Part shown: positions 1 through 50,584 of the stretch, one piece after another
How the letters are laid out: each line of letters starts with the position of its first letter
Numbering within the stretch: the stretch's first letter is position 1
Assembly (NCBI GenBank): GCA_944363395.1
Contig: CALVUC010000010.1
Location: 1 to 50,584 of the forward strand
Direction of reading: 5' to 3'
DNA from: an uncultured Clostridia bacterium
GTDB taxonomy: Bacteria > Bacillota > Clostridia > Christensenellales > Borkfalkiaceae
Length of the DNA: 50,584 bases
Position numbers and translations under genes: made by a program
Notes under the pieces: model-generated
Told to the model about the DNA's origin: nothing
What the model saw: only the letters and a program-made list of their open reading frames with translations
Database searches by the model: none

Positions 1-87
1 GAGGAGGCGGCGCAGCGCGGAGTGGGAAAGAACCGAACCTTTTCCCGCCGACGAAGCTCTCGACCGAAGGGAGAGATTGACGGCACC

Positions 88-123
88 AAAACCCCGCAGG
101 AGCCTCCGCTCCTGCGGGGTTTT
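88..123. terminator. Terminator-like perfect hairpin, repeat copy 1
   Basis: A 16-bp perfect stem (AAAACCCCGCAGGAGC pairing with GCTCCTGCGGGGTTTT) closes a 4-base CTCC loop. Flanking A and T runs make it a potential bidirectional intrinsic terminator. Confidence 0.7.
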
Positions 124-253
124 GACGTCCGTAAGATCGGAATGGAAAATTCCTTCGATTGCGCGCGAGGAGGCGGCGCAGCGCGGAGCGGGAAAGAGCC
201 GAACCTTTTCCCGCCGACGAAGCTCTCGACCGAAGGGAGAGATCGACGGCACC

Positions 254-289
254 AAAACCCCGCAGGAGCCTTCGCTCCTGCGGGGTTTT
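254..289. terminator. Terminator-like perfect hairpin, repeat copy 2
   Basis: Same 16-bp stem as at 88-123 with loop CTTC instead of CTCC; exactly 166 bases downstream of the first copy. Confidence 0.7.
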
Positions 290-345
290 GACGTCCGTAA
301 GATCGGAATGGAAAATTCCTTCGATTGCGTGCGAGGAGGCGGCAT

Positions 346-622
346 TGGTTTCGGGACTGTCCGCGCCGCCGCATCCTTTCATTTGAGCCCGTTTTCCGCA
401 GCCTGCCCGAAAGGACGCAGGCGGGAGGCTCATTCTCACATAAGCGCCCGAAGATGCGGCAGGGTAGCTTTGTAAAAATCACATGGTGTGCGGCATTTTG
501 TCCGGGGTTCTATACCGCCAAGCAGCCTTTCTGAGAGCGGCGCGCATAATTTGTGAGCAATGCATACAAAATGTGTGAGAAACAATTTTATTTATTTTCA
601 AGTAAAATGTTTCAGCAAAATG
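346..622. other. Intergenic leader, no gene seen
   Basis: No convincing coding frame or RNA gene is visible between the repeats and the arabinofuranosidase promoter. The 3' part turns AT-rich. The heptamer AAAATGT occurs at 568, 604 and 617, the last one abutting the -35 box, so it may be an operator for a sugar-responsive regulator. That is speculative. Confidence 0.4.
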
Positions 623-650
623 TTGACAAAACGCAAATCTCTGCTATAAT
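623..650 (+). promoter_or_regulatory. Sigma-A promoter of the GH51 gene
   Basis: TTGACA at 623-628, a 16-base spacer and TATAAT at 645-650 with an extended -10 (TGC before TATAAT). The leader of about 90 bases ends in an AAGGAGA Shine-Dalgarno at 737-743. Confidence 0.85.
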
Positions 651-746
651 ATGGGCGAGACCGATGGGGCGGGACCCCGAATTTGCACAGATCGGCCGAG
701 GGTGACTGACCCGTCCGCAGCTGCGGCGAAACAGACAAGGAGATGC

Positions 747-3350
747 ATGGTACATTACACGTTGGATGCAAAGAAGAAGGGTGTAGACATTTCCAAAGAG
801 CTCTACGGGATCTTTTTCGAGGACATCAACCAGTCCGCAGACGGCGGTCTGAACGCGGAGATGGTCATCAACAATTCGTTTGAATTCGCATATTTCAATT
901 ATGACGATTTCAACTGCGAAAGCCCCGTCGAAGCGCGCAGCGCAAACGGCTTCTATTGGGATATCTACGGCGCGGGTCCCAGATATATCGCGGACCGCGG
1001 CGGCATGAACCCCAACAACACGCACTACCTCGTTCTCAATGTGGGCGGGATCTACCATCTTGAAAATCCCGGCTATTATACGAACGGCGGGTATGACATC
1101 TATGGTATGCCCGTCTATAATAAGGAGACCTATCACTTCTCCATGTGGGTCAAGCGTATGGGCTTCAAGGGCGTCGCCAAGGTGTATATCCGCGGCGCGC
1201 ACGGCCGCCATACCACGATCGGCGAGATCGCCATTCCCGAGGGCGAAGAGGGGGACTGGATCAAGGTCTCTACGTCTGTCGTTGCCGAAAAGGACACGAT
1301 GGGCCGTCTTTGCATCGTCCTCGAGGGCAACGGCACGATCGGTATCGACTATGTTTCGCTGCTCCCCGCAACGACGTGGGGCGATCCCGATAAGTACCGC
1401 AACGGCAAGCTCTCGCCCCGTCTCGTGCAGGCGCTGAAGGACTGCCATCCCTCCTTCATCCGTTTCCCCGGCGGCTGCGTCGTCGAGGGCGACGTCTCCT
1501 TCGACTATCAGTATAAGTGGCGCAACACGGTGGGACCTCTGGAACAGAGAAAGCAGATCCCCAACGTCTGGCGCTATCTCCAGTCGTACGGCATCGGTTT
1601 CTATGAATATTTCTGCCTGTGCGAAGATCTCGGCGCGACGCCTCTGCCCGTGCTCCACTGCGGTCTGCTCTGCCAGATCCGTATGGGTGAGCAGCGCAAG
1701 ACGGGCTACCAGCGCATCATGCCCGGTACGCCCGCGTTCAAGACGGAGGTCATCGACAACGTCGCCGAGCTCATCTACTTCGCAAAGGGCGATGTTGCTT
1801 CGACCGACCCGAGAGAGGCGTATTGGGCAAAGGTGCGTTCCGATATGGGGCACCCCGCTCCCTTCGATCTGAAATACGTCGGCATCGGCAACGAGAACTG
1901 GGGCTACGAGTACTTCGATAACTTCGCGTCCTGCCTGCTCGGCGTGCGTCAGTACCGCTACAAGGGCAGAATGACCGATCTTCTGAAATTGTTCGACATC
2001 ACCGTCGTCACGTCGGCAGGCGTCGATATCCGTCCGCAGGACAGCAACGAGAGCTGGAAGGTCATCAACGAGAAGTACCGCGACATGATCGTGGACGAGC
2101 ACGTCTACAATTCCTACCAGTGGTTCATCGACAACACCAAGCGCTATGACTGCTATGACAGGACGGGTGCAAAGGTGTTTATGGGCGAGTACTCCATGCA
2201 CACGATGTCGGACGGCAGAGGCCGCCTGAACGGCGACAACAACCTGCGTTCCGCTCTTGCGGAAGCCGCATTCCTCACGGGCTGCGAGCGCAACTCCGAT
2301 GTCGTCAGGATGACCTGCTACGCGCCTCTGTTCGCATCCACGCTCAACTATCGCTGGACGCCCAACATGATCTGGTTCAACGCGCGCGAGGTCATGCTCA
2401 CGCCCAACTACTACGTCCAGCAGATGTTTGCCGCCAACGTCGGCAGTTACACCCTGAAGGACGTCGGCGAGGTCAACGACGACAATGCGGGAGGGCTGCT
2501 CTTCGGCGGTCACCGCACGGCAAGCGCCGTCAAGACGGTCACCGTCCGCGATCTCAAGTCGGGCAAGGAGCTCTATCATCACGACTTCAAGGACGGCATG
2601 GGGGGCTGGAAGGTCTATCCCAACTGCCGCGGCGGTCATATTGAAAACGGCGAACTCATCGTCGAGGAGAGCGACGCGTTCAACGGCTTCTACTACGACG
2701 ACGAAAAGTTCACCGACTGCGAAGTACTGATCGACTTCCGCAGGCTGTACGGCGAACAGTCCTTCATCGCAGGCGTCGGCGTCGCCGACGTGCGCGACGC
2801 GGGGACCATCGACTGCGCGGGCTTCTCCATCTGCTGTCAGTACGGCAAGAACCACAAGGGCTACGACGTTTCCTTCGACAAGCGCGTCGACTTCATGCGC
2901 ACCGTCTGCGAAATGATGGGCAAGGACAAATTCCTCGGGTACAGCCCGGAAGGCAACACCATCAAGCTCGAGTATACGCACAAGACCTTCACCGCCTATA
3001 TCCTGAAGGACGGCGAGTGGCATCAGGTGCTCTTCAAGAACATCTGGAAGGTCAACGAGCGCATTTTCCAGTCGGCTACGGTGGGCGACGACGGCAAGAT
3101 CTATCTGAAAGTCGTCAACGTTTCGGGCAGGGACGAGGAGATGGAGGCGGATCTCGTCGGCTTCGGCGACAGGACGAACGCGCACGTCACGACGCTTTGG
3201 CACGAGGACGTCACCGCCATCAATGAGATCGGCGTCCGCTACGGCAAGCAGCACAATATCGAGCCCGTCGAAAGCGACATTGCCATCGAAGGCAACGTCC
3301 TCAGAGCGACGGTCAAAAATAACAGCGTCTCGGTATTTGTCATCGAGTGA
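747..3350 (+). CDS. GH51 alpha-L-arabinofuranosidase, large form with inserted beta domain
   Basis: Predicted 867-residue glycoside hydrolase family 51 enzyme releasing terminal arabinofuranose from arabinan or arabinoxylan oligosaccharides. The GH51 barrel is marked by GIGNENWG (acid/base Glu383) and FMGEYS (nucleophile Glu481). After the catalytic part, about residues 610-760 look like a concanavalin-type or DUF1080-like beta-sandwich (HDFKDGMGGWKVY) before the C-terminal beta domain; this makes it longer than the usual 500-residue GH51. No signal peptide, so cytoplasmic. The start is the ATG at 747, seven bases after an AAGGAGA site. The gene stands alone between its own promoter and terminator. 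Substrate is inferred from the family only. Confidence 0.9.
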   Translation: MVHYTLDAKKKGVDISKELYGIFFEDINQSADGGLNAEMVINNSFEFAYFNYDDFNCESPVEARSANGFYWDIYGAGPRYIADRGGMNPNNTHYLVLNVGGIYHLENPGYYTNGGYDIYGMPVYNKETYHFSMWVKRMGFKGVAKVYIRGAHGRHTTIGEIAIPEGEEGDWIKVSTSVVAEKDTMGRLCIVLEGNGTIGIDYVSLLPATTWGDPDKYRNGKLSPRLVQALKDCHPSFIRFPGGCVVEGDVSFDYQYKWRNTVGPLEQRKQIPNVWRYLQSYGIGFYEYFCLCEDLGATPLPVLHCGLLCQIRMGEQRKTGYQRIMPGTPAFKTEVIDNVAELIYFAKGDVASTDPREAYWAKVRSDMGHPAPFDLKYVGIGNENWGYEYFDNFASCLLGVRQYRYKGRMTDLLKLFDITVVTSAGVDIRPQDSNESWKVINEKYRDMIVDEHVYNSYQWFIDNTKRYDCYDRTGAKVFMGEYSMHTMSDGRGRLNGDNNLRSALAEAAFLTGCERNSDVVRMTCYAPLFASTLNYRWTPNMIWFNAREVMLTPNYYVQQMFAANVGSYTLKDVGEVNDDNAGGLLFGGHRTASAVKTVTVRDLKSGKELYHHDFKDGMGGWKVYPNCRGGHIENGELIVEESDAFNGFYYDDEKFTDCEVLIDFRRLYGEQSFIAGVGVADVRDAGTIDCAGFSICCQYGKNHKGYDVSFDKRVDFMRTVCEMMGKDKFLGYSPEGNTIKLEYTHKTFTAYILKDGEWHQVLFKNIWKVNERIFQSATVGDDGKIYLKVVNVSGRDEEMEADLVGFGDRTNAHVTTLWHEDVTAINEIGVRYGKQHNIEPVESDIAIEGNVLRATVKNNSVSVFVIE

Positions 3351-3361
3351 CAAGAAATTTG

Positions 3362-3388
3362 ACGGCTCCCCGCGGGGAGCCGTTTTTT
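3362..3388 (+). terminator. Intrinsic terminator after the GH51 gene
   Basis: Perfect stem ACGGCTCCCC/GGGGAGCCGT with a GC centre, followed by TTTTTT. A second small hairpin (GCCCGCG-ATTTG-CGCGGGC) follows at 3392-3410. Confidence 0.9.
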
Positions 3389-3412
3389 CATGCCCGCGAT
3401 TTGCGCGGGCTT

Positions 3413-3441
3413 TCATATTTGCAGGTCTTGTCCCATATCAT
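3413..3441 (+). promoter_or_regulatory. Sigma-E-like promoter of the spoIIIA operon
   Basis: TCATATT at 3413-3419 fits the sigma-E -35 consensus (KMATATT) completely. After a 14-base spacer, CATATCAT at 3434-3441 fits the -10 (CATACANT) at six of eight places. In Bacillus subtilis spoIIIA is transcribed by sigma-E in the mother cell, so the match is expected. The -10 ends only five bases before the spoIIIAA ATG. Confidence 0.65.
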
Positions 3442-3446
3442 ATACC

Positions 3447-4286
3447 ATGCTTGAATTTCTTCCGCCGCGCATCGGCGAAGCCGTGCGGCATCTCGATCTT
3501 GGCTCGCTGTACGAACTCCGCATCCGTGCGGAGAAGCCGCTTGCCGCGAACATCGGCGGCGTCTATTGCTGGCTTGCGAGGAACGGTCCGTGCGAACGCG
3601 CGGAACACGCCATCGTCCCGACGGGGCAGGAGGTGGAGGACGCCGTCTTTGCGGCGAGCGGGTATTCCGTGTACTCCGTTGCCGATCAGCTCCGACAGGG
3701 CTTTCTGACGGGCGCGTGCGGCGAGCGGATCGGCGTATGCGGGACGTTCGTCTACGAAGGGGGGAGCGTGCTCTCCGTCCGTGCGGTGACGTCGCTGTGC
3801 GTGCGCATCCCGCATACCGTGGAGGGCTGTGCGGAGGCGATCTATGCCCGCTGCCTTTCCGATAAACTGCGCTCCGTCCTCATCCTCTCGCCGCCGGGCG
3901 AGGGAAAGACGACCATGCTGCGCGACCTTGCGCGCCTCGTGTCCGTGCGCCGCTCACTCAACATTCTCGTCAGCGACGAGAGAGGGGAGCTTTCGGCGGG
4001 GGATCTCGGCAGGACGGCGGACGTCATCCGTCATGCGGACAAACTGACGGCGTTTACGGCGGGCATCCGTGCGATGCGCCCCGATCTCATCGTCACGGAC
4101 GAACTGCTGCCCGAGGACTATGCGGCGGTGCGCAGGGCGATGGAGGGCGGGGTCTGCGTGTTTGCGTCGGCGCACCTGAAGCGGGTGTGCGACGTGCCGC
4201 AAAAATTGTTTGAGCGGTACGTCCTTCTCGACGGGGTCGGGCGGGTCGGCGCGGTGTGCGGGGCGGACGGCAATGCTCTGGCTTAA
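3447..4286 (+). CDS. spoIIIAA: Stage III sporulation protein AA (mother-cell ATPase)
   Basis: 279-residue secretion-type ATPase that powers the SpoIIIA-SpoIIQ feeding-tube channel between mother cell and forespore. A Walker A motif (SPPGEGKTTML) lies near residue 150, and SDERGEL follows as in other SpoIIIAA proteins. It opens an eight-gene operon in which all genes but the last overlap or touch. The ATG at 3447 is chosen because the upstream extension would run through the promoter and hairpin. No Shine-Dalgarno precedes it and the -10 ends five bases upstream, so the message may be leaderless. Confidence 0.95.
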   Translation: MLEFLPPRIGEAVRHLDLGSLYELRIRAEKPLAANIGGVYCWLARNGPCERAEHAIVPTGQEVEDAVFAASGYSVYSVADQLRQGFLTGACGERIGVCGTFVYEGGSVLSVRAVTSLCVRIPHTVEGCAEAIYARCLSDKLRSVLILSPPGEGKTTMLRDLARLVSVRRSLNILVSDERGELSAGDLGRTADVIRHADKLTAFTAGIRAMRPDLIVTDELLPEDYAAVRRAMEGGVCVFASAHLKRVCDVPQKLFERYVLLDGVGRVGAVCGADGNALA

Positions 4287-4743
4287 AGTCGCCCTCGCCC
4301 TGTGCGTGATCGCCTTCGGCACCTTTCTCGGGTATGCCGCCGCGGGGAAATACCGCAGCCGCGCGCAGTTCTTTGTGCAGCTTCACGACTTTAACGAGCG
4401 CTATCTCTCCGAACTCGGTTACGCGCGCAAGCCTCTGGGCGAGCTGCTGCGCTCCTTTGACGCAAGGGGAGATTTCAAAAAAATGCTCGATGCGTTTGCT
4501 GTCGAGCGTCGGACGGAAGTCAAATTTTCCTATCTCACGGCGGAGGAGCGGGAGAATTGCAGGAACTACCTTTCCCAACTCGGACGGGGGGACGCCCGAT
4601 CCCAGCGCGATGCGTTCGGCGCGCGGCGGGCGGAACTCGGCGAGAAAAAGAAGGTCTGCGCCGGGCAAGCAAAGGAGAAGGGGGCGCTCTATACCAAGCT
4701 CGGTCTGATGGCGGGGCTTGCCTTTGTCATTCTCATTGTCTGA
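4273..4743 (+). CDS. spoIIIAB: Stage III sporulation protein AB
   Basis: 156-residue membrane protein of the SpoIIIA channel in the outer forespore membrane. It has an N-terminal transmembrane segment (LWLKVALALCVIAFGTFLGY), a charged helical body of the SpoIIIAB type (GYAAAGKYRSR, LGELLRSFD) and a C-terminal hydrophobic helix (GLMAGLAFVILIV). It resembles type II secretion GspF-like proteins in the family literature. The ATG overlaps the end of spoIIIAA by 14 bases, which implies translational coupling. Confidence 0.93.
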   Translation: MLWLKVALALCVIAFGTFLGYAAAGKYRSRAQFFVQLHDFNERYLSELGYARKPLGELLRSFDARGDFKKMLDAFAVERRTEVKFSYLTAEERENCRNYLSQLGRGDARSQRDAFGARRAELGEKKKVCAGQAKEKGALYTKLGLMAGLAFVILIV

Positions 4744-4940
4744 TGGATATTTCGATCATTTTCAAACTTGCGGCGGTCGGCATCATCGTGACCATCGTCT
4801 GCCAGGTGCTCAAAAAATCGGACAGGGACGACATCTCCACCGTTGTCTCCATTGTTGGGCTCGTCATTGCGCTCACCATCGCCGTTACGATGATCGGCGA
4901 TCTGTTTGAGACGGTGCGCGAGATCTTCGGCGTGTTATGA
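4743..4940 (+). CDS. spoIIIAC: Stage III sporulation protein AC
   Basis: 65-residue protein with two hydrophobic segments (IIFKLAAVGIIVTIVCQVL and VVSIVGLVIALTIAVTMI) separated by the polar KKSDRDD turn, the usual SpoIIIAC layout and length. It is an integral membrane part of the SpoIIIA channel. Its ATG shares a base with the spoIIIAB stop (TGATG). Confidence 0.95.
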   Translation: MDISIIFKLAAVGIIVTIVCQVLKKSDRDDISTVVSIVGLVIALTIAVTMIGDLFETVREIFGVL

Positions 4941-5332
4941 CCGTCTTTCAGCTCGTCGGGATCGCCTTTGCGACCGCGGTCGCCGCCATCCTCGTCAAAG
5001 CGACAAAGCCCGAACTCGCGCTCGCGATCACGGTGGCGGGCGGCGTCATCCTTGTATTGTTCGGGCTGGAACTCTTCCGCGGCAGCGTGGGGATCTTTGC
5101 CGAGATCGCCGAGACGACGGGGCTGAGCGCCGCGATCGTCAAAACGCTGTTAAAGATGGTCGGCATCGGCTATATCGTCGAATTCAGCGCGGGGATCCTG
5201 CGCGATTTCGGGCAGGACGCTCTGTCGGACAAGCTCGTATTTTGCGGGAAGATCGTCATTCTCGTGCTCTCCGTTCCCATTCTGGAGAGCGTATTGGAAC
5301 TTCTGAACGACTTGCTGAGGCTCATTGCATGA
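4937..5332 (+). CDS. spoIIIAD: Stage III sporulation protein AD
   Basis: 131-residue polytopic membrane protein of the SpoIIIA channel, homologous in part to SpoIIIAC. Hydrophobic stretches at roughly residues 3-20, 28-50 and 95-115 frame the family sequence TLLKMVGIGYIVEFSAGILRD. An ATGA overlap joins it to spoIIIAC. Confidence 0.95.
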   Translation: MTVFQLVGIAFATAVAAILVKATKPELALAITVAGGVILVLFGLELFRGSVGIFAEIAETTGLSAAIVKTLLKMVGIGYIVEFSAGILRDFGQDALSDKLVFCGKIVILVLSVPILESVLELLNDLLRLIA

Positions 5333-6543
5333 AACGCTCACGCCTGAAACGCACCAAACGCGTCCGCTGCCTTCTCATTTTTGCGGCGCTCCTGCTGCTT
5401 GCCGCCTGCGTCCTGTGCGGCGCTTCGCCCGTGGCGGCAGCGGCGTTCACTGCGGAGGAAGAGGAGGCGATCGCAGAACTCCGCGCAAAAGCGGAGGAAC
5501 TGCTGAAGGCGCTCGATACGCAGGAGCTGGAGGCGTACCTAAAGACGCTGCCGGACTTTGAAAAGACGCAGCTCAAAGAAGTGCTCGCGCGCCTCGTGAC
5601 GGGGGACTTCGCGCTCGACTATTCCTCGCTGCTCTCCTCCGTCCTTGCGCTCGTGTGGGAAGAGGGGAAGGTCATGCTGCCCGCGCTCGCGGTCATCATA
5701 GCGGTCACGCTGCTGTGCGGGGTGCTCACTTCGGAAAAGAGCGGCGTTTTGCACGATTCGATGGCGGGCGTCATCCGCTTTGCTGCATACGTCTCCGTCG
5801 GCGCGGCGCTGCTCTCCGTGCTCATCTCCGTCCTGCAGGCGGGCTTTTCCGCCATGCAGGAAATGCAGCGGCAGATGGAACTTGTCTATCCGCTGCTCCT
5901 GACGCTGATGGCGGCGAGCGGCGGCGCGGTCTCTGCGGGGATATTCCGTCCCGCGGTCGCCTTTCTTTCGGGCGCGGTGTGCGAGATGTTCACTTCCGTC
6001 GTCCTGCCGACATCGGTCGCCGTCATCGTCCTCGCGTTCGCGGGCAATCTCTCGGACGACGTCAAGACGGCAAAACTCGGCGATTTTTTCAAGAGCGTCA
6101 ACAAGTGGATTATCGGGCTTGCGCTCGGCATCCTCGGGATCTTCCTCACCGTGCAGGGCATTGCCGCGGCGCAGTACGACGGCATATCCCTGCGTGCGGC
6201 AAAGTACCTTGTCTCCGGTTCCGTTCCCATCGTGGGCGGCTTTCTTTCCGGAGGGGCGGAGCTCGTGCTTGCGGGCAGCGCGCTCATCAAGAATGCGCTC
6301 GGATGCTTTGCCGTCTTTCTTTTGTTCGGCGCCATCCTGCGCCCCGTATTGCTCTTTGCCGCTTTCCAGCTCTTCCTCAGGCTGTGCGCCGCCGTTGCGG
6401 AGCCCGTCGGCGGGCGCATCTCCGCCTTTTTGTCCCGCCTTGCTTCCGACTGCGGATTCTTTGTCGCGGGGCTGCTGTGCATCGCCTTTCTCTATTTTCT
6501 GACGCTCGTGCTGCTCGTCTGCTCGGCGGGGGTGATCGTATGA
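5329..6543 (+). CDS. spoIIIAE: Stage III sporulation protein AE
   Basis: 404-residue polytopic membrane protein of the feeding-tube complex. It has an N-terminal signal-like segment (LLIFAALLLLAACVLCGASP), an acidic helical lumenal region up to about residue 90, and then seven or so transmembrane helices ending in LLCIAFLYFLTLVLLVCSAGVIV. The start at 5329 follows from the ATGA overlap with spoIIIAD; upstream in-frame sequence belongs to a shadow frame. Confidence 0.95.
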   Translation: MKRSRLKRTKRVRCLLIFAALLLLAACVLCGASPVAAAAFTAEEEEAIAELRAKAEELLKALDTQELEAYLKTLPDFEKTQLKEVLARLVTGDFALDYSSLLSSVLALVWEEGKVMLPALAVIIAVTLLCGVLTSEKSGVLHDSMAGVIRFAAYVSVGAALLSVLISVLQAGFSAMQEMQRQMELVYPLLLTLMAASGGAVSAGIFRPAVAFLSGAVCEMFTSVVLPTSVAVIVLAFAGNLSDDVKTAKLGDFFKSVNKWIIGLALGILGIFLTVQGIAAAQYDGISLRAAKYLVSGSVPIVGGFLSGGAELVLAGSALIKNALGCFAVFLLFGAILRPVLLFAAFQLFLRLCAAVAEPVGGRISAFLSRLASDCGFFVAGLLCIAFLYFLTLVLLVCSAGVIV

Positions 6544-6998
6544 AGGCATATATCCTCTCCGTTGTCGGCGCGGTGCTGCTCTCTGCCGTGATCGCCGTCA
6601 TCGCGCCCTCCGGCAAGACGGGAAAATTTCTGCGCGGCGCAACGCGGCTCGTAACGCTCTTTGTCCTGCTTTCGCCGCTCAAAGAACTGCTCGGCGAGAC
6701 GCCGCTCTCCGTCGGCTCCTCTTCCTCTTTGCAGGCGGACGAAGAATATCTCTCCTACTGCGCGCGGGAACTCGCGGCGGAGGACGAGCAGGCGATCGGG
6801 GCGTGGATCCTGGAGGAATACGGAGCGGAGAGCGTGGTGCGGGTGGAGCGCAATGCGGATGCGACATTTTCCTATCAAAAAATCGCCGTGGAACTTTGCG
6901 GCGGCGGAATATCCGGCGGGGACGAGCATATATATATCATAGCGGAGATCGAAGCGGCGCTCGAAGAACGCTTCGGCTGCGATGCGGAGGTCGTATGA
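6540..6998 (+). CDS. spoIIIAF: Stage III sporulation protein AF
   Basis: 152-residue SpoIIIA channel component. Two N-terminal transmembrane helices (YILSVVGAVLLSAVIAVIAP and TRLVTLFVLLSPLKELL) are followed by a soluble alpha/beta domain ending in YIIAEIEAALEERFGCDAEVV, as in the ring-building fold shared by SpoIIIAF and SpoIIIAG. It overlaps spoIIIAE by four bases. Confidence 0.93.
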   Translation: MKAYILSVVGAVLLSAVIAVIAPSGKTGKFLRGATRLVTLFVLLSPLKELLGETPLSVGSSSSLQADEEYLSYCARELAAEDEQAIGAWILEEYGAESVVRVERNADATFSYQKIAVELCGGGISGGDEHIYIIAEIEAALEERFGCDAEVV

Positions 6999-7354
6999 CG
7001 GAAGTTCTGAAAAAGCTGCGCGCAAACAGGACCGCCCGCATCCTTCTGATCGCCGCGATCGCCCTTGCGCTGCTGCTTGCGTGCTGGTGCGTATTCGGCA
7101 GCGGGCAGAAGGACGCGTCGGCGGGATATGTCGCAACGGAAGAGGAAGCGCGCATCGCTTCGATGCTCTCCGGGATCGAGGGCGTGCGGGAGGTCCGCGT
7201 GTTGATCGCCGAGGAGGACGGAAAGCCCGTCTCCGCCGTCGTCATGTTCACCGGGGAGGACGGGATCCTCGTGCGGCTCAGGCTCACGCAGGTGACGGCG
7301 CGCGCGCTGGGGCTTTCGGACGGCAGCGTCCATGTGTACCCGTCGGGAAAATAG
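6995..7354 (+). CDS. spoIIIAG: Stage III sporulation protein AG
   Basis: 119-residue protein with one transmembrane helix (ILLIAAIALALLLACWCVF, residues about 15-33) and a small intermembrane domain (EEARIASMLSGIEGVREVRVLIAEEDGKP). That domain is the ring-building motif that oligomerises into the channel ring. It is shorter than the B. subtilis protein (about 230 residues) because the ring insertion is reduced. It overlaps spoIIIAF by four bases. Confidence 0.92.
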   Translation: MTEVLKKLRANRTARILLIAAIALALLLACWCVFGSGQKDASAGYVATEEEARIASMLSGIEGVREVRVLIAEEDGKPVSAVVMFTGEDGILVRLRLTQVTARALGLSDGSVHVYPSGK

Positions 7355-7402
7355 GCGCGCCGCTTTTCAAAACCGGAAATCTGAAAAGGAAGGAGAATAT
7401 CT

Positions 7403-7882
7403 ATGTCCAACACCAAAAAGATCGCCCTGATGTCGACGCTCGTATTGCTGCTCGCCGTGACGGCGGTATGCAACTTCGTCCTCGCCGGCACACAGTCCGA
7501 GGGCGTCGACGCCGCCGTCGAAGCCAACTACTTCACGACCTACCGCGCCGACCGCAACACGACGCGCAGCGAAGAATTCGTGCAGCTCGACAGCGTTATC
7601 TCTGCCTATGAGCCGGGTACGGAGGAGTATGACGCCGCCGTCGCGCGCAAGCAGGAACTCGTCGAAATGATGGAGGATGAACTCATCATGGAATCCATCA
7701 TCAAGACGATGGGCTTTTCCGACGCTGCCGTCGCGATCGGGGACGGGGAAAACATCAACGTGTTCGTCAATTCCTCCGAACTGACGAGCGAAATGGTCAC
7801 CAAGATCTTCTATGTCCTCGAAGTGGAACAAAAAGTCCGTGACGGAAATATTATAATTATGCCCGTTTACGCGGAAAGTTGA
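7403..7882 (+). CDS. spoIIIAH: Stage III sporulation protein AH
   Basis: 159-residue single-pass protein (helix at about residues 8-28) whose soluble domain faces the forespore and in B. subtilis zippers with SpoIIQ. Seen here are the helical TEEYDAAVARKQELVEMMEDE stretch and the ring-building beta core (INVFVNSSELTSEMVTKIFYVL). It is separated from spoIIIAG by 48 bases and has a strong GGAAGGAGA ribosome site. It is the last gene of the operon, with no obvious terminator before the next promoter. Confidence 0.93.
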   Translation: MSNTKKIALMSTLVLLLAVTAVCNFVLAGTQSEGVDAAVEANYFTTYRADRNTTRSEEFVQLDSVISAYEPGTEEYDAAVARKQELVEMMEDELIMESIIKTMGFSDAAVAIGDGENINVFVNSSELTSEMVTKIFYVLEVEQKVRDGNIIIMPVYAES

Positions 7883-7911
7883 AAAAAATAGTGGTAAAAT
7901 CTGAAAAGTTG

Positions 7912-7920
7912 TGCTATAAT
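7912..7920 (+). promoter_or_regulatory. Extended -10 promoter of the Asp23 gene
   Basis: TGC directly before TATAAT (7915-7920) gives an extended -10; no good -35 is seen at 17 bases. It overlaps an alternative in-frame start at 7919, so translation must begin at 7940. Confidence 0.65.
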
Positions 7921-7939
7921 GGTGGAAAAGGAGACTGTT

Positions 7940-8314
7940 ATGGCAAGCATCAGATATAACCCCAACGGTCAGAAGGGAAAGATCACTTACAATTCCGATA
8001 TCGTGAGCGGGATCGCCGCGCTCAGCCTGCGTGAAACGGAGGGGATCGAACTCGTCTCTTCCAAGAACAACGGGATCAAGGTCTGCTTTGAAAAGGAGGG
8101 TGTCTTTGTCGACATCTCCGTCATCGCGCACTACGGCTACAAGGTCCCGGAACTTGCGTTCCGCATCCAGCAGAACATCAAGCAGATGGTGGAGTCGATG
8201 ACGAAGTACAAGATCGCCAAAGTGGACGTTCATGTCACGAGCGTCATTTTCTCCGCGCCCAAGGCGCAGCCGCCTGTGGAGCAGACGCCTGCGGAACAGC
8301 CTGCAAACGCATAA
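7940..8314 (+). CDS. Asp23/Gls24 family envelope stress protein
   Basis: 124-residue DUF322 protein; the family motifs IVSGIAALSLRETEGIELV and VDISVIAHYGYKVPELAFRIQQNIKQMVESMT are clear. Members are small cytosolic or membrane-associated proteins linked to cell-envelope homeostasis. In clostridia one copy routinely sits just before nusB, as here. The C-terminus is Pro/Gln-rich (PKAQPPVEQTPAEQP). The start at 7940 has an AAGGAGA site at 7928-7934. Confidence 0.92.
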   Translation: MASIRYNPNGQKGKITYNSDIVSGIAALSLRETEGIELVSSKNNGIKVCFEKEGVFVDISVIAHYGYKVPELAFRIQQNIKQMVESMTKYKIAKVDVHVTSVIFSAPKAQPPVEQTPAEQPANA

Positions 8315-8371
8315 AAAAAGCTCGTTCCCTCTCGCTTGCGAGGGGGAATGCTTGCATGAGGAACATACGCT

Positions 8372-8764
8372 ATGAGAAGTGACGCGCGTGAAGCGGCATT
8401 CAGGATCGTCTTTGCCGACCTGTTCGGCGGGGGCAAGGAAAAACAATTTCGGGCAGCCGTCTATAAGCAGGCAAAGCTCAAAGAGGACGAAGCGGCGTTT
8501 GCGGAGCGCATCGTGAACGCCGTTTTGGCGCACAAGGAGGAACTCTCTTCCGAGATCGCCGATCGGGTGACCCGCTTTGCGGACTATCGCATCTATCCTG
8601 CCGATAAGGCGGCGATGCTCGTCGCGCTTGCGGAGATCCGCTATCTCGACGACGTTCCGCCCGTCGTCTCCGTTTCGGAAGCGACGGCGATCGCACGCAA
8701 GTATTCCACCGAAAAATCGGCGGACTTTGTCAACGGTGTGTTGGGAGGATTTATCAACCAATGA
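8372..8764 (+). CDS. nusB: Transcription antitermination factor NusB
   Basis: 130-residue all-helical RNA-binding protein that works with NusE (S10) on boxA in rRNA antitermination. The N-terminal MRSDAREAAFRIVFADLF and C-terminal VSVSEATAIARKYSTEKSADFVNGVLGGF segments are diagnostic. A small hairpin (8328-8347) with no T run sits in the gap after asp23. The stop overlaps the folD start (ATGA). Confidence 0.95.
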   Translation: MRSDAREAAFRIVFADLFGGGKEKQFRAAVYKQAKLKEDEAAFAERIVNAVLAHKEELSSEIADRVTRFADYRIYPADKAAMLVALAEIRYLDDVPPVVSVSEATAIARKYSTEKSADFVNGVLGGFINQ

Positions 8765-9606
8765 CGATCATCGACGGAAAAAAGACGGCGGCGGACATCC
8801 GCGCCGAATTAAGGGTGCGCGCCGCCGCGTTCGAGGAACGCTATCATAAGAAGGTGGGGCTTGCGGTCGTGCTGATCGGCGAGGATCCCGCATCTCAGGT
8901 ATATGTGCGCAACAAGATCCGCGGCTGCGAGGACGCGGGGATCCGGTCGTTCGCGCACTATCTTCCTGCCGACGTCACGCAGGAAGGGGCGGAAGAACTC
9001 GTCAGATCTCTCGCCGCGGACGATGCCGTCCACGGCATTCTGGTGCAGCTCCCGCTGCCGGGACATCTCGATGCGGAGCGTATCCTGGCTTGCATCCCCG
9101 CCGCAAAGGATGTGGACGGCTTCTCCGCCGAAAATATCGGCAGGCTCGCGCTGCATGAGGAGGGGACCGTCGCCTGCACGCCGCTGGGCGTGATGGAACT
9201 TTTGCGGCGCTACGGCGTGGAGACGCGGGGCAAGCGCGCCGTCGTCATCGGCAGGAGCAATATTGTCGGGCGTCCGATGGCGCTGCTGCTCCTCAATGCC
9301 GATGCGACGGTCACCGTCTGTCATTCGCGCACCGTCGGGCTCGCAGAGGAGTGCGCGCGCGCCGATATCCTCGTTGCCGCCATCGGGAAGCCCGATTTTG
9401 TCACCGCGGATATGGTCAAAGAGGGCGCCGTGGTCATCGACGTCGGGATCAACCGTGTCGACGGCAAACTGACGGGGGACGTCGACTATGCCTCCGTTTC
9501 GAAAAAGGCGTCGCTCATCACGCCCGTGCCGGGCGGGGTCGGACCCATGACCATCGCCATGCTCCTGTCCAATGCGATCTCGTGTGCGGAGCGTGCCGCG
9601 CGATGA
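8761..9606 (+). CDS. folD: Bifunctional methylenetetrahydrofolate dehydrogenase/cyclohydrolase FolD
   Basis: 281-residue cytosolic enzyme interconverting 5,10-methylene-THF and 10-formyl-THF with NADP. Conserved segments seen are YVRNKIRGCEDAGI (catalytic YxxxK), VQLPLPGHLD, GRSNIVGRPMALLL (NADP-binding) and TPVPGGVGPMTIAMLL. It overlaps nusB and ispA by four bases each. xseA and xseB, which usually sit between folD and ispA in Firmicutes, are absent here. Confidence 0.96.
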   Translation: MTIIDGKKTAADIRAELRVRAAAFEERYHKKVGLAVVLIGEDPASQVYVRNKIRGCEDAGIRSFAHYLPADVTQEGAEELVRSLAADDAVHGILVQLPLPGHLDAERILACIPAAKDVDGFSAENIGRLALHEEGTVACTPLGVMELLRRYGVETRGKRAVVIGRSNIVGRPMALLLLNADATVTVCHSRTVGLAEECARADILVAAIGKPDFVTADMVKEGAVVIDVGINRVDGKLTGDVDYASVSKKASLITPVPGGVGPMTIAMLLSNAISCAERAAR

Positions 9607-10475
9607 ATTTTTCCGAACGGTACGAAGGCTATCGCGCGCACTTTGAAGAATATCTGCGCCGCACCTGCGAAAATATGGCGTTTGAACCCGCCATTCTCAC
9701 GGAGAGTATGCGCTATTCGCTGCTTTCGGGCGGAAAACGCGTGCGCCCCGTGCTCTTTTTTGCAGCTCTGGAAGCGTTCGGCGCGCCCGTTGCGGGCAAT
9801 GAAGCGTTTGCGCTGGCTCTGGAGTGCATCCATACGTATTCCCTCATCCACGACGATCTCCCCGCAATGGACAACGACGACTTCCGCCGCGGACGTCCCT
9901 CCAATCACAAGGTGTTCGGGGAGGCAAACGCCATTCTTGCAGGGGACGCGCTGCTCTCCTACGCCTTCGACCTGCTGCTTGCCGAGTGCGGGCGCGGCGA
10001 GGGGTATCTCGCGGCTGCGCGGGCGCTCTCCAAAGCGGCGGGCGCGGAGGGGATGGTCGCGGGACAGTCGCGCGATCTGCTCTACACGGGCGAAAACGCG
10101 GGCGAAAGGGAACTGCTCGCCATCTACCGCGATAAGACGGGCAGGCTCATCGCCGCGCCTCTTGTTATGGCTGCCTGCATTGCGGGCAAATGCCGCGGCG
10201 AGGCGGAGGCGTTCGGGCTTGCGCTCGGCGATCTCTTCCAACTCACGGACGATATCCTCGATGCGGTCGGCGAGAGCGGGAAACTCGGCAAGTCGGTCGG
10301 CAAGGACGAGGCGGAACACAAGCTGACGGCGGTCAGGGTCTTTACGCTCGACGGCGCGTGGGCGCGCGCGGATGCGTGCGCCGGACGATGCCGTATGCAG
10401 CTTGCCGCGATGGATGGCGCGGATACGGCATTTCTGGAAGAATTTGTCGGATATGTCCTCAACAGGGACAGGTAA
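9603..10475 (+). CDS. ispA: Farnesyl/geranyl diphosphate synthase
   Basis: 290-residue trans-isoprenyl diphosphate synthase condensing IPP with DMAPP and GPP. The first Asp-rich motif (HDDLPAMDNDDFRRG) lies near residue 85, and the second (QLTDDILD) near 215. It supplies precursors for undecaprenol and quinones. The ATG overlaps folD's stop, and dxs follows after three bases, giving an isoprenoid pair in one operon. Confidence 0.95.
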   Translation: MNFSERYEGYRAHFEEYLRRTCENMAFEPAILTESMRYSLLSGGKRVRPVLFFAALEAFGAPVAGNEAFALALECIHTYSLIHDDLPAMDNDDFRRGRPSNHKVFGEANAILAGDALLSYAFDLLLAECGRGEGYLAAARALSKAAGAEGMVAGQSRDLLYTGENAGERELLAIYRDKTGRLIAAPLVMAACIAGKCRGEAEAFGLALGDLFQLTDDILDAVGESGKLGKSVGKDEAEHKLTAVRVFTLDGAWARADACAGRCRMQLAAMDGADTAFLEEFVGYVLNRDR

Positions 10476-10478
10476 CAT

Positions 10479-12188
10479 ATGTTGGAAAACATCACGCACG
10501 AGGCGCTTTGCGGCGCCTCCGTTTTACAATTGAAGAAGATCTGCGAACAGCTGCGCGAAGAGATCTTTCAGACGGTCGCCGTATGCGGCGGGCATCTCGC
10601 GTCCAATCTGGGCGTTGTAGAGCTGACGGTGGGGCTCCACCGCGTGTTCCGCTTTCCCGAGGATAAGATCGTCTTTGACGTCGGGCATCAGTGCTATGCG
10701 CATAAACTTCTGTCGGGACGTGCGGACCGCTTTTTTACGCTGCGCCGCCGCGGCGGGCTGTCGGGTTTTCCCAAGCGCGCGGAGAGCGAATACGACTGCT
10801 TTGATACGGGACACGCGGGGACGTCCGTCTCCGCGGCGCTCGGGATCGCCAAGGCGCGCGATTTGCAGGGGAAGCATTTTAACGTCATTGCGCTCATCGG
10901 CGACGGTTCATTCAATAACGGGCTTGTCTACGAGGCGCTCAACAGCCTCCGGATCCTGCATACCAATATCCTCATCATCCTGAATGATAATGGAATGTCC
11001 ATCTCGCCGACGGTCGGCGGCACGCATGAGGTGCTGGACGGCTTGAGGAACGGCAGCTCGCGCGGGGACGTCGCGCTCTTTGAACGGTACGGGCTCACCT
11101 ATATGGGGGTGTGCAACGGCAACGACATCGAGGAATTGCTGCCCGCGCTGGAGAACGCAAAAAAGGCGCTCCGGACGGGGAGCGTTCTTCTGCACGTCGC
11201 GACCAGAAAGGGGCAGGGCTATGCCTTTTGCGAGCGCGAGCCGGACAGGACGCACGGCATTTCTCCCGCACAGACGGGGAAGGAATATTCCGCGGCGCTC
11301 GGCGAGGAACTGCTTGCGCTTGCGGATCGGGACGAGCGCATCGTCGCCGTGACGGCAGCCATGACGGACGCGCTGGGGCTGAGACCGTTCTTTGATGCGT
11401 TTCCCGCGCGCGCGTTTGACGTGGGGATCTGTGAGGAACACGCGAGCGTGCTCTCCGCGGCGCTTGCCGCGGGCGGGATGCGTCCCTATTATGCGATCTA
11501 TTCCACATTTCTGCAGCGCGCCTACGACGAGGTCATCCACGATATCTGCGGGCAGGGGCTTCCCGTCACGCTGTGCATCGACCGTGCGGGCATTTCGGGC
11601 GCGGACGGGGAGACGCATCAGGGCGTGTACGACCTTTCCTACCTGATGCCCGTTCCCAATCTCACCATCGCCGTGCCGAAAAACATTGCGGAATTTCGCC
11701 TCATGCTGCGTGAGAGCGTCAATATGAAGGGGCCGCTTGCCATCCGTTACCCGAGAGAGGGGGCGGAGGGGGAGGCTTCTTCGCTTGAGATCGGGAAATT
11801 TGAAGTTTTGCATAGTACTATGTCTGACATAGTACTGTACGCTGCGGGAGAACGGTGCATTTCCATTGGCGATCGCGTCGTCCGGGCGGCGCACGAACAG
11901 GGGATCGAAGTCTCGCTCGTCAGCGCCCGTTTTGTCAAGCCGCTCGACGAGGAGATGCTTCTCGGCAGGCGCGAACGCTATGTCATCACGCTGGAGGACA
12001 ACGCGCTCTGCGGCGGCTTCGGCGCCGCCGTGGCGCGGCTCTTGTCTCCGAGCGGCAGACGCGTTCTCTCCTTCGGCTGCCGCGACGTCTTTATCCCGCA
12101 CGGCTCTGTCGGAGAACTCATGCATGAGTTCGGTCCTGATGAGGACGCCGTCCTGCGGGCGGTCAGGGAATGCCATGCGCGCGGATAG
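10479..12188 (+). CDS. dxs: 1-deoxy-D-xylulose-5-phosphate synthase
   Basis: 569-residue TPP enzyme making DXP from pyruvate and glyceraldehyde 3-phosphate, the first step of the MEP pathway. Seen are DVGHQCYAHKLL, the TPP/Mg motif GDGSFNNGLVYEALN near residue 140, and the catalytic-Glu segment CEEHASVLSAAL. It is about 50 residues shorter than typical Dxs; the internal linker is reduced. A perfect 11-bp inverted repeat interrupts the local codon pattern at 11814-11836 (see separate entry). It overlaps tlyA by 14 bases. Confidence 0.95.
   Translation: MLENITHEALCGASVLQLKKICEQLREEIFQTVAVCGGHLASNLGVVELTVGLHRVFRFPEDKIVFDVGHQCYAHKLLSGRADRFFTLRRRGGLSGFPKRAESEYDCFDTGHAGTSVSAALGIAKARDLQGKHFNVIALIGDGSFNNGLVYEALNSLRILHTNILIILNDNGMSISPTVGGTHEVLDGLRNGSSRGDVALFERYGLTYMGVCNGNDIEELLPALENAKKALRTGSVLLHVATRKGQGYAFCEREPDRTHGISPAQTGKEYSAALGEELLALADRDERIVAVTAAMTDALGLRPFFDAFPARAFDVGICEEHASVLSAALAAGGMRPYYAIYSTFLQRAYDEVIHDICGQGLPVTLCIDRAGISGADGETHQGVYDLSYLMPVPNLTIAVPKNIAEFRLMLRESVNMKGPLAIRYPREGAEGEASSLEIGKFEVLHSTMSDIVLYAAGERCISIGDRVVRAAHEQGIEVSLVSARFVKPLDEEMLLGRRERYVITLEDNALCGGFGAAVARLLSPSGRRVLSFGCRDVFIPHGSVGELMHEFGPDEDAVLRAVRECHARG
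11811..11837. repeat. Perfect inverted repeat inside dxs
   Basis: AGTACTATGTC (11814-11824) and GACATAGTACT (11826-11836) form a perfect 11-bp inverted repeat around one base. CATAGTACTATG (11811-11822) is itself a palindrome, and CATAGTACT occurs twice (11811 and 11828). The patch is AT-rich within a GC-rich gene but stays in frame (HSTMSDIVLY). Confidence 0.8.
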
Positions 12189-12954
12189 TTTTTTCTCTTT
12201 GAAATTCGGCTCTCGAACGCGCGCTAAGGAGGTTCTTAAACAGGGGCTCATCCTGCGCGGCGGCAGGGCGCTTTCTCCTTCGGACGATGTTCGCGAGGGA
12301 GACGAGTTTACCTTTATTTCCGAGGACGCGCTTCGTGTCTCGCGCGGGGGCTGCAAACTGGAGCGCGGTCTTACCTTTTTTGGCGAGGACGTTGCAGGGT
12401 GTACGTTTGCCGATCTCGGCGCTTCGACGGGCGGTTTCACGGAAGCGCTGCTCTCGCGCGGCGCCGGGCGGGTGTATGCGGTGGACGTCGGGCACGATCA
12501 GCTTGCGCCTTCGCTGGCGTCCGATCCCCGCGTCACGGTGATGGACGGCACAAACGTCCGTTTTTTGACGCCCGACCGTTTTGATGTGCCGCTTGACGGC
12601 ATTGTCTCCGATCTGAGCTTTATCTCCCTTTCGCTCGTTCTTCCCGTCATGGCGGAGCTTCTGCACGAGGGCGGCAGGGCGTTCGTCCTCTTCAAGCCGC
12701 AGTTCGAGTGCGGCGGCGTCGGGCTGGGAAAAGGGGGGATTTTGCCCGTGAAGCGGCACCCTCCTCTCTTGTCGGCGTTTTACGATCGGTGCATCGCCTG
12801 TGGGCTTGCGCCGCAGAACATCGTCAACGCGCCCGTCCGTGCAAGGAAGAATGTGGAGTATGTCGTGTTCCTGAAAAAGGGCGGCGCTCCGATGGAGAGG
12901 ACGCTTTTTTTGCAGCGTGCGCAGGAACGCCCGTTTCCCGAAGAAACTTTGTAA
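12175..12954 (+). CDS. tlyA: TlyA family 2'-O-rRNA methyltransferase
   Basis: 259-residue protein with an N-terminal S4-like RNA-binding part (SRTRAKEVLKQGLILRGGRAL) and an FtsJ-type SAM methyltransferase fold (FADLGASTGGFTEALLSRGA near residue 80, then VSDLSFISLSLVLP). Homologues methylate 16S and 23S rRNA riboses. The usual position between dxs and nadK is kept. The start at 12175 lies inside the end of dxs. Confidence 0.92.
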   Translation: MRADSFFSLKFGSRTRAKEVLKQGLILRGGRALSPSDDVREGDEFTFISEDALRVSRGGCKLERGLTFFGEDVAGCTFADLGASTGGFTEALLSRGAGRVYAVDVGHDQLAPSLASDPRVTVMDGTNVRFLTPDRFDVPLDGIVSDLSFISLSLVLPVMAELLHEGGRAFVLFKPQFECGGVGLGKGGILPVKRHPPLLSAFYDRCIACGLAPQNIVNAPVRARKNVEYVVFLKKGGAPMERTLFLQRAQERPFPEETL

Positions 12955-12960
12955 AAACTC

Positions 12961-12989
12961 TTGCATATATGCAATTTTTGTTGTATAAT
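12961..12989 (+). promoter_or_regulatory. Promoter directly abutting nadK
   Basis: TTGCAT at 12961-12966, a 17-base spacer and TATAAT at 12984-12989. The -10 ends five bases before the first ATG (12995), so initiation would fall on or next to the start codon. Confidence 0.75.
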
Positions 12990-12994
12990 ATCAA

Positions 12995-13786
12995 ATGATG
13001 AACATCGGAATCTTTTACAATCCCGATCAGGCGGAGCGCGCCGTTGCGGAGGATCTCGCGCGCGAGGTCGGACGAAGGGGACATACGGCAAAGATCTTCT
13101 CCGCTCTCGACGAAATCGCGGACGTCGGGCGGCTCATCGTGTTGGGCGGCGACGGCACCATGCTGCGCGCCGCGATGAAGGCGTCCCGTCAGGGATTTTC
13201 CATCGTCGGCGTCAATTTCGGCACGCTCGGTTTTCTGACGGAGTTTGAACGCGGGGAGTATTTAGACGCCGTTCCGCTCGTGCTTGACGAGCGGTGCGCG
13301 CGCCTGCAGCGTTCCATGCTCGAAGCGGAACTCAACGGAAAGACGTTCGACTGTCTCAACGAATTGGCGCTTCTTCATCCCGTCGCGCCGGGGCGTTCCA
13401 ACAAGGTCGTGCGCATCGCCGTGACCATTGACGGCAGCCATGCGGGCGAGTTTGTCGCGGACGGGCTCATCGTCTCCACGCCGACGGGTTCGACCGCCTA
13501 TTCGCTCTCGGCGGGCGGCAGTATCATGACGCCCGACTGCGAGACCTTTCAGCTCACGCCCGTGTGCGCTTTTTCCATGCGCAGCCGTCCCATCGCCTAT
13601 TCGGACAAGAGCGAACTCGGGTTTTCCCTCCTGCGGGGGGAGGTCGTGCTCTACGGCGACGGCGTCTATCTCGGGCAGGCGGGCGCGGGCGACACGCTCA
13701 GCGTGCGCAAATCGGCACGCAGCGTCACCTTTCTGACGCGGGGGCTGAGCGAATATTTTCGCCGTATGACGGAAAAACTCAATTGA
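12995..13786 (+). CDS. nadK: NAD kinase
   Basis: 263-residue ATP-NAD kinase producing NADP. It carries the GGDGT motif (VLGGDGTMLRA, about residue 50), NFGTLGFLTEFE, and the conserved TPTGSTAYSLSAGG. Start is ATG 12995 or the adjacent ATG 12998. No Shine-Dalgarno is present and the promoter -10 is immediately upstream, so a leaderless transcript is likely. argR, recN and spoIVB follow on the same strand. Confidence 0.95.
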   Translation: MMNIGIFYNPDQAERAVAEDLAREVGRRGHTAKIFSALDEIADVGRLIVLGGDGTMLRAAMKASRQGFSIVGVNFGTLGFLTEFERGEYLDAVPLVLDERCARLQRSMLEAELNGKTFDCLNELALLHPVAPGRSNKVVRIAVTIDGSHAGEFVADGLIVSTPTGSTAYSLSAGGSIMTPDCETFQLTPVCAFSMRSRPIAYSDKSELGFSLLRGEVVLYGDGVYLGQAGAGDTLSVRKSARSVTFLTRGLSEYFRRMTEKLN

Positions 13787-13802
13787 TTTCAGGAGGTACG
13801 GG

Positions 13803-14255
13803 ATGCGCGAACGGCGCCAGGAGGCTATTTTATCGCTCATCGAAGCGTGTGAGATCGAAACGCAGGGAGAACTTTGCGAGGCGCTTGCGGCGCACGGCTT
13901 TTCCGTGACGCAGGCGACGGTCTCGCGCGACGTCAAGGAACTGCATTTATATAAAGTGCGCGGAAAGGAAAAGCGTTTCCGCTATGCCTGTCCCAAGCAG
14001 CAGGACGGATCGCTGAGCGAAAAGCACCGCGAACTGTTCCGCGCGGGTACGCTGGGGATCCGCGCCGTGGGCAATCTCATCGTCGTCAAGACGCTCCCCG
14101 GGAGCGCCTCCAATGCGGGCGTCGCCGTCGACGAGCTCTCCCTGCGCGAGGTCGCCGGGAGCATCGCGGGGGACGATACCCTGCTGCTCATCTGCGAGAG
14201 CGCGGAGGACGCCGCCGCCGTTGCCGAGCGGCTCGATGCAGTCGTAAAGGGTTGA
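13803..14255 (+). CDS. argR: Arginine repressor ArgR
   Basis: 150-residue regulator with an N-terminal winged helix (ERRQEAILSLIEACEIETQGELCEALAAHGFSVT, then QATVSRDVKELHL) and a C-terminal hexamerisation/arginine-binding domain (GSASNAGVAVDEL, then AGDDTLLLIC). It follows nadK by 16 bases with a CAGGAGGT ribosome site. The argR-recN pairing is standard in Firmicutes. No ARG-box targets were sought in the window. Confidence 0.95.
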   Translation: MRERRQEAILSLIEACEIETQGELCEALAAHGFSVTQATVSRDVKELHLYKVRGKEKRFRYACPKQQDGSLSEKHRELFRAGTLGIRAVGNLIVVKTLPGSASNAGVAVDELSLREVAGSIAGDDTLLLICESAEDAAAVAERLDAVVKG

Positions 14256-14256
14256 T

Positions 14257-15951
14257 ATGTTACATAAGCTGACCATTCAGAACGTCGCGCTCGTCACCCA
14301 CGCCGAGATCGTCTTTTCGGCGGGGGTCAACGTGCTTTCGGGCGAGACGGGCGCGGGCAAATCGGTCATCCTGGACGCCATCGATTTCGTGCTGGGCGCC
14401 AAGGCGGACAGGAGCATGATCCGCTCGGGCGAGAGCTTTTGCATGGTGCGCGCCGAATTTTCGGATGCGGGATGCGTCGCGCCCCTTCTGGAGGAGTTCG
14501 ACATCGAGACGGATGAAACGCTCATCCTGTCGCGCAAATTTACTTCGGACGGCAAGAGCGCCTTAAAGGTCAACGGCTGTTCGGTGACGGCAGGGATGCT
14601 GCGGCGCATCACCGCGCTGCTTGTCGACGTCCACGGGCAGAGCGAACACTTCTTTCTCCTCAAAGAAGCCAATCAGATGAAGCTGCTCGACGACGTTGCG
14701 GGCGCGCCCGTCGCAAAGATCAAGGCGCGGCTTTCGGAACTGCTCGCCGCTCGCAGGCGCATCCTTGCCGACCGCGAGAAGTTGGGCGGCGACGAGGCGG
14801 ACCGCGCGCGGCGGCTGGATATTCTGCAATATCAGATAGACGAGATCGGGCGCGCGGAACTCAAGGAGGGCGAAGAGGAGGAACTCGCTGCCTTCCGCGA
14901 GCGGTGGCGCAATGCCGAAAGGATCGCGGAGGCGCTCGGCGCCGTGCAGCAGTATCTCGGCGCGGACGGCGGGAGTGCGGACGCGCTGCGGATGTCGCAG
15001 CGGGCGCTTTCTTCCGTCGAGCGGCTGGACGGGCGGTACGCGGCGCTCGCGGAGCGGCTGGAGGCTGCCGCCGCCGAGGTGGAGGACATCGCCGAAACGT
15101 GCGCGCAGTATGCAGACGAACTCGATGTCGACGAGCGCGAGGCAGAACGCGCCGAAGCGCGGCTCGACGAGTTGAGGACGCTCAAAAAGAAGTACGGCGG
15201 CACGGTCTCGGACATCCTTTCCTATGCGGCGCGCGCGGCGGAGGAGTATGAACTGCTCTCGGACAGCGGCGCGCGGTTTGAAGCGCTCGGCAAAGAACTC
15301 GCACGCACCGAAGAGGACATCTATACGGCGTGTCTCGCGTTGAGAGAGGCGCGTGCGGCGGCTGCGGAGACGTTCTCTTCCCGCGTCGTACTCGAACTTC
15401 AGACGCTCAACATTGCCTCGCCCCGCTTTGAAGTCCGTTTGGGCGAGTTTACCCGTGAGGACGCGCCCCGCGCCACGCAGGAAGGACTGGGCGGCGTGTG
15501 TTTCCTCTTTTCCGCCAATGCGGGCGAGCCGCTGAAAGAACTCGGAAAGATCATCAGCGGCGGCGAGATGAGCAGGTTCATGCTTGCCGTCAAGACGCAG
15601 CTCTCCTCGGTCAACGCCATCGGAACGTATATCTTCGACGAGATCGACGCGGGCATCGGCGGCAAGACGGCGCGCGTCGTTGCGGAAAAGTTCTGCCGCA
15701 TCGCAAAGTCGGTGCAGATCGTCGCCGTCTCCCACCTTGCGCAGATCGCAGCCTGCGCCGACCGCGAGTTCTATATCGAAAAACGGGAGGAGGACGGGAG
15801 GACGTTTACCGTCATCACGCCCGTCGAAGGCGAGGCGCGCCTTAAGGAGATCGCGCGGCTCATCGGCGGGGATACGGGGAGCGAGACGGCGCTCCGTCAT
15901 GCAAAAGAGCTGTTGGAGAGCGCCGCGGCTTACAAAAAGTCCCTTTGCTGA
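14257..15951 (+). CDS. recN: DNA repair protein RecN
   Basis: 564-residue SMC-like ATPase acting early in double-strand-break repair. It has Walker A GETGAGKSVILDAIDFVLG near the N-terminus, a long coiled-coil middle rich in Glu, Arg and Ala, signature LGKIISGGEMSRFMLAVK, and Walker B YIFDEIDAGIGG. It begins one base after the argR stop. No LexA box is seen directly upstream, so any SOS control would act from farther away. Confidence 0.96.
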   Translation: MLHKLTIQNVALVTHAEIVFSAGVNVLSGETGAGKSVILDAIDFVLGAKADRSMIRSGESFCMVRAEFSDAGCVAPLLEEFDIETDETLILSRKFTSDGKSALKVNGCSVTAGMLRRITALLVDVHGQSEHFFLLKEANQMKLLDDVAGAPVAKIKARLSELLAARRRILADREKLGGDEADRARRLDILQYQIDEIGRAELKEGEEEELAAFRERWRNAERIAEALGAVQQYLGADGGSADALRMSQRALSSVERLDGRYAALAERLEAAAAEVEDIAETCAQYADELDVDEREAERAEARLDELRTLKKKYGGTVSDILSYAARAAEEYELLSDSGARFEALGKELARTEEDIYTACLALREARAAAAETFSSRVVLELQTLNIASPRFEVRLGEFTREDAPRATQEGLGGVCFLFSANAGEPLKELGKIISGGEMSRFMLAVKTQLSSVNAIGTYIFDEIDAGIGGKTARVVAEKFCRIAKSVQIVAVSHLAQIAACADREFYIEKREEDGRTFTVITPVEGEARLKEIARLIGGDTGSETALRHAKELLESAAAYKKSLC

Positions 15952-16016
15952 ATTTTACAAATACCGTATAGATCGCAGCAGGCTTACGCAAAGTAACTTC
16001 CGTGACGGAGGTCAGG

Positions 16017-17021
16017 ATGCGTAAGCTTGTTTTTCTTCTTTCGGGCGTGTTGGCGCTCGCTCTGCTCGGCGGCGTCCGCCCTGCCGAAGCGGCGTCCCCG
16101 CAGTACTATCTCGGCGGGATGACGGCGGGCTTTTCGCTCTCTGCAAACGGTGTGGAGGTCATCGGGCTCAAGGAAGTCGTTTCGGAAGGGGGCGTCAGCT
16201 GTCCCGCGGCGGACGCGGGCATCCGCGCGGGGGACAAGATCGTCGCGGTGGACGGCATCCATACGCGTACGGTGGAGGAACTCGGCGCGGCGCTCGGGCG
16301 CTGCGGCGGAAAATGCGCCGAGATCACCGTGCGGCGGGGCGGCGCGGACGTCCGTTTTTCGGTCACGCCCGTTTCGGATCAGGGGACATACAAGATCGGC
16401 GTGCTCATCCGTGACGAGCTTTCCGGCATCGGGACGGTCACTTACATCCAAAAGGAGACGCTGCGCTTTGCCTCGCTCGGTCACGCCGTCTGCGACGAGG
16501 CGCGCGAGACGCTCTCCGTTTCCTCTCCCGACGTCTATCTGTGCAGCATCGTCGGCGTCAACCGCGGCGCGCGGGGGAAGGCGGGGGACCTGAAGGGCGT
16601 GTTCCTGAGCGACAGAGTGCTCGGCAGGGCGGACAAGGTGTGCGCGACGGGACTGTACGGCACGTTTTCGGAGACGTACGACTTCTCCGCGCTTCCCACG
16701 GTGGAAGCGGCGCCGCTCTCCGCGGCGACCATCGGGAGCGCGGTCATATATTCCACGGTCGACGGCACCGAGACGCGCGCCTACGACGTGGCGATCGCCA
16801 AAGTGGACGGGCGCAACAAGCAGAACAAGCACTTTGTTCTCAAAGTGACGGACGAGGCGCTGCTGCGCGAGACGGGCGGCATCGTGCAGGGCATGAGCGG
16901 CAGCCCCATCGTGCAGAACGGCAAACTCATCGGCGCGGTGACGCACGTCTTCCTCAACGACCCGACGCGCGGCTACGGCATCGGCATCGAGGCAATGATC
17001 GGCAACGAAAAAGGAGGGTGA
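16017..17021 (+). CDS. spoIVB: SpoIVB family serine peptidase
   Basis: 334-residue forespore-secreted S55 peptidase that in B. subtilis triggers pro-sigma-K processing. It has an N-terminal signal/anchor helix (LVFLLSGVLALALLGGV), a PDZ domain (AGIRAGDKIVAVDGIHTRTVEEL) and a peptidase domain with His156 (LGHAVCDE) and Ser294 (VQGMSGSPIVQNGKLIGA). ATG 16017 is chosen over the upstream GTG because an ACGGAGG site lies just before it. It follows recN, as in Bacillus. Confidence 0.95.
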   Translation: MRKLVFLLSGVLALALLGGVRPAEAASPQYYLGGMTAGFSLSANGVEVIGLKEVVSEGGVSCPAADAGIRAGDKIVAVDGIHTRTVEELGAALGRCGGKCAEITVRRGGADVRFSVTPVSDQGTYKIGVLIRDELSGIGTVTYIQKETLRFASLGHAVCDEARETLSVSSPDVYLCSIVGVNRGARGKAGDLKGVFLSDRVLGRADKVCATGLYGTFSETYDFSALPTVEAAPLSAATIGSAVIYSTVDGTETRAYDVAIAKVDGRNKQNKHFVLKVTDEALLRETGGIVQGMSGSPIVQNGKLIGAVTHVFLNDPTRGYGIGIEAMIGNEKGG

Positions 17022-17034
17022 AACTCCTTTTTTT
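17008..17034 (+). terminator. Terminator overlapping the spoIVB stop
   Basis: AAAAAGGAG pairs with CTCCTTTTT around a loop holding the TGA stop, and a T run follows. Confidence 0.85.
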
Positions 17035-17076
17035 CATTTTATCGATAAAATTGCGTTTTCTTCACACACTGCGGGT

Positions 17077-18222
17077 ATGAAGAAGTTATTGGTATGTGCT
17101 GCGGCAGCCGTCTGCATGGCGGCGGCGTGCGGCGGCGTAAGATGGCAGGCGGACGCGGAGGAGATGCCCTGCAAGGCGGCGTTCCTCATGGAAGAGCAAA
17201 GCGGTGAACAGCTTTTTGCCAAAAACGAGACGGCGCGCCTCCCCATTGCAAGTATGTGCAAGATCATGACGCTCCTGCTCGCCTTTGAGGCGGCGGACGC
17301 GGGCGAACTTCGCTATGACGAGGAGATCGTCGTCTCCGAGCGCGCGGCAGGCATGGGCGGCTCACAGGTGTTTTTGGGTGCAGGGCTCTGCTACCGCGCG
17401 GACGAGCTGCTGAAGAGCATCGCGGTGTGCTCCGCCAACGATTCCTGCGTGGCGATCGCAGAGCGGCTTGCAGGCAGCGAGGGGGCGTTCTGTACGGAAA
17501 TGAACGCGCGCGCCGCGGAACTGGGCGCAGAGAACACGCTGTTTGCCAACTGTACGGGACTTCCCAAGGAGCCGCAGTACTCCTGCGCAAAGGACGTGGC
17601 GCTCATGCTGCGCGCCCTGCACGCGCACGAGAAGTACCGCGAATACTGCAAGATCCGCGTGGAGGACTTTGCCCATCCCGACGGCAGGACGACGCAGATG
17701 ACCAATACCAATAAGCTCGTCCGCGCCTATCGGGGATGCGACAGCGGCAAGACGGGCTTTACGAACGAGGCGGGCTTTTGTCTTGCGGCGGCAGCGGAGC
17801 GGGGCGGGATGCGCGTCATTTCCGTCGTTATCGGCGCGGACAGCTCCGAACGGCGCTTTCAGGCGGCGAGTTCGCTCTTCGATCATGCCTTCGACAATTT
17901 CGAGAGCGTCTCCTATCTCACGGCGGGCGAGCAGACGGAGACGCTTCCCGTGCGCGGCAGCCGCGTCAGGACGGTCGGGGCAGCGGGAAAAGAGACGCTC
18001 GCAGCCGTCCGCCGCCGTGGAACGGACGAGACCTGCGAACTGCGCATCGAAACGGCGGAGGTCTGCGCGCCCGTAAAGGCGGGGGACAAAGTGGGGACCG
18101 CCGTACTGTTTCGGGAGGGGGTCGAGATCGGACGCACCGATCTCGTCGCGCTGGAGGACGCCCCGCGTTATTCGTGGTGGGACGCCCTTCGGGAGGAGGC
18201 GAGGCTGTGGAACGCCTCCTGA
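17077..18222 (+). CDS. dacF: D-Ala-D-Ala carboxypeptidase, DacF type
   Basis: 381-residue low-molecular-weight penicillin-binding protein trimming peptidoglycan stem peptides; its position after spoIVB suggests a role in the spore cortex or forespore wall. It has a signal peptide (residues 1-27) and active-site motifs Ser59-x-x-Lys62 (SMCK), Ser119-Ala-Asn121 (SAND) and Lys225-Thr-Gly (SGKTGFT). A C-terminal PBP5-like beta domain ends before the membrane helix region (RYSWWDALREEARLWNAS). No clear Shine-Dalgarno precedes the ATG. Confidence 0.92.
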   Translation: MKKLLVCAAAAVCMAAACGGVRWQADAEEMPCKAAFLMEEQSGEQLFAKNETARLPIASMCKIMTLLLAFEAADAGELRYDEEIVVSERAAGMGGSQVFLGAGLCYRADELLKSIAVCSANDSCVAIAERLAGSEGAFCTEMNARAAELGAENTLFANCTGLPKEPQYSCAKDVALMLRALHAHEKYREYCKIRVEDFAHPDGRTTQMTNTNKLVRAYRGCDSGKTGFTNEAGFCLAAAAERGGMRVISVVIGADSSERRFQAASSLFDHAFDNFESVSYLTAGEQTETLPVRGSRVRTVGAAGKETLAAVRRRGTDETCELRIETAEVCAPVKAGDKVGTAVLFREGVEIGRTDLVALEDAPRYSWWDALREEARLWNAS

Positions 18223-18263
18223 AAGCGCACGGCAGGGAAATTTGCCCCTGCCGCGCTTTTTTT
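18222..18263 (+). terminator. Terminator after dacF
   Basis: AAAGCG-CA-CGGCAGGG and CCTGCCG-CGCTTTTTTT form a long stem followed by a T run. Confidence 0.85.
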
Positions 18264-18264
18264 A

Positions 18265-18294
18265 TTGACCGAACGCGCACGGTTGTGGTAAAAT
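18265..18294 (+). promoter_or_regulatory. Promoter abutting lysA
   Basis: TTGACC at 18265-18270, an 18-base spacer and TAAAAT at 18289-18294. The predicted start site, seven bases on, is the A of the ATG at 18301. No lysine riboswitch fits in this space. Confidence 0.7.
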
Positions 18295-18300
18295 ATGCGT

Positions 18301-19629
18301 ATGTTCCATACAAGAGATACGTTAAAGGTCAATGAAAAAGGTCATCTGGAGATCGGCGGGGCAGATTGCTCGGAACTTGCCGCGCAGTTCGGCACGCCGC
18401 TCTATGTCTTTGACGAGGCATATATCCGGCAGATGATGCGCGTCTACCGCGACACCATCGAAGAAGAGTACGACGGAAACGGGCTTGTCCTGTATGCGTC
18501 CAAGGCGTTTTCCTGCGAGGCGATGTATGCCGTCGCCGACAGCGAAGGTCTGGGTGCGGACGTCGTCTCGGGCGGCGAGCTCTACACGGCGATGCAGGCG
18601 GGCTTTCCTGCAAAGAAGATCGTCATGCACGGCAACAACAAGCTCCCTTACGAGCTTTCCTACGCCCTTGATTGCGGCGTGGGGACGATCGTCGTCGACG
18701 CCGCTGCCGAAGCGGACTTCCTCGATTCGATCGCGGGGAAGCGGGAGATCGTACAGGACGTCCTCATCCGCATCAATCCCGGTGTCGAGGCGCACACGCA
18801 CGCCTATGTGCAGACGGCGACGCCCGATTCCAAATTCGGATTTTCCGTGGCGGGCGGCGCGGCGGAAGAGATCGTCCGCTACGTCCTTCAAAAGAAAAAT
18901 CTGCGTCTGAGAGGCTTCCATTGCCATATCGGCTCGCAGATCTTTGAAAAACAGTCCTTCGTCATCGCGGCGCAGAAGGTGCTCGCCTTCGTTGCAGAAA
19001 TGAAGGAAAAAACGGGGTTTGAAGCGGATACCGTCAATCTGGGCGGCGGCTTCGGCATCTGGTATGCGGAGGGCGATCCGATGATCGCGCCCGCGGGATA
19101 CAGGGAATATCTCTCCGCGCTCATCGCGGCGGTCAGGGAGGGCTGTGCGGCGTACGGGCTGCGCCTTCCCCGTCTCATGCTCGAACCCGGGCGCTCCGTC
19201 GTGGGCGAGGCGGGCATCACGCTCTATACCGTGGGAAATATCAAAAATATCCCCGGGATCCGCAAATACCTTGCCGTCGACGGCGGGATGTTCGACAATC
19301 CCCGCTATGCGCTCTATCAGAGCAGGTATACGGCTGTGCTCGCAAACCGTGCGGGCGAGGAGCCGGAGGAGATCGTGGCGATCGCGGGCAAGTGCTGTGA
19401 GAGCGGCGACCTCATCGGGACGGAGTTCCACCTTCCCAAGGCGGAACAGGGCGACATCCTTGCCGTTCTTTCGACGGGCGCGTACAACTATTCGATGGCG
19501 TCCAACTATAACCGCAACTTTATCCCGCCCGCCGTGCTCGTCAAAGAGGGGAGAGCGGAGTATATCGTGCGTCCGCAGACGTACGAAGATCTCGTCAGGA
19601 ACGACGTGATCCCCGCTCGCCTCAAGTAA
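18301..19629 (+). CDS. lysA: Diaminopimelate decarboxylase
   Basis: 442-residue PLP enzyme converting meso-diaminopimelate to lysine. It has a fold-III alanine-racemase-like barrel with PLP Lys68 (YASKAF), GFHCHIGSQIF, NLGGGFGIWY, EPGRSVVGEAG and the C-terminal CESGDLIG and GAYNYSMASNYN segments. An ATG two codons upstream (18295) is possible, but 18301 coincides with the predicted transcription start. There is no Shine-Dalgarno, so the gene is a leaderless candidate. Confidence 0.95.
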   Translation: MFHTRDTLKVNEKGHLEIGGADCSELAAQFGTPLYVFDEAYIRQMMRVYRDTIEEEYDGNGLVLYASKAFSCEAMYAVADSEGLGADVVSGGELYTAMQAGFPAKKIVMHGNNKLPYELSYALDCGVGTIVVDAAAEADFLDSIAGKREIVQDVLIRINPGVEAHTHAYVQTATPDSKFGFSVAGGAAEEIVRYVLQKKNLRLRGFHCHIGSQIFEKQSFVIAAQKVLAFVAEMKEKTGFEADTVNLGGGFGIWYAEGDPMIAPAGYREYLSALIAAVREGCAAYGLRLPRLMLEPGRSVVGEAGITLYTVGNIKNIPGIRKYLAVDGGMFDNPRYALYQSRYTAVLANRAGEEPEEIVAIAGKCCESGDLIGTEFHLPKAEQGDILAVLSTGAYNYSMASNYNRNFIPPAVLVKEGRAEYIVRPQTYEDLVRNDVIPARLK

Positions 19630-19639
19630 AACTGCATCG

Positions 19640-20289
19640 TGCGATCGCGGGCGGGAACAAAAAGCACCTATCGGAAAAGCTCGCCCCCGGCGTGAACGCT
19701 GCGGCTGCCGCAATGGTCAGGATGTTGGCGGAGCGGTACGATATGATCTGCTGCGGCGAAAACTTCCATGATGTGTTCCCCCGAAAGGAGCTTTCCCGCT
19801 GGAAACAGCCGGGACTATGCTATTTTGATACGATGAGCGGGTGGCAGGAATGGCTCGGTATGACCCCGTAACAACATTGGAACTGGTGCCGTCAGGTCTC
19901 CGATGAGTGCGTGGAAATTGAGATCCTGGAGTTGATCAAGCTGGCGGCATCCGGGAAAAAGATCATTGTCGATACCAATATCCCTCCCGACGACTGCGTG
20001 AGATCTCGTCCTATGACCATGTCGCCATCCTTCTGTGCGATCCGCCCGATATCTGCGCAGACCGGTTTTTCGATCGGGACGACCCCGAAAAACAGTTTAT
20101 GATGGCTCAGATCAGACAGTGTCCCGATCCGGAAGCAGAAACTTCAAGGCATGGGCGCTGTATCATCCCGCGGCAGAGACCGACTGGGCGCATACGGGGT
20201 TTTTCTCGTACACCCGCTCCGACTTTGAGACCGACACGCGGGAAGAGATGCTCTTGGTTTTGGCAAAGCACTTCGGCTTGGAAAAATGA
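19640..20289 (+). pseudogene. Decayed P-loop kinase-like gene
   Basis: Pieces of one protein are read in three frames: AAAAMVRMLAERYDMICCGENF, then an in-frame TAA at 19869, then QHWNWCRQVSDECVEIEILEL up to KKIIVDTNIPPD. A shift near 19993 leads to LREISSYDHVAILLCDPPD and FFDRDDPEKQFMMAQI, and another shift near 20130 to NFKAWALYHPAAETDWAHTG and TREEMLLVLAKHFGLEK. The pattern resembles small nucleotide-kinase-like proteins of clostridia (from memory), but the N-terminal P-loop is missing. One stop, two frameshifts and loss of the start mean it is non-functional. Confidence 0.75.
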
Positions 20290-20364
20290 CGATTTGCGGA
20301 ATGCGGTCTCCTCTTCGCGAGCGGCGGGAAATGCCGCCCGTCAAACGATCTGCCATGCAGGATC

Positions 20365-20397
20365 AAAAGAGGTTCGGAACAAGACCGGACCTCTTTT
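20365..20397 (+). terminator. Terminator downstream of the kinase pseudogene
   Basis: AAAAGAGGTTCGG (20365-20377) pairs with CCGGACCTCTTTT (20385-20397) with one G-T wobble. It is symmetric, so it may work both ways. Confidence 0.75.
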
Positions 20398-20479
20398 ATG
20401 TTTGCATTGCCTGAAAACGGAATTTTTGACGCCAAGGAAATCGCCTTTTTTTGCGGGTGTTTTCGCTGTCGCGAAATGA

Positions 20480-20508
20480 TTGCTTTTTTGCGGCAAACCC
20501 TGTATAAT
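20480..20508 (+). promoter_or_regulatory. Promoter of the site-2 protease-scpAB operon
   Basis: TTGCTT at 20480-20485, a 17-base spacer and TATAAT at 20503-20508. The ATG at 20522 leaves a leader of only about seven bases. Confidence 0.75.
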
Positions 20509-20521
20509 AGTCGGTAAAGAT

Positions 20522-21205
20522 ATGGATCATCTCGTCGAACTCCTTGCGTCCTTTCTTGCCGTCGTCATCGTTCTGACGCTGCACGAATGCGCGCACGCGG
20601 TCGTCGCCTATACCTGCGGCGATCCCACGCCCAAATGGCAGCACCGCCTCTCCCTCAACCCCCTCAGGCACTTCGACCTCGTGGGGCTGTTGTGCTTTAC
20701 GCTCGTCGGCTTCGGCTGGGCGAAGCCCGTCGCGGTCAATCCCGATAATTTCAAAAAGCCCCGCCTCGGCATGGGGCTGACGGCGTGCGCGGGCGTCTTT
20801 ACCAATTATGTGACGGCGTTCTTCTTCTATCCGATCTATCTGGTCGTCGCATATTATTTCCCCGATATCGTTGTTTTGCATGATCTCATGTGGCTGTTTA
20901 CCTACTATCTGTTTGCGTACAGCCTGAGCATTTGCGTCTTTAACCTGCTGCCTTTCTATCCGTTGGACGGGTTCCGCATCGTGGACGCCGCGAGCAAGCA
21001 CCGCAGCAAAGTCTACTGGTTTTTGCGCAGATACGGCTATTATATCCTTCTGGGACTGATCGCAGAGAGCTTTCTCTGCCGTCTGCTTGCAGACTTCGGC
21101 GTCGGGTTTATCGGCTACTTTGATATTCTCGGCTGGTTCATGACCTTTGCAACGTCCATTCTCGGATGGCCCATCGAGGCGCTTTGGGGGTTGATACCGT
21201 GGTAG
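20522..21205 (+). CDS. Site-2 protease family (M50) membrane metallopeptidase
   Basis: 227-residue polytopic membrane zinc protease without PDZ or CBS domain. The zinc motif H21-E22-x-x-H25 (TLHECAHAVVAY) and the third-ligand motif NLLPFYPLDGFRI (Asp149) are intact, and NPLRHFDLVG and FGWAKPV are typical of this stand-alone family, which regularly precedes scpA in Firmicutes. The substrate is unknown. The upstream in-frame ATG at 20480 lies in the promoter, so 20522 is the start. It overlaps scpA. Confidence 0.92.
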   Translation: MDHLVELLASFLAVVIVLTLHECAHAVVAYTCGDPTPKWQHRLSLNPLRHFDLVGLLCFTLVGFGWAKPVAVNPDNFKKPRLGMGLTACAGVFTNYVTAFFFYPIYLVVAYYFPDIVVLHDLMWLFTYYLFAYSLSICVFNLLPFYPLDGFRIVDAASKHRSKVYWFLRRYGYYILLGLIAESFLCRLLADFGVGFIGYFDILGWFMTFATSILGWPIEALWGLIPW

Positions 21206-22017
21206 AGAATGACAGGATCCGCGCTCTCAGCGAAAAATTTGAATCCAACGTCGACTACGACACCGTGCTCGGCAACTTCGAAGGTCCGCTCGATCTGCTG
21301 CTCTTCCTTATCAACAAGGAGGAGATTGAGATCAAGGACGTCTTTGTCTCGCAGGTCACGGAGCAGTTCCTCGCCTATATGCAGGGACTCAAAAACCTTG
21401 ACGTCGACAAGGTGAGCGACTATCTGAATATCGCCGCGACCATCATCAAGATCAAGGCGCAGGCGCTTGTCCCCAACCTCGAAGAAGATCCCGATCTGGA
21501 AGCCGAGATCGAAGAGGACAAGGCGCAGCTCATCCGCGCGCTCGAGGAGTATAAACTCATCAAGGAAGAGACGGGGAAATTAAAGGAACTGGAGACGATC
21601 GGCTACTATTTCAAGGAACCCGATAAGGATGTGGGGGAGACGCGCACCGTCTTTACGCTCGACAACCTCACGCTGGACGGGCTGATCGCCGCCTTTTCCG
21701 CCGTGCTGCTGAAGCAGGAAGAACTCGGCAAGAGCGAGGAAGTGCGCGAGATCCCGCGCGATTCCTTTACCGTCGAACAGAAGATCGCATTTGTGTTGGA
21801 GAGCCTCGAAGAACAGTCCGAGGTCAAATTTGAACAGCTCTTCACGAGAGATTTCACAAAGCCCGAGATCGTGACGACTTTCCAGGCGATCCTGGAACTT
21901 CTGAAGTATCAGTTCCTGCGCGTAAAGCAGGATACAATGTTCGGGGAGATCACCATCTCCATGAACCCCGACAGGGACAAGGAGGCGCAGCTTGGAACAA
22001 TTGACGAATACGATTGA
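21199..22017 (+). CDS. scpA: Segregation and condensation protein A (kleisin)
   Basis: 272-residue kleisin that bridges the SMC heads with ScpB for chromosome segregation. It has the N-terminal FEGPLDLLLFLINKEEIEI signature, the helical SDYLNIAATIIKIKAQALVP segment, and a C-terminal winged helix (FTRDFTKPEIVTTFQAILELLK). The preferred start is GTG 21199, eight bases after a GGGGG tract and overlapping the protease stop; the in-frame ATG at 21166 has no ribosome site. Confidence 0.93.
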   Translation: MVENDRIRALSEKFESNVDYDTVLGNFEGPLDLLLFLINKEEIEIKDVFVSQVTEQFLAYMQGLKNLDVDKVSDYLNIAATIIKIKAQALVPNLEEDPDLEAEIEEDKAQLIRALEEYKLIKEETGKLKELETIGYYFKEPDKDVGETRTVFTLDNLTLDGLIAAFSAVLLKQEELGKSEEVREIPRDSFTVEQKIAFVLESLEEQSEVKFEQLFTRDFTKPEIVTTFQAILELLKYQFLRVKQDTMFGEITISMNPDRDKEAQLGTIDEYD

Positions 22018-22663
22018 GGCGGTGCTCTTCGCCTCGGGCAAGGGCGTCGCCATTGCCGATATCTGCGAAAAGCTCGAAGTGACCGAAGGCGAGGTGCGCG
22101 CAGCCCTTTCGGAGCTGCGCGAAAAATACGGCGGCGACAGCGGCATCGTCTTATTGGAGTTCAACCGCAAAGCGCAGCTGGGGTCCAATCCCAAATACAA
22201 GGAAGGCGTTGCGGCGGTGCTCAATCCCATCCGCGAAAAGGAACTCACGCGCACCATTCTGGAGACTGCCGCCATCGTCGCGTACAAGCAGCCCATCACC
22301 CGTACGGAGATCGAACTTCTGCGCGGCGTCAACAGCGACTATGCCGTCAATGCGCTCATCGAACTCAAACTCATCTATCCCTGCGGCAGGAAGGACGCCG
22401 TCGGACGTCCCGTCCTGTTCGCGACGACGGATGAGTTTTTGAAGCGCTTCAAGCTCCGCTCGCTGGAAGACCTTCCCGATTACGATACCCTGATGGCGGC
22501 GATCACACGGACGGAGGAGCGCGACAGCTATCTCTACGCGCGCGAGGACGAGAACAAGCCGCAGGAAGAAAAGGAGAGCGCGCCGCCCAAGGAGGAAGGG
22601 GGCTACGAGATCCCCGACTTTTTGCAGGGGCTGGACGATGCCGACATCATCAAGATCGGCTGA
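21992..22663 (+). CDS. scpB: Segregation and condensation protein B
   Basis: 223-residue winged-helix protein partnering ScpA and Smc. Family segments are IEAVLFASGKGVAIADICEKL, LETAAIVAYKQPITRTEIELLRGVNSD and DAVGRPVLFATTDEFLKRF. It starts with TTG 21992 behind a strong AAGGAGG (21979-21985) and overlaps scpA by 26 bases. A Glu/Lys/Pro-rich tail (about residues 185-210) is an extension of the core fold. Confidence 0.94.
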   Translation: MEQLTNTIEAVLFASGKGVAIADICEKLEVTEGEVRAALSELREKYGGDSGIVLLEFNRKAQLGSNPKYKEGVAAVLNPIREKELTRTILETAAIVAYKQPITRTEIELLRGVNSDYAVNALIELKLIYPCGRKDAVGRPVLFATTDEFLKRFKLRSLEDLPDYDTLMAAITRTEERDSYLYAREDENKPQEEKESAPPKEEGGYEIPDFLQGLDDADIIKIG

Positions 22664-22668
22664 AAATT

Positions 22669-22698
22669 GGATATTTTTTGGAGATCCGCTCATATTAC
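22669..22698 (+). promoter_or_regulatory. Possible sigma-E-like promoter of ytfI-gerW
   Basis: GGATATT (22669-22675), a 15-base spacer and CATATTAC (22691-22698) roughly fit the sigma-E pattern seen at spoIIIA. The -10 ends four bases before the ATG at 22703. The match is weaker than at spoIIIA and could be chance. Confidence 0.35.
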
Positions 22699-22702
22699 CG
22701 GT

Positions 22703-23293
22703 ATGGGCGGACTTTTTTTATACGCGTTTTTCTTCGGAACGCTGCTCTTTTTCCTGCCCGTATTCGTGTATGCGGATCTTTACCTCGACGCTGCGCGCAA
22801 CAGGGGATGGTTCACGATCTCGCTCTACCATCGTCTGCGCGTTTTTTCGGGCTATCTGCAGCTCAGGCGGGAGGGCGCCGTCCTGCATCTCACAAAGAAA
22901 AAGGCGGTCATCCTTCCTTTTCGGGAGATGCCTGCGGCGCGAAAGCGGTTTGAGGTGACGGACGGATTTCAGCCGTGGAAAATTTCGCAGGTCGTGGAAC
23001 TGGGCGGCGCGGGACGGGCGGAAACGGCGCTGCTCGCGGCGTTCCTGCGGGCGGCGGGAGGGGTCGCTTACGCCGTCGCCAAGGAAAGATACGTCCGCGT
23101 CGGATTGCATACGAGCGTCTTGCTGTGCAAAAGCCCGCGGCTGCGCGTGTCGATGCAGGCGGCTGCGGTGTGCAACGGGCTGGTGATATCGCTCGCTCTT
23201 GGAAAGATAGTATTGGAGGGGATAGCGGAATGGATGAAAAAAAGAAGATCGACGGCATTTTGGAACAGACGGCGGAAAAGCTCACGGGCTTAG
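22703..23293 (+). CDS. DUF2953 (YtfI-like) protein
   Basis: 196-residue protein with an N-terminal transmembrane helix (GLFLYAFFFGTLLFFLPVFVYADLYL) and a soluble beta-rich region typical of DUF2953. The family has no established biochemical role; its gene lies next to gerW (ytfJ) in sporulating Firmicutes and is taken as sporulation-linked. It overlaps gerW by 64 bases in another frame, an unusually long but plausible overlap. No Shine-Dalgarno precedes the ATG. Confidence 0.75.
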   Translation: MGGLFLYAFFFGTLLFFLPVFVYADLYLDAARNRGWFTISLYHRLRVFSGYLQLRREGAVLHLTKKKAVILPFREMPAARKRFEVTDGFQPWKISQVVELGGAGRAETALLAAFLRAAGGVAYAVAKERYVRVGLHTSVLLCKSPRLRVSMQAAAVCNGLVISLALGKIVLEGIAEWMKKRRSTAFWNRRRKSSRA

Positions 23294-23604
23294 TGGACGT
23301 CAACACCGTTGTCGGGAAGCCCGTCGTCACGGCGAGCGGCGCGCAGGTCATCCCGTTGACCAAAGTGACGATGGGGTATCTCTCGGGCGGGGGCGAATAC
23401 GGTGAAGTCAAAATGATGGAGGACGGCGAATGCCTGCCCTTCGCGGGCGGCGCGGGAACGATCGTCAACCTGAAACCTGCCGGATTTCTCATCGACGACG
23501 GCAAGGAATGCCGTCTCGTGCGGCTGACGGACGACCCCTTGGACGGGCTCATTGAAAAGGCGTCCGACCTCGTGCGGCGCTGCCTCGGCGAGGACAATGC
23601 GTAA
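23230..23604 (+). CDS. gerW: GerW family sporulation protein (YtfJ)
   Basis: 124-residue small protein; VNTVVGKPVVTASGAQVIPLTKVTMGYLSGGGEYG is the hallmark of the YtfJ/GerW family, produced in the forespore and needed for normal spore germination in B. subtilis. The ATG lies inside the end of the DUF2953 gene, and its stop overlaps the following carboxypeptidase start, so the three genes are tightly coupled. Confidence 0.93.
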   Translation: MDEKKKIDGILEQTAEKLTGLVDVNTVVGKPVVTASGAQVIPLTKVTMGYLSGGGEYGEVKMMEDGECLPFAGGAGTIVNLKPAGFLIDDGKECRLVRLTDDPLDGLIEKASDLVRRCLGEDNA

Positions 23605-24418
23605 GCCGGCGGCTGCGGCGCTTGCAGCCGTCTGTCTGTTTGCCGTCCTTCTCATGCCGTGCCAAAGGGCGGCGAAGGCGGAACAGGCGGGGCGGGCGGA
23701 GTGCGTGATCGAGGTCTCTTCCCGCCGTATCCTGCACGAAAAAGACGCCATGCTTCCGCTTCCCAACGCAAGTACGACCAAGATCGTGACGGCGCTCATC
23801 GTCATCGAGGACTGCTTTCTTTCAGACGAGGTCGTCATCCCGCCCGAAGCCGAGGGGGTGGAGGGCTCCTGCGTCTATCTGCGCGCGGGTGAGACGTATA
23901 CCGTGGAAGCGCTTTTATACGGGCTGATGCTGCGTTCGGGGAATGACGCGGCTGCGGCGCTCGCCATATATCACAGCGGCAGCGTTGCGGCATTCGCACA
24001 GGTCATGAACGAGCGCGTCCTGCTCCTCGGCGCGGAACATACGCACTTTTCCAACCCGCACGGGCTGCCAGACGTGGCGCATCATACGACGGCGCGCGAT
24101 CTTGCGCTCATCACGGCGGCGGCGATGGAAAACGAGACCTTCCGCGCCATCGTATCGGCGAAGCATTACGCTCCGTATGATTGGTACAATAAAAATAAGT
24201 TGCTCTCCTCCTTTGCGGGCGCGTGCGGCGTCAAGACGGGCTATACGGTGCAGGCGGGACGCTGCCTTGTCTCTGCTGCGGAGCGGGAGGGCGCGCTCAT
24301 CGTCTGCGTCGTTCTCGACTGCCCGCCCATGTACGAGCGCTCGGCGCAGCTCCTCGAAGCCGCTTTTTCCCGCATCGGCGAGGAGAGGCGGGGGACGGAG
24401 CCTTCCTGCGGCGGCTAA
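23597..24418 (+). CDS. D-Ala-D-Ala carboxypeptidase, short DacB-like
   Basis: 273-residue penicillin-binding protein with a signal peptide (about residues 1-27) and complete active-site motifs: STTK (after LPNA), SGN (LRSGNDAAAA) and KTG (CGVKTGYT). It lacks the C-terminal beta domain and membrane anchor of PBP5-type enzymes, ending soon after KTG. Position behind gerW suggests peptidoglycan maturation in the spore. It is a second copy of this activity in the window besides dacF. Confidence 0.88.
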   Translation: MRKPAAAALAAVCLFAVLLMPCQRAAKAEQAGRAECVIEVSSRRILHEKDAMLPLPNASTTKIVTALIVIEDCFLSDEVVIPPEAEGVEGSCVYLRAGETYTVEALLYGLMLRSGNDAAAALAIYHSGSVAAFAQVMNERVLLLGAEHTHFSNPHGLPDVAHHTTARDLALITAAAMENETFRAIVSAKHYAPYDWYNKNKLLSSFAGACGVKTGYTVQAGRCLVSAAEREGALIVCVVLDCPPMYERSAQLLEAAFSRIGEERRGTEPSCGG

Positions 24419-24436
24419 AAATGATCGCAAAAAGGC

Positions 24437-24465
24437 TTGCTTTTTTTTCCGATTTTGTATATCAT
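24437..24465 (+). promoter_or_regulatory. Promoter of rluB
   Basis: TTGCTT at 24437-24442, a 17-base spacer and TATCAT at 24460-24465. The leader is about 20 bases with a GAGGAAGGG ribosome site. Confidence 0.6.
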
Positions 24466-24492
24466 GGAAGAAAACATTTGAGGAAGGGCGCT

Positions 24493-25197
24493 ATGCGCAT
24501 CAACAAATTTCTGGCAGAACAGGGCGTCGCGTCCCGCCGCGGCAGCGATCAGATCGTTGCGGAAGGGCGCGTCACCATCAACGGGCGGCGGGCGGTCGCG
24601 GGCGACGACGTCGGCGCGGACGACGTCGTCATGGTGGACGGCAAGACGCTTTCGCACAAGGTCAAGTATGAGTACTATCTCATGAATAAACCCAAGGGGT
24701 ATGTGTGTACCGTTTCGGACGACAAGGGCAGAAAGACGGTCATGGACCTGCTCCCTGCGGGCGCGGGACGGGTCTTTCCCGTCGGGCGGCTGGACTATGA
24801 CACCGAGGGGCTGCTCATCCTGACGAGCGACGGCAACCTTGCCTATCGCCTCACCGCGCCGCAGAGCGAGATCGCCAAGACCTATCTCGTCCGCATCGAA
24901 GGCACGATCACCGAACAGCAGCTCAACCGCATCCGCGCGGGCGTGGAGATCGAGCGCGGCGTCGTCACCAAAAAGTGCAAAGTGAACGTCATCGAGACGA
25001 GCAAGACGTATACAAAACTGCGCGTCGTCATCACCGAGGGCAAGAACCGCGAGATCAGAAGGATGTTTGAGGCGGTCGGCAAGAACGTAGATTTTCTCAA
25101 GCGTCTCAAGATCGGAGATCTCGCGCTCACGGGACTGGACCGCGGCGCGGTGCGCAGGCTCACGCAGGAAGAAGTGTTCTATCTGAAAAATCTTTGA
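24493..25197 (+). CDS. rluB: rRNA pseudouridine synthase, RluB/RsuA family
   Basis: 234-residue enzyme converting a specific rRNA uridine to pseudouridine. It has an N-terminal S4 domain (MRINKFLAEQGVASRRGSDQIVAEGRVTIN is the first 30 residues in outline) and the catalytic motif GRLDYDTEGLLILT with Asp101. C-terminal EGKNREIRRMFEAVG is typical of RsuA-family members. Whether it modifies 16S or 23S rRNA is not decidable here; the scpB-region context favours RluB. Confidence 0.92.
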   Translation: MRINKFLAEQGVASRRGSDQIVAEGRVTINGRRAVAGDDVGADDVVMVDGKTLSHKVKYEYYLMNKPKGYVCTVSDDKGRKTVMDLLPAGAGRVFPVGRLDYDTEGLLILTSDGNLAYRLTAPQSEIAKTYLVRIEGTITEQQLNRIRAGVEIERGVVTKKCKVNVIETSKTYTKLRVVITEGKNREIRRMFEAVGKNVDFLKRLKIGDLALTGLDRGAVRRLTQEEVFYLKNL

Positions 25198-25224
25198 TCT
25201 GCCGTCCGCGGCAAAGGGGGAGAT

Positions 25225-25761
25225 ATGACCTTTCAGGAAGTGCTCGAAGCAAGAAAGAGCGTGCGTCGCTACATAGCCCGTCCCGTGGAAGAGGAGAAGG
25301 TGTGCGCGATGCTCGAAGCTGCCGCGCTCGCGCCCTCGTGGAAAAATTCACAGACGGCACGCAGTTATGTCGTGCGCGGTGAAATGCTGCAAAAGGTGCG
25401 CGAAGCGCTGCCGCCCTTTAACCAAAGGAACAGCGAGAACGCGCCCGTGCTCATCGTCTCGACGTTTATCAAGGGGCGCGCAGGCTTTCTGCCGACGGGC
25501 GAGCCGAATAACGAGTTGGGCGACGGGTGGGGCGCCTACGACTGCGGTCTGCACGATATGGCGCTCTTATTGAAGGCGAGCGAATTGGGGCTTTCCACGC
25601 TCGTCATGGGTATCCGCGACGCCGCCATGCTGCGCGGTATCCTTAACATCCCCGCCGAAGAAGAGGTCACGAGCGTCATCGCCGTCGGCTATGCGGAGGA
25701 AGATACGCCCGCGCGTCCTGCCCGTATGGAAGCCGCCGCGCGCAGTAAGTGGTTTGAATGA
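25225..25761 (+). CDS. Nitroreductase family FMN-dependent oxidoreductase
   Basis: 178-residue nitroreductase-like flavoprotein. The N-terminus TFQEVLEARKSVRRYIARPV and the AALAPSWKNSQTARSYVV segment are FMN-binding signatures, and the C-terminus has the LGLSTLVMGIRDAAMLRGILNIPAEEEVTSVIAVGYA pattern. The substrate is unknown. It follows rluB with 27 bases between and has a GGGGGAGA ribosome site. It converges on lexA. Confidence 0.9.
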   Translation: MTFQEVLEARKSVRRYIARPVEEEKVCAMLEAAALAPSWKNSQTARSYVVRGEMLQKVREALPPFNQRNSENAPVLIVSTFIKGRAGFLPTGEPNNELGDGWGAYDCGLHDMALLLKASELGLSTLVMGIRDAAMLRGILNIPAEEEVTSVIAVGYAEEDTPARPARMEAAARSKWFE

Positions 25762-25764
25762 AAA

Positions 25765-25788
25765 GAGTGCGGCGAAAAAGCCGCACTC
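25765..25788. terminator. Hairpin between the converging nitroreductase and lexA genes
   Basis: Stem GAGTGCGGC/GCCGCACTC around GAAAAA; on the minus strand TTTTC follows the stem. Confidence 0.65.
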
Positions 25789-25803
25789 ATTGGTTTATGA
25801 GGA

Positions 25804-25831
25804 AAAACGCCGCTTGCAAAAGCGGCGTTTT
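25804..25831 (-). terminator. Terminator of lexA
   Basis: AAAACGCCGCTT and AAGCGGCGTTTT form a perfect 12-bp stem around GCAA, ending in a T run on the minus strand one base past the lexA stop. Confidence 0.9.
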
Positions 25832-25832
25832 G

Positions 25833-26429
25833 TTACATGGTGCGCAAAAGCCCGACGACCTTTCCGAGGATATTCACGTCATCCAGCACATAGTCGGAAA
25901 GGGCGCTGTTTTCGGGATGCAAAATGATCTTGCCGTCGCGGCGGAAGAAGCGTTTGACGGTGGCGCCTTCTTCGCCTTCGCCGCCGAACATTGCAACGAC
26001 GATATCGCCGTTGTCCGCCGTTTCCTGCTTTCTCACGACGATGGTATCGCCGCCCAGGATACCCGCCTCGATCATGCTGTCGCCCTTGACGGTGAGCAAA
26101 AACAAATCGTCGCCCGAGAACAGGTTGGAAGGGAGGGAATAGTAGCCCTCATAATTTTCCGTCGCGAGGATGGGCGTGCCTGCCGTGACCGTACCCACGA
26201 GCGGCACGCGTACGGCGTTCGCCGTCCGTACCGCAACGGCGCGCTTCTTGCCCGAGGCTTTGCTTAAAAGCCCCATCTCCTTCAGGCGGTTGACATAGTC
26301 GTAAGCCGTCGCCGTCGACTTGATGTGCAGTTCGGCGCAGATATCGCGCACGGTGGGCGGGAAGCCGTTTTCGTCCGTATAGCGGTGGATGAAGGCGAGG
26401 ACGTCGTCCAGTTTGCGTTTATCGAGCAT
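25833..26429 (-). CDS. lexA: SOS repressor LexA
   Basis: 198-residue repressor that autocleaves when RecA is activated. The N-terminal winged helix covers residues 1-65 (PTVRDICAELHIKSTATAYDYV). The cleavage site is Ala83-Gly84 (VTAGTP), and the S24 dyad is Ser118 (VKGDSMIEAG) with Lys159 (ATVKRFFRR). All are intact, so it should be functional. Its own promoter carries a LexA-box (26476-26489), giving negative autoregulation. The ribosome site is AAAGGAG. Confidence 0.97.
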   Translation of the reverse strand: MLDKRKLDDVLAFIHRYTDENGFPPTVRDICAELHIKSTATAYDYVNRLKEMGLLSKASGKKRAVAVRTANAVRVPLVGTVTAGTPILATENYEGYYSLPSNLFSGDDLFLLTVKGDSMIEAGILGGDTIVVRKQETADNGDIVVAMFGGEGEEGATVKRFFRRDGKIILHPENSALSDYVLDDVNILGKVVGLLRTM

Positions 26430-26449
26430 GGCTTTTCTCCTTTGTCCCC

Positions 26450-26489
26450 ATTATAGCATACTTGTTTCAAAATTGCAAACATTTGTTTT
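26450..26489 (-). promoter_or_regulatory. lexA promoter with overlapping LexA box
   Basis: On the minus strand TTGCAA (26473-26478), a 17-base spacer and TATAAT (26450-26455). The -35 region is overlapped by AAAACAAATGTTTG (26476-26489), a variant of the Firmicutes SOS box (GAAC-N4-GTTC type). The same 13-base core AAACAAATGTTTG occurs at 44170-44182 in front of the Y-family polymerase remnant. Confidence 0.8.
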
Positions 26490-26519
26490 CAAATTTTTCG
26501 GAAAATTTTTCAAAATCAC

Positions 26520-26548
26520 TTGCTTTTTTGCGGGGAAAGGGGTATACT
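26520..26548 (+). promoter_or_regulatory. Promoter of the small Cys-rich protein
   Basis: TTGCTT at 26520-26525, a 17-base spacer and TATACT at 26543-26548. The -10 ends seven bases before the ATG at 26556. Confidence 0.7.
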
Positions 26549-26555
26549 CATGCGC

Positions 26556-26753
26556 ATGGAACGCAAGATGTGTGTATTGGACGAGACAAAGGAATGCGAC
26601 GGCTGTCTGGAGTGCGAGGTGTGCGACCTCGATCCGAACAAAATCTGCGACAATTGCGGCAAGTGCCTTGACATCAGGGAATTTGCCTCCATCCGTATCG
26701 ACAGGGTCTATACCGATCCCGCCGACTACGAACGCGACCAAAAGAAATCATAA
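26556..26753 (+). CDS. Small eight-cysteine (CxxC) protein of unknown function
   Basis: 65-residue protein with Cys at 6, 14, 17, 20, 23, 31, 34 and 37 (CDGCLECEVC, then ICDNCGKC), a spacing that suggests binding of zinc or an iron-sulfur cluster; the C-terminus is charged and Cys-free. The ATG at 26556 is preferred to 26550 because it coincides with the predicted transcription start; neither has a Shine-Dalgarno. The gene is divergent from lexA, and its promoter lies about 30 bases from the LexA box. I do not recognise a named family. Confidence 0.75.
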   Translation: MERKMCVLDETKECDGCLECEVCDLDPNKICDNCGKCLDIREFASIRIDRVYTDPADYERDQKKS

Positions 26754-26758
26754 AGCGC

Positions 26759-26790
26759 GCGCCGCCTCCTTTCGGGAGGCGGCGCTTTCT
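26759..26790. terminator. Terminator between the Cys-rich gene and the LRR pseudogene
   Basis: GCGCCGCCTCC and GGAGGCGGCGC form an 11-bp stem around TTTCG, followed by TTTCTCTT on the plus strand; it can serve both converging genes. Confidence 0.8.
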
Positions 26791-26791
26791 C

Positions 26792-27460
26792 TTATTCGCC
26801 CGTATAGTTGAATACGATCTCGGCTTCGAGAAGGTCGTAGTTATTATAGCCGATCTCGATCTGCTCCCATTCCGCCTCGCTGCCCGTATAATAGACGGTC
26901 GTAAGGCTGTGGCACAAGTAGAACGTCGAACGGCCGATGGTCGTGACGGAGTCGCCGATCGTAACGCTTGTGAGGCTGCTGCAATCCCGAAATGCGTAAT
27001 CGCCGATGGATGTAACGGAGTCGGGGATGACGATGCTTGTAAGGCTGTCGCATTCAAAGAACGTCTGATAGCCGATGGAGGTGACGGGAAGACCGTTATA
27101 CTCGGAAGGGATGACGACGTCTGTATCGGTGCAGCTGCCGAGGCTAGCGACCGTATAGGAAGCGTTGTCGTCGTTTAATACCTATTTTAATCCATCGGAA
27201 GGTTCGGGCTCGGGCTCGGGTTCGGGTTCGGGTTCGGGTTTGGGCTCGGGCTCGGGTTCGGGCTCCGGTTCGGGCTGTTCATCTCCGCCGGGTTGTTCGC
27301 TTCCGCCGGGTTGTTCGCTTCCGCCGGGTGTTTGATCGTCGCCGCCGGGGGTGACAATGCCGGTATCGTCTTTGTCGTCGTCCGGCGTGCAGGCGGCGAC
27401 GCCGAAGGCGCAGGCAAATGCCATTGCAAGGCACAACAGCATGGTCAACAGTTTTTTCAT
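26792..27460 (-). pseudogene. BspA-like LRR lipoprotein interrupted by one TAG codon
   Basis: Starting at ATG 27460 the frame encodes a lipoprotein signal (MLLCLAMAFACAFGVAAC, Cys24), a Gly/Gln then Pro-Glu repeat linker, and SDGLK before TAG (27182-27184, codon 93). The same frame continues without interruption as [20 protein letters not shown], then LRR_5 repeats ([19 protein letters not shown], then [17 protein letters not shown]) to FNYTGE and a TAA at 26792. A single Tyr-to-stop change would explain it. The neighbour at 27704-29053 is an intact relative. A very recent inactivation or a base error are both possible. Confidence 0.8.
27201..27276. repeat. Hexanucleotide repeat encoding the Pro-Glu linker
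   Basis: About a dozen degenerate copies of GGTTCG/GGCTCG encode alternating Glu-Pro on the minus strand. Next to it TCCGCCGGGTTGTTCGCT is repeated in 18-base units from 27284. Such arrays are prone to slippage in whole codons, so linker length may vary between strains. Confidence 0.85.
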
Positions 27461-27493
27461 AGGTTTCCTCCCAATTTTATTACAGGGCAAAAA

Positions 27494-27521
27494 GGGCGTG
27501 CCTTCACCCGAAGACACGCCC
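27494..27521. terminator. Hairpin upstream of the LRR pseudogene
   Basis: GGGCGTG and CACGCCC pair, continued by CTTC/GAAG around ACCC. No strong T run on either side; it may be a structured leader or a terminator of small transcripts. Confidence 0.45.
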
Positions 27522-27540
27522 TGCATTGTATCTCCGATTG

Positions 27541-27627
27541 TTGGGTACAAACTTCCGCTATATCGGGAAACAGAGATACGAAATGCCGATTCGTATCCCG
27601 ATATAGCATGATTCAGTTTGTACCCAA
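27541..27627. repeat. 87-bp nested palindromic element
   Basis: Three nested inverted repeats share one centre: TTGGGTACAAACT/AGTTTGTACCCAA at the ends (27541-27553 and 27615-27627), GCTATATCGGGA/TCCCGATATAGC inside (27557-27568 and 27596-27607), and GATACGAA/TTCGTATC at the core (27575-27582 and 27590-27597). The whole would fold into one long hairpin. It lies between the two LRR genes and looks like a MITE-type or other repeat element. Confidence 0.8.
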
Positions 27628-27667
27628 TGACTGTATAGCACAGGTCGGAAAAAATTGCAACAAATTA

Positions 27668-27698
27668 TCAAAAAAAACCGCGGGACAAATGCCCGCGG
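27668..27698 (-). terminator. Terminator of the intact LRR lipoprotein gene
   Basis: On the minus strand CCGCGGG-CATTTGT-CCCGCGG is followed by TTTTTTTT. Confidence 0.9.
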
Positions 27699-27703
27699 GA
27701 GAT

Positions 27704-29053
27704 TTAATTTCTTGTCCAGTCGCTCCAGCAATACGTTCCCGTCAGATTGGCGGCGTTCTGCGCCGGGTCGGCGACGTCGATGGGCTCGTCATAGATCGTC
27801 CATCCGATCGTGTTTTTGAAGATGACGCTCGTAAGGCTTGTACAATTTTCAAAGGCGTATCTTCCGATGGTCGTGACGTTGCTCCCGACGGCAACAGCCG
27901 AGAGCTGTTCGCAGTGGGAGAAGGCGCTCGTGCCGATCGTTGTGACGGAATCGGGGATAAAGACGCTTTTCAATCGGGCGCAGCCGGAGAAGGCGCTCTC
28001 GCCGATGGAAGCGAGCCCGTCGGGCAGCGTGACGGCGGAAAGCTGCGAGCAGTTATAAAAGGCGAAGGGACCGACGGAGGTGAGCCCCGCAGGGATGACG
28101 GCTTGCGTCATGGCGGTGCAACCGGAAAAGACGCGTTCGCCGATCGTGCGGACGCCGTCGGGGATGGCGATGCTCGTCAATGAAGAACACGCTTCAAAGG
28201 CGGAAACGCCGATGGAGACGAGATTTTCGGGAAGATCGATGCTTGTAAGCGCGCTGCAGCCCGAAAAGGCGAACGTGTCGATCGCGGTGAGGCTTTCGGG
28301 AAGGGTGATGCTTTTGAGCTGCGCGCACAGGAAGAAGGCGCGGTTGGCGATCCCCGTCGTACCCTGGCGGAGCGTGACGTTCTCGACGGTCGTTTCACAG
28401 TCGATGACCCATCCTGCAATATAATGTACGCCGTTTTCCGTCTGCTCAAGTTTATCGCAGCCCGAAAAGGCGCCTTCCCCGATCGTAGTGACGCTTTCCG
28501 GAATATTGATATTGGTCAGGTTGGTACAGCCTTGGAAAGCCTGTGCTTTGATCGTCTGCGTTTTGGCGCCAAGCGTCACGTCGGTCAGAGAAGTGCAGCC
28601 GGAAAAGGCGCCTTCCCCGATCCCGACGACACTGTCAGGAATGACGATGCTCTTGATATCGCTTCCGCTGAAAGAGTGTCCGCCGATATTGACGACGGGC
28701 GAACCGTTGTGAGTGTCGGGAATGACGATCTCGGTATCGGTGCAGGTGCCGATCCCGGAGACATAGCAAGTATAACCGTCGGAATGCAGTTCAAATGTCA
28801 GCCCGCTTTCCGAGGGCAGTTCTTCATCGGGCGTTTCATCTTCGCCCGGTCCTTCGCCCGAAGGGTCGCCTTCACCATCGGGATCTTCGCCCGGAGTTTC
28901 ATTGTCCTTGTCGTCATCGGGCTGCGGGGTGACGATGGGGGGACCGCCGTCGTCCGGCTCTTTGTTTTCCTCAGGCGCGCACGCCGCAGAGGAAACAATA
29001 AGGCAAAATGATATCATGGCGCACAGCAGCGCCGAAAAAAATTTTCTTTTCAT
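27704..29053 (-). CDS. BspA-like leucine-rich repeat lipoprotein
   Basis: 449-residue surface lipoprotein. The signal peptide ends in a lipobox (SSAAC, Cys25). Residues 26-95 are an acidic Pro/Gly/Asp/Glu linker likely spanning the wall. From about 96 on there are a dozen or so LRR_5 (BspA) repeats such as AFSGCTSLTDVTLG and CSSLTSIAIPDGVRTIGERVF. Such proteins are common on gut Firmicutes and are thought to mediate adhesion; that role is inferred. The ribosome site is GGAGGAG, and there is a promoter about 130 bases upstream. Confidence 0.9.
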   Translation of the reverse strand: MKRKFFSALLCAMISFCLIVSSAACAPEENKEPDDGGPPIVTPQPDDDKDNETPGEDPDGEGDPSGEGPGEDETPDEELPSESGLTFELHSDGYTCYVSGIGTCTDTEIVIPDTHNGSPVVNIGGHSFSGSDIKSIVIPDSVVGIGEGAFSGCTSLTDVTLGAKTQTIKAQAFQGCTNLTNINIPESVTTIGEGAFSGCDKLEQTENGVHYIAGWVIDCETTVENVTLRQGTTGIANRAFFLCAQLKSITLPESLTAIDTFAFSGCSALTSIDLPENLVSIGVSAFEACSSLTSIAIPDGVRTIGERVFSGCTAMTQAVIPAGLTSVGPFAFYNCSQLSAVTLPDGLASIGESAFSGCARLKSVFIPDSVTTIGTSAFSHCEQLSAVAVGSNVTTIGRYAFENCTSLTSVIFKNTIGWTIYDEPIDVADPAQNAANLTGTYCWSDWTRN

Positions 29054-29184
29054 AAAACTCCTCCAAAATACGTTGGCAGGGATAAAACGGGATGCGTCAA
29101 AGCGCCCGTAAGCATAAAAGCGCGGCGTTGGGAGCGCCGCCTTGCAATGTCTCGGCTCGACCGTTCAAGAACGGGATATATTAC

Positions 29185-29213
29185 AGTATATCATACCCTT
29201 GTGAAAAACACAA
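29185..29213 (-). promoter_or_regulatory. Promoter of the LRR lipoprotein gene
   Basis: On the minus strand TTGTGT (29208-29213), a 17-base spacer and TATACT (29185-29190) with an extended TGA before the -10. Confidence 0.65.
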
Positions 29214-29228
29214 GGAATCATAAGAAAT

Positions 29229-29258
29229 ATCCCTGCAAACTTTTTGCTTTGCAGGGAT
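29229..29258 (-). terminator. Hairpin after metA
   Basis: ATCCCTGCAAA (29229-29239) pairs perfectly with TTTGCAGGGAT (29248-29258). On the minus strand only a weak T-rich tail follows. Confidence 0.65.
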
Positions 29259-29264
29259 CGAAGA

Positions 29265-30173
29265 TCATTCAAACTGATAGGGCGTCGTCTGATAGACGAA
29301 GTTGAGCCAATTGTTATAAAACAGGTTTGCGGTGGACGACCAATTCATGTTGATCTTCGTACATTCCTTGTCCGCGAAGTAACAGAAGGGCTTTTCGATG
29401 GGAAGTCCCTTTTTCAGATCGCGCTCGTACTCTTTTTGCAGCGTGTCGCGGTCGTATTCCATATGTCCGAGCACGAAGATCTGGCGGTGATCCAAAGAGC
29501 TTGCGATCGCCACGCCCGCGCGGTGAGAGGTCGCAAGGATGATGAGACGCTTGTCCTTCTTCACGTCCGATTCGCGCACGGTGGAGTGCCTGGAGTGGCA
29601 GATATGGAATTCATCCGAGATGCCGCGCATCAACGGATCGGTGGAGTCCGCGTTGCATTTCTTATGCGCAAATACGCCGAACAGCTTCCTCGGGAGCGGA
29701 TACTTGGGGATGCCGTAGAAATAGTACAGCGCCGCCATTGCGCCCCAGCAGATAAAGATGGTGGAGGTGACGTTGGTCTTTGTCCAATCGAAGAGTTCGG
29801 TCAGTTCCTTCCAATAGGCGACGTCGCAAAATTCCATATCCTCAACGGGCGCACCCGTGACGATCATGCCGTCGAAGTGCTTGTCCTTGACGCTCTCAAA
29901 AGACTGGTAGAAGCGGTCGAGATAGGCGGCTTCCGTATTTTTGGAGCGGTAGCTCTGCGTGTGGATGAGCGTCACGTTGACCTGCAGAGGGGAGTTGGAC
30001 AAAAGCCGCATGAACTGCGTCTCCGTCTCGATCTTGGTCGGCATTAAGTTGAGGATCGCGATCTCGATGGGGCGGATGTCCTGCGAAGTGGCGCGCTCGC
30101 GGTCCATGACGAAGATGCGCTCGCTGTTCAGGACGGAATATGCCGGGATGTCGCGGTCGATAACGATGGGCAT
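29265..30173 (-). CDS. metA: Homoserine O-acetyltransferase (MetA fold)
   Basis: 302-residue homoserine O-acyltransferase opening methionine synthesis. The nucleophile is Cys142 (FICWGAMAA). Glu111 in VTGAPVEDMEF is the residue that marks acetyl-CoA use, whereas succinyl-CoA enzymes have Gly there, so the product should be O-acetylhomoserine. This fits metY immediately upstream, whose enzyme uses O-acetylhomoserine. The gap between the two genes is 21 bases. No SAM riboswitch is visible. Confidence 0.95.
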   Translation of the reverse strand: MPIVIDRDIPAYSVLNSERIFVMDRERATSQDIRPIEIAILNLMPTKIETETQFMRLLSNSPLQVNVTLIHTQSYRSKNTEAAYLDRFYQSFESVKDKHFDGMIVTGAPVEDMEFCDVAYWKELTELFDWTKTNVTSTIFICWGAMAALYYFYGIPKYPLPRKLFGVFAHKKCNADSTDPLMRGISDEFHICHSRHSTVRESDVKKDKRLIILATSHRAGVAIASSLDHRQIFVLGHMEYDRDTLQKEYERDLKKGLPIEKPFCYFADKECTKINMNWSSTANLFYNNWLNFVYQTTPYQFE

Positions 30174-30194
30174 AGATGTACTTCCTTGGCGAAG

Positions 30195-31466
30195 TTAAAC
30201 GGCTTCGAGCGCCTGCGCAAGATCGGCAATGAGGTCGTCTGCGTTTTCAATGCCGACGGACAGGCGGACGAGGTTGGGTGCGATGCCTGCGGCGACGAGC
30301 TGTTCGTCGCTGAGCTGGCGATGGGTCGTGGAGGCGGGGTGCAGGACGCAGCTCCTGACGTCGGCGACGTGCGTCTCCTGCGTGGCGATCTTCAAGTGTT
30401 CCATGAAGCGCGCGCACGCGGCGGCGTCGCCGCGGATCCCGAAGCTCATCATGCCGCCCGTGCCGTTCGGGAGATATTTCTTTGCGCGCTCGTAGTACTT
30501 GTCGCCCGGGTTGGAGGCATAGTGTACCCACTCGATCTTGGGATGGCGGGAGAGGTATGCGGCGATCTTTTCCGCGTTCCTGCTGTGCCGCTCCATGCGC
30601 AGCGCGAGCGTATCGCTCCCAAGATAGGTGAGGAAAGCATTCTGCGGGCTCATGATCGCGCCCGTATCGCGCATCATCTGCGCGCGGCACTTGGTGCCGA
30701 ATGCGACGGGCAGATCGGCGTAGACGAGCCCGTGATAGCTCTCGTCGGGCGTGTTGAACGCGGGATAGCGGGGATTTTCCTTGAAGCGGAAGCCGCCGCC
30801 GTCCACGATCATTCCGCCCAGCGCCGCCGCGTGTCCGTCCATATACTTGCTCGTCGAATGAATGACGATGTCCGCCCCCAGAGCGAGCGGTCTGCAGAGG
30901 ACGGGGGTCGCCAGAGTGTTGTCGACGATGAACAGCACGCCGTGCTTCTTGCAGAGCGCGGAGAGTTTTTCAAAGTCGAGGATGACGATGGCGGGATTGG
31001 CGACCGTCTCGCCGTAGACGAACTTTGTCTTTTCGTCGATGAGCGCCTCGATCTCTTCGGCGGGCGCATCGGCGTCAAAGAAGCGCGCTTCGATGCCGAA
31101 TTTTGCAAGCGTCGTCGAGAACAGATTAAAGGTGCCGCCGTAGACTTCGCAGGAAGTGACGATGTTATCGCCTGTTTCGCAGAGCGTCATTGCCGTGAGC
31201 AGGATCGCCGACATTCCCGATGCGCAGCCGATGCCGTAAGCGCCGCCTTCGAGGGCGGCGACGCGCTTTTCCAGTACTTCCACGGTGGGATTTGCAAGGC
31301 GGGTGTAGAAAAAGCCTTCCCGCTTCAGATCGAACAGATCCGCCATCGCCTGCGAGTCGCCGTAAAAGTAAGTCGTGCTCTGGACGATGGGGGGGATGCG
31401 GCTCTCGCCCGTTTCGGGAGAATAGCCTGCCTGAACGCAGAGTGTTTCCTGATGCAGTTTTTCCAT
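30195..31466 (-). CDS. metY: O-acetylhomoserine sulfhydrylase (aminocarboxypropyltransferase)
   Basis: 423-residue Cys/Met-metabolism PLP enzyme making homocysteine from O-acetylhomoserine and sulfide. The PLP lysine is Lys207 (VIHSTSKYMDGH); YTRLANPT, EGGAYGIGCASGMSAI and the C-terminal RLSVGIENADDLIADL are family motifs. ATG 31466 is used because a GAGGT site precedes it and upstream codons belong to smpB in another frame. It forms a two-step pathway with metA, read from the smpB direction. Confidence 0.94.
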   Translation of the reverse strand: MEKLHQETLCVQAGYSPETGESRIPPIVQSTTYFYGDSQAMADLFDLKREGFFYTRLANPTVEVLEKRVAALEGGAYGIGCASGMSAILLTAMTLCETGDNIVTSCEVYGGTFNLFSTTLAKFGIEARFFDADAPAEEIEALIDEKTKFVYGETVANPAIVILDFEKLSALCKKHGVLFIVDNTLATPVLCRPLALGADIVIHSTSKYMDGHAAALGGMIVDGGGFRFKENPRYPAFNTPDESYHGLVYADLPVAFGTKCRAQMMRDTGAIMSPQNAFLTYLGSDTLALRMERHSRNAEKIAAYLSRHPKIEWVHYASNPGDKYYERAKKYLPNGTGGMMSFGIRGDAAACARFMEHLKIATQETHVADVRSCVLHPASTTHRQLSDEQLVAAGIAPNLVRLSVGIENADDLIADLAQALEAV

Positions 31467-31488
31467 ATCGATACCTCGCGTATTACGA

Positions 31489-31941
31489 TCACATTTGTTT
31501 GAGGGCTCTGTCGAGCGCGCGCTTTTGGTCGCGTTCGGCGATCGCCTTCTTTTTGTCATAGGTGTGCTTGCCCTTGCAGAGGGCGACTTCCACTTTGATG
31601 AGCGCGTCCTTGAAGTAGAGTTTGAGCGGCACGAGCGTATAGCCGCGCTCGTTGACCTTGCCCACGATCTTGTGGATCTCCGCGCGCGTCAAGAGGAGTT
31701 TTCTGTCCCTGCGCGCGTCGCGCGTGGAAAAGGCGCCGCTCTTGTCATAGACGGCAATGTGCATATTTTTGAGAAAGACCTCGCCCCCGCGGATCTCGCA
31801 GAAGCTCTCGCCGAGCGAGGCTCTCCCCGCCCGCAGGGATTTTACTTCGTTCCCTTCGAGGACGATACCCGCTTCATAGCGCTCTTCGATGAAGTATTCA
31901 AAGGAGGCGGATCGGTTGTAGGCGATAACTTTGTCAGACAT
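31489..31941 (-). CDS. smpB: SsrA-binding protein SmpB
   Basis: 150-residue tmRNA-binding protein for trans-translation rescue of stalled ribosomes. Seen are YFIEERYEAGIVLEGNEVKSLRAGRASLGESF, KNMHIAVYDKSGAF, DRKLLLTRAEIHKI and the basic tail KKKAIAERDQKRALDRALKQM. No Shine-Dalgarno lies before the ATG; the promoter -10 ends 11 bases upstream. The tmRNA gene itself is not in the window. Confidence 0.95.
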   Translation of the reverse strand: MSDKVIAYNRSASFEYFIEERYEAGIVLEGNEVKSLRAGRASLGESFCEIRGGEVFLKNMHIAVYDKSGAFSTRDARRDRKLLLTRAEIHKIVGKVNERGYTLVPLKLYFKDALIKVEVALCKGKHTYDKKKAIAERDQKRALDRALKQM

Positions 31942-31952
31942 AAGATACTATA

Positions 31953-31980
31953 AGTATAGCACTTCCGCGGCAAAAATCAA
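31953..31980 (-). promoter_or_regulatory. Promoter of smpB
   Basis: On the minus strand TTGATT (31975-31980), a 16-base spacer and TATACT (31953-31958). The -35 overlaps the last codons of rnr, and the implied leader is only about five bases. Confidence 0.6.
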
Positions 31981-34073
31981 AGGATTTCGCCCTGTTTTCC
32001 GAGAAATTGGAAGAGGACGCGGCGGCTGCCCCAGTCCACGCCCGCGACGCGGACGCGGAGCCCTTCGCCGAGATGGAAGGAATTCTTTGTCCCGCGCAGC
32101 AGGAAGCGCTCTTCGACATACTCGTAGCTGTCGTCGGGCAGCGTTTCAAGGGGGATGAGCCCTTCGACGGTGTTTGCAAGTTCCGCAAAGACGCCGAAGG
32201 AAGTGACGCCCGAGACCGTGGCGTCGTATTCTTCGCCGATCTTGTCCTGCATATAGGCGACGATATAGAGCGCGTCGACGTCCCGCTCCGCCTCGGCGGC
32301 GTTCTTTTCCGCGGCGGAGGATTTGGCGGACGCCTCCGTAACAAATTTTTTATACTTTGTACGCGCCTTCTCGGGAGAAGTGAGGCTCTCCTTGATGATG
32401 CGGTGGATGCAAAGATCGGGGTAACGACGGATGGGGGAGGTGAAGTGGCAGTAACAGTCGGACGCGAGACCGAAGTGTCCCACGTTTTCGGGAGAGTACT
32501 GCGCCTTCATCATGGAGCGCAGCATGACGCGGTTGACGAGCGAATAGATCGGGTCGCCTTCCAGCGTGTGCAGAAGGTCGCGGTAGTCCGCGGGGCTCAC
32601 GCGCGACGGATCGAATTTGGCGTGAACGCCCGCTTCGCGCAGGAAGGTGAGGAAGTCGCGCGCCTTTTCGGGGTCGGGACGTTCGTGGATGCGGTAGACA
32701 AAGGGCATCTTTGCCTCGGTCATGATGGCAGCCACGCTCTCGTTGGCGAGCACCATGAACTGCTCGATCATCTCGTGCGAGACGGTGCGCTCGTAGTCGG
32801 GGATGGAAATGACGCCGTCCTCAAAGAGGATCTTTGCCTCCTTCACGTCGAGCGCGACGCCGCCCTTTGCTTCGCGCGCGTTTTTGAGGATACCGGTCAG
32901 CTCGACTGCCGTATGCACGAAGCCGATGAGATCGGGGTATTGCGCGCACGCGCTCTCGTCCCCGTTGGCGATCGCCGTGACCGCTTTGTATGTCATGCGG
33001 TGCCGGGAGCAGATGACGGAGGGGCGCACGCTGCGCTCGATGACCCTGCCGCGGGCGTCTACCGTCATGAGACAGGAGAGGGTGAGGCGCGGTACGCCCT
33101 CGTTGAGAGAGCAGATGTTGTTGGAGAGCGCCGTCGGCAGCATGGGGATGACGCGGTCGGGGAAGTATACGCTCGTGCCGCGGGAAAGCGCCTCGTTGTC
33201 GAGCGGAGAGTGCCATGTTACATAGTTGGTGACGTCGGCGATGTGTACGCCGAGATAGAACTTCCCGTCCTCTTTTCGGATGGAGATCGCGTCGTCGATG
33301 TCGCGCGTGTCCTCGCCGTCCACCGTGATGATGGGCTCGTCCCGAAGGTCGAGCCTTCCTTCCGCCTGTTCCATCGGATCGCGGAGCGCCTGCCGCTCGG
33401 CGGAGGCGAGCACTTCGTCGGGAAAGGTCTCCTTGAGGGAATGCGCGCGGATGATCGCGGCTTCTTCCACGAAAAATTCACCGCTCTCGCCCAGGATCTC
33501 GACGATCTCGCCCTTGGGGGAACGCCCGTCGAAGGAGAGGATGCGCGCGACCGCCTTCACGCCGTCCGAAGCGCCCTTGGTGCGGTCGGAGGGGATAAAA
33601 ATATCGTCGGAAAATTTCCTGTCGTCGGGATGCAGCATCCCGCCCGAGCGTTCGCTGCGGAAGGTGCCGACGATCTCCTTGTAGCCGCGTTCCAGGACGG
33701 CGAGCACCTCGCCTTCGTCGCCCATCCTGCCGCCCTTGCGAAAGGCGAGGACGGTATCCTTGTTGTAGGCGCCGCGCAGGGCGCGGTGGGGGATGAAGAG
33801 ATCGCCTCTCTCCTTATCCTCCGGCATAAAGAAGCCGAAGCCGCGTTCGTTGCCGCTGATGGTGCCGCGGACCGCGCCGAACTGGGCGGCGGTGCCGTAC
33901 CTGCCCGCAAGGTCGCAGTAGAGTTCTCCCTCCCGCACGAGTTCGCGCAGGTACCCTCCGACGGCGCTTGCCGCCTTGCCCCTTAGTTTTAATTTTTTTG
34001 CGATCTCCTCGTCGGTGAGAAGGGAAAAGGAGCCGTCGAGGATCTTTTTGAAAAGTGTCGTTTTTACGTCCAT
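31977..34073 (-). CDS. rnr: Ribonuclease R
   Basis: 698-residue 3'-5' exoribonuclease of the RNB family. It has an N-terminal helix-turn-helix and cold-shock domains (GTISGNERGFGFFMPE, about residue 70), then the RNB catalytic core with EDTRDIDDAISI (metal-binding Asp cluster) and SPIRRYPDLCIHRII, and a C-terminal S1 domain (GEEYDATVSGVTSFGVFAELANTVEGLI). ATG 34073 starts the family-length protein, but it has no Shine-Dalgarno. secG lies just upstream and smpB downstream, the usual secG-rnr-smpB order. Confidence 0.95.
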   Translation of the reverse strand: MDVKTTLFKKILDGSFSLLTDEEIAKKLKLRGKAASAVGGYLRELVREGELYCDLAGRYGTAAQFGAVRGTISGNERGFGFFMPEDKERGDLFIPHRALRGAYNKDTVLAFRKGGRMGDEGEVLAVLERGYKEIVGTFRSERSGGMLHPDDRKFSDDIFIPSDRTKGASDGVKAVARILSFDGRSPKGEIVEILGESGEFFVEEAAIIRAHSLKETFPDEVLASAERQALRDPMEQAEGRLDLRDEPIITVDGEDTRDIDDAISIRKEDGKFYLGVHIADVTNYVTWHSPLDNEALSRGTSVYFPDRVIPMLPTALSNNICSLNEGVPRLTLSCLMTVDARGRVIERSVRPSVICSRHRMTYKAVTAIANGDESACAQYPDLIGFVHTAVELTGILKNAREAKGGVALDVKEAKILFEDGVISIPDYERTVSHEMIEQFMVLANESVAAIMTEAKMPFVYRIHERPDPEKARDFLTFLREAGVHAKFDPSRVSPADYRDLLHTLEGDPIYSLVNRVMLRSMMKAQYSPENVGHFGLASDCYCHFTSPIRRYPDLCIHRIIKESLTSPEKARTKYKKFVTEASAKSSAAEKNAAEAERDVDALYIVAYMQDKIGEEYDATVSGVTSFGVFAELANTVEGLIPLETLPDDSYEYVEERFLLRGTKNSFHLGEGLRVRVAGVDWGSRRVLFQFLGKQGEIL

Positions 34074-34102
34074 AGAGCTAAACCGATGCCTGTTGTTTCG
34101 TG

Positions 34103-34136
34103 TAAAAAAACGGACCGCACGAAGCCGCCCGTTTTT
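34103..34136 (-). terminator. Terminator-like hairpin between secG and rnr
   Basis: On the minus strand AAAAACGG...CCGTTTTTTT forms an interrupted stem with a T run. Confidence 0.5.
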
Positions 34137-34158
34137 ATGTTGTGTTCCGATGTGCCGT

Positions 34159-34467
34159 TTACGCCCAGATCCCGGGGATCTGCAGAATGAAGAAGATGAC
34201 GGAAAGCACGGCAAGGACCGCGACGCAGATGATCGTCCAGAGTTTGAGTTTGGATTCGATGGATCTGCCCTTGTTCTTCCCGTAGAACGTCTCGCTCGAG
34301 CCGCCGAGCGCGTCGATGCCCTGCGAGTTGGCGGGCTGCAGGAGAACGAGGATGATGGCTGCAACGGCGACGAGCGCCATGAGGGCGATGAGGATGCCGT
34401 TGACGACATAATATACGGTCTCTAAGCCTTCGCCGAAGATCGTGACTTCCAAAAGCTGCTGTAACAT
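34159..34467 (-). CDS. secG: Preprotein translocase subunit SecG
   Basis: 102-residue membrane subunit of SecYEG. Two transmembrane helices (VVNGILIALMALVAVAAIILVLLQ and LWTIICVAVLAVLSVIFFILQ) flank the conserved cytosolic loop PANSQGIDALGGSSETFYGKNKGRS. An N-terminal extension of about 15 residues precedes helix 1. It heads the minus-strand group with rnr and smpB. Confidence 0.95.
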   Translation of the reverse strand: MLQQLLEVTIFGEGLETVYYVVNGILIALMALVAVAAIILVLLQPANSQGIDALGGSSETFYGKNKGRSIESKLKLWTIICVAVLAVLSVIFFILQIPGIWA

Positions 34468-34516
34468 ACGCTACCTGTTCGTTTCCTTTGATAAAAAGTA
34501 TTTTCAAACGATGTTG

Positions 34517-34545
34517 AGTATAGCATATTCCCGCCGAAAAGACAA
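34517..34545 (-). promoter_or_regulatory. Promoter of secG
   Basis: On the minus strand TTGTCT (34540-34545), a 17-base spacer and TATACT (34517-34522) with extended TGC. Confidence 0.7.
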
Positions 34546-34636
34546 CTTTTTTTGCGTCCCATTTGAAAATTGTTCGGAAAATCTTGCGCGGCGGCGAAAA
34601 AATTTCCCGAAAGCGCCCGCACGCCTTTGTCCGCGT

Positions 34637-34665
34637 TTGACATTTTATCACGCCTGCGTTATAAT
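34637..34665 (+). promoter_or_regulatory. Full-consensus promoter abutting aroK
   Basis: TTGACA (34637-34642), exactly 17 bases, then TATAAT (34660-34665). The A of the aroK ATG is seven bases after the -10, i.e. at the expected transcription start. Confidence 0.85.
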
Positions 34666-34671
34666 ATTTTC

Positions 34672-35181
34672 ATGGACAATCTCGTACTCATCGGTATGCC
34701 GTCCTCGGGCAAGAGCACGGCGGGCGTTTTGCTCGCAAAAAAGATCGGCTATGGGTTCATCGACTGCGATCTCATCATCCAGGGCGAGCAGGGCGCGCTT
34801 CTCTCGGAGATCATCTCCCGCGAGGGTGCCGAAGGGTTCATCGCCATCGAAGAGCGCGTCAACGCAGGGCTTGCGGCAATGCGCTGCGTCATCGCGACGG
34901 GCGGAAGCGTCTGTTATTCCGATCGCGCGATGCGCCATCTGAAGTCGATGGGGACGGTCGTCTATCTTGAGTTGAGCGAGGGGGAAGTCGCGCGCAGGAT
35001 CCCCGATCTTGTGCGCCGCGGCGTCGTGATGCGCGGCAATGCGGCGGGGCTTCACGAGCTCTATGCGGAGCGCATCCCTCTCTATGAGCGGTATGCCGAC
35101 GTCACCGTCCGCTGCGACGGGCAGACGATCGACGAAACGGTCGCGGCGATCGCCGCCGCGACGGGCTTTTCCATTGATTGA
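34672..35181 (+). CDS. aroK: Shikimate kinase
   Basis: 169-residue kinase of the aromatic amino-acid pathway, forming shikimate 3-phosphate. It has P-loop GMPSSGKST (residues 8-16), shikimate-binding DCD (FIDCDLII) and the ATGGS-type motif IATGGSVCYS. The ATG directly follows a consensus promoter with no room for a ribosome site, so the gene is a strong leaderless candidate. No other aro genes are near; panE follows after three bases. Confidence 0.93.
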   Translation: MDNLVLIGMPSSGKSTAGVLLAKKIGYGFIDCDLIIQGEQGALLSEIISREGAEGFIAIEERVNAGLAAMRCVIATGGSVCYSDRAMRHLKSMGTVVYLELSEGEVARRIPDLVRRGVVMRGNAAGLHELYAERIPLYERYADVTVRCDGQTIDETVAAIAAATGFSID

Positions 35182-35184
35182 AGC

Positions 35185-36150
35185 ATGAGGATATGTATTT
35201 ACGGCGCGGGCGCGATGGGGACGTCGCTCGGCGTCTTGCTGGATGAAATGTCCCTCGATCTCGTCACGCACAACGCCTCCCACGTCGAGGCGATGAACCG
35301 CGGCGGCGCGATCGTCGAGGGGGCTCTCACGCGCAGCACGAGAGTGCGCGCGCTGCTGCCTTCGCAGATGGAAGGGAAGTACGACATGGTCATCCTTGCC
35401 GTCAAGCAGCGCGAGACGCACGCCGCGGCGCAGTTTTTGCAGCCTTTTTTGAAGGAGGACGGCTGCGTCGTCACCGTGCAGAACGGGCTTCCCGAGCCTG
35501 CGCTTGAAAAATATTTTCCCCGCGATGCGATCTATGGCTGTACGCTCTCGTGGAGCGCGGAGCAGGTCTGTCCCGGCATCGTGCGCGTGACGAGCGAGAC
35601 GGGCTTCCATCTCGGGCTGGGCGCTTACGGGGACGGCGGGCGGCTTTCAGAGATCGCGCCCATCTTCGCGCACGCGGGCACGCTGACGGTGGGGTCGCTG
35701 AAAGAACTCCGCTTTGCAAAACTCGCCGTCAACGCCGCGTTCTCAACGCTGTCCGCGCTGTCGGGGATGACCTTTTACGAACTCGCCAAAAAGCAGAAAA
35801 AACGCATCCTCGCCATCATGGGCGAAGTGTTCGCCGTGGCGCGGGCATACGGCTGCGAGGCGCTCCCGCAGAACGGATACGACCTGTTCAAAGTGTTCTC
35901 GGGTCCCTTTGCGGGGATGCTGCTCCCCGTTGCGATGAGGGCTTACCGCGAGACGCGCTCGGGGATGCTGCGCGATATCGAAGCGGGCAGGCGGTGCGAC
36001 GTCGACTATGTCGCGGGCGCCGCGGTGCGCGCAGGAAAGGACAGGGGCGTCGCGCTGCCCGTCACGGAAGCCGCCGTCTCCCTTTTGCACGATGTGGAAA
36101 ACGGGCTTGCGGAGATCGCGCCCGATACGCTGGAACTGCTCTTATTGTGA
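35185..36150 (+). CDS. panE: Ketopantoate reductase family protein
   Basis: 321-residue NADPH-dependent 2-dehydropantoate 2-reductase-like enzyme. It has an N-terminal Rossmann motif (CIYGAGAMGTSLG), LAVKQRETHAAAQFLQP with the catalytic Lys, VTVQNGLPE, and a C-terminal helical ApbA domain (KLAVNAAFSTLSAL, then CDVDYVAGAAVRAGKDRGV). Pantothenate synthesis is the usual role, but no panB or panC is present here, so another 2-keto acid substrate cannot be excluded. Confidence 0.85.
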   Translation: MRICIYGAGAMGTSLGVLLDEMSLDLVTHNASHVEAMNRGGAIVEGALTRSTRVRALLPSQMEGKYDMVILAVKQRETHAAAQFLQPFLKEDGCVVTVQNGLPEPALEKYFPRDAIYGCTLSWSAEQVCPGIVRVTSETGFHLGLGAYGDGGRLSEIAPIFAHAGTLTVGSLKELRFAKLAVNAAFSTLSALSGMTFYELAKKQKKRILAIMGEVFAVARAYGCEALPQNGYDLFKVFSGPFAGMLLPVAMRAYRETRSGMLRDIEAGRRCDVDYVAGAAVRAGKDRGVALPVTEAAVSLLHDVENGLAEIAPDTLELLLL

Positions 36151-36177
36151 GAGATACCCAAAGATCGAGAGGTTAAT

Positions 36178-37812
36178 ATGGACTACGAAGCACTTGCGGA
36201 GCGGCTGCTCCCCGGGGATTATCCCGACCTTGCCTCCTATGAAGAACTCTATCCGCCGCGCGCGCTCCCCAAGGGCGCGCAGGTCACCCGCCTTGCGCCC
36301 TCGCCGACGGGCTTTATCCACCTTGGAAACCTGTTTGTCGCGATCGCCAACGAGCGCATCGCCCATCAGAGCGGCGGAAAACTCTATCTGCGCATCGAGG
36401 ATACCGACCTGAAACGCAAGGTGGACGGCGCCGTGGAGGCGGTCATCGCCGCGCTCGACTATTTTGACATCCGCTTTGACGAAGGGGCGCAGATCGGCGG
36501 GGACGACACCTATGCGCCGTGGTATCAGCGGCAGCGCGCCGAGATCTACCGCGCATATGCAAAGGACCTCATCCGCCGCGGACGCGCCTACCCCTGTTTT
36601 TGTACGGAAGAGGAGCTTTCCGCCCTGCGCGAAGTGCAGACGGCGAACAAGGAGATCACGGGTTACTACGGAAAATACGCCCGCTGCCGCAATCTTACCG
36701 AGGCGGAGATCTTGCAAAACCTGGATGCGGGGAAACCCTTCGTCATCCGTCTGCGATCGATGGGCGATCCTTCGCACAAATTTATCTTCCGCGATGAGAT
36801 CAAGGGGGAGGTCACCGTCACCGAAAACGATCAGGACGTCGTCATTCTGAAGTCGGACGGCATCCCGACCTATCATTTCGCGCACGCGGTGGACGATCAT
36901 CTCATGCGTACGACGCTCGTCATCCGCGGCGAGGAGTGGCTCGCGTCTCTTCCCATCCATCTGGAACTTTTTGACGTCCTCGGCTTCCCCCGCCCCAAGT
37001 ACGGACACAATTGCTCGCTCATGAAGATGGAAGGCGGGTCCAAGCGCAAACTCTCCAAGCGCAAGGATCCCGAGCTCTCGCTCTCTTTCTATCGGCAGGA
37101 GGGCTACCATCCCTTCGCGGTCAAAGTGTATATGCTCACGCTGCTCAATTCCGATTTCGAGGAATGGCACATGAAGTTCCCCGACAAGCCGTTGGAGGAA
37201 TTCAAGTTCCGCATCGAAAAAATGAGCCGCAGCGGGGCGCTCTTTGACCTCGATAAACTCAACGATATCTCCCGTACGGAGCTCTCGCGCCTTTCGGCGG
37301 AGGAGATGCTCGCCTTCTTGAAGGAATGGGCGGAGACGTTCGGTTCGGACAAGGAGAAGGCTTATTTTTCCGACGAGGCATATCTTCTCAAAGTGCTCAA
37401 TCTTTGCATGGGTACGGCGGGCAAAAAGCGCAGGAAGGACTTCGTCACCGCCGGACAGGCGATGGGGGAGATCGGCTATTTCTTCGGCGAACCGCAGCAA
37501 AAGGACGAATACCGCGTGGATAACGAGACGAAGAACGCCGTCCTTGCGGGATTTCTGGACGTCTATGACGAGGCGGACGACGCACAGGCGTGGTTTGCAA
37601 AGGTCAAGAGCGTTGCCGCTTCCCTCGGCTTTGCCGCCGAGATGCGGGATTATAAGGCAGATCCTTCGGCGTACAAGGGCAGCGTCTCCGACGTTGCCGA
37701 AGTGCTCCGGATCGCCGTGACGGGCAGGGCAAATTCGCCCGACCTTTGGACGATCATGCGCATCCTGGGCGGAGAGCGTTCGCGCGCCCGTCTGGCTGCG
37801 GCGAAAGCATAG
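36178..37812 (+). CDS. gltX: Glutamyl-tRNA synthetase
   Basis: 544-residue class Ic synthetase charging tRNA-Glu. The HIGH motif is H48-L-G-N (PSPTGFIHLGN) and KMSKS is SKRKLSKRKDP near residue 290. It carries an unusual N-terminal extension of about 30 residues (YEALAERLLPGDYPDL) before the Rossmann fold. The start has a GAGAGG site. No T-box leader is visible. thyA and folA follow. Confidence 0.94.
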   Translation: MDYEALAERLLPGDYPDLASYEELYPPRALPKGAQVTRLAPSPTGFIHLGNLFVAIANERIAHQSGGKLYLRIEDTDLKRKVDGAVEAVIAALDYFDIRFDEGAQIGGDDTYAPWYQRQRAEIYRAYAKDLIRRGRAYPCFCTEEELSALREVQTANKEITGYYGKYARCRNLTEAEILQNLDAGKPFVIRLRSMGDPSHKFIFRDEIKGEVTVTENDQDVVILKSDGIPTYHFAHAVDDHLMRTTLVIRGEEWLASLPIHLELFDVLGFPRPKYGHNCSLMKMEGGSKRKLSKRKDPELSLSFYRQEGYHPFAVKVYMLTLLNSDFEEWHMKFPDKPLEEFKFRIEKMSRSGALFDLDKLNDISRTELSRLSAEEMLAFLKEWAETFGSDKEKAYFSDEAYLLKVLNLCMGTAGKKRRKDFVTAGQAMGEIGYFFGEPQQKDEYRVDNETKNAVLAGFLDVYDEADDAQAWFAKVKSVAASLGFAAEMRDYKADPSAYKGSVSDVAEVLRIAVTGRANSPDLWTIMRILGGERSRARLAAAKA

Positions 37813-37821
37813 GGAGAATAT

Positions 37822-38652
37822 ATGAGCAGAGCGGACGAAATTTTTATTGCAAACTGCAAAGAGATCATGGAACAGGGCGTCTGGGATACGGACGCCGAAG
37901 TCCGCCCGCGTTGGGAGGACGGCACGCCCGCGCATACCGTGAAAAAGTTCGGCATCGTCAATCGCTACGATCTGCAAAAGGAGTTCCCCATCCAGACCAT
38001 CCGCCGCTGCGCTTTCAAGTCATGCGTGGATGAGATCTTGTGGATCTGGCAGAAGAAGAGCAACAACGTCCGCGATCTCAATTCGCACATCTGGGACAGC
38101 TGGGCGGACGAGAGCGGCTCCATCGGCAAGGCGTACGGCTATCAGCTCGCCAAAAAGGCAATTTACAAGGAAGGGGAGTTCGATCAGGTGGACAGGGTGC
38201 TCTACGACCTGAAACACAACCCCGCGTCCCGCCGCATCATGACCAACCTCTATAACTTTGAAGATCTGCACGAGATGCACCTCTACCCCTGCGCTTATTC
38301 GATGACCTTCAACGTTTCTGGCGATACGCTCAACGCCATCCTCAATCAGCGGTCCAACGATATGCTCACGGCAAACAACTGGAACGTCGTGCAGTATGCC
38401 GTCCTGCTCATCATGATCGCGCAGGTGAGCGGCTTCAAGGCGGGCGAGCTCGTGCACGTCATCGCCGACGCGCATCTTTACGACAGGCATCTTCCCATCG
38501 TCCGCGAGATCGTCAAAAATCCGCCCAAGCCCGCGCCGAGGCTCATTGTCGATCCCGACGTCAAGGACTTTTATCAATTCACGGTGGACAGTTTCCGTCT
38601 GGAAAATTACGAATATACGCCGCTTGCGGCGAAGATCCCGGTGGCAATATGA
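37822..38652 (+). CDS. thyA: Thymidylate synthase
   Basis: 276-residue folate-dependent ThyA methylating dUMP. The nucleophile is Cys157 (LYPCAYSMTFNV). RSNDML, AHLYDRHLPIV and DVKDFYQFTVDSFRLENYEY are conserved. It overlaps folA by four bases, giving a thymidylate-dihydrofolate recycling pair. Confidence 0.96.
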   Translation: MSRADEIFIANCKEIMEQGVWDTDAEVRPRWEDGTPAHTVKKFGIVNRYDLQKEFPIQTIRRCAFKSCVDEILWIWQKKSNNVRDLNSHIWDSWADESGSIGKAYGYQLAKKAIYKEGEFDQVDRVLYDLKHNPASRRIMTNLYNFEDLHEMHLYPCAYSMTFNVSGDTLNAILNQRSNDMLTANNWNVVQYAVLLIMIAQVSGFKAGELVHVIADAHLYDRHLPIVREIVKNPPKPAPRLIVDPDVKDFYQFTVDSFRLENYEYTPLAAKIPVAI

Positions 38653-39146
38653 GAGCGATCCTTCACGCAGACAAAAAATGGGGCATCGGAAGGGCGAACG
38701 GTCTGATGTTTTCCCTTCCCGCCGACATGAAGTTTTTCCGCGAGACGACCAAGGGCAAGACGGTCGTGATGGGGCAGAACACCCTCCTTTCCTTCCCGGG
38801 CGGCAAACCCCTCAAAAACAGGACGAACATCGTCCTCTGCCCCGAAGATATCGAAGAGGACGTCGTTACCGTTCACGATTTGGAGGAACTGCTCGAAGAA
38901 GTCAAAAAATATCCTGCGGACGACGTGTTCGTCATCGGCGGGGCGAGCGTTTATAAACTGCTCTTTCCCTATTGCACGGAGATCCTCGTCACCAAGGTGG
39001 ACGCGGAGGGCGGCGCGGATGCTTTCGTCCCCGATCTCGATGCCGACGGGAGGTATGTGCTTGCCGCAGAGAGCGCACCCGTTGAGGACAACGGCTATAC
39101 CATCCGTTTCTGCACATACAGAAATTTGGCGCCGATCGGCGCGTAA
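38649..39146 (+). CDS. folA: Dihydrofolate reductase
   Basis: 165-residue DHFR regenerating tetrahydrofolate after the ThyA reaction. Seen are ADKKWGIGRANGLMFSLPADMKFFRE (substrate site), GKTVVMGQNTLLSFPGGKPLKNR and FVIGGASVYKLLFPYCTEILVTKVD. The start overlaps the thyA stop (ATGA). Confidence 0.95.
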   Translation: MRAILHADKKWGIGRANGLMFSLPADMKFFRETTKGKTVVMGQNTLLSFPGGKPLKNRTNIVLCPEDIEEDVVTVHDLEELLEEVKKYPADDVFVIGGASVYKLLFPYCTEILVTKVDAEGGADAFVPDLDADGRYVLAAESAPVEDNGYTIRFCTYRNLAPIGA

Positions 39147-39149
39147 AAG

Positions 39150-39180
39150 AAAAAATTTGCCCGCACAAGGCAAATTTTTT
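39150..39180 (+). terminator. Terminator after folA
   Basis: AAAAAATTTGCC and GGCAAATTTTTT pair around CGCACAA. Confidence 0.9.
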
Positions 39181-39202
39181 TGTGCTCCGCCATATTTTTT
39201 TC

Positions 39203-39231
39203 TTGCACAATCGCTCAAAAAGTATTACAAT
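39203..39231 (+). promoter_or_regulatory. Promoter of typA
   Basis: TTGCAC (39203-39208), a 17-base spacer and TACAAT (39226-39231); an AAGAGGT ribosome site follows before ATG 39256. Confidence 0.7.
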
Positions 39232-39255
39232 ACCACTTCGGAATAAGAGGTCACT

Positions 39256-41085
39256 ATGCTGAGAGAAGATTTACGGAATATTGCGATCATCGCACACGTC
39301 GACCACGGCAAGACGACGCTGGTCGACCAGATGCTCAAACAGGCGGGTACCTTCCGCGAGAATCAGGTCGTGGAGGACCGCGTCATGGACTCTGGCGCGC
39401 TCGAACGGGAGCGCGGCATCACCATCCTTGCCAAGAACACTTCCATCCACTACAAGGGCGTCAAGATCAACATCATCGATACGCCCGGTCACGCCGATTT
39501 CTCGGGCGAAGTCGAGCGCGTGCTCAAAATGGTCTCGGGCGTCCTCATCCTCGTGGATGCGGCGGAGGGACCCATGCCGCAGACGCGCTTTGTCACGCAG
39601 AAGGCGCTGGAGATGGGGCTGAAGCTCATCATCGTCATCAATAAGATCGACCGCCCCGATGCGCGCATCAAGGAGGTCATCGACGAGGTGCTCGAACTCC
39701 TGATGGATCTGGATGCTTCGGACGCCCAGCTCGAGAGCCCCTTCGTGTTCTGCTCGGGCAGGGACGGCACCGCTTCGCTGGACGAAAACAGCGCGGGCTC
39801 CGACCTTACGCCGCTCTTTGATACCATCCTTTCGCAGTTCCCGCCCTTGGAAATGGACGAGACGGGTCCTCTGCAGATCCTCGTTTCCTCCATCGACTAT
39901 AACGAATATGTCGGCAGGATCGGCATCGGACGGGTGGAGCGCGGCGTCGCCAAGGTCAATGCGGACGTCGTCGCCTGCAATTACAATCATCCGGAGGTCA
40001 ATCTGCGCGGGAAGCTCGTCAATCTCTATGAGATCGAAGGGCTCAACCGCGTCCCCTGCGAAAGTGCCTCCGCGGGAGACATCGTCTGTTTCTCGGGGCT
40101 GGAAAAGATCAACATCGGCGATACCGTCTGCGCCGCCGACTGCGTCGATCCCGTCGCCTTTGTCAAGATCTCCGATCCCACGGTCGAAATGATCTTCTCC
40201 GTCAACGATTCTCCTTTTGCGGGCAAAGAGGGGAAATTCGTCACGACCCGCCACTTGCGCGATAGGCTGTACCGTGAGCTTTTGCGCGACGTCTCGCTGC
40301 GCGTCGAGGACACCGATTCGACGGACGCCTTCCGTGTGAGCGGCAGGGGAGAGATGCACCTCTCCATCCTCATCGAGACGATGCGCCGCGAGGGGTACGA
40401 ATTTCAGGTCAGCTCCCCCAAGGTGCTCTACAAGGAGATGGACGGCGTGCGCTATGAGCCCATCGAGCGTCTCATCGTCGACGTGCCGGAGGATATGACG
40501 GGACCCGTGTTCCAGAGCATGGGAACGCGCAAGGGGGAACTTCTGCATATGCACGCGATGGGTTCCAGGATGCGCCTGGAGTTCCTCGTTCCTTCGCGCG
40601 GGCTGTTCGGCTATAAGAGCGAATTTCTGACGGATACCAAGGGCGAGGGCGTCATGAACGCCGTGTTCTTCGAGTATCAGCCCTATAAGGGCGAGATCGA
40701 CCGCCGCGACACGGGCTCGCTCGTCGCCTTTGAAACGGGCGAGGCGGTCACTTACGGGCTTTTCAACGCACAGGGCAGAGGGACGCTCTTCATCACGCCC
40801 GGCACGCCCGTGTACGAAGGGATGGTCGTCGGTTTTTCGCCCAAGGACGAGGACATCAACGTCAACGTCTGCAAGACCAAGCATCTGACCAATACGCGCT
40901 CCTCTTCCTCGGACGACGCGCTGCGCCTCATCCCGCCCAAGAAACTCAGCCTCGAGGAGGCGCTGGAGTTTCTCGGCGACGACGAACTGCTGGAAGTCAC
41001 TCCGCTCAATGTGCGCATCCGCAAGCGCATCCTCGATTCCGAGCTGCGCGCAAAAGCCCGCGCCAAAGCAAAATTACAGGCATAG
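39256..41085 (+). CDS. typA: Translational GTPase TypA/BipA
   Basis: 609-residue ribosome-binding GTPase. G1 is AHVDHGKTTLVDQ, switch I includes LERERGITILAKN, G3 DTPGHADFSGEVERVL, and G4 NKIDRPDA. Elongation-factor domains follow, then the TypA-specific C-terminal domain (GEAVTYGLFNAQGRGTLFITPG and VCKTKHLTNTRSSSSDDALRL). It is the last GC-rich core gene before the accessory region. Confidence 0.96.
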   Translation: MLREDLRNIAIIAHVDHGKTTLVDQMLKQAGTFRENQVVEDRVMDSGALERERGITILAKNTSIHYKGVKINIIDTPGHADFSGEVERVLKMVSGVLILVDAAEGPMPQTRFVTQKALEMGLKLIIVINKIDRPDARIKEVIDEVLELLMDLDASDAQLESPFVFCSGRDGTASLDENSAGSDLTPLFDTILSQFPPLEMDETGPLQILVSSIDYNEYVGRIGIGRVERGVAKVNADVVACNYNHPEVNLRGKLVNLYEIEGLNRVPCESASAGDIVCFSGLEKINIGDTVCAADCVDPVAFVKISDPTVEMIFSVNDSPFAGKEGKFVTTRHLRDRLYRELLRDVSLRVEDTDSTDAFRVSGRGEMHLSILIETMRREGYEFQVSSPKVLYKEMDGVRYEPIERLIVDVPEDMTGPVFQSMGTRKGELLHMHAMGSRMRLEFLVPSRGLFGYKSEFLTDTKGEGVMNAVFFEYQPYKGEIDRRDTGSLVAFETGEAVTYGLFNAQGRGTLFITPGTPVYEGMVVGFSPKDEDINVNVCKTKHLTNTRSSSSDDALRLIPPKKLSLEEALEFLGDDELLEVTPLNVRIRKRILDSELRAKARAKAKLQA

Positions 41086-41096
41086 TCAGGCGAAAG

Positions 41097-41119
41097 CCGT
41101 CCCGCGGGGACGGTTTTTT
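41097..41119 (+). terminator. Terminator after typA
   Basis: CCGTCCC-GCG-GGGACGG followed by TTTTTT. Confidence 0.9.
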
Positions 41120-41128
41120 GTATAGGAA

Positions 41129-41366
41129 AACCCCCAGATAGTCTGGGGGTTCAGGAATAGGCTAGTGCCGATGTGGTATTGAAAAAATGGCTCCATTCGT
41201 ATATAAAGGAGGTGCGACCTGCCAGTTGCACACAAAACGAATGGAGGACATTGAGAAATGAATCACAATGACAATAAGATTTTATCACAAGGTAAATATC
41301 CTTGGGGAATCATAATAAATAGTAGATTCGTCAAAATTGTTAGTTCAAGTCCCGTCACATAGACCA
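41129..41366. mobile_element. Hairpin-rich mobile-element remnant at the core/accessory junction
   Basis: A perfect 10-bp hairpin (AACCCCCAGA-TAG-TCTGGGGGTT, 41129-41151) is followed by an outer stem CTCCATTCGT/ACGAATGGAG (41191-41200, 41237-41246) enclosing an inner GTGCGAC/GTTGCAC stem. A short open start (MNHNDNKILSQGKYPWG) then runs into stop-rich sequence. End hairpins before a short leader are typical of IS200/IS605-like elements, but no transposase is recognisable. Treated as debris. Confidence 0.4.
41338..41366 (+). other. tRNA 3'-end-like fragment
   Basis: GTTCAAGTCCCGTCACATAGACCA resembles the T-loop, 3' T-stem, acceptor strand and CCA of a tRNA, but the 5' T-stem half (GTTAG) does not pair and no tRNA body precedes it. 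Integrative elements often leave such 3' tRNA ends at their attachment sites. It could also be coincidence. Confidence 0.35.
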
Positions 41367-41394
41367 TGATTGCAGACGAAAAGGCTGCAAAATA

Positions 41395-41433
41395 AAAAAA
41401 CCATGAAAAACAATGCGTTTTTCATGGTTTTTT
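41395..41433. terminator. Bidirectional terminator
   Basis: AAAAAACCATGAAAAA and TTTTTCATGGTTTTTT form a 16-bp stem around CAATGCG. Confidence 0.85.
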
Positions 41434-41685
41434 GCTGTTTAAGAGGCAAAAATAGGGGATTTTTGGAAGTGGATAAACGATAGAATTTTACGGCTGCAAT
41501 TTTATGTTTTATAGAAAAAACAGGTTTTGAACTGTCGAATAGGGTTGGGAAACAGATGCTATAAAGGGAGAAGATCGTTAAAAGAAATCGAAAAGCATAG
41601 CACCCTGTAAACAGAACGAAAAGGTATGTGCCCGATGCCGCAACAGCAGTGTATATAATTTTGATTTGAAAACTTGCAGAAATAA
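41434..41685. other. AT-rich spacer, nothing recognised
   Basis: No gene supported. The one longer minus-strand frame here (41578-41808) reads through the following terminator hairpin and shows only low-complexity Phe/Leu/Lys sequence, so it is not called. Confidence 0.5.
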
Positions 41686-41722
41686 AAGGAAAAAGAACGT
41701 CGTATAGGCGTTCTTTTTCCTT
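41686..41722. terminator. Bidirectional terminator
   Basis: AAGGAAAAAGAACG and CGTTCTTTTTCCTT form a perfect 14-bp stem. Confidence 0.85.
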
Positions 41723-41851
41723 AGTTTTACAATATCCTTACAAAGATTAACGAAATGCTTAAAAAAATCAAATATCGGACTTACAAATGCGGTGTATTCT
41801 ATGTGCAAGACAGTTCAAAGTGCTGTCAAATCAAAAAAGAGGAGAAAAACA

Positions 41852-42280
41852 ATGATCAAGAACACAATGCAGGCGAACTCGGAACTCGAAAAGGCGATCC
41901 GCGACAGGATCGAAACGGGTTTCAAAAATTGGAACGGCGGTTACGACGGCTGGCTCGAGTGATGTAACACGCTCTACGAGCCTGACGCGCACTACAATAT
42001 CCCGTTCGAGGGTTCGCAGAAACGCTGCACGTTGGAAGAGTATAAAGCCATGATGGGGCAGCTCTTTCAGCATTTCACAATGGAGCTCGGCGAATACGAC
42101 AATATGATCATCAAGGACAACTGGTGCGCGATCCGCTATACCGTAAAGGTCAAAAACCTGCATACGGGTAAGGAGATTTTGCAGCACACGATGGAGTTTG
42201 TCGAATTTAAAGACAACGGCGACGAACGCGGCGTGCGCGTGGTAGAAGGTTGGGCGCTTTCCGATTCCGCCCTCTGCTGA
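41852..42280 (+). pseudogene. NTF2/SnoaL-like protein interrupted by one TGA codon
   Basis: From ATG 41852 (GAGGAG ribosome site) the frame reads MIKNTMQANSELEKAIRD, then FKNWNGGYDGWLE, a TGA at 41960-41962 (codon 37), and continues as CNTLYEPDAHYNIPFEGSQK to the TGA stop at 42278. The total of 142 codons fits a SnoaL-type small alpha/beta protein, and a Trp codon (TGG) at the stop position would restore it. TGA is used as a normal stop throughout the window, so recoding is unlikely. Function of the intact gene is unknown. Confidence 0.7.
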
Positions 42281-42288
42281 ATAAATTC

Positions 42289-42317
42289 AAAAGGAACGCT
42301 TTGCGGGCGTTCCTTTT
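42289..42317 (+). terminator. Terminator after the NTF2-like pseudogene
   Basis: AAAAGGAACGC and GCGTTCCTTTT pair around TTTGCGG. Confidence 0.85.
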
Positions 42318-42402
42318 CCTTATAAAAACTATCGGCGCGGTTTTCGGAGGGTTATTGCGGCAGAAATTCATATTTTATTGTTGTTCTAACCATACTGATA
42401 CT

Positions 42403-43218
42403 ATGGCATACAGTTATAAAGGCAGTATCAGTTTCGGGCTGGTATATATCCCCGTTACGCTGCACAGCGCGGTAAGGGACAATTCAATCGGGTTCAATAT
42501 GATAGATAAAAAGACTATGAGCCGGGTGAAGTATAAAAAGACCAGCGCCGATTGCGATGGCGGGGAGGTAAAGCGGGAGGATATCGTCAAGGGCTTTGAA
42601 TACGAGGACGGTAAGTACGTTATTTTTGAAGATAAAGACTTTGAGAAGTTAAAATCAAAGAAAGACAAGAATATCACGATAGAAAAATTCGTCAAACTCT
42701 CCGATGTGGATCCGTTATATTTCGATAAGCCTTACTATGTCATCCCCACAGGCGCGGAAAAGGCGTTTGCCGTGCTGCTTGCCGCTATGGAGCAGGAGGG
42801 TAAAGCAGCTGTCGCAAAGACGGTGCTTGGAACAAACGAAACGCTTATACTAATCAGGGCAAGAAACGGACAGATGCTTTTGAACACGCTGTTTTTCGAG
42901 GAGGAAATTACTGCCAATCCCGCAAAAGAGGTAAAGGAGCAGGGCAGCGAGGCCGAACTCAAAATGGCAAAGGCATTGATTGAGGGTATGAGCGGTAAGT
43001 TTGTTCCCGAAGATTACAAAGACGAATACCGCCAAAGAATACAGGCAGCAATCGAATGCAAGATAGCGGGTAAGGAAATAGTTGCTCCCAAGGACAACGG
43101 CAGCGGTAAGATGATAGATTTAATGGAAGCCTTGACAAAGAGCCTCGAACTTACACAAAAGCCAAAGCCTGCTAAACGCGTTGCGTCAAAGAAAGCGGCG
43201 GAGCGTAAAAAGGCATGA
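42403..43218 (+). CDS. ku: Non-homologous end-joining protein Ku
   Basis: 271-residue bacterial Ku, a homodimer that rings DNA ends and recruits the ligase. MAYSYKGSISFGLVYIPVTL at the start and DVDPLYFDKPYYVIP are diagnostic; the tail is Lys/Ala-rich and basic (KPAKRVASKKAAERKKA), as in DNA-sliding Ku tails. ATG 42403 is chosen by family alignment; no Shine-Dalgarno is seen. It overlaps the ligase gene (ATGA). Base composition is lower in GC than the typA side, suggesting acquisition. Confidence 0.95.
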   Translation: MAYSYKGSISFGLVYIPVTLHSAVRDNSIGFNMIDKKTMSRVKYKKTSADCDGGEVKREDIVKGFEYEDGKYVIFEDKDFEKLKSKKDKNITIEKFVKLSDVDPLYFDKPYYVIPTGAEKAFAVLLAAMEQEGKAAVAKTVLGTNETLILIRARNGQMLLNTLFFEEEITANPAKEVKEQGSEAELKMAKALIEGMSGKFVPEDYKDEYRQRIQAAIECKIAGKEIVAPKDNGSGKMIDLMEALTKSLELTQKPKPAKRVASKKAAERKKA

Positions 43219-44129
43219 GCGATTTGTTTGATGAGAAGAATATTTCACCCATGCTGCTCTATGAAACGCAGCCGTTCGACGATAAAGATTACATTTATGA
43301 ATTAAAGTTGGATGGCATCCGCTGTCTGGCTTATATTGACGCAAAGTCCGTAAACTTGCGCAACAAACGCAATAAGGACGTTACAGCAATTTATCCCGAA
43401 CTTGCAGAAATGAATAAGTGCGTAAAAAAGCGCGTAATACTTGACGGTGAGCTTGTCGTACTCGATAAAGACGGCAAGCCCGATTTTTATGCCCTGCAAA
43501 GGCGCAGTTTAATGGCGGATAGCTTTAAAATAGGTCTCTCCGCAAGGAACGCTCCCGTGCAGTTCGTGGCTTACGACATTATATATTTTGATGGGCAAGA
43601 TTTAACGGATAAACCGCTTACCGAGCGCAAAGCTATACTTTCCAAAGCGGTAAAAGAAGGATACAATCTTTCCGTATCGAGATATATAGAGGAGATGGGT
43701 ACAGCTTTCTTTGAGATTGCCAAGGCGCAGGAGTTGGAAGGAATTGTGGCAAAGCGTAAAGGTGGTCTGTACCACATAGGCAAGCGCACGCGCGACTGGC
43801 TCAAAATCAAAGTCATGCAGGACGAAGATTTGCTTGTTTTGGGTTACCAACCGGATGAGGACGGCAAGGTGAAAGACCTTATATTGGGCTACTACGACGA
43901 AGAAGGCAAACTGCAATGCCGCGGCAAAGTCTACCTCGGCATATCGGAGGAAGAGAGAAGAATAATCGAGAATTTTGCCATGCAAAACCGCATTCAAAAG
44001 CCGTGGTTCGGCAAATATAAAAATGCGGTTTGGCTTAAACCGCAGCTTGTTGGCACGGCGCACTTTATGCACGAAACGCAGAGCGGCGGAATGCGCCAGC
44101 CCGTCTGGAAAGGACTGCGGACTGATTGA
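43215..44129 (+). CDS. ligD: ATP-dependent DNA ligase (LigD ligase domain only)
   Basis: 304-residue ligase sealing ends held by Ku. Motif I is ELKLDGIR with adenylation Lys31; motif IV-like ELEGIVAKRKGGLY and motif V DWLKIKVM follow, with a C-terminal OB fold (CRGKVYLGISEEERRIIENFA). It lacks the polymerase and nuclease modules of full LigD, so end processing must come from elsewhere. It is co-transcribed with ku. Confidence 0.92.
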   Translation: MSDLFDEKNISPMLLYETQPFDDKDYIYELKLDGIRCLAYIDAKSVNLRNKRNKDVTAIYPELAEMNKCVKKRVILDGELVVLDKDGKPDFYALQRRSLMADSFKIGLSARNAPVQFVAYDIIYFDGQDLTDKPLTERKAILSKAVKEGYNLSVSRYIEEMGTAFFEIAKAQELEGIVAKRKGGLYHIGKRTRDWLKIKVMQDEDLLVLGYQPDEDGKVKDLILGYYDEEGKLQCRGKVYLGISEEERRIIENFAMQNRIQKPWFGKYKNAVWLKPQLVGTAHFMHETQSGGMRQPVWKGLRTD

Positions 44130-44135
44130 ATTTTC

Positions 44136-44182
44136 TTGACAAATCTAATTTTAAGTATTAGAATACTATAAACAAATGTTTG
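44136..44182 (+). promoter_or_regulatory. SOS-type promoter: sigma-A promoter with LexA box
   Basis: TTGACA (44136-44141), a 17-base spacer and TAGAAT (44159-44164). Right after the -10 lies AAACAAATGTTTG (44170-44182), identical over 13 bases to the box at lexA. LexA bound here would block initiation. The polymerase reading frame it would have controlled is truncated. Confidence 0.75.
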
Positions 44183-44189
44183 TTAGGGG

Positions 44190-44913
44190 GGCGTCCCCGC
44201 CGATAAAGACGGCGTCCGCATCGCAGAGCTTGACGAAATGACCTATCGCAGAACATTATGGAGTCACTGCCCGCTTACCGATTTCTGGCGCGTGGGCAGG
44301 GGGTATGCAGATAAGCTGCAAAAATACGGGTTATATACAATGGGCGACATCGCCCGCTGTTCGGTGGAGAAGGATAAGCTGTATAACGAAGATTTATTAT
44401 ATCGTATGTTCGGAATAAATGCAGAGTTGCTCATCGACCACGCATGGGGGGCCGACAACTATTGCAGACATAAAGAGCTACAAGCCGCAGTCAAGCAGCA
44501 TAGGTTCGGGGCAGGTATTGCAGGAGCCGTATCCCTACGAAAAGGCAAAGCTGGTAGTGACGGAAATGGCAGACGCACTCGCGCTCGACCTTGTGGTAAA
44601 GGGGCTTGTTACCAATCAGATAGTAATAACAGTAGGCTACGACTGCGACAACGAAAATTATGACGGCGAATATTCCGTTGACCGTTATGGCAGAAAAATA
44701 CCCAAGCACGCCCACGGCACATATAATCTTGACGGGTATTCATCTTCGGGTAAATATCTGCGCTATGCTACCACCGAATTTTTTGACAGAATAGTCGATA
44801 AAAAACTCTTTATTCGCCGTCTGTATATAGCGGCGACAAAGGTGGTGGATAGGGAAAACGCCCCGCAGAGCGGAGCCGAGCAGCTTGATTTCTTTAAGGA
44901 CTTTGAGGAGTAA
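44190..44913 (+). pseudogene. Y-family DNA polymerase (UmuC/DinB-like), N-truncated and frameshifted
   Basis: The frame opens inside the protein (VPADKDGVRIAELDEMTYRR) and gives PLTDFWRVGRGYADKLQKYG, then LLYRMFGINAELLIDHAWG. Near a run of six G (about 44443-44450) it shifts to PTTIADIKSYKPQSSSIGSG and continues through the little-finger domain to the C-terminal clamp-binding-like EQLDFFKDFEE. The N-terminal catalytic part (palm and fingers, roughly 185 residues) is gone, yet the promoter and LexA box remain just upstream, so an internal deletion fused promoter to gene middle. Confidence 0.88.
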
Positions 44914-44916
44914 ACC

Positions 44917-44948
44917 GCTTATCCCGATGAGGGATAAGCCTTTTTTTT
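44917..44948 (+). terminator. Terminator after the polymerase pseudogene
   Basis: GCTTATCCC-GATGA-GGGATAAGC followed by eight T. Confidence 0.92.
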
Positions 44949-45054
44949 CGTGCCCTAAAACAGCCTAAAAAAGGCTTAAAGAAAGTATTTTTCCATATTA
45001 AGTTGAACACTTGATTTATAGTCCAAAATTTGGATGCTATTTTTTTGGTAAGTA

Positions 45055-45083
45055 TTGACAACTATTGATAAAATTGGTATAAT
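45055..45083 (+). promoter_or_regulatory. Full-consensus promoter of the RiPP-like operon
   Basis: TTGACA (45055-45060), a 17-base spacer and TATAAT (45078-45083) with an extended TGG before the -10. ACTATCA (45087-45093) and TGATAGT (45131-45137) downstream form a small inverted repeat that could be an operator or leader hairpin. Confidence 0.85.
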
Positions 45084-45205
45084 AGTACTATCAAAAAAGT
45101 AAAGAGAACTACAGGATCGAACATTTTGCTGATAGTGTGCTGCGACAGGTTATTGGGCATGTATTGAGAAGCTGTTTTACGGACTTCAGTTTTAGAAAAA
45201 ATTTG

Positions 45206-45214
45206 TGATATAAT
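45206..45214 (+). promoter_or_regulatory. Second, extended -10 promoter before the first radical SAM gene
   Basis: TGA-TATAAT at 45206-45214 without a good -35. It would give a leader of about 20 bases with an AGAGGT ribosome site before ATG 45240. Confidence 0.5.
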
Positions 45215-45239
45215 ATACATTTAGAGGTATGGATGTTAT

Positions 45240-46229
45240 ATGGATTACCAATTTTTTAGGGAGAAGGGATACTTTAAATTCCCACCAATTTTACAAATTG
45301 AAATCACACAGAAGTGTCCATTAAGTTGTCCGCAATGTTATAAAAACTTAGATGAGAAGGAGATGCCGTTTGATTTTTTAAAGGATTCTATAATAAATGC
45401 AAGCAGGAATGGAACTAAACACATTGTATTAAATGGAGGAGAGCCGTTTGTATATAGTAAAATTTTTGATGTTTTAGAAATTGTAGACAGGCTTGATGTG
45501 CAAGTGACACTATTTACAAGCGGCTATGGAATTCATCTTGAAGAAGTACAAGCGTTGAAAGTGTATCAGAACTTGCATATAGGTGTTTCCTTTAATGGAT
45601 CATGTGAGGCGATTCATAGCTTATCAAGAGATGGATTTGACATATCTTATAGTGCAGCAAAATTATTTGCAGAGCAAAATTTACATTATTTCATAAATTG
45701 GGTGGCTAGACACGATAATGTCATGGATTTTGAAGATCTAATACTATTCGCTCAAAAAAACAAAGCGGATTTTATTAATATCGTAGGCAATAAATTGGAT
45801 GGAACAGGAAAAATATTCCAATCCCTGACACGTGCTGACTATGAGTACCTTAAAAAGGTAATTATAAACAATAGAAGTATATGTAGTATCCAAAACTGCT
45901 ACAATACTCTACAGGTATTTTGTTATGGAGCAAATAAAAGCCATATTATCGGATGCGCAGCTGGGATAACATTCTGCTGTATAAATGTTGATGGTTCATT
46001 TATGCCTTGTACGCATTTATACTATCCGGAAAAATATAGTGATTTAAATCAATATTGGGAAAAATCTAAAGTTCTATATATGTTGCGCCATAGAAAAACA
46101 ACGGGTCGTTGCTCAACATGTATAAATTCGCCATATTGCAATTTTTGCAAAGCTATGTCGGAACAATCTTATAGAAATTTTGACATAGGACTTCCCAATT
46201 GTGTAAATTACCAAAAGGAAATAATATGA
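45240..46229 (+). CDS. Radical SAM/SPASM protein 1 of the RiPP-like cluster
   Basis: 329-residue radical SAM enzyme. The [4Fe-4S]-SAM motif is Cys26-x3-Cys30-x2-Cys33 (CPLSCPQC) and the SAM-binding NGGEPF follows near residue 70. The C-terminal third is Cys-rich (GCAAGITFCC, MPCTHLYYPE, CSTCINSPYCNFC), a SPASM-type region that would hold auxiliary iron-sulfur clusters. It has no long N-terminal domain, unlike its neighbour. Such proteins cross-link or epimerise residues in ribosomal peptides. It overlaps the next gene (ATGA). Strongly AT-rich compared with the core genome. Confidence 0.85.
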   Translation: MDYQFFREKGYFKFPPILQIEITQKCPLSCPQCYKNLDEKEMPFDFLKDSIINASRNGTKHIVLNGGEPFVYSKIFDVLEIVDRLDVQVTLFTSGYGIHLEEVQALKVYQNLHIGVSFNGSCEAIHSLSRDGFDISYSAAKLFAEQNLHYFINWVARHDNVMDFEDLILFAQKNKADFINIVGNKLDGTGKIFQSLTRADYEYLKKVIINNRSICSIQNCYNTLQVFCYGANKSHIIGCAAGITFCCINVDGSFMPCTHLYYPEKYSDLNQYWEKSKVLYMLRHRKTTGRCSTCINSPYCNFCKAMSEQSYRNFDIGLPNCVNYQKEII

Positions 46230-47524
46230 ATTATCTATGGACAAAATATTTATTTTATAAATTTATTGACGACGAAAAGATTTATTTATACAATTTTAGG
46301 AATGGTAAAGATTTTTTTCTATCAAAAGAAGAATTTGAAACGAAAAAATTTAAAGACGATAATGAATTTCACTTTTTAGTTTCAAATGAGTTTTTGGTAG
46401 ATTCTAATGTTGATGAGCTTTCTGAATACATTGCGAATGCGGAAAATGAAGTTTTAACAAAGCATAAGTTAGAGCTAACGATTATTCCGACAGATGCATG
46501 TAATTTTAGATGTGTTTATTGTTATGAAACAAAAGAATCGCATCGTATGAGTGAAGAAAGTTGGGATATCTTGTTTCAATATGTTTATAAACAACTTCCT
46601 AAACTAAGTATGCTAATTATTAATTGGTTTGGGGGAGAGCCATTATTATGTTCAAATGAAGTAATTAAATTCATGAATTCTTGCAAAGCGGCTTGTAAAG
46701 AGTTTCGAGTATTATTATTTTCTACAATGACAACAAATGCATATCTTTTATCTACAGATGTGTTTAACGGGTTAGTTAGAAGTGGAGTTTATTTTTTTCA
46801 AATTACAGTTGATGGGTTGGAGCACACGCATAATAGGCAAAGACCATTAAAATCAGGCGCAGGAAGTTTTGAAAAGATTATTTCAAACTTAAGGAATATA
46901 AAGAAAAGTTGTAAATTTCCATTTATTCAAATTGTTATACGAGTGAATATAAGTAAAAACATAATAAGAGATTTTGAATCTTTTCTGAATTTTTTCGAAA
47001 AAAATTTTGGGGAAGATAAGCGATTTATTCTCTATATTGAAAAAGTACAAGATTGGGGCGGGGAGGACATAAAATCATTTAAATGCAATATGCCGACTGA
47101 TAAAAACTATATTATGGCTTGGGAAATGGCTGCTGAAAAAGAGATTAATGTTCCAGAATTTTTTAAATATAGTCATGAAATTAATGTATGTGCGGCGAGT
47201 CGAGAAAATGGTTTTATAGTCAATTGGGATTTGACATTGCATAAATGCACCTTAGCCATGTATGATTTAGACACGGATATACGCTTGTTAAATTGTATAG
47301 GGAAAATTAAATCGGACGGAGTAGCTTTTATTGATAGGGGAAAACAAAAAACTTGGGTTGGGATAAAAAAAGACTTATCAAAATGTCAATCATGTAAGTT
47401 TTTACCGCAATGTTATGCAGTGGGCTGTTCTTACAGAAGAGTTAAAGGTATTGCAGAGGATTGCAGAAAAGAAGATCTTAATAGTATTTGTATGATACAA
47501 TTTAGTCGTATAGGAGAAATATAA
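46226..47524 (+). CDS. Radical SAM/SPASM peptide maturase 2 (CcpM-like)
   Basis: 432-residue radical SAM enzyme with about 85 residues ahead of the cluster motif Cys92-x3-Cys96-x2-Cys99 (CNFRCVYCYE). Then come NWFGGEPLL and TTNAYLL, and a C-terminal SPASM domain (LHKCTLAMYD, then CQSCKFLPQCYAVGCSYRR, then EDC). The layout matches peptide-modifying maturases; from memory the closest named class is the Cys-rich-peptide maturase CcpM of clostridia. The N-terminal part may bind the precursor leader. ATG 46226 has an AAGGAAA site. It overlaps the carrier protein gene by one base. Confidence 0.85.
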   Translation: MNYLWTKYLFYKFIDDEKIYLYNFRNGKDFFLSKEEFETKKFKDDNEFHFLVSNEFLVDSNVDELSEYIANAENEVLTKHKLELTIIPTDACNFRCVYCYETKESHRMSEESWDILFQYVYKQLPKLSMLIINWFGGEPLLCSNEVIKFMNSCKAACKEFRVLLFSTMTTNAYLLSTDVFNGLVRSGVYFFQITVDGLEHTHNRQRPLKSGAGSFEKIISNLRNIKKSCKFPFIQIVIRVNISKNIIRDFESFLNFFEKNFGEDKRFILYIEKVQDWGGEDIKSFKCNMPTDKNYIMAWEMAAEKEINVPEFFKYSHEINVCAASRENGFIVNWDLTLHKCTLAMYDLDTDIRLLNCIGKIKSDGVAFIDRGKQKTWVGIKKDLSKCQSCKFLPQCYAVGCSYRRVKGIAEDCRKEDLNSICMIQFSRIGEI

Positions 47525-47745
47525 TGTACGAAAAGATAAAAGCAATTCTTGAGAGTGTCGGGATTTACGATTTTGAATCTGAAAATTTGGAAATAGATTC
47601 ACTGCAGCTAATTTCGATTTTAGTGTCCTTAGAGGAAGAATTTAATGTCAGCATTGACGAAATGGTTATCTTAGACACGAAATTACAATCAATTAATGAT
47701 TTTGTTTCTTTATTGAAGAGCGTAGGAGTGGAAAATTTAGATTAA
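47524..47745 (+). CDS. Acyl-carrier-like protein of the peptide maturation cluster
   Basis: 73-residue four-helix carrier-protein fold with the phosphopantetheine attachment motif Asp25-Ser26-Leu27 (IDSLQLISILVSLEEEF). Carrier proteins in a RiPP setting are unusual; clostridial Clo7bot-type cassettes are the known exception, as I recall. It may tether an acyl or amino-acyl group, or simply serve as a scaffold. No phosphopantetheinyl transferase is seen in the window. The ribosome site is AGGAGA; the start overlaps the maturase stop. Confidence 0.85.
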   Translation: MYEKIKAILESVGIYDFESENLEIDSLQLISILVSLEEEFNVSIDEMVILDTKLQSINDFVSLLKSVGVENLD

Positions 47746-47746
47746 G

Positions 47747-47767
47747 AACGCTATGTAGCGTTTTTAA
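47747..47767 (+). terminator. Terminator between carrier protein and precursor
   Basis: AACGCT-ATGT-AGCGTT followed by TTT, starting two bases after the carrier-protein stop. The stem is short, so partial read-through is expected. Confidence 0.7.
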
Positions 47768-47792
47768 AATACATATGGGGAGGTAATTAGTC

Positions 47793-47876
47793 ATGAAAAA
47801 GCTTCAAAAGCCGCGCTCGAAGAAGACAATGGTTTGTCTTTTCATTGAGAACGGCTGGCTTGGTTGCAGCTGCTAA
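47793..47876 (+). CDS. Candidate RiPP precursor peptide, 27 residues with three Cys
   Basis: A short gene too small for routine gene callers, behind the strongest ribosome site of the cluster (GGGGAGGT, 47777-47784, eight bases from ATG). It encodes a basic, Cys-free N-terminus (MKKLQKPRSKK) and a hydrophobic C-terminus with Cys15, Cys25 and Cys27 (CLFIENGW, then GCSC at the end). The charge split looks like leader plus core. The Lys-x-x-Lys-Pro start recalls Clo7bot-type precursors from memory. It is framed by hairpins at 47747-47767 and 47891-47915 and lies between the carrier protein and the peptidase fusion. Its codons are more GC-rich than those of its neighbours. Confidence 0.75.
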   Translation: MKKLQKPRSKKTMVCLFIENGWLGCSC

Positions 47877-47890
47877 AAACTAAGTGGAAC

Positions 47891-47915
47891 CACTACGGCA
47901 TTTTGTGCCGTAGTG
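47891..47915 (+). terminator. Strong hairpin after the precursor gene
   Basis: CACTACGGCA and TGCCGTAGTG form a perfect 10-bp stem around TTTTG, followed by CGTTTCC rather than a long T run. Such hairpins behind precursor genes often protect the short mRNA or reduce read-through. It covers a potential GTG start at 47913, so the next gene starts at 47940. Confidence 0.75.
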
Positions 47916-47939
47916 CGTTTCCGCGCCTGGGGAGAAAAA

Positions 47940-49685
47940 ATGAGCAAAATAGTTATAATTGATAGTGGTGTTGCAAAAGATGTTATAGGCAATTGCAGTG
48001 GATATAATTTAATAGATTATTCTTTGAATATTGAAGATGATCTTGGACATGGAACCGCTGTTGCGTATCAAATTTCAAAACAACATCCATATTTATCTAT
48101 TTTTATTATAAAACTGTTTGATAAAGAGCATCGAGAAATTAGTGAAGAGAAATTAATTGAGGCGTTAGATTGGATTTATAATCAATTAGATGATTACATC
48201 TTAATTCATATAAGTGCTGGAATTAAGACTTGTGATAATTATTATCAATTAGAAAAGATTTGTAAAAAGTTTTTTAAGAAGAATATATTTATTGTAAGTG
48301 CTTTCGATAATGCGGGGTGCATGTCTTTCCCGGCTGCATTTGAAAATGTTATAGGGGTGGATTATGATGTAACCTGTGTTGATGCAAGCACTTATATTCA
48401 TATAAAAAATTCACCTGTTAATTTTAAAGCCAAAGGTATTGATTGGCGTCTCCCAAATGAAAAAGGGCATTTCTGCACTGTATCAGGATCAAGCTTTGCA
48501 GCTCCAGTGATATCTAATAAGATAATCGATTTGTATTATAGATACAGAGATTATAACGTAATATTAAAAAAATTGATAGAGGGAGCAAATCGTATTGAAG
48601 AAAATCCAAAGTTATATGTAAATAACGGACCAGATTTTCATATTAATGAGGCGATTGTATTGCCCTATAATAAAGAAATTCAAACTTTAGTTTTAAATCA
48701 AAATAAATTAAAATTTGAAATTAAAGAAATTGTCGAGATAGGAATATCGCAAAAGCAAGATAAGTATACTTCCATTGCATATAAGAATATTAATTGGGCA
48801 GATAAACATTTTGATACAGTCATCTTGGGGCATCTTGAAGTTCTAGAGAAAGCGACTAATTTGAAAATAACTGAAAATGTTATTAAAAATTGCTTGATGT
48901 ATCGTAAAAATTTATATGCATTCGACGATATATCCTCGTATAAGGATATATTAAATGAGTTTAAGAAAAACGGGATATCATATTATTATTATCCGGTAAA
49001 GCAAAAGATTAATAAAACTTCTACAGTTAGACGGTTATATAACTTTAGTACTCCAGTACTGGGTGTCGTTGGTACTAGTCCTCGGCAAGGTAAATTAACA
49101 TTACAGGTTAATTTAAAATCATCATTAGAAAACGTAGGATATAAATGTGGTTTTTTTAGTACGGAGCAATCAGGGTTTTTATACGGTGCAGACTGTATTT
49201 TCCCGAATGGTTATGGATCTGGAAATTCCAATGAAAGTATTAATACAATCATATTAATAAATAAAATGATGCATAGCATAGATATAAAAGGTTATGATAT
49301 TATCTTAGTGGGATTTCAATCTCAAATAATCCCCTATAGCTTAGGGAACATAGGATTTTATCCTTTGGCGCAACATGATCAAATACTAGCTACTTGTCCT
49401 GATGGTTTTATTTTAACAGTAAATTATGACGATGCGGAAGATTATATCGAAAGGGCAATTAATTATTTAAATTCAATAGTCTATGGAGAAGTAATAGCAA
49501 TATACCTGTTTGGATACAAAATAGATCGACTATCTTTTATTCAGCATAAGGAACCTGTCAATATTGAAAAGGATTTGTTATCAGCGAAAGCAAGAAGCCT
49601 CGCGGAAAAATTTGGCATTCCCGTATTTTTCGATAACCAATATTCTGAATTGATTGAGACAATCGAAAATTTTTTTCAGGAATAA
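47940..49685 (+). CDS. Subtilisin-like (S8) peptidase fused to a P-loop peptide-maturation domain
   Basis: 581-residue two-part protein. Residues 1-about 230 are an S8 domain with every key residue: Asp8 (VIIDSG), His37 (LGHGTAVA), oxyanion Asn124 (AFDNAG) and Ser185 (SGSSFAAPV). There is no signal peptide or propeptide, so it acts in the cytosol. From about 370 an ATPase-like domain begins with GTSPRQGKLTLQ (residues 378-389), a P-loop of the DUF1611 style, followed by CGFFSTEQSGFLYGADCIFP. The second part resembles, from memory, the TIGR04066 peptide maturation proteins. A likely role is leader removal coupled to NTP-dependent handling of the modified peptide. ATG 47940 has a GGGGAG site. 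Confidence 0.8.
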   Translation: MSKIVIIDSGVAKDVIGNCSGYNLIDYSLNIEDDLGHGTAVAYQISKQHPYLSIFIIKLFDKEHREISEEKLIEALDWIYNQLDDYILIHISAGIKTCDNYYQLEKICKKFFKKNIFIVSAFDNAGCMSFPAAFENVIGVDYDVTCVDASTYIHIKNSPVNFKAKGIDWRLPNEKGHFCTVSGSSFAAPVISNKIIDLYYRYRDYNVILKKLIEGANRIEENPKLYVNNGPDFHINEAIVLPYNKEIQTLVLNQNKLKFEIKEIVEIGISQKQDKYTSIAYKNINWADKHFDTVILGHLEVLEKATNLKITENVIKNCLMYRKNLYAFDDISSYKDILNEFKKNGISYYYYPVKQKINKTSTVRRLYNFSTPVLGVVGTSPRQGKLTLQVNLKSSLENVGYKCGFFSTEQSGFLYGADCIFPNGYGSGNSNESINTIILINKMMHSIDIKGYDIILVGFQSQIIPYSLGNIGFYPLAQHDQILATCPDGFILTVNYDDAEDYIERAINYLNSIVYGEVIAIYLFGYKIDRLSFIQHKEPVNIEKDLLSAKARSLAEKFGIPVFFDNQYSELIETIENFFQE

Positions 49686-49691
49686 TCAATC

Positions 49692-50564
49692 ATGCAAATT
49701 ATATGTTTAAATTGTAGAGGTCCTTTAAAGAAAACTGGACAAGATTATACTTGTTCATGTTGCGGGAAAGTCTATTCGACTTATGGTAATGCTATAAACT
49801 TTGTGGACGAATATATAGATAACGGTATTATCGATGTATATGAGAATATAAATGATAAATATAATGAAACATCGATTGGAAAATATGTTAATTTCATGAA
49901 TCTTGGGTATTGTGAGAATTCAAATGAAAATTTGATAGGAAAATCAGCTTTTCAAAATAGTATTATAAATAGAAATTCGATATCATTAATCTTAAAGATT
50001 TTCTATCAGATGAATTTGGAAAATCTGGATGTATTAGATTTAGGATGTGGAAGATGTGGCGCGATATATACTATACAAAGAATGTATAAAAGCTGTAGAT
50101 TGTATGGAATAGATATTTGTAAAAATGGACTGCTTGGCAAAATCACAAATAATGAATTAATTATTTGTGATTTTCAAAATGATATACCATTCGAGTCGGA
50201 TAGTTTTAATTTAGTCTATTCTATTGAGGTTTTCCATGTAATAACTTATATGGATAAAGCGCTTCAAAATATTTATCGTGTTCTTAAACGTGGAGGGGAA
50301 TTTATTATTGCGGATGCTTTTACATCGAATAAATGCCAAAGTATACTTGAATATGCGAAAAAAGTTGGATTCACTCTTTTGCGTATATGTGATATCACAA
50401 AAAATGTTTTACAATCTTGTAAAGCGATTAGTAAAAATAGGATAGAGGTTCTAGGAAAAAGTTATCGTGAAATGATTGGTGCTCCAGGATCTTCATTTTT
50501 TACACAGATGGAAAATGGAATTTTACGATATAAAGTTTTTTATTTTACTAAGAAAAACGAATAG
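49692..50564 (+). CDS. Zinc-ribbon class I SAM methyltransferase
   Basis: 290-residue protein. The N-terminal zinc ribbon has two CxxC-type pairs (CLNC at 5-8 and CSCC at 21-24), followed by a linker and a Rossmann methyltransferase core: motif I VLDLGCGRCG, acidic LYGIDICKNG, then IPFESDSFNLVYSIEVFHVI and VLKRGGEFIIADAF. It starts six bases after the peptidase-fusion stop, within the same operon. It may methylate the peptide or a group on the carrier protein. The sequence after its stop (50565 on) still carries AGAGG-like purine tracts, so another gene may follow beyond the window. Confidence 0.82.
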   Translation: MQIICLNCRGPLKKTGQDYTCSCCGKVYSTYGNAINFVDEYIDNGIIDVYENINDKYNETSIGKYVNFMNLGYCENSNENLIGKSAFQNSIINRNSISLILKIFYQMNLENLDVLDLGCGRCGAIYTIQRMYKSCRLYGIDICKNGLLGKITNNELIICDFQNDIPFESDSFNLVYSIEVFHVITYMDKALQNIYRVLKRGGEFIIADAFTSNKCQSILEYAKKVGFTLLRICDITKNVLQSCKAISKNRIEVLGKSYREMIGAPGSSFFTQMENGILRYKVFYFTKKNE

Positions 50565-50584
50565 AAGGACATAAGAGGTCGAGT

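Follow-up and report, generated by a model that had tools for sequence, protein, structure and literature searches.

A clostridial cassette with a fused S8 protease and DUF1611-like P-loop domain, an intact carrier protein and a tiny Cys peptide: a possible route to N-acylated ribosomal peptides

The genome of an uncultured Clostridia bacterium carries a six-gene operon whose probable product is a very small Cys-containing peptide with chemical modifications. Sequence comparison places the cassette in a distinct lineage, a divergent sister group to the known CcpM/CLI_3235 cassettes. What is new is that S8 and TIGR04066-like parts, already known as separate neighbours, are joined here in one protein. 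In addition, the phosphopantetheine Ser of the carrier protein and the Walker A motif are intact together in this lineage and are both lost in CcpM-type loci. We favour a scheme, to which we assign a probability of roughly 40%, where a RiPP-type operon couples radical SAM modification to leader cleavage, a carrier-fed N-acyl cap and ABC export. The window, the whole stretch of DNA analysed (50,584 nt), contains the following features:

45055..45083, + strand, sigma-70-type promoter TTGACA-17-TATAAT with extended TG before the -10 (12/12 match)
45240..46229, + strand, radical SAM 1, 329 aa, CPLSCPQC motif, NirJ2/PqqE/SkfB-like (PF04055, 46.7 bits)
46226..47524, + strand, radical SAM 2, SPASM-type peptide maturase, 432 aa (C92-x3-C96-x2-C99)
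47524..47745, + strand, carrier protein, 73 aa, phosphopantetheine-site Ser26 in IDSL (PF00550, 28.1 bits, cut-off 20.8)
47742..47767, + strand, predicted hairpin where the carrier gene ends, ahead of the peptide gene (-11 kcal/mol, z -2.1)
47793..47876, + strand, precursor peptide MKKLQKPRSKKTMVCLFIENGWLGCSC, 27 aa, with a GGAGG Shine-Dalgarno sequence
47884..47924, + strand, predicted strong hairpin directly 3' of the peptide gene (-26.7 kcal/mol, z -3.3)
47940..49685, + strand, fusion gene, S8 protease plus P-loop domain
47940..48635, + strand, S8 protease domain, fusion residues 1-232 (D8, H37, S185, N124)
48648..49682, + strand, DUF1611/TIGR04066-like P-loop domain, fusion residues 237-581, Walker A at 378-387
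49692..50564, + strand, SAM-dependent methyltransferase, 290 aa (PF08241, 61.7 bits)

The layout agrees with a preliminary description of this DNA, which had reported six tightly packed same-strand genes with overlapping starts behind a perfect promoter in an AT-rich island. All six genes are found on the plus strand at the same positions, the radical SAM 1 and radical SAM 2 genes overlap by 4 bases and the radical SAM 2 and carrier genes by 1 base, and GC content is about 30% in the cassette vs 54-64% up to about 41 kb. The promoter is the sole 12/12 site among 40 promoter-like sites between 44880 and 50584, where shuffled DNA yields a mean of 34.4 sites (sd 6.4) scoring at least 9/12. As the contig stops 20 bases past the methyltransferase gene, the downstream limit of the operon is out of view. 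The arrangement is not a product of chance, since cassettes with the same core are present in four other genomes (G254, G398, G445 and G246). No Rfam match was detected in positions 40000-50584, and plasmids had no near match to this region. Identical DNA also occurs on two short contigs assigned to other bins, which is no proof of horizontal transfer as these contigs could be misbinned.

The three full-length fusions all share D8, H37 and S185 (which we take to be the S8 catalytic triad), N124 (presumably the oxyanion Asn) and, within residues 378-387, the Walker A motif. The S8 domain forms one clade with three relatives (100/99), and it matches the QhpE model NF049966 over residues 4-202 with 80.7 bits, under the cut-off of 165. 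The fusion, which the preliminary description had singled out, is indeed new and has kept its catalytic residues, but the proximity of S8 to TIGR04066 is not new: a separate canonical S8 protein accompanied TIGR04066 in 6 of 8 loci read, these having been picked for such matches, and an S8 protease beside TIGR04066 is part of known cassettes in the available parts of PMC10731318 and PMC4573289. We therefore reject the S8 protease as such as a novelty. In the canonical separate S8 proteins, a degraded version of the fusion tail appears to be present. At the profile level their tails gave 96.6% against the fusion halves and 75.8% against canonical TIGR04066, but the signal is weak for single sequences, six of which scored 14.9, 15.8, 71.1, 12.7, 1.0 and 1.4, against a background of at most 5.1 for other S8 tails of at least 100 residues; the canonical S8 tail did not match DUF1611 (2.6). 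Searches with the fusion protein gave no hit in phages or viral contigs and, in plasmids, only two distant lone S8 proteases.

The C-terminal half had been described as a "P-loop maturation domain". It is a P-loop domain with an intact Walker A motif but, by profile comparison, it is rather DUF1611-like, and we consider it a remote relative of DUF1611, the family of the N-acetyltransferase DgcN. Its score against TIGR04066 was 66.8 bits, below the cut-off of 200 that both canonical proteins tested as controls exceeded (432.4 and 460.2). PF07755 (cut-off 25) was matched over nearly the whole model by two intact relatives (37.5 and 33.9 bits), while the window domain scored 23.4 as a protein and 25.6 in a genome search. 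A PF07755 match alone was rejected as proof of a DUF1611 relationship, because a CobB scored equally (25.9 bits), and profile controls were run for this reason. With hhalign, the C-terminal halves of the fusions gave 96.5% against DUF1611 (168 columns) and canonical TIGR04066 gave 94.4% (212 columns); the controls for the fusion-half profile were CobB (15.5, a single sequence), ABC (0.7), radical SAM (0.3) and reversed DUF1611 (0.5). The sole significant sequence match of the three fusion halves in the PDB was the DUF1611 protein 2g0t (6.2e-6), a match that was not significant with a wider profile of ten rows (E 0.11).

Of the alternatives to an acyl transfer, the strongest has the DUF1611-like half working as an ATP-dependent ligase or a conformational ATPase, which would load the carrier, activate a carboxylate or drive handover of the peptide, so that no N-acyl cap is formed. 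CobB-type P-loop relatives (the dethiobiotin synthetase/CobB superfamily) are ATP-dependent ligases, Walker A is intact in all four cases in the window lineage, and PF07755 does not separate CobB from the window domain. However, the profile comparison favours DUF1611 over CobB, the relatives match PF07755 over almost its full length, and 2g0t stands alone in the PDB, for which reasons we think such an activity rather unlikely.

The carrier had been noted for its DSL motif. It is a true DSL carrier, but the motif is not a likeness to CcpM, as the carriers of CcpM cassettes lack the Ser. Against TIGR04069 it scored 22.9 bits (cut-off 70), while the one control tested reached 86.2. In profile searches it matched acyl carrier proteins with up to 29.9 bits, and D-alanyl and aminoacyl carrier proteins with 25.5 and 24.4 bits. 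The latter matches are consistent with a carrier loaded with an amino acid or with the peptide itself (DltC/aminoacyl-carrier logic), for example for a C-terminal or side-chain extension, with the amide formed by a transglutaminase-like or the DUF1611 protein; transglutaminase-core proteins are indeed found in two of the five cassettes (G398 and G246). We regard this as quite unlikely, as acyl carrier proteins score slightly higher and no adenylation or aminoacyl-loading gene was noticed on reading these stretches, where indeed no carrier-loading gene of any kind was identified.

Walker A is intact in 4 of 4 proteins of the window lineage and in none of 8 from CcpM-type loci, and the phosphopantetheine Ser is kept in 5 of 5 carriers and in none of 10, respectively, which amounts essentially to one contrast between two clades and not to independent events. 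A fusion remnant in G246 (contig C71, with an internal stop and the S8 half missing) entered the Walker A count only, and the G445 fusion, which ends at the contig end before the P-loop, was left out of it. The counts also exclude a 338-residue weak carrier match (27.6 bits), a second fragment from the window, two truncated copies of its fusion and a TIGR04066 fragment of 100 residues. It could be argued that the fusion is a leader cutter only, with the P-loop half and the carrier serving as recognition scaffolds, as they probably do in CcpM cassettes; the degenerate homologues retained in CcpM-type loci suggest that, across the wider family, such proteins can also act without catalysis. Scaffolds would, however, not need the two motifs, and these are kept even though the relatives' fusions are only 36-37% and their carriers 29-38% identical to those of the window, so that we give this explanation less credit still than the aminoacyl carrier.

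A second, distinct radical SAM enzyme had been pointed out, and it is present, but in the cassette of the window alone among the five. This is radical SAM 1, which has 72.1 bits against the NirJ2 model (cut-off 500) and SkfB and PqqE as PDB matches. Its counterpart was not found in the four related cassettes, and a search within the class at E up to 1e-22 retrieved only two genomes, G420 and G380, neither of which has the cassette. In radical SAM 2, seven Cys beyond the C92-x3-C96-x2-C99 motif are invariant across four alignment rows, and the best PDB match is 5wgg (1.2e-21). Among its best whole-protein matches are the maturases TIGR04463 (radical SAM/SPASM RiPP maturase, 168.6 bits), TIGR04334 (Clo7bot, 134.4 bits) and CefB (135.2 bits), all far under the cut-offs of 525, 600 and 600, and it scores 82.5 bits against TIGR04068 (cut-off 500), where five of five canonical enzymes tested reached 615-649 (a sixth, in locus L077, was outside the control). 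A carrier was not found in the six next-best radical SAM 2 loci read.

The 27-residue peptide is, from these comparisons, a real precursor with related peptides in four other cassettes. It contains exactly three Cys, as had been described, and peptides of the same type, MKK..L.K...C, adjoin the carrier gene in G398 (two), G445 (one) and G246 (one) and lie 5' of the fusion gene in G254 (three), which with the window peptide makes 8 in five cassettes. Homologues that would lack such a peptide were sought and none was found, all five members of the radical SAM lineage having both carrier and peptide; a conserved short precursor within a cassette of modifying enzymes, the hallmark of a RiPP, is thus seen in five of five. 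The putative C-terminal core is GWLGCSC in the window and IWCC, VHCC, VVCC and NCWC in the relatives, and the three tandem variants of G254 differ only just before the final Cys pair. A scan of 516 kb with the peptide pattern, which was composed after the 8 cassette peptides had been seen, found 9 matching ORFs including these 8, whereas five Markov re-samplings, with 322 ORFs, gave none. Background for this count came from 12 distant relatives of the radical SAM enzyme that a search of viral contigs had returned. None of five peptides of the window type (one of the three from G254 and one of the two from G398 being used) matched the TIGR04065 precursor family (cut-off 26), which all five canonical precursors passed (30.5-38.2). 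The start of the peptide gene had no exact match in viral contigs. That the ORF is a leader/attenuator or a chance ORF, with the enzymes acting on another substrate, is very improbable given same-type peptides in five of five cassettes and the confined variation in G254, even though it sits between two predicted hairpins and matches no curated precursor family.

Starting from the observed gene content, its conservation, the domain homologies and the co-occurrence of an intact P-loop with an intact carrier Ser, the capping scheme ('cut and cap') would run as follows. The peptide would be bound via its MKKLxKP leader and its C-terminal Cys region modified by radical SAM 2; in the window, further modifications may come from radical SAM 1 and the methyltransferase (G398 also has a methyltransferase gene, but BLASTP gave no match to that of the window). 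The carrier would be fitted with a phosphopantetheine arm at Ser26 and charged with an acyl (or aminoacyl) group. Leader removal in the cytosol, as performed by QhpE, would fall to the S8 half and leave a core of perhaps 4-8 residues, to whose new N-terminal amine the DUF1611 half would attach the acyl group taken from the carrier. The product may then exit via ABC exporters, of which G254, G398 and G445 encode two genes each; a gene truncated at a contig end in G246 resembles, by eye, the membrane half of one, and none is found before the contig end of the window. We infer all these chemical steps, as well as the cleavage site, the acyl group and export. The more specific proposal, that a single polypeptide acts as leader protease and also as carrier-dependent N-acyltransferase, so that peptides of only 4-8 residues emerge both N-acylated and radical-SAM-modified, and that the window lineage is the catalytically complete form of which CcpM relatives hold pseudo-versions (a TIGR04066 protein devoid of Walker A and a TIGR04069 protein devoid of the phosphopantetheine Ser), is offered tentatively. 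Since degenerate forms persist in CcpM cassettes, the complex could also serve a function independent of acyl transfer.

The kinship to CcpM and Clo7bot that had been suggested holds in that this is a related RiPP-type cassette, but membership in either family is rejected: no cut-off of TIGR04065, TIGR04066, TIGR04068, TIGR04069 or TIGR04334 was reached. CcpM/CLI_3235 cassettes (TIGR04065, TIGR04066, TIGR04068, TIGR04069 and S8), such as the Paenibacillus polymyxa SacP23 and Roseburia intestinalis L1-82 clusters, share with the window type the MKKLxK leader start, a radical SAM maturase, a carrier-like protein, a TIGR04066 homologue and an S8 protease, and the published clusters, as far as the available text describes them, have an ABC transporter, as do the relatives of the window cassette. 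They differ in that the window-type precursor is very short with Cys at its C-terminal end, and in that the radical SAM enzyme is of another family. TIGR04066 and TIGR04069 go by the name of 'peptide maturation system' proteins. The available parts of PMC10731318 and PMC4573289 give no tested function for either of them, the former offering a guess at an immunity role for TIGR04066, and PMC9062424, in its available part, merely names CcpM.

Two other systems offer partial parallels. DgcN (DUF1611), annotated as N-acetyltransferase of a D-glutamate pathway, is a remote homologue of the P-loop half and has kept Walker A; DUF1611 members so annotated include the protein of Pseudoalteromonas CF6-2, which adjoins a regulator and an epimerase and not a protease, carrier or peptide. 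The substrate of DgcN is a free amino acid, not a peptide, and we know of no carrier with which it acts. Maturation of quinohemoprotein amine dehydrogenase (QhpD, QhpE, QhpF) combines a radical SAM enzyme with a subtilisin-like protease and, to our knowledge, involves no carrier. Its substrate is an enzyme subunit and the QhpE model (219 positions) is without a P-loop half; according to the available part of PMC7876137, a peptide cross-linked by a radical SAM enzyme loses its leader to QhpE while still in the cytosol, and ABC export follows.

The link of TIGR04066 to DUF1611/DgcN, together with the joint loss or retention of the two motifs, reduces the matter to a simple enzyme question, namely whether the fusion performs a carrier-fed N-terminal acylation, and the fusion itself hints at the final steps of production in systems of this kind. 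If the capping scheme is true, it would represent a new route to N-acylated ribosomal peptides, with tiny precursors that suit engineering, and the ancestry or fate of the CcpM proteins would be explained.

The preliminary description of a cassette at 45055-50564 was borne out on re-reading the window, as regards its six genes (radical SAM 1, radical SAM 2, carrier, 27-residue Cys peptide, a fusion of an S8 protease half to a P-loop half, and methyltransferase), the overlaps between them, the promoter matching at 12 of 12 positions and the AT-rich surroundings. We regard it as a genuine RiPP-type cassette, with a probability of about 0.9. The methyltransferase gene stops 20 bases before the end of its contig (G000:C10), one of 60 in a 1.6 Mb genome. 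RNA hairpins are predicted between the carrier and peptide genes (-11 kcal/mol, z -2.1) and 3' of the peptide gene (-26.7 kcal/mol, z -3.3), and we infer that these could uncouple expression of the precursor from that of the enzymes. A region of about 45% GC (42250-44913) separates the GC-rich core from the AT-rich cassette; its genes are presumably Ku, an ATP-dependent DNA ligase and a Y-family-polymerase-like remnant, the last spread over two frames and with plasmid relatives annotated as 'DNA methylase'.

DNA that is 100% identical occurs in contigs CALXFG010000051.1 (Clostridia) and CALVBU010000039.1 (Gastranaerophilales) of two other metagenome bins, and the sequence is therefore real and recurrent. 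Over the part compared (30600-50584), both contigs match within 45351-50584 only; either transfer or misbinning could account for these copies. The second copy (locus L031, 4342-4761 and 5787-5827) carries a 426-base partial duplication spanning the fusion/methyltransferase junction (window 49342-49767); it extends 167 bases beyond the window end, into what seems to be the start of a new ORF preceded by a ribosome site.

In a class sample, 52 of 391 genomes matched the fusion, with full-length examples in G000 (the window's genome), G254 and G398; that of G445 is interrupted by a contig end, and G246 retains a remnant. Among the matches listed, nearly all others span one half of the fusion; G491 has a long one (3-415), which comes from an S8 protein bearing a worn TIGR04066-like tail. 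A phylum sample (398 genomes, 75 with a match at 1e-10) added no full-length fusion, the window's own family (201 genomes) has it in G000 only, and the families of G254 (22 genomes), G445 (11) and G246 (4) gave no new one at 1e-18. With a radical SAM 2 profile, the 391 genomes gave 19 matches at E values of 1e-45 or lower: 650-687 bits for its own four rows, 340 for G246:C51 and 302 or below thereafter. All five cassettes of this lineage contain the carrier (80-112 bits, by a model that itself includes these carriers) and, as the proposal of a Cys-peptide precursor had anticipated, a window-type peptide; in six other radical SAM 2-related loci (G208, G420, G286, G341, G561, G410) the carrier was not found.

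Peptides and accessory genes of the five cassettes
Window, 45055-50564, + strand: peptide MKKLQKPRSKKTMVCLFIENGWLGCSC; radical SAM 1, methyltransferase
G254: three tandem peptides ending IWCC, VHCC, VVCC; beta-lactamase-like hydrolase
G398: two peptides ending NCWC; methyltransferase, transglutaminase-core protein
G445: one peptide ending KKYEGCC
G246: one peptide ending NCNCTAGC; transglutaminase-core protein

The peptide genes adjoin the carrier gene in four of the five, the exception being G254, where they lie upstream of the fusion gene and some 5 kb separates them from the carrier. Variation among the three G254 copies is confined to just before the final Cys pair, a pattern that by analogy resembles RiPP cores; the two G398 copies differ in one inner residue. 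A peptide pattern, drawn up after the peptides were known and scanned over 516 kb of fetched loci, fitted 9 of the 53 small ORFs preceded by a ribosome site, eight being the known peptides, and 0 of 322 ORFs in five Markov re-samplings. Accessory genes differ from cassette to cassette. Radical SAM 1 is a putative pathway member; a search of the 391 genomes gave two homologues of it (E up to 1e-22, 35-36% identical), neither of them with such a cassette.

Several neighbouring observations concern related loci. In G246 the DUF1611-type remnant, which is broken and adjoins an ABC gene (L035 8212-9141), and the radical SAM/carrier/peptide cassette are on different contigs. Radical SAM 2-related genes at L117 and L120 lie close to small hydrophobic ORFs of the form FDNDEILWFIILFLLLFFCRP..C, possibly another precursor type. 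At L121 a small ORF with a C-terminal GCGCGCGCGCGCG repeat (6959-7066) adjoins a radical SAM gene, and an ABC gene is close by.

The likeness to CcpM cassettes proposed earlier holds as kinship but not as membership: the window cassette is a sister of that system. Radical SAM 2 has its best matches in TIGR04463, CefB and Clo7bot maturases, and the fusion halves are QhpE-like (S8) and TIGR04066-like, every one under cut-off; all five located CcpM-type precursors pass TIGR04065, whereas none of five window-type peptides matches it. The window peptide matched no NCBIfam family, the carrier passes PF00550, and radical SAM 1 is NirJ2/PqqE/SkfB-like. A PDB search with a profile of radical SAM 2 and three relatives gave 5wgg, which we take to be CteB, as best match.

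Eight loci (L073-L080) were picked via matches to the S8 and TIGR04066 halves and are not a random sample; in six (L074-L078, L080) TIGR04066 and S8 accompany a CcpM-like radical SAM gene. L079 has an S8 gene but no TIGR04066, and L073, a contig of 5 kb, holds a fragment of S8. The radical SAM enzymes tested, from five of the six CcpM-type loci, all passed TIGR04068, and precursors were located in 5/6. The same gene set, including a subtilisin-like protease, is given for CcpM cassettes in PMC10731318 and PMC4573289. The partnership is therefore known, and the fusion is a variant of it. A tree built from 58 S8 rows groups the four fusion-type domains in a single clade (100/99) and unites the seven domains of CcpM-type loci in another (100/99). 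The separate S8 proteins of the six loci appear to bear a worn TIGR04066-like tail (96.6% by profile comparison, weak for single sequences), so that a protease with a P-loop tail may represent the older organisation.

By profile comparison, the fusion C-halves match DUF1611 (seven proteins from plasmid records) at 96.5% over 168 columns and canonical TIGR04066 matches it at 94.4%; controls against the fusion halves gave 15.5 (CobB, single sequence), 0.7 (ABC), 0.3 (radical SAM) and 0.5 (reversed). PF07755 covers positions 12-189 and 5-190 of 201 in the two intact relatives. The sole significant PDB match of the three fusion halves was 2g0t (6.2e-6; 0.11 with a ten-row profile), presumably a DUF1611 protein, judging also by the annotation of its plasmid relatives. 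DUF1611 members are annotated as N-acetyltransferase DgcN.

The carrier Ser is kept in 5/5 carriers of the window's lineage and absent from 10/10 distinct carriers of CcpM-type loci in eight genomes (replaced by P in 7, A in 2 and T in 1), and Walker A is intact in 4/4 of the lineage (GTSxxQGKxT or GTDSSQGKFT) and lost in 8/8 canonical TIGR04066 proteins, where NK or DK replaces GK, although two clades make this one contrast rather than many independent events. That the two motifs are kept or lost together suggests, from sequence, a shared reaction for the carrier and the P-loop. Because a DUF1611 relative and a predicted working carrier stand beside a predicted leader protease, we tentatively propose, at somewhat less than even odds, a mechanism of cut and cap, in which the S8 half would free a new peptide N-terminus and the DUF1611-like half would acylate it from the carrier.
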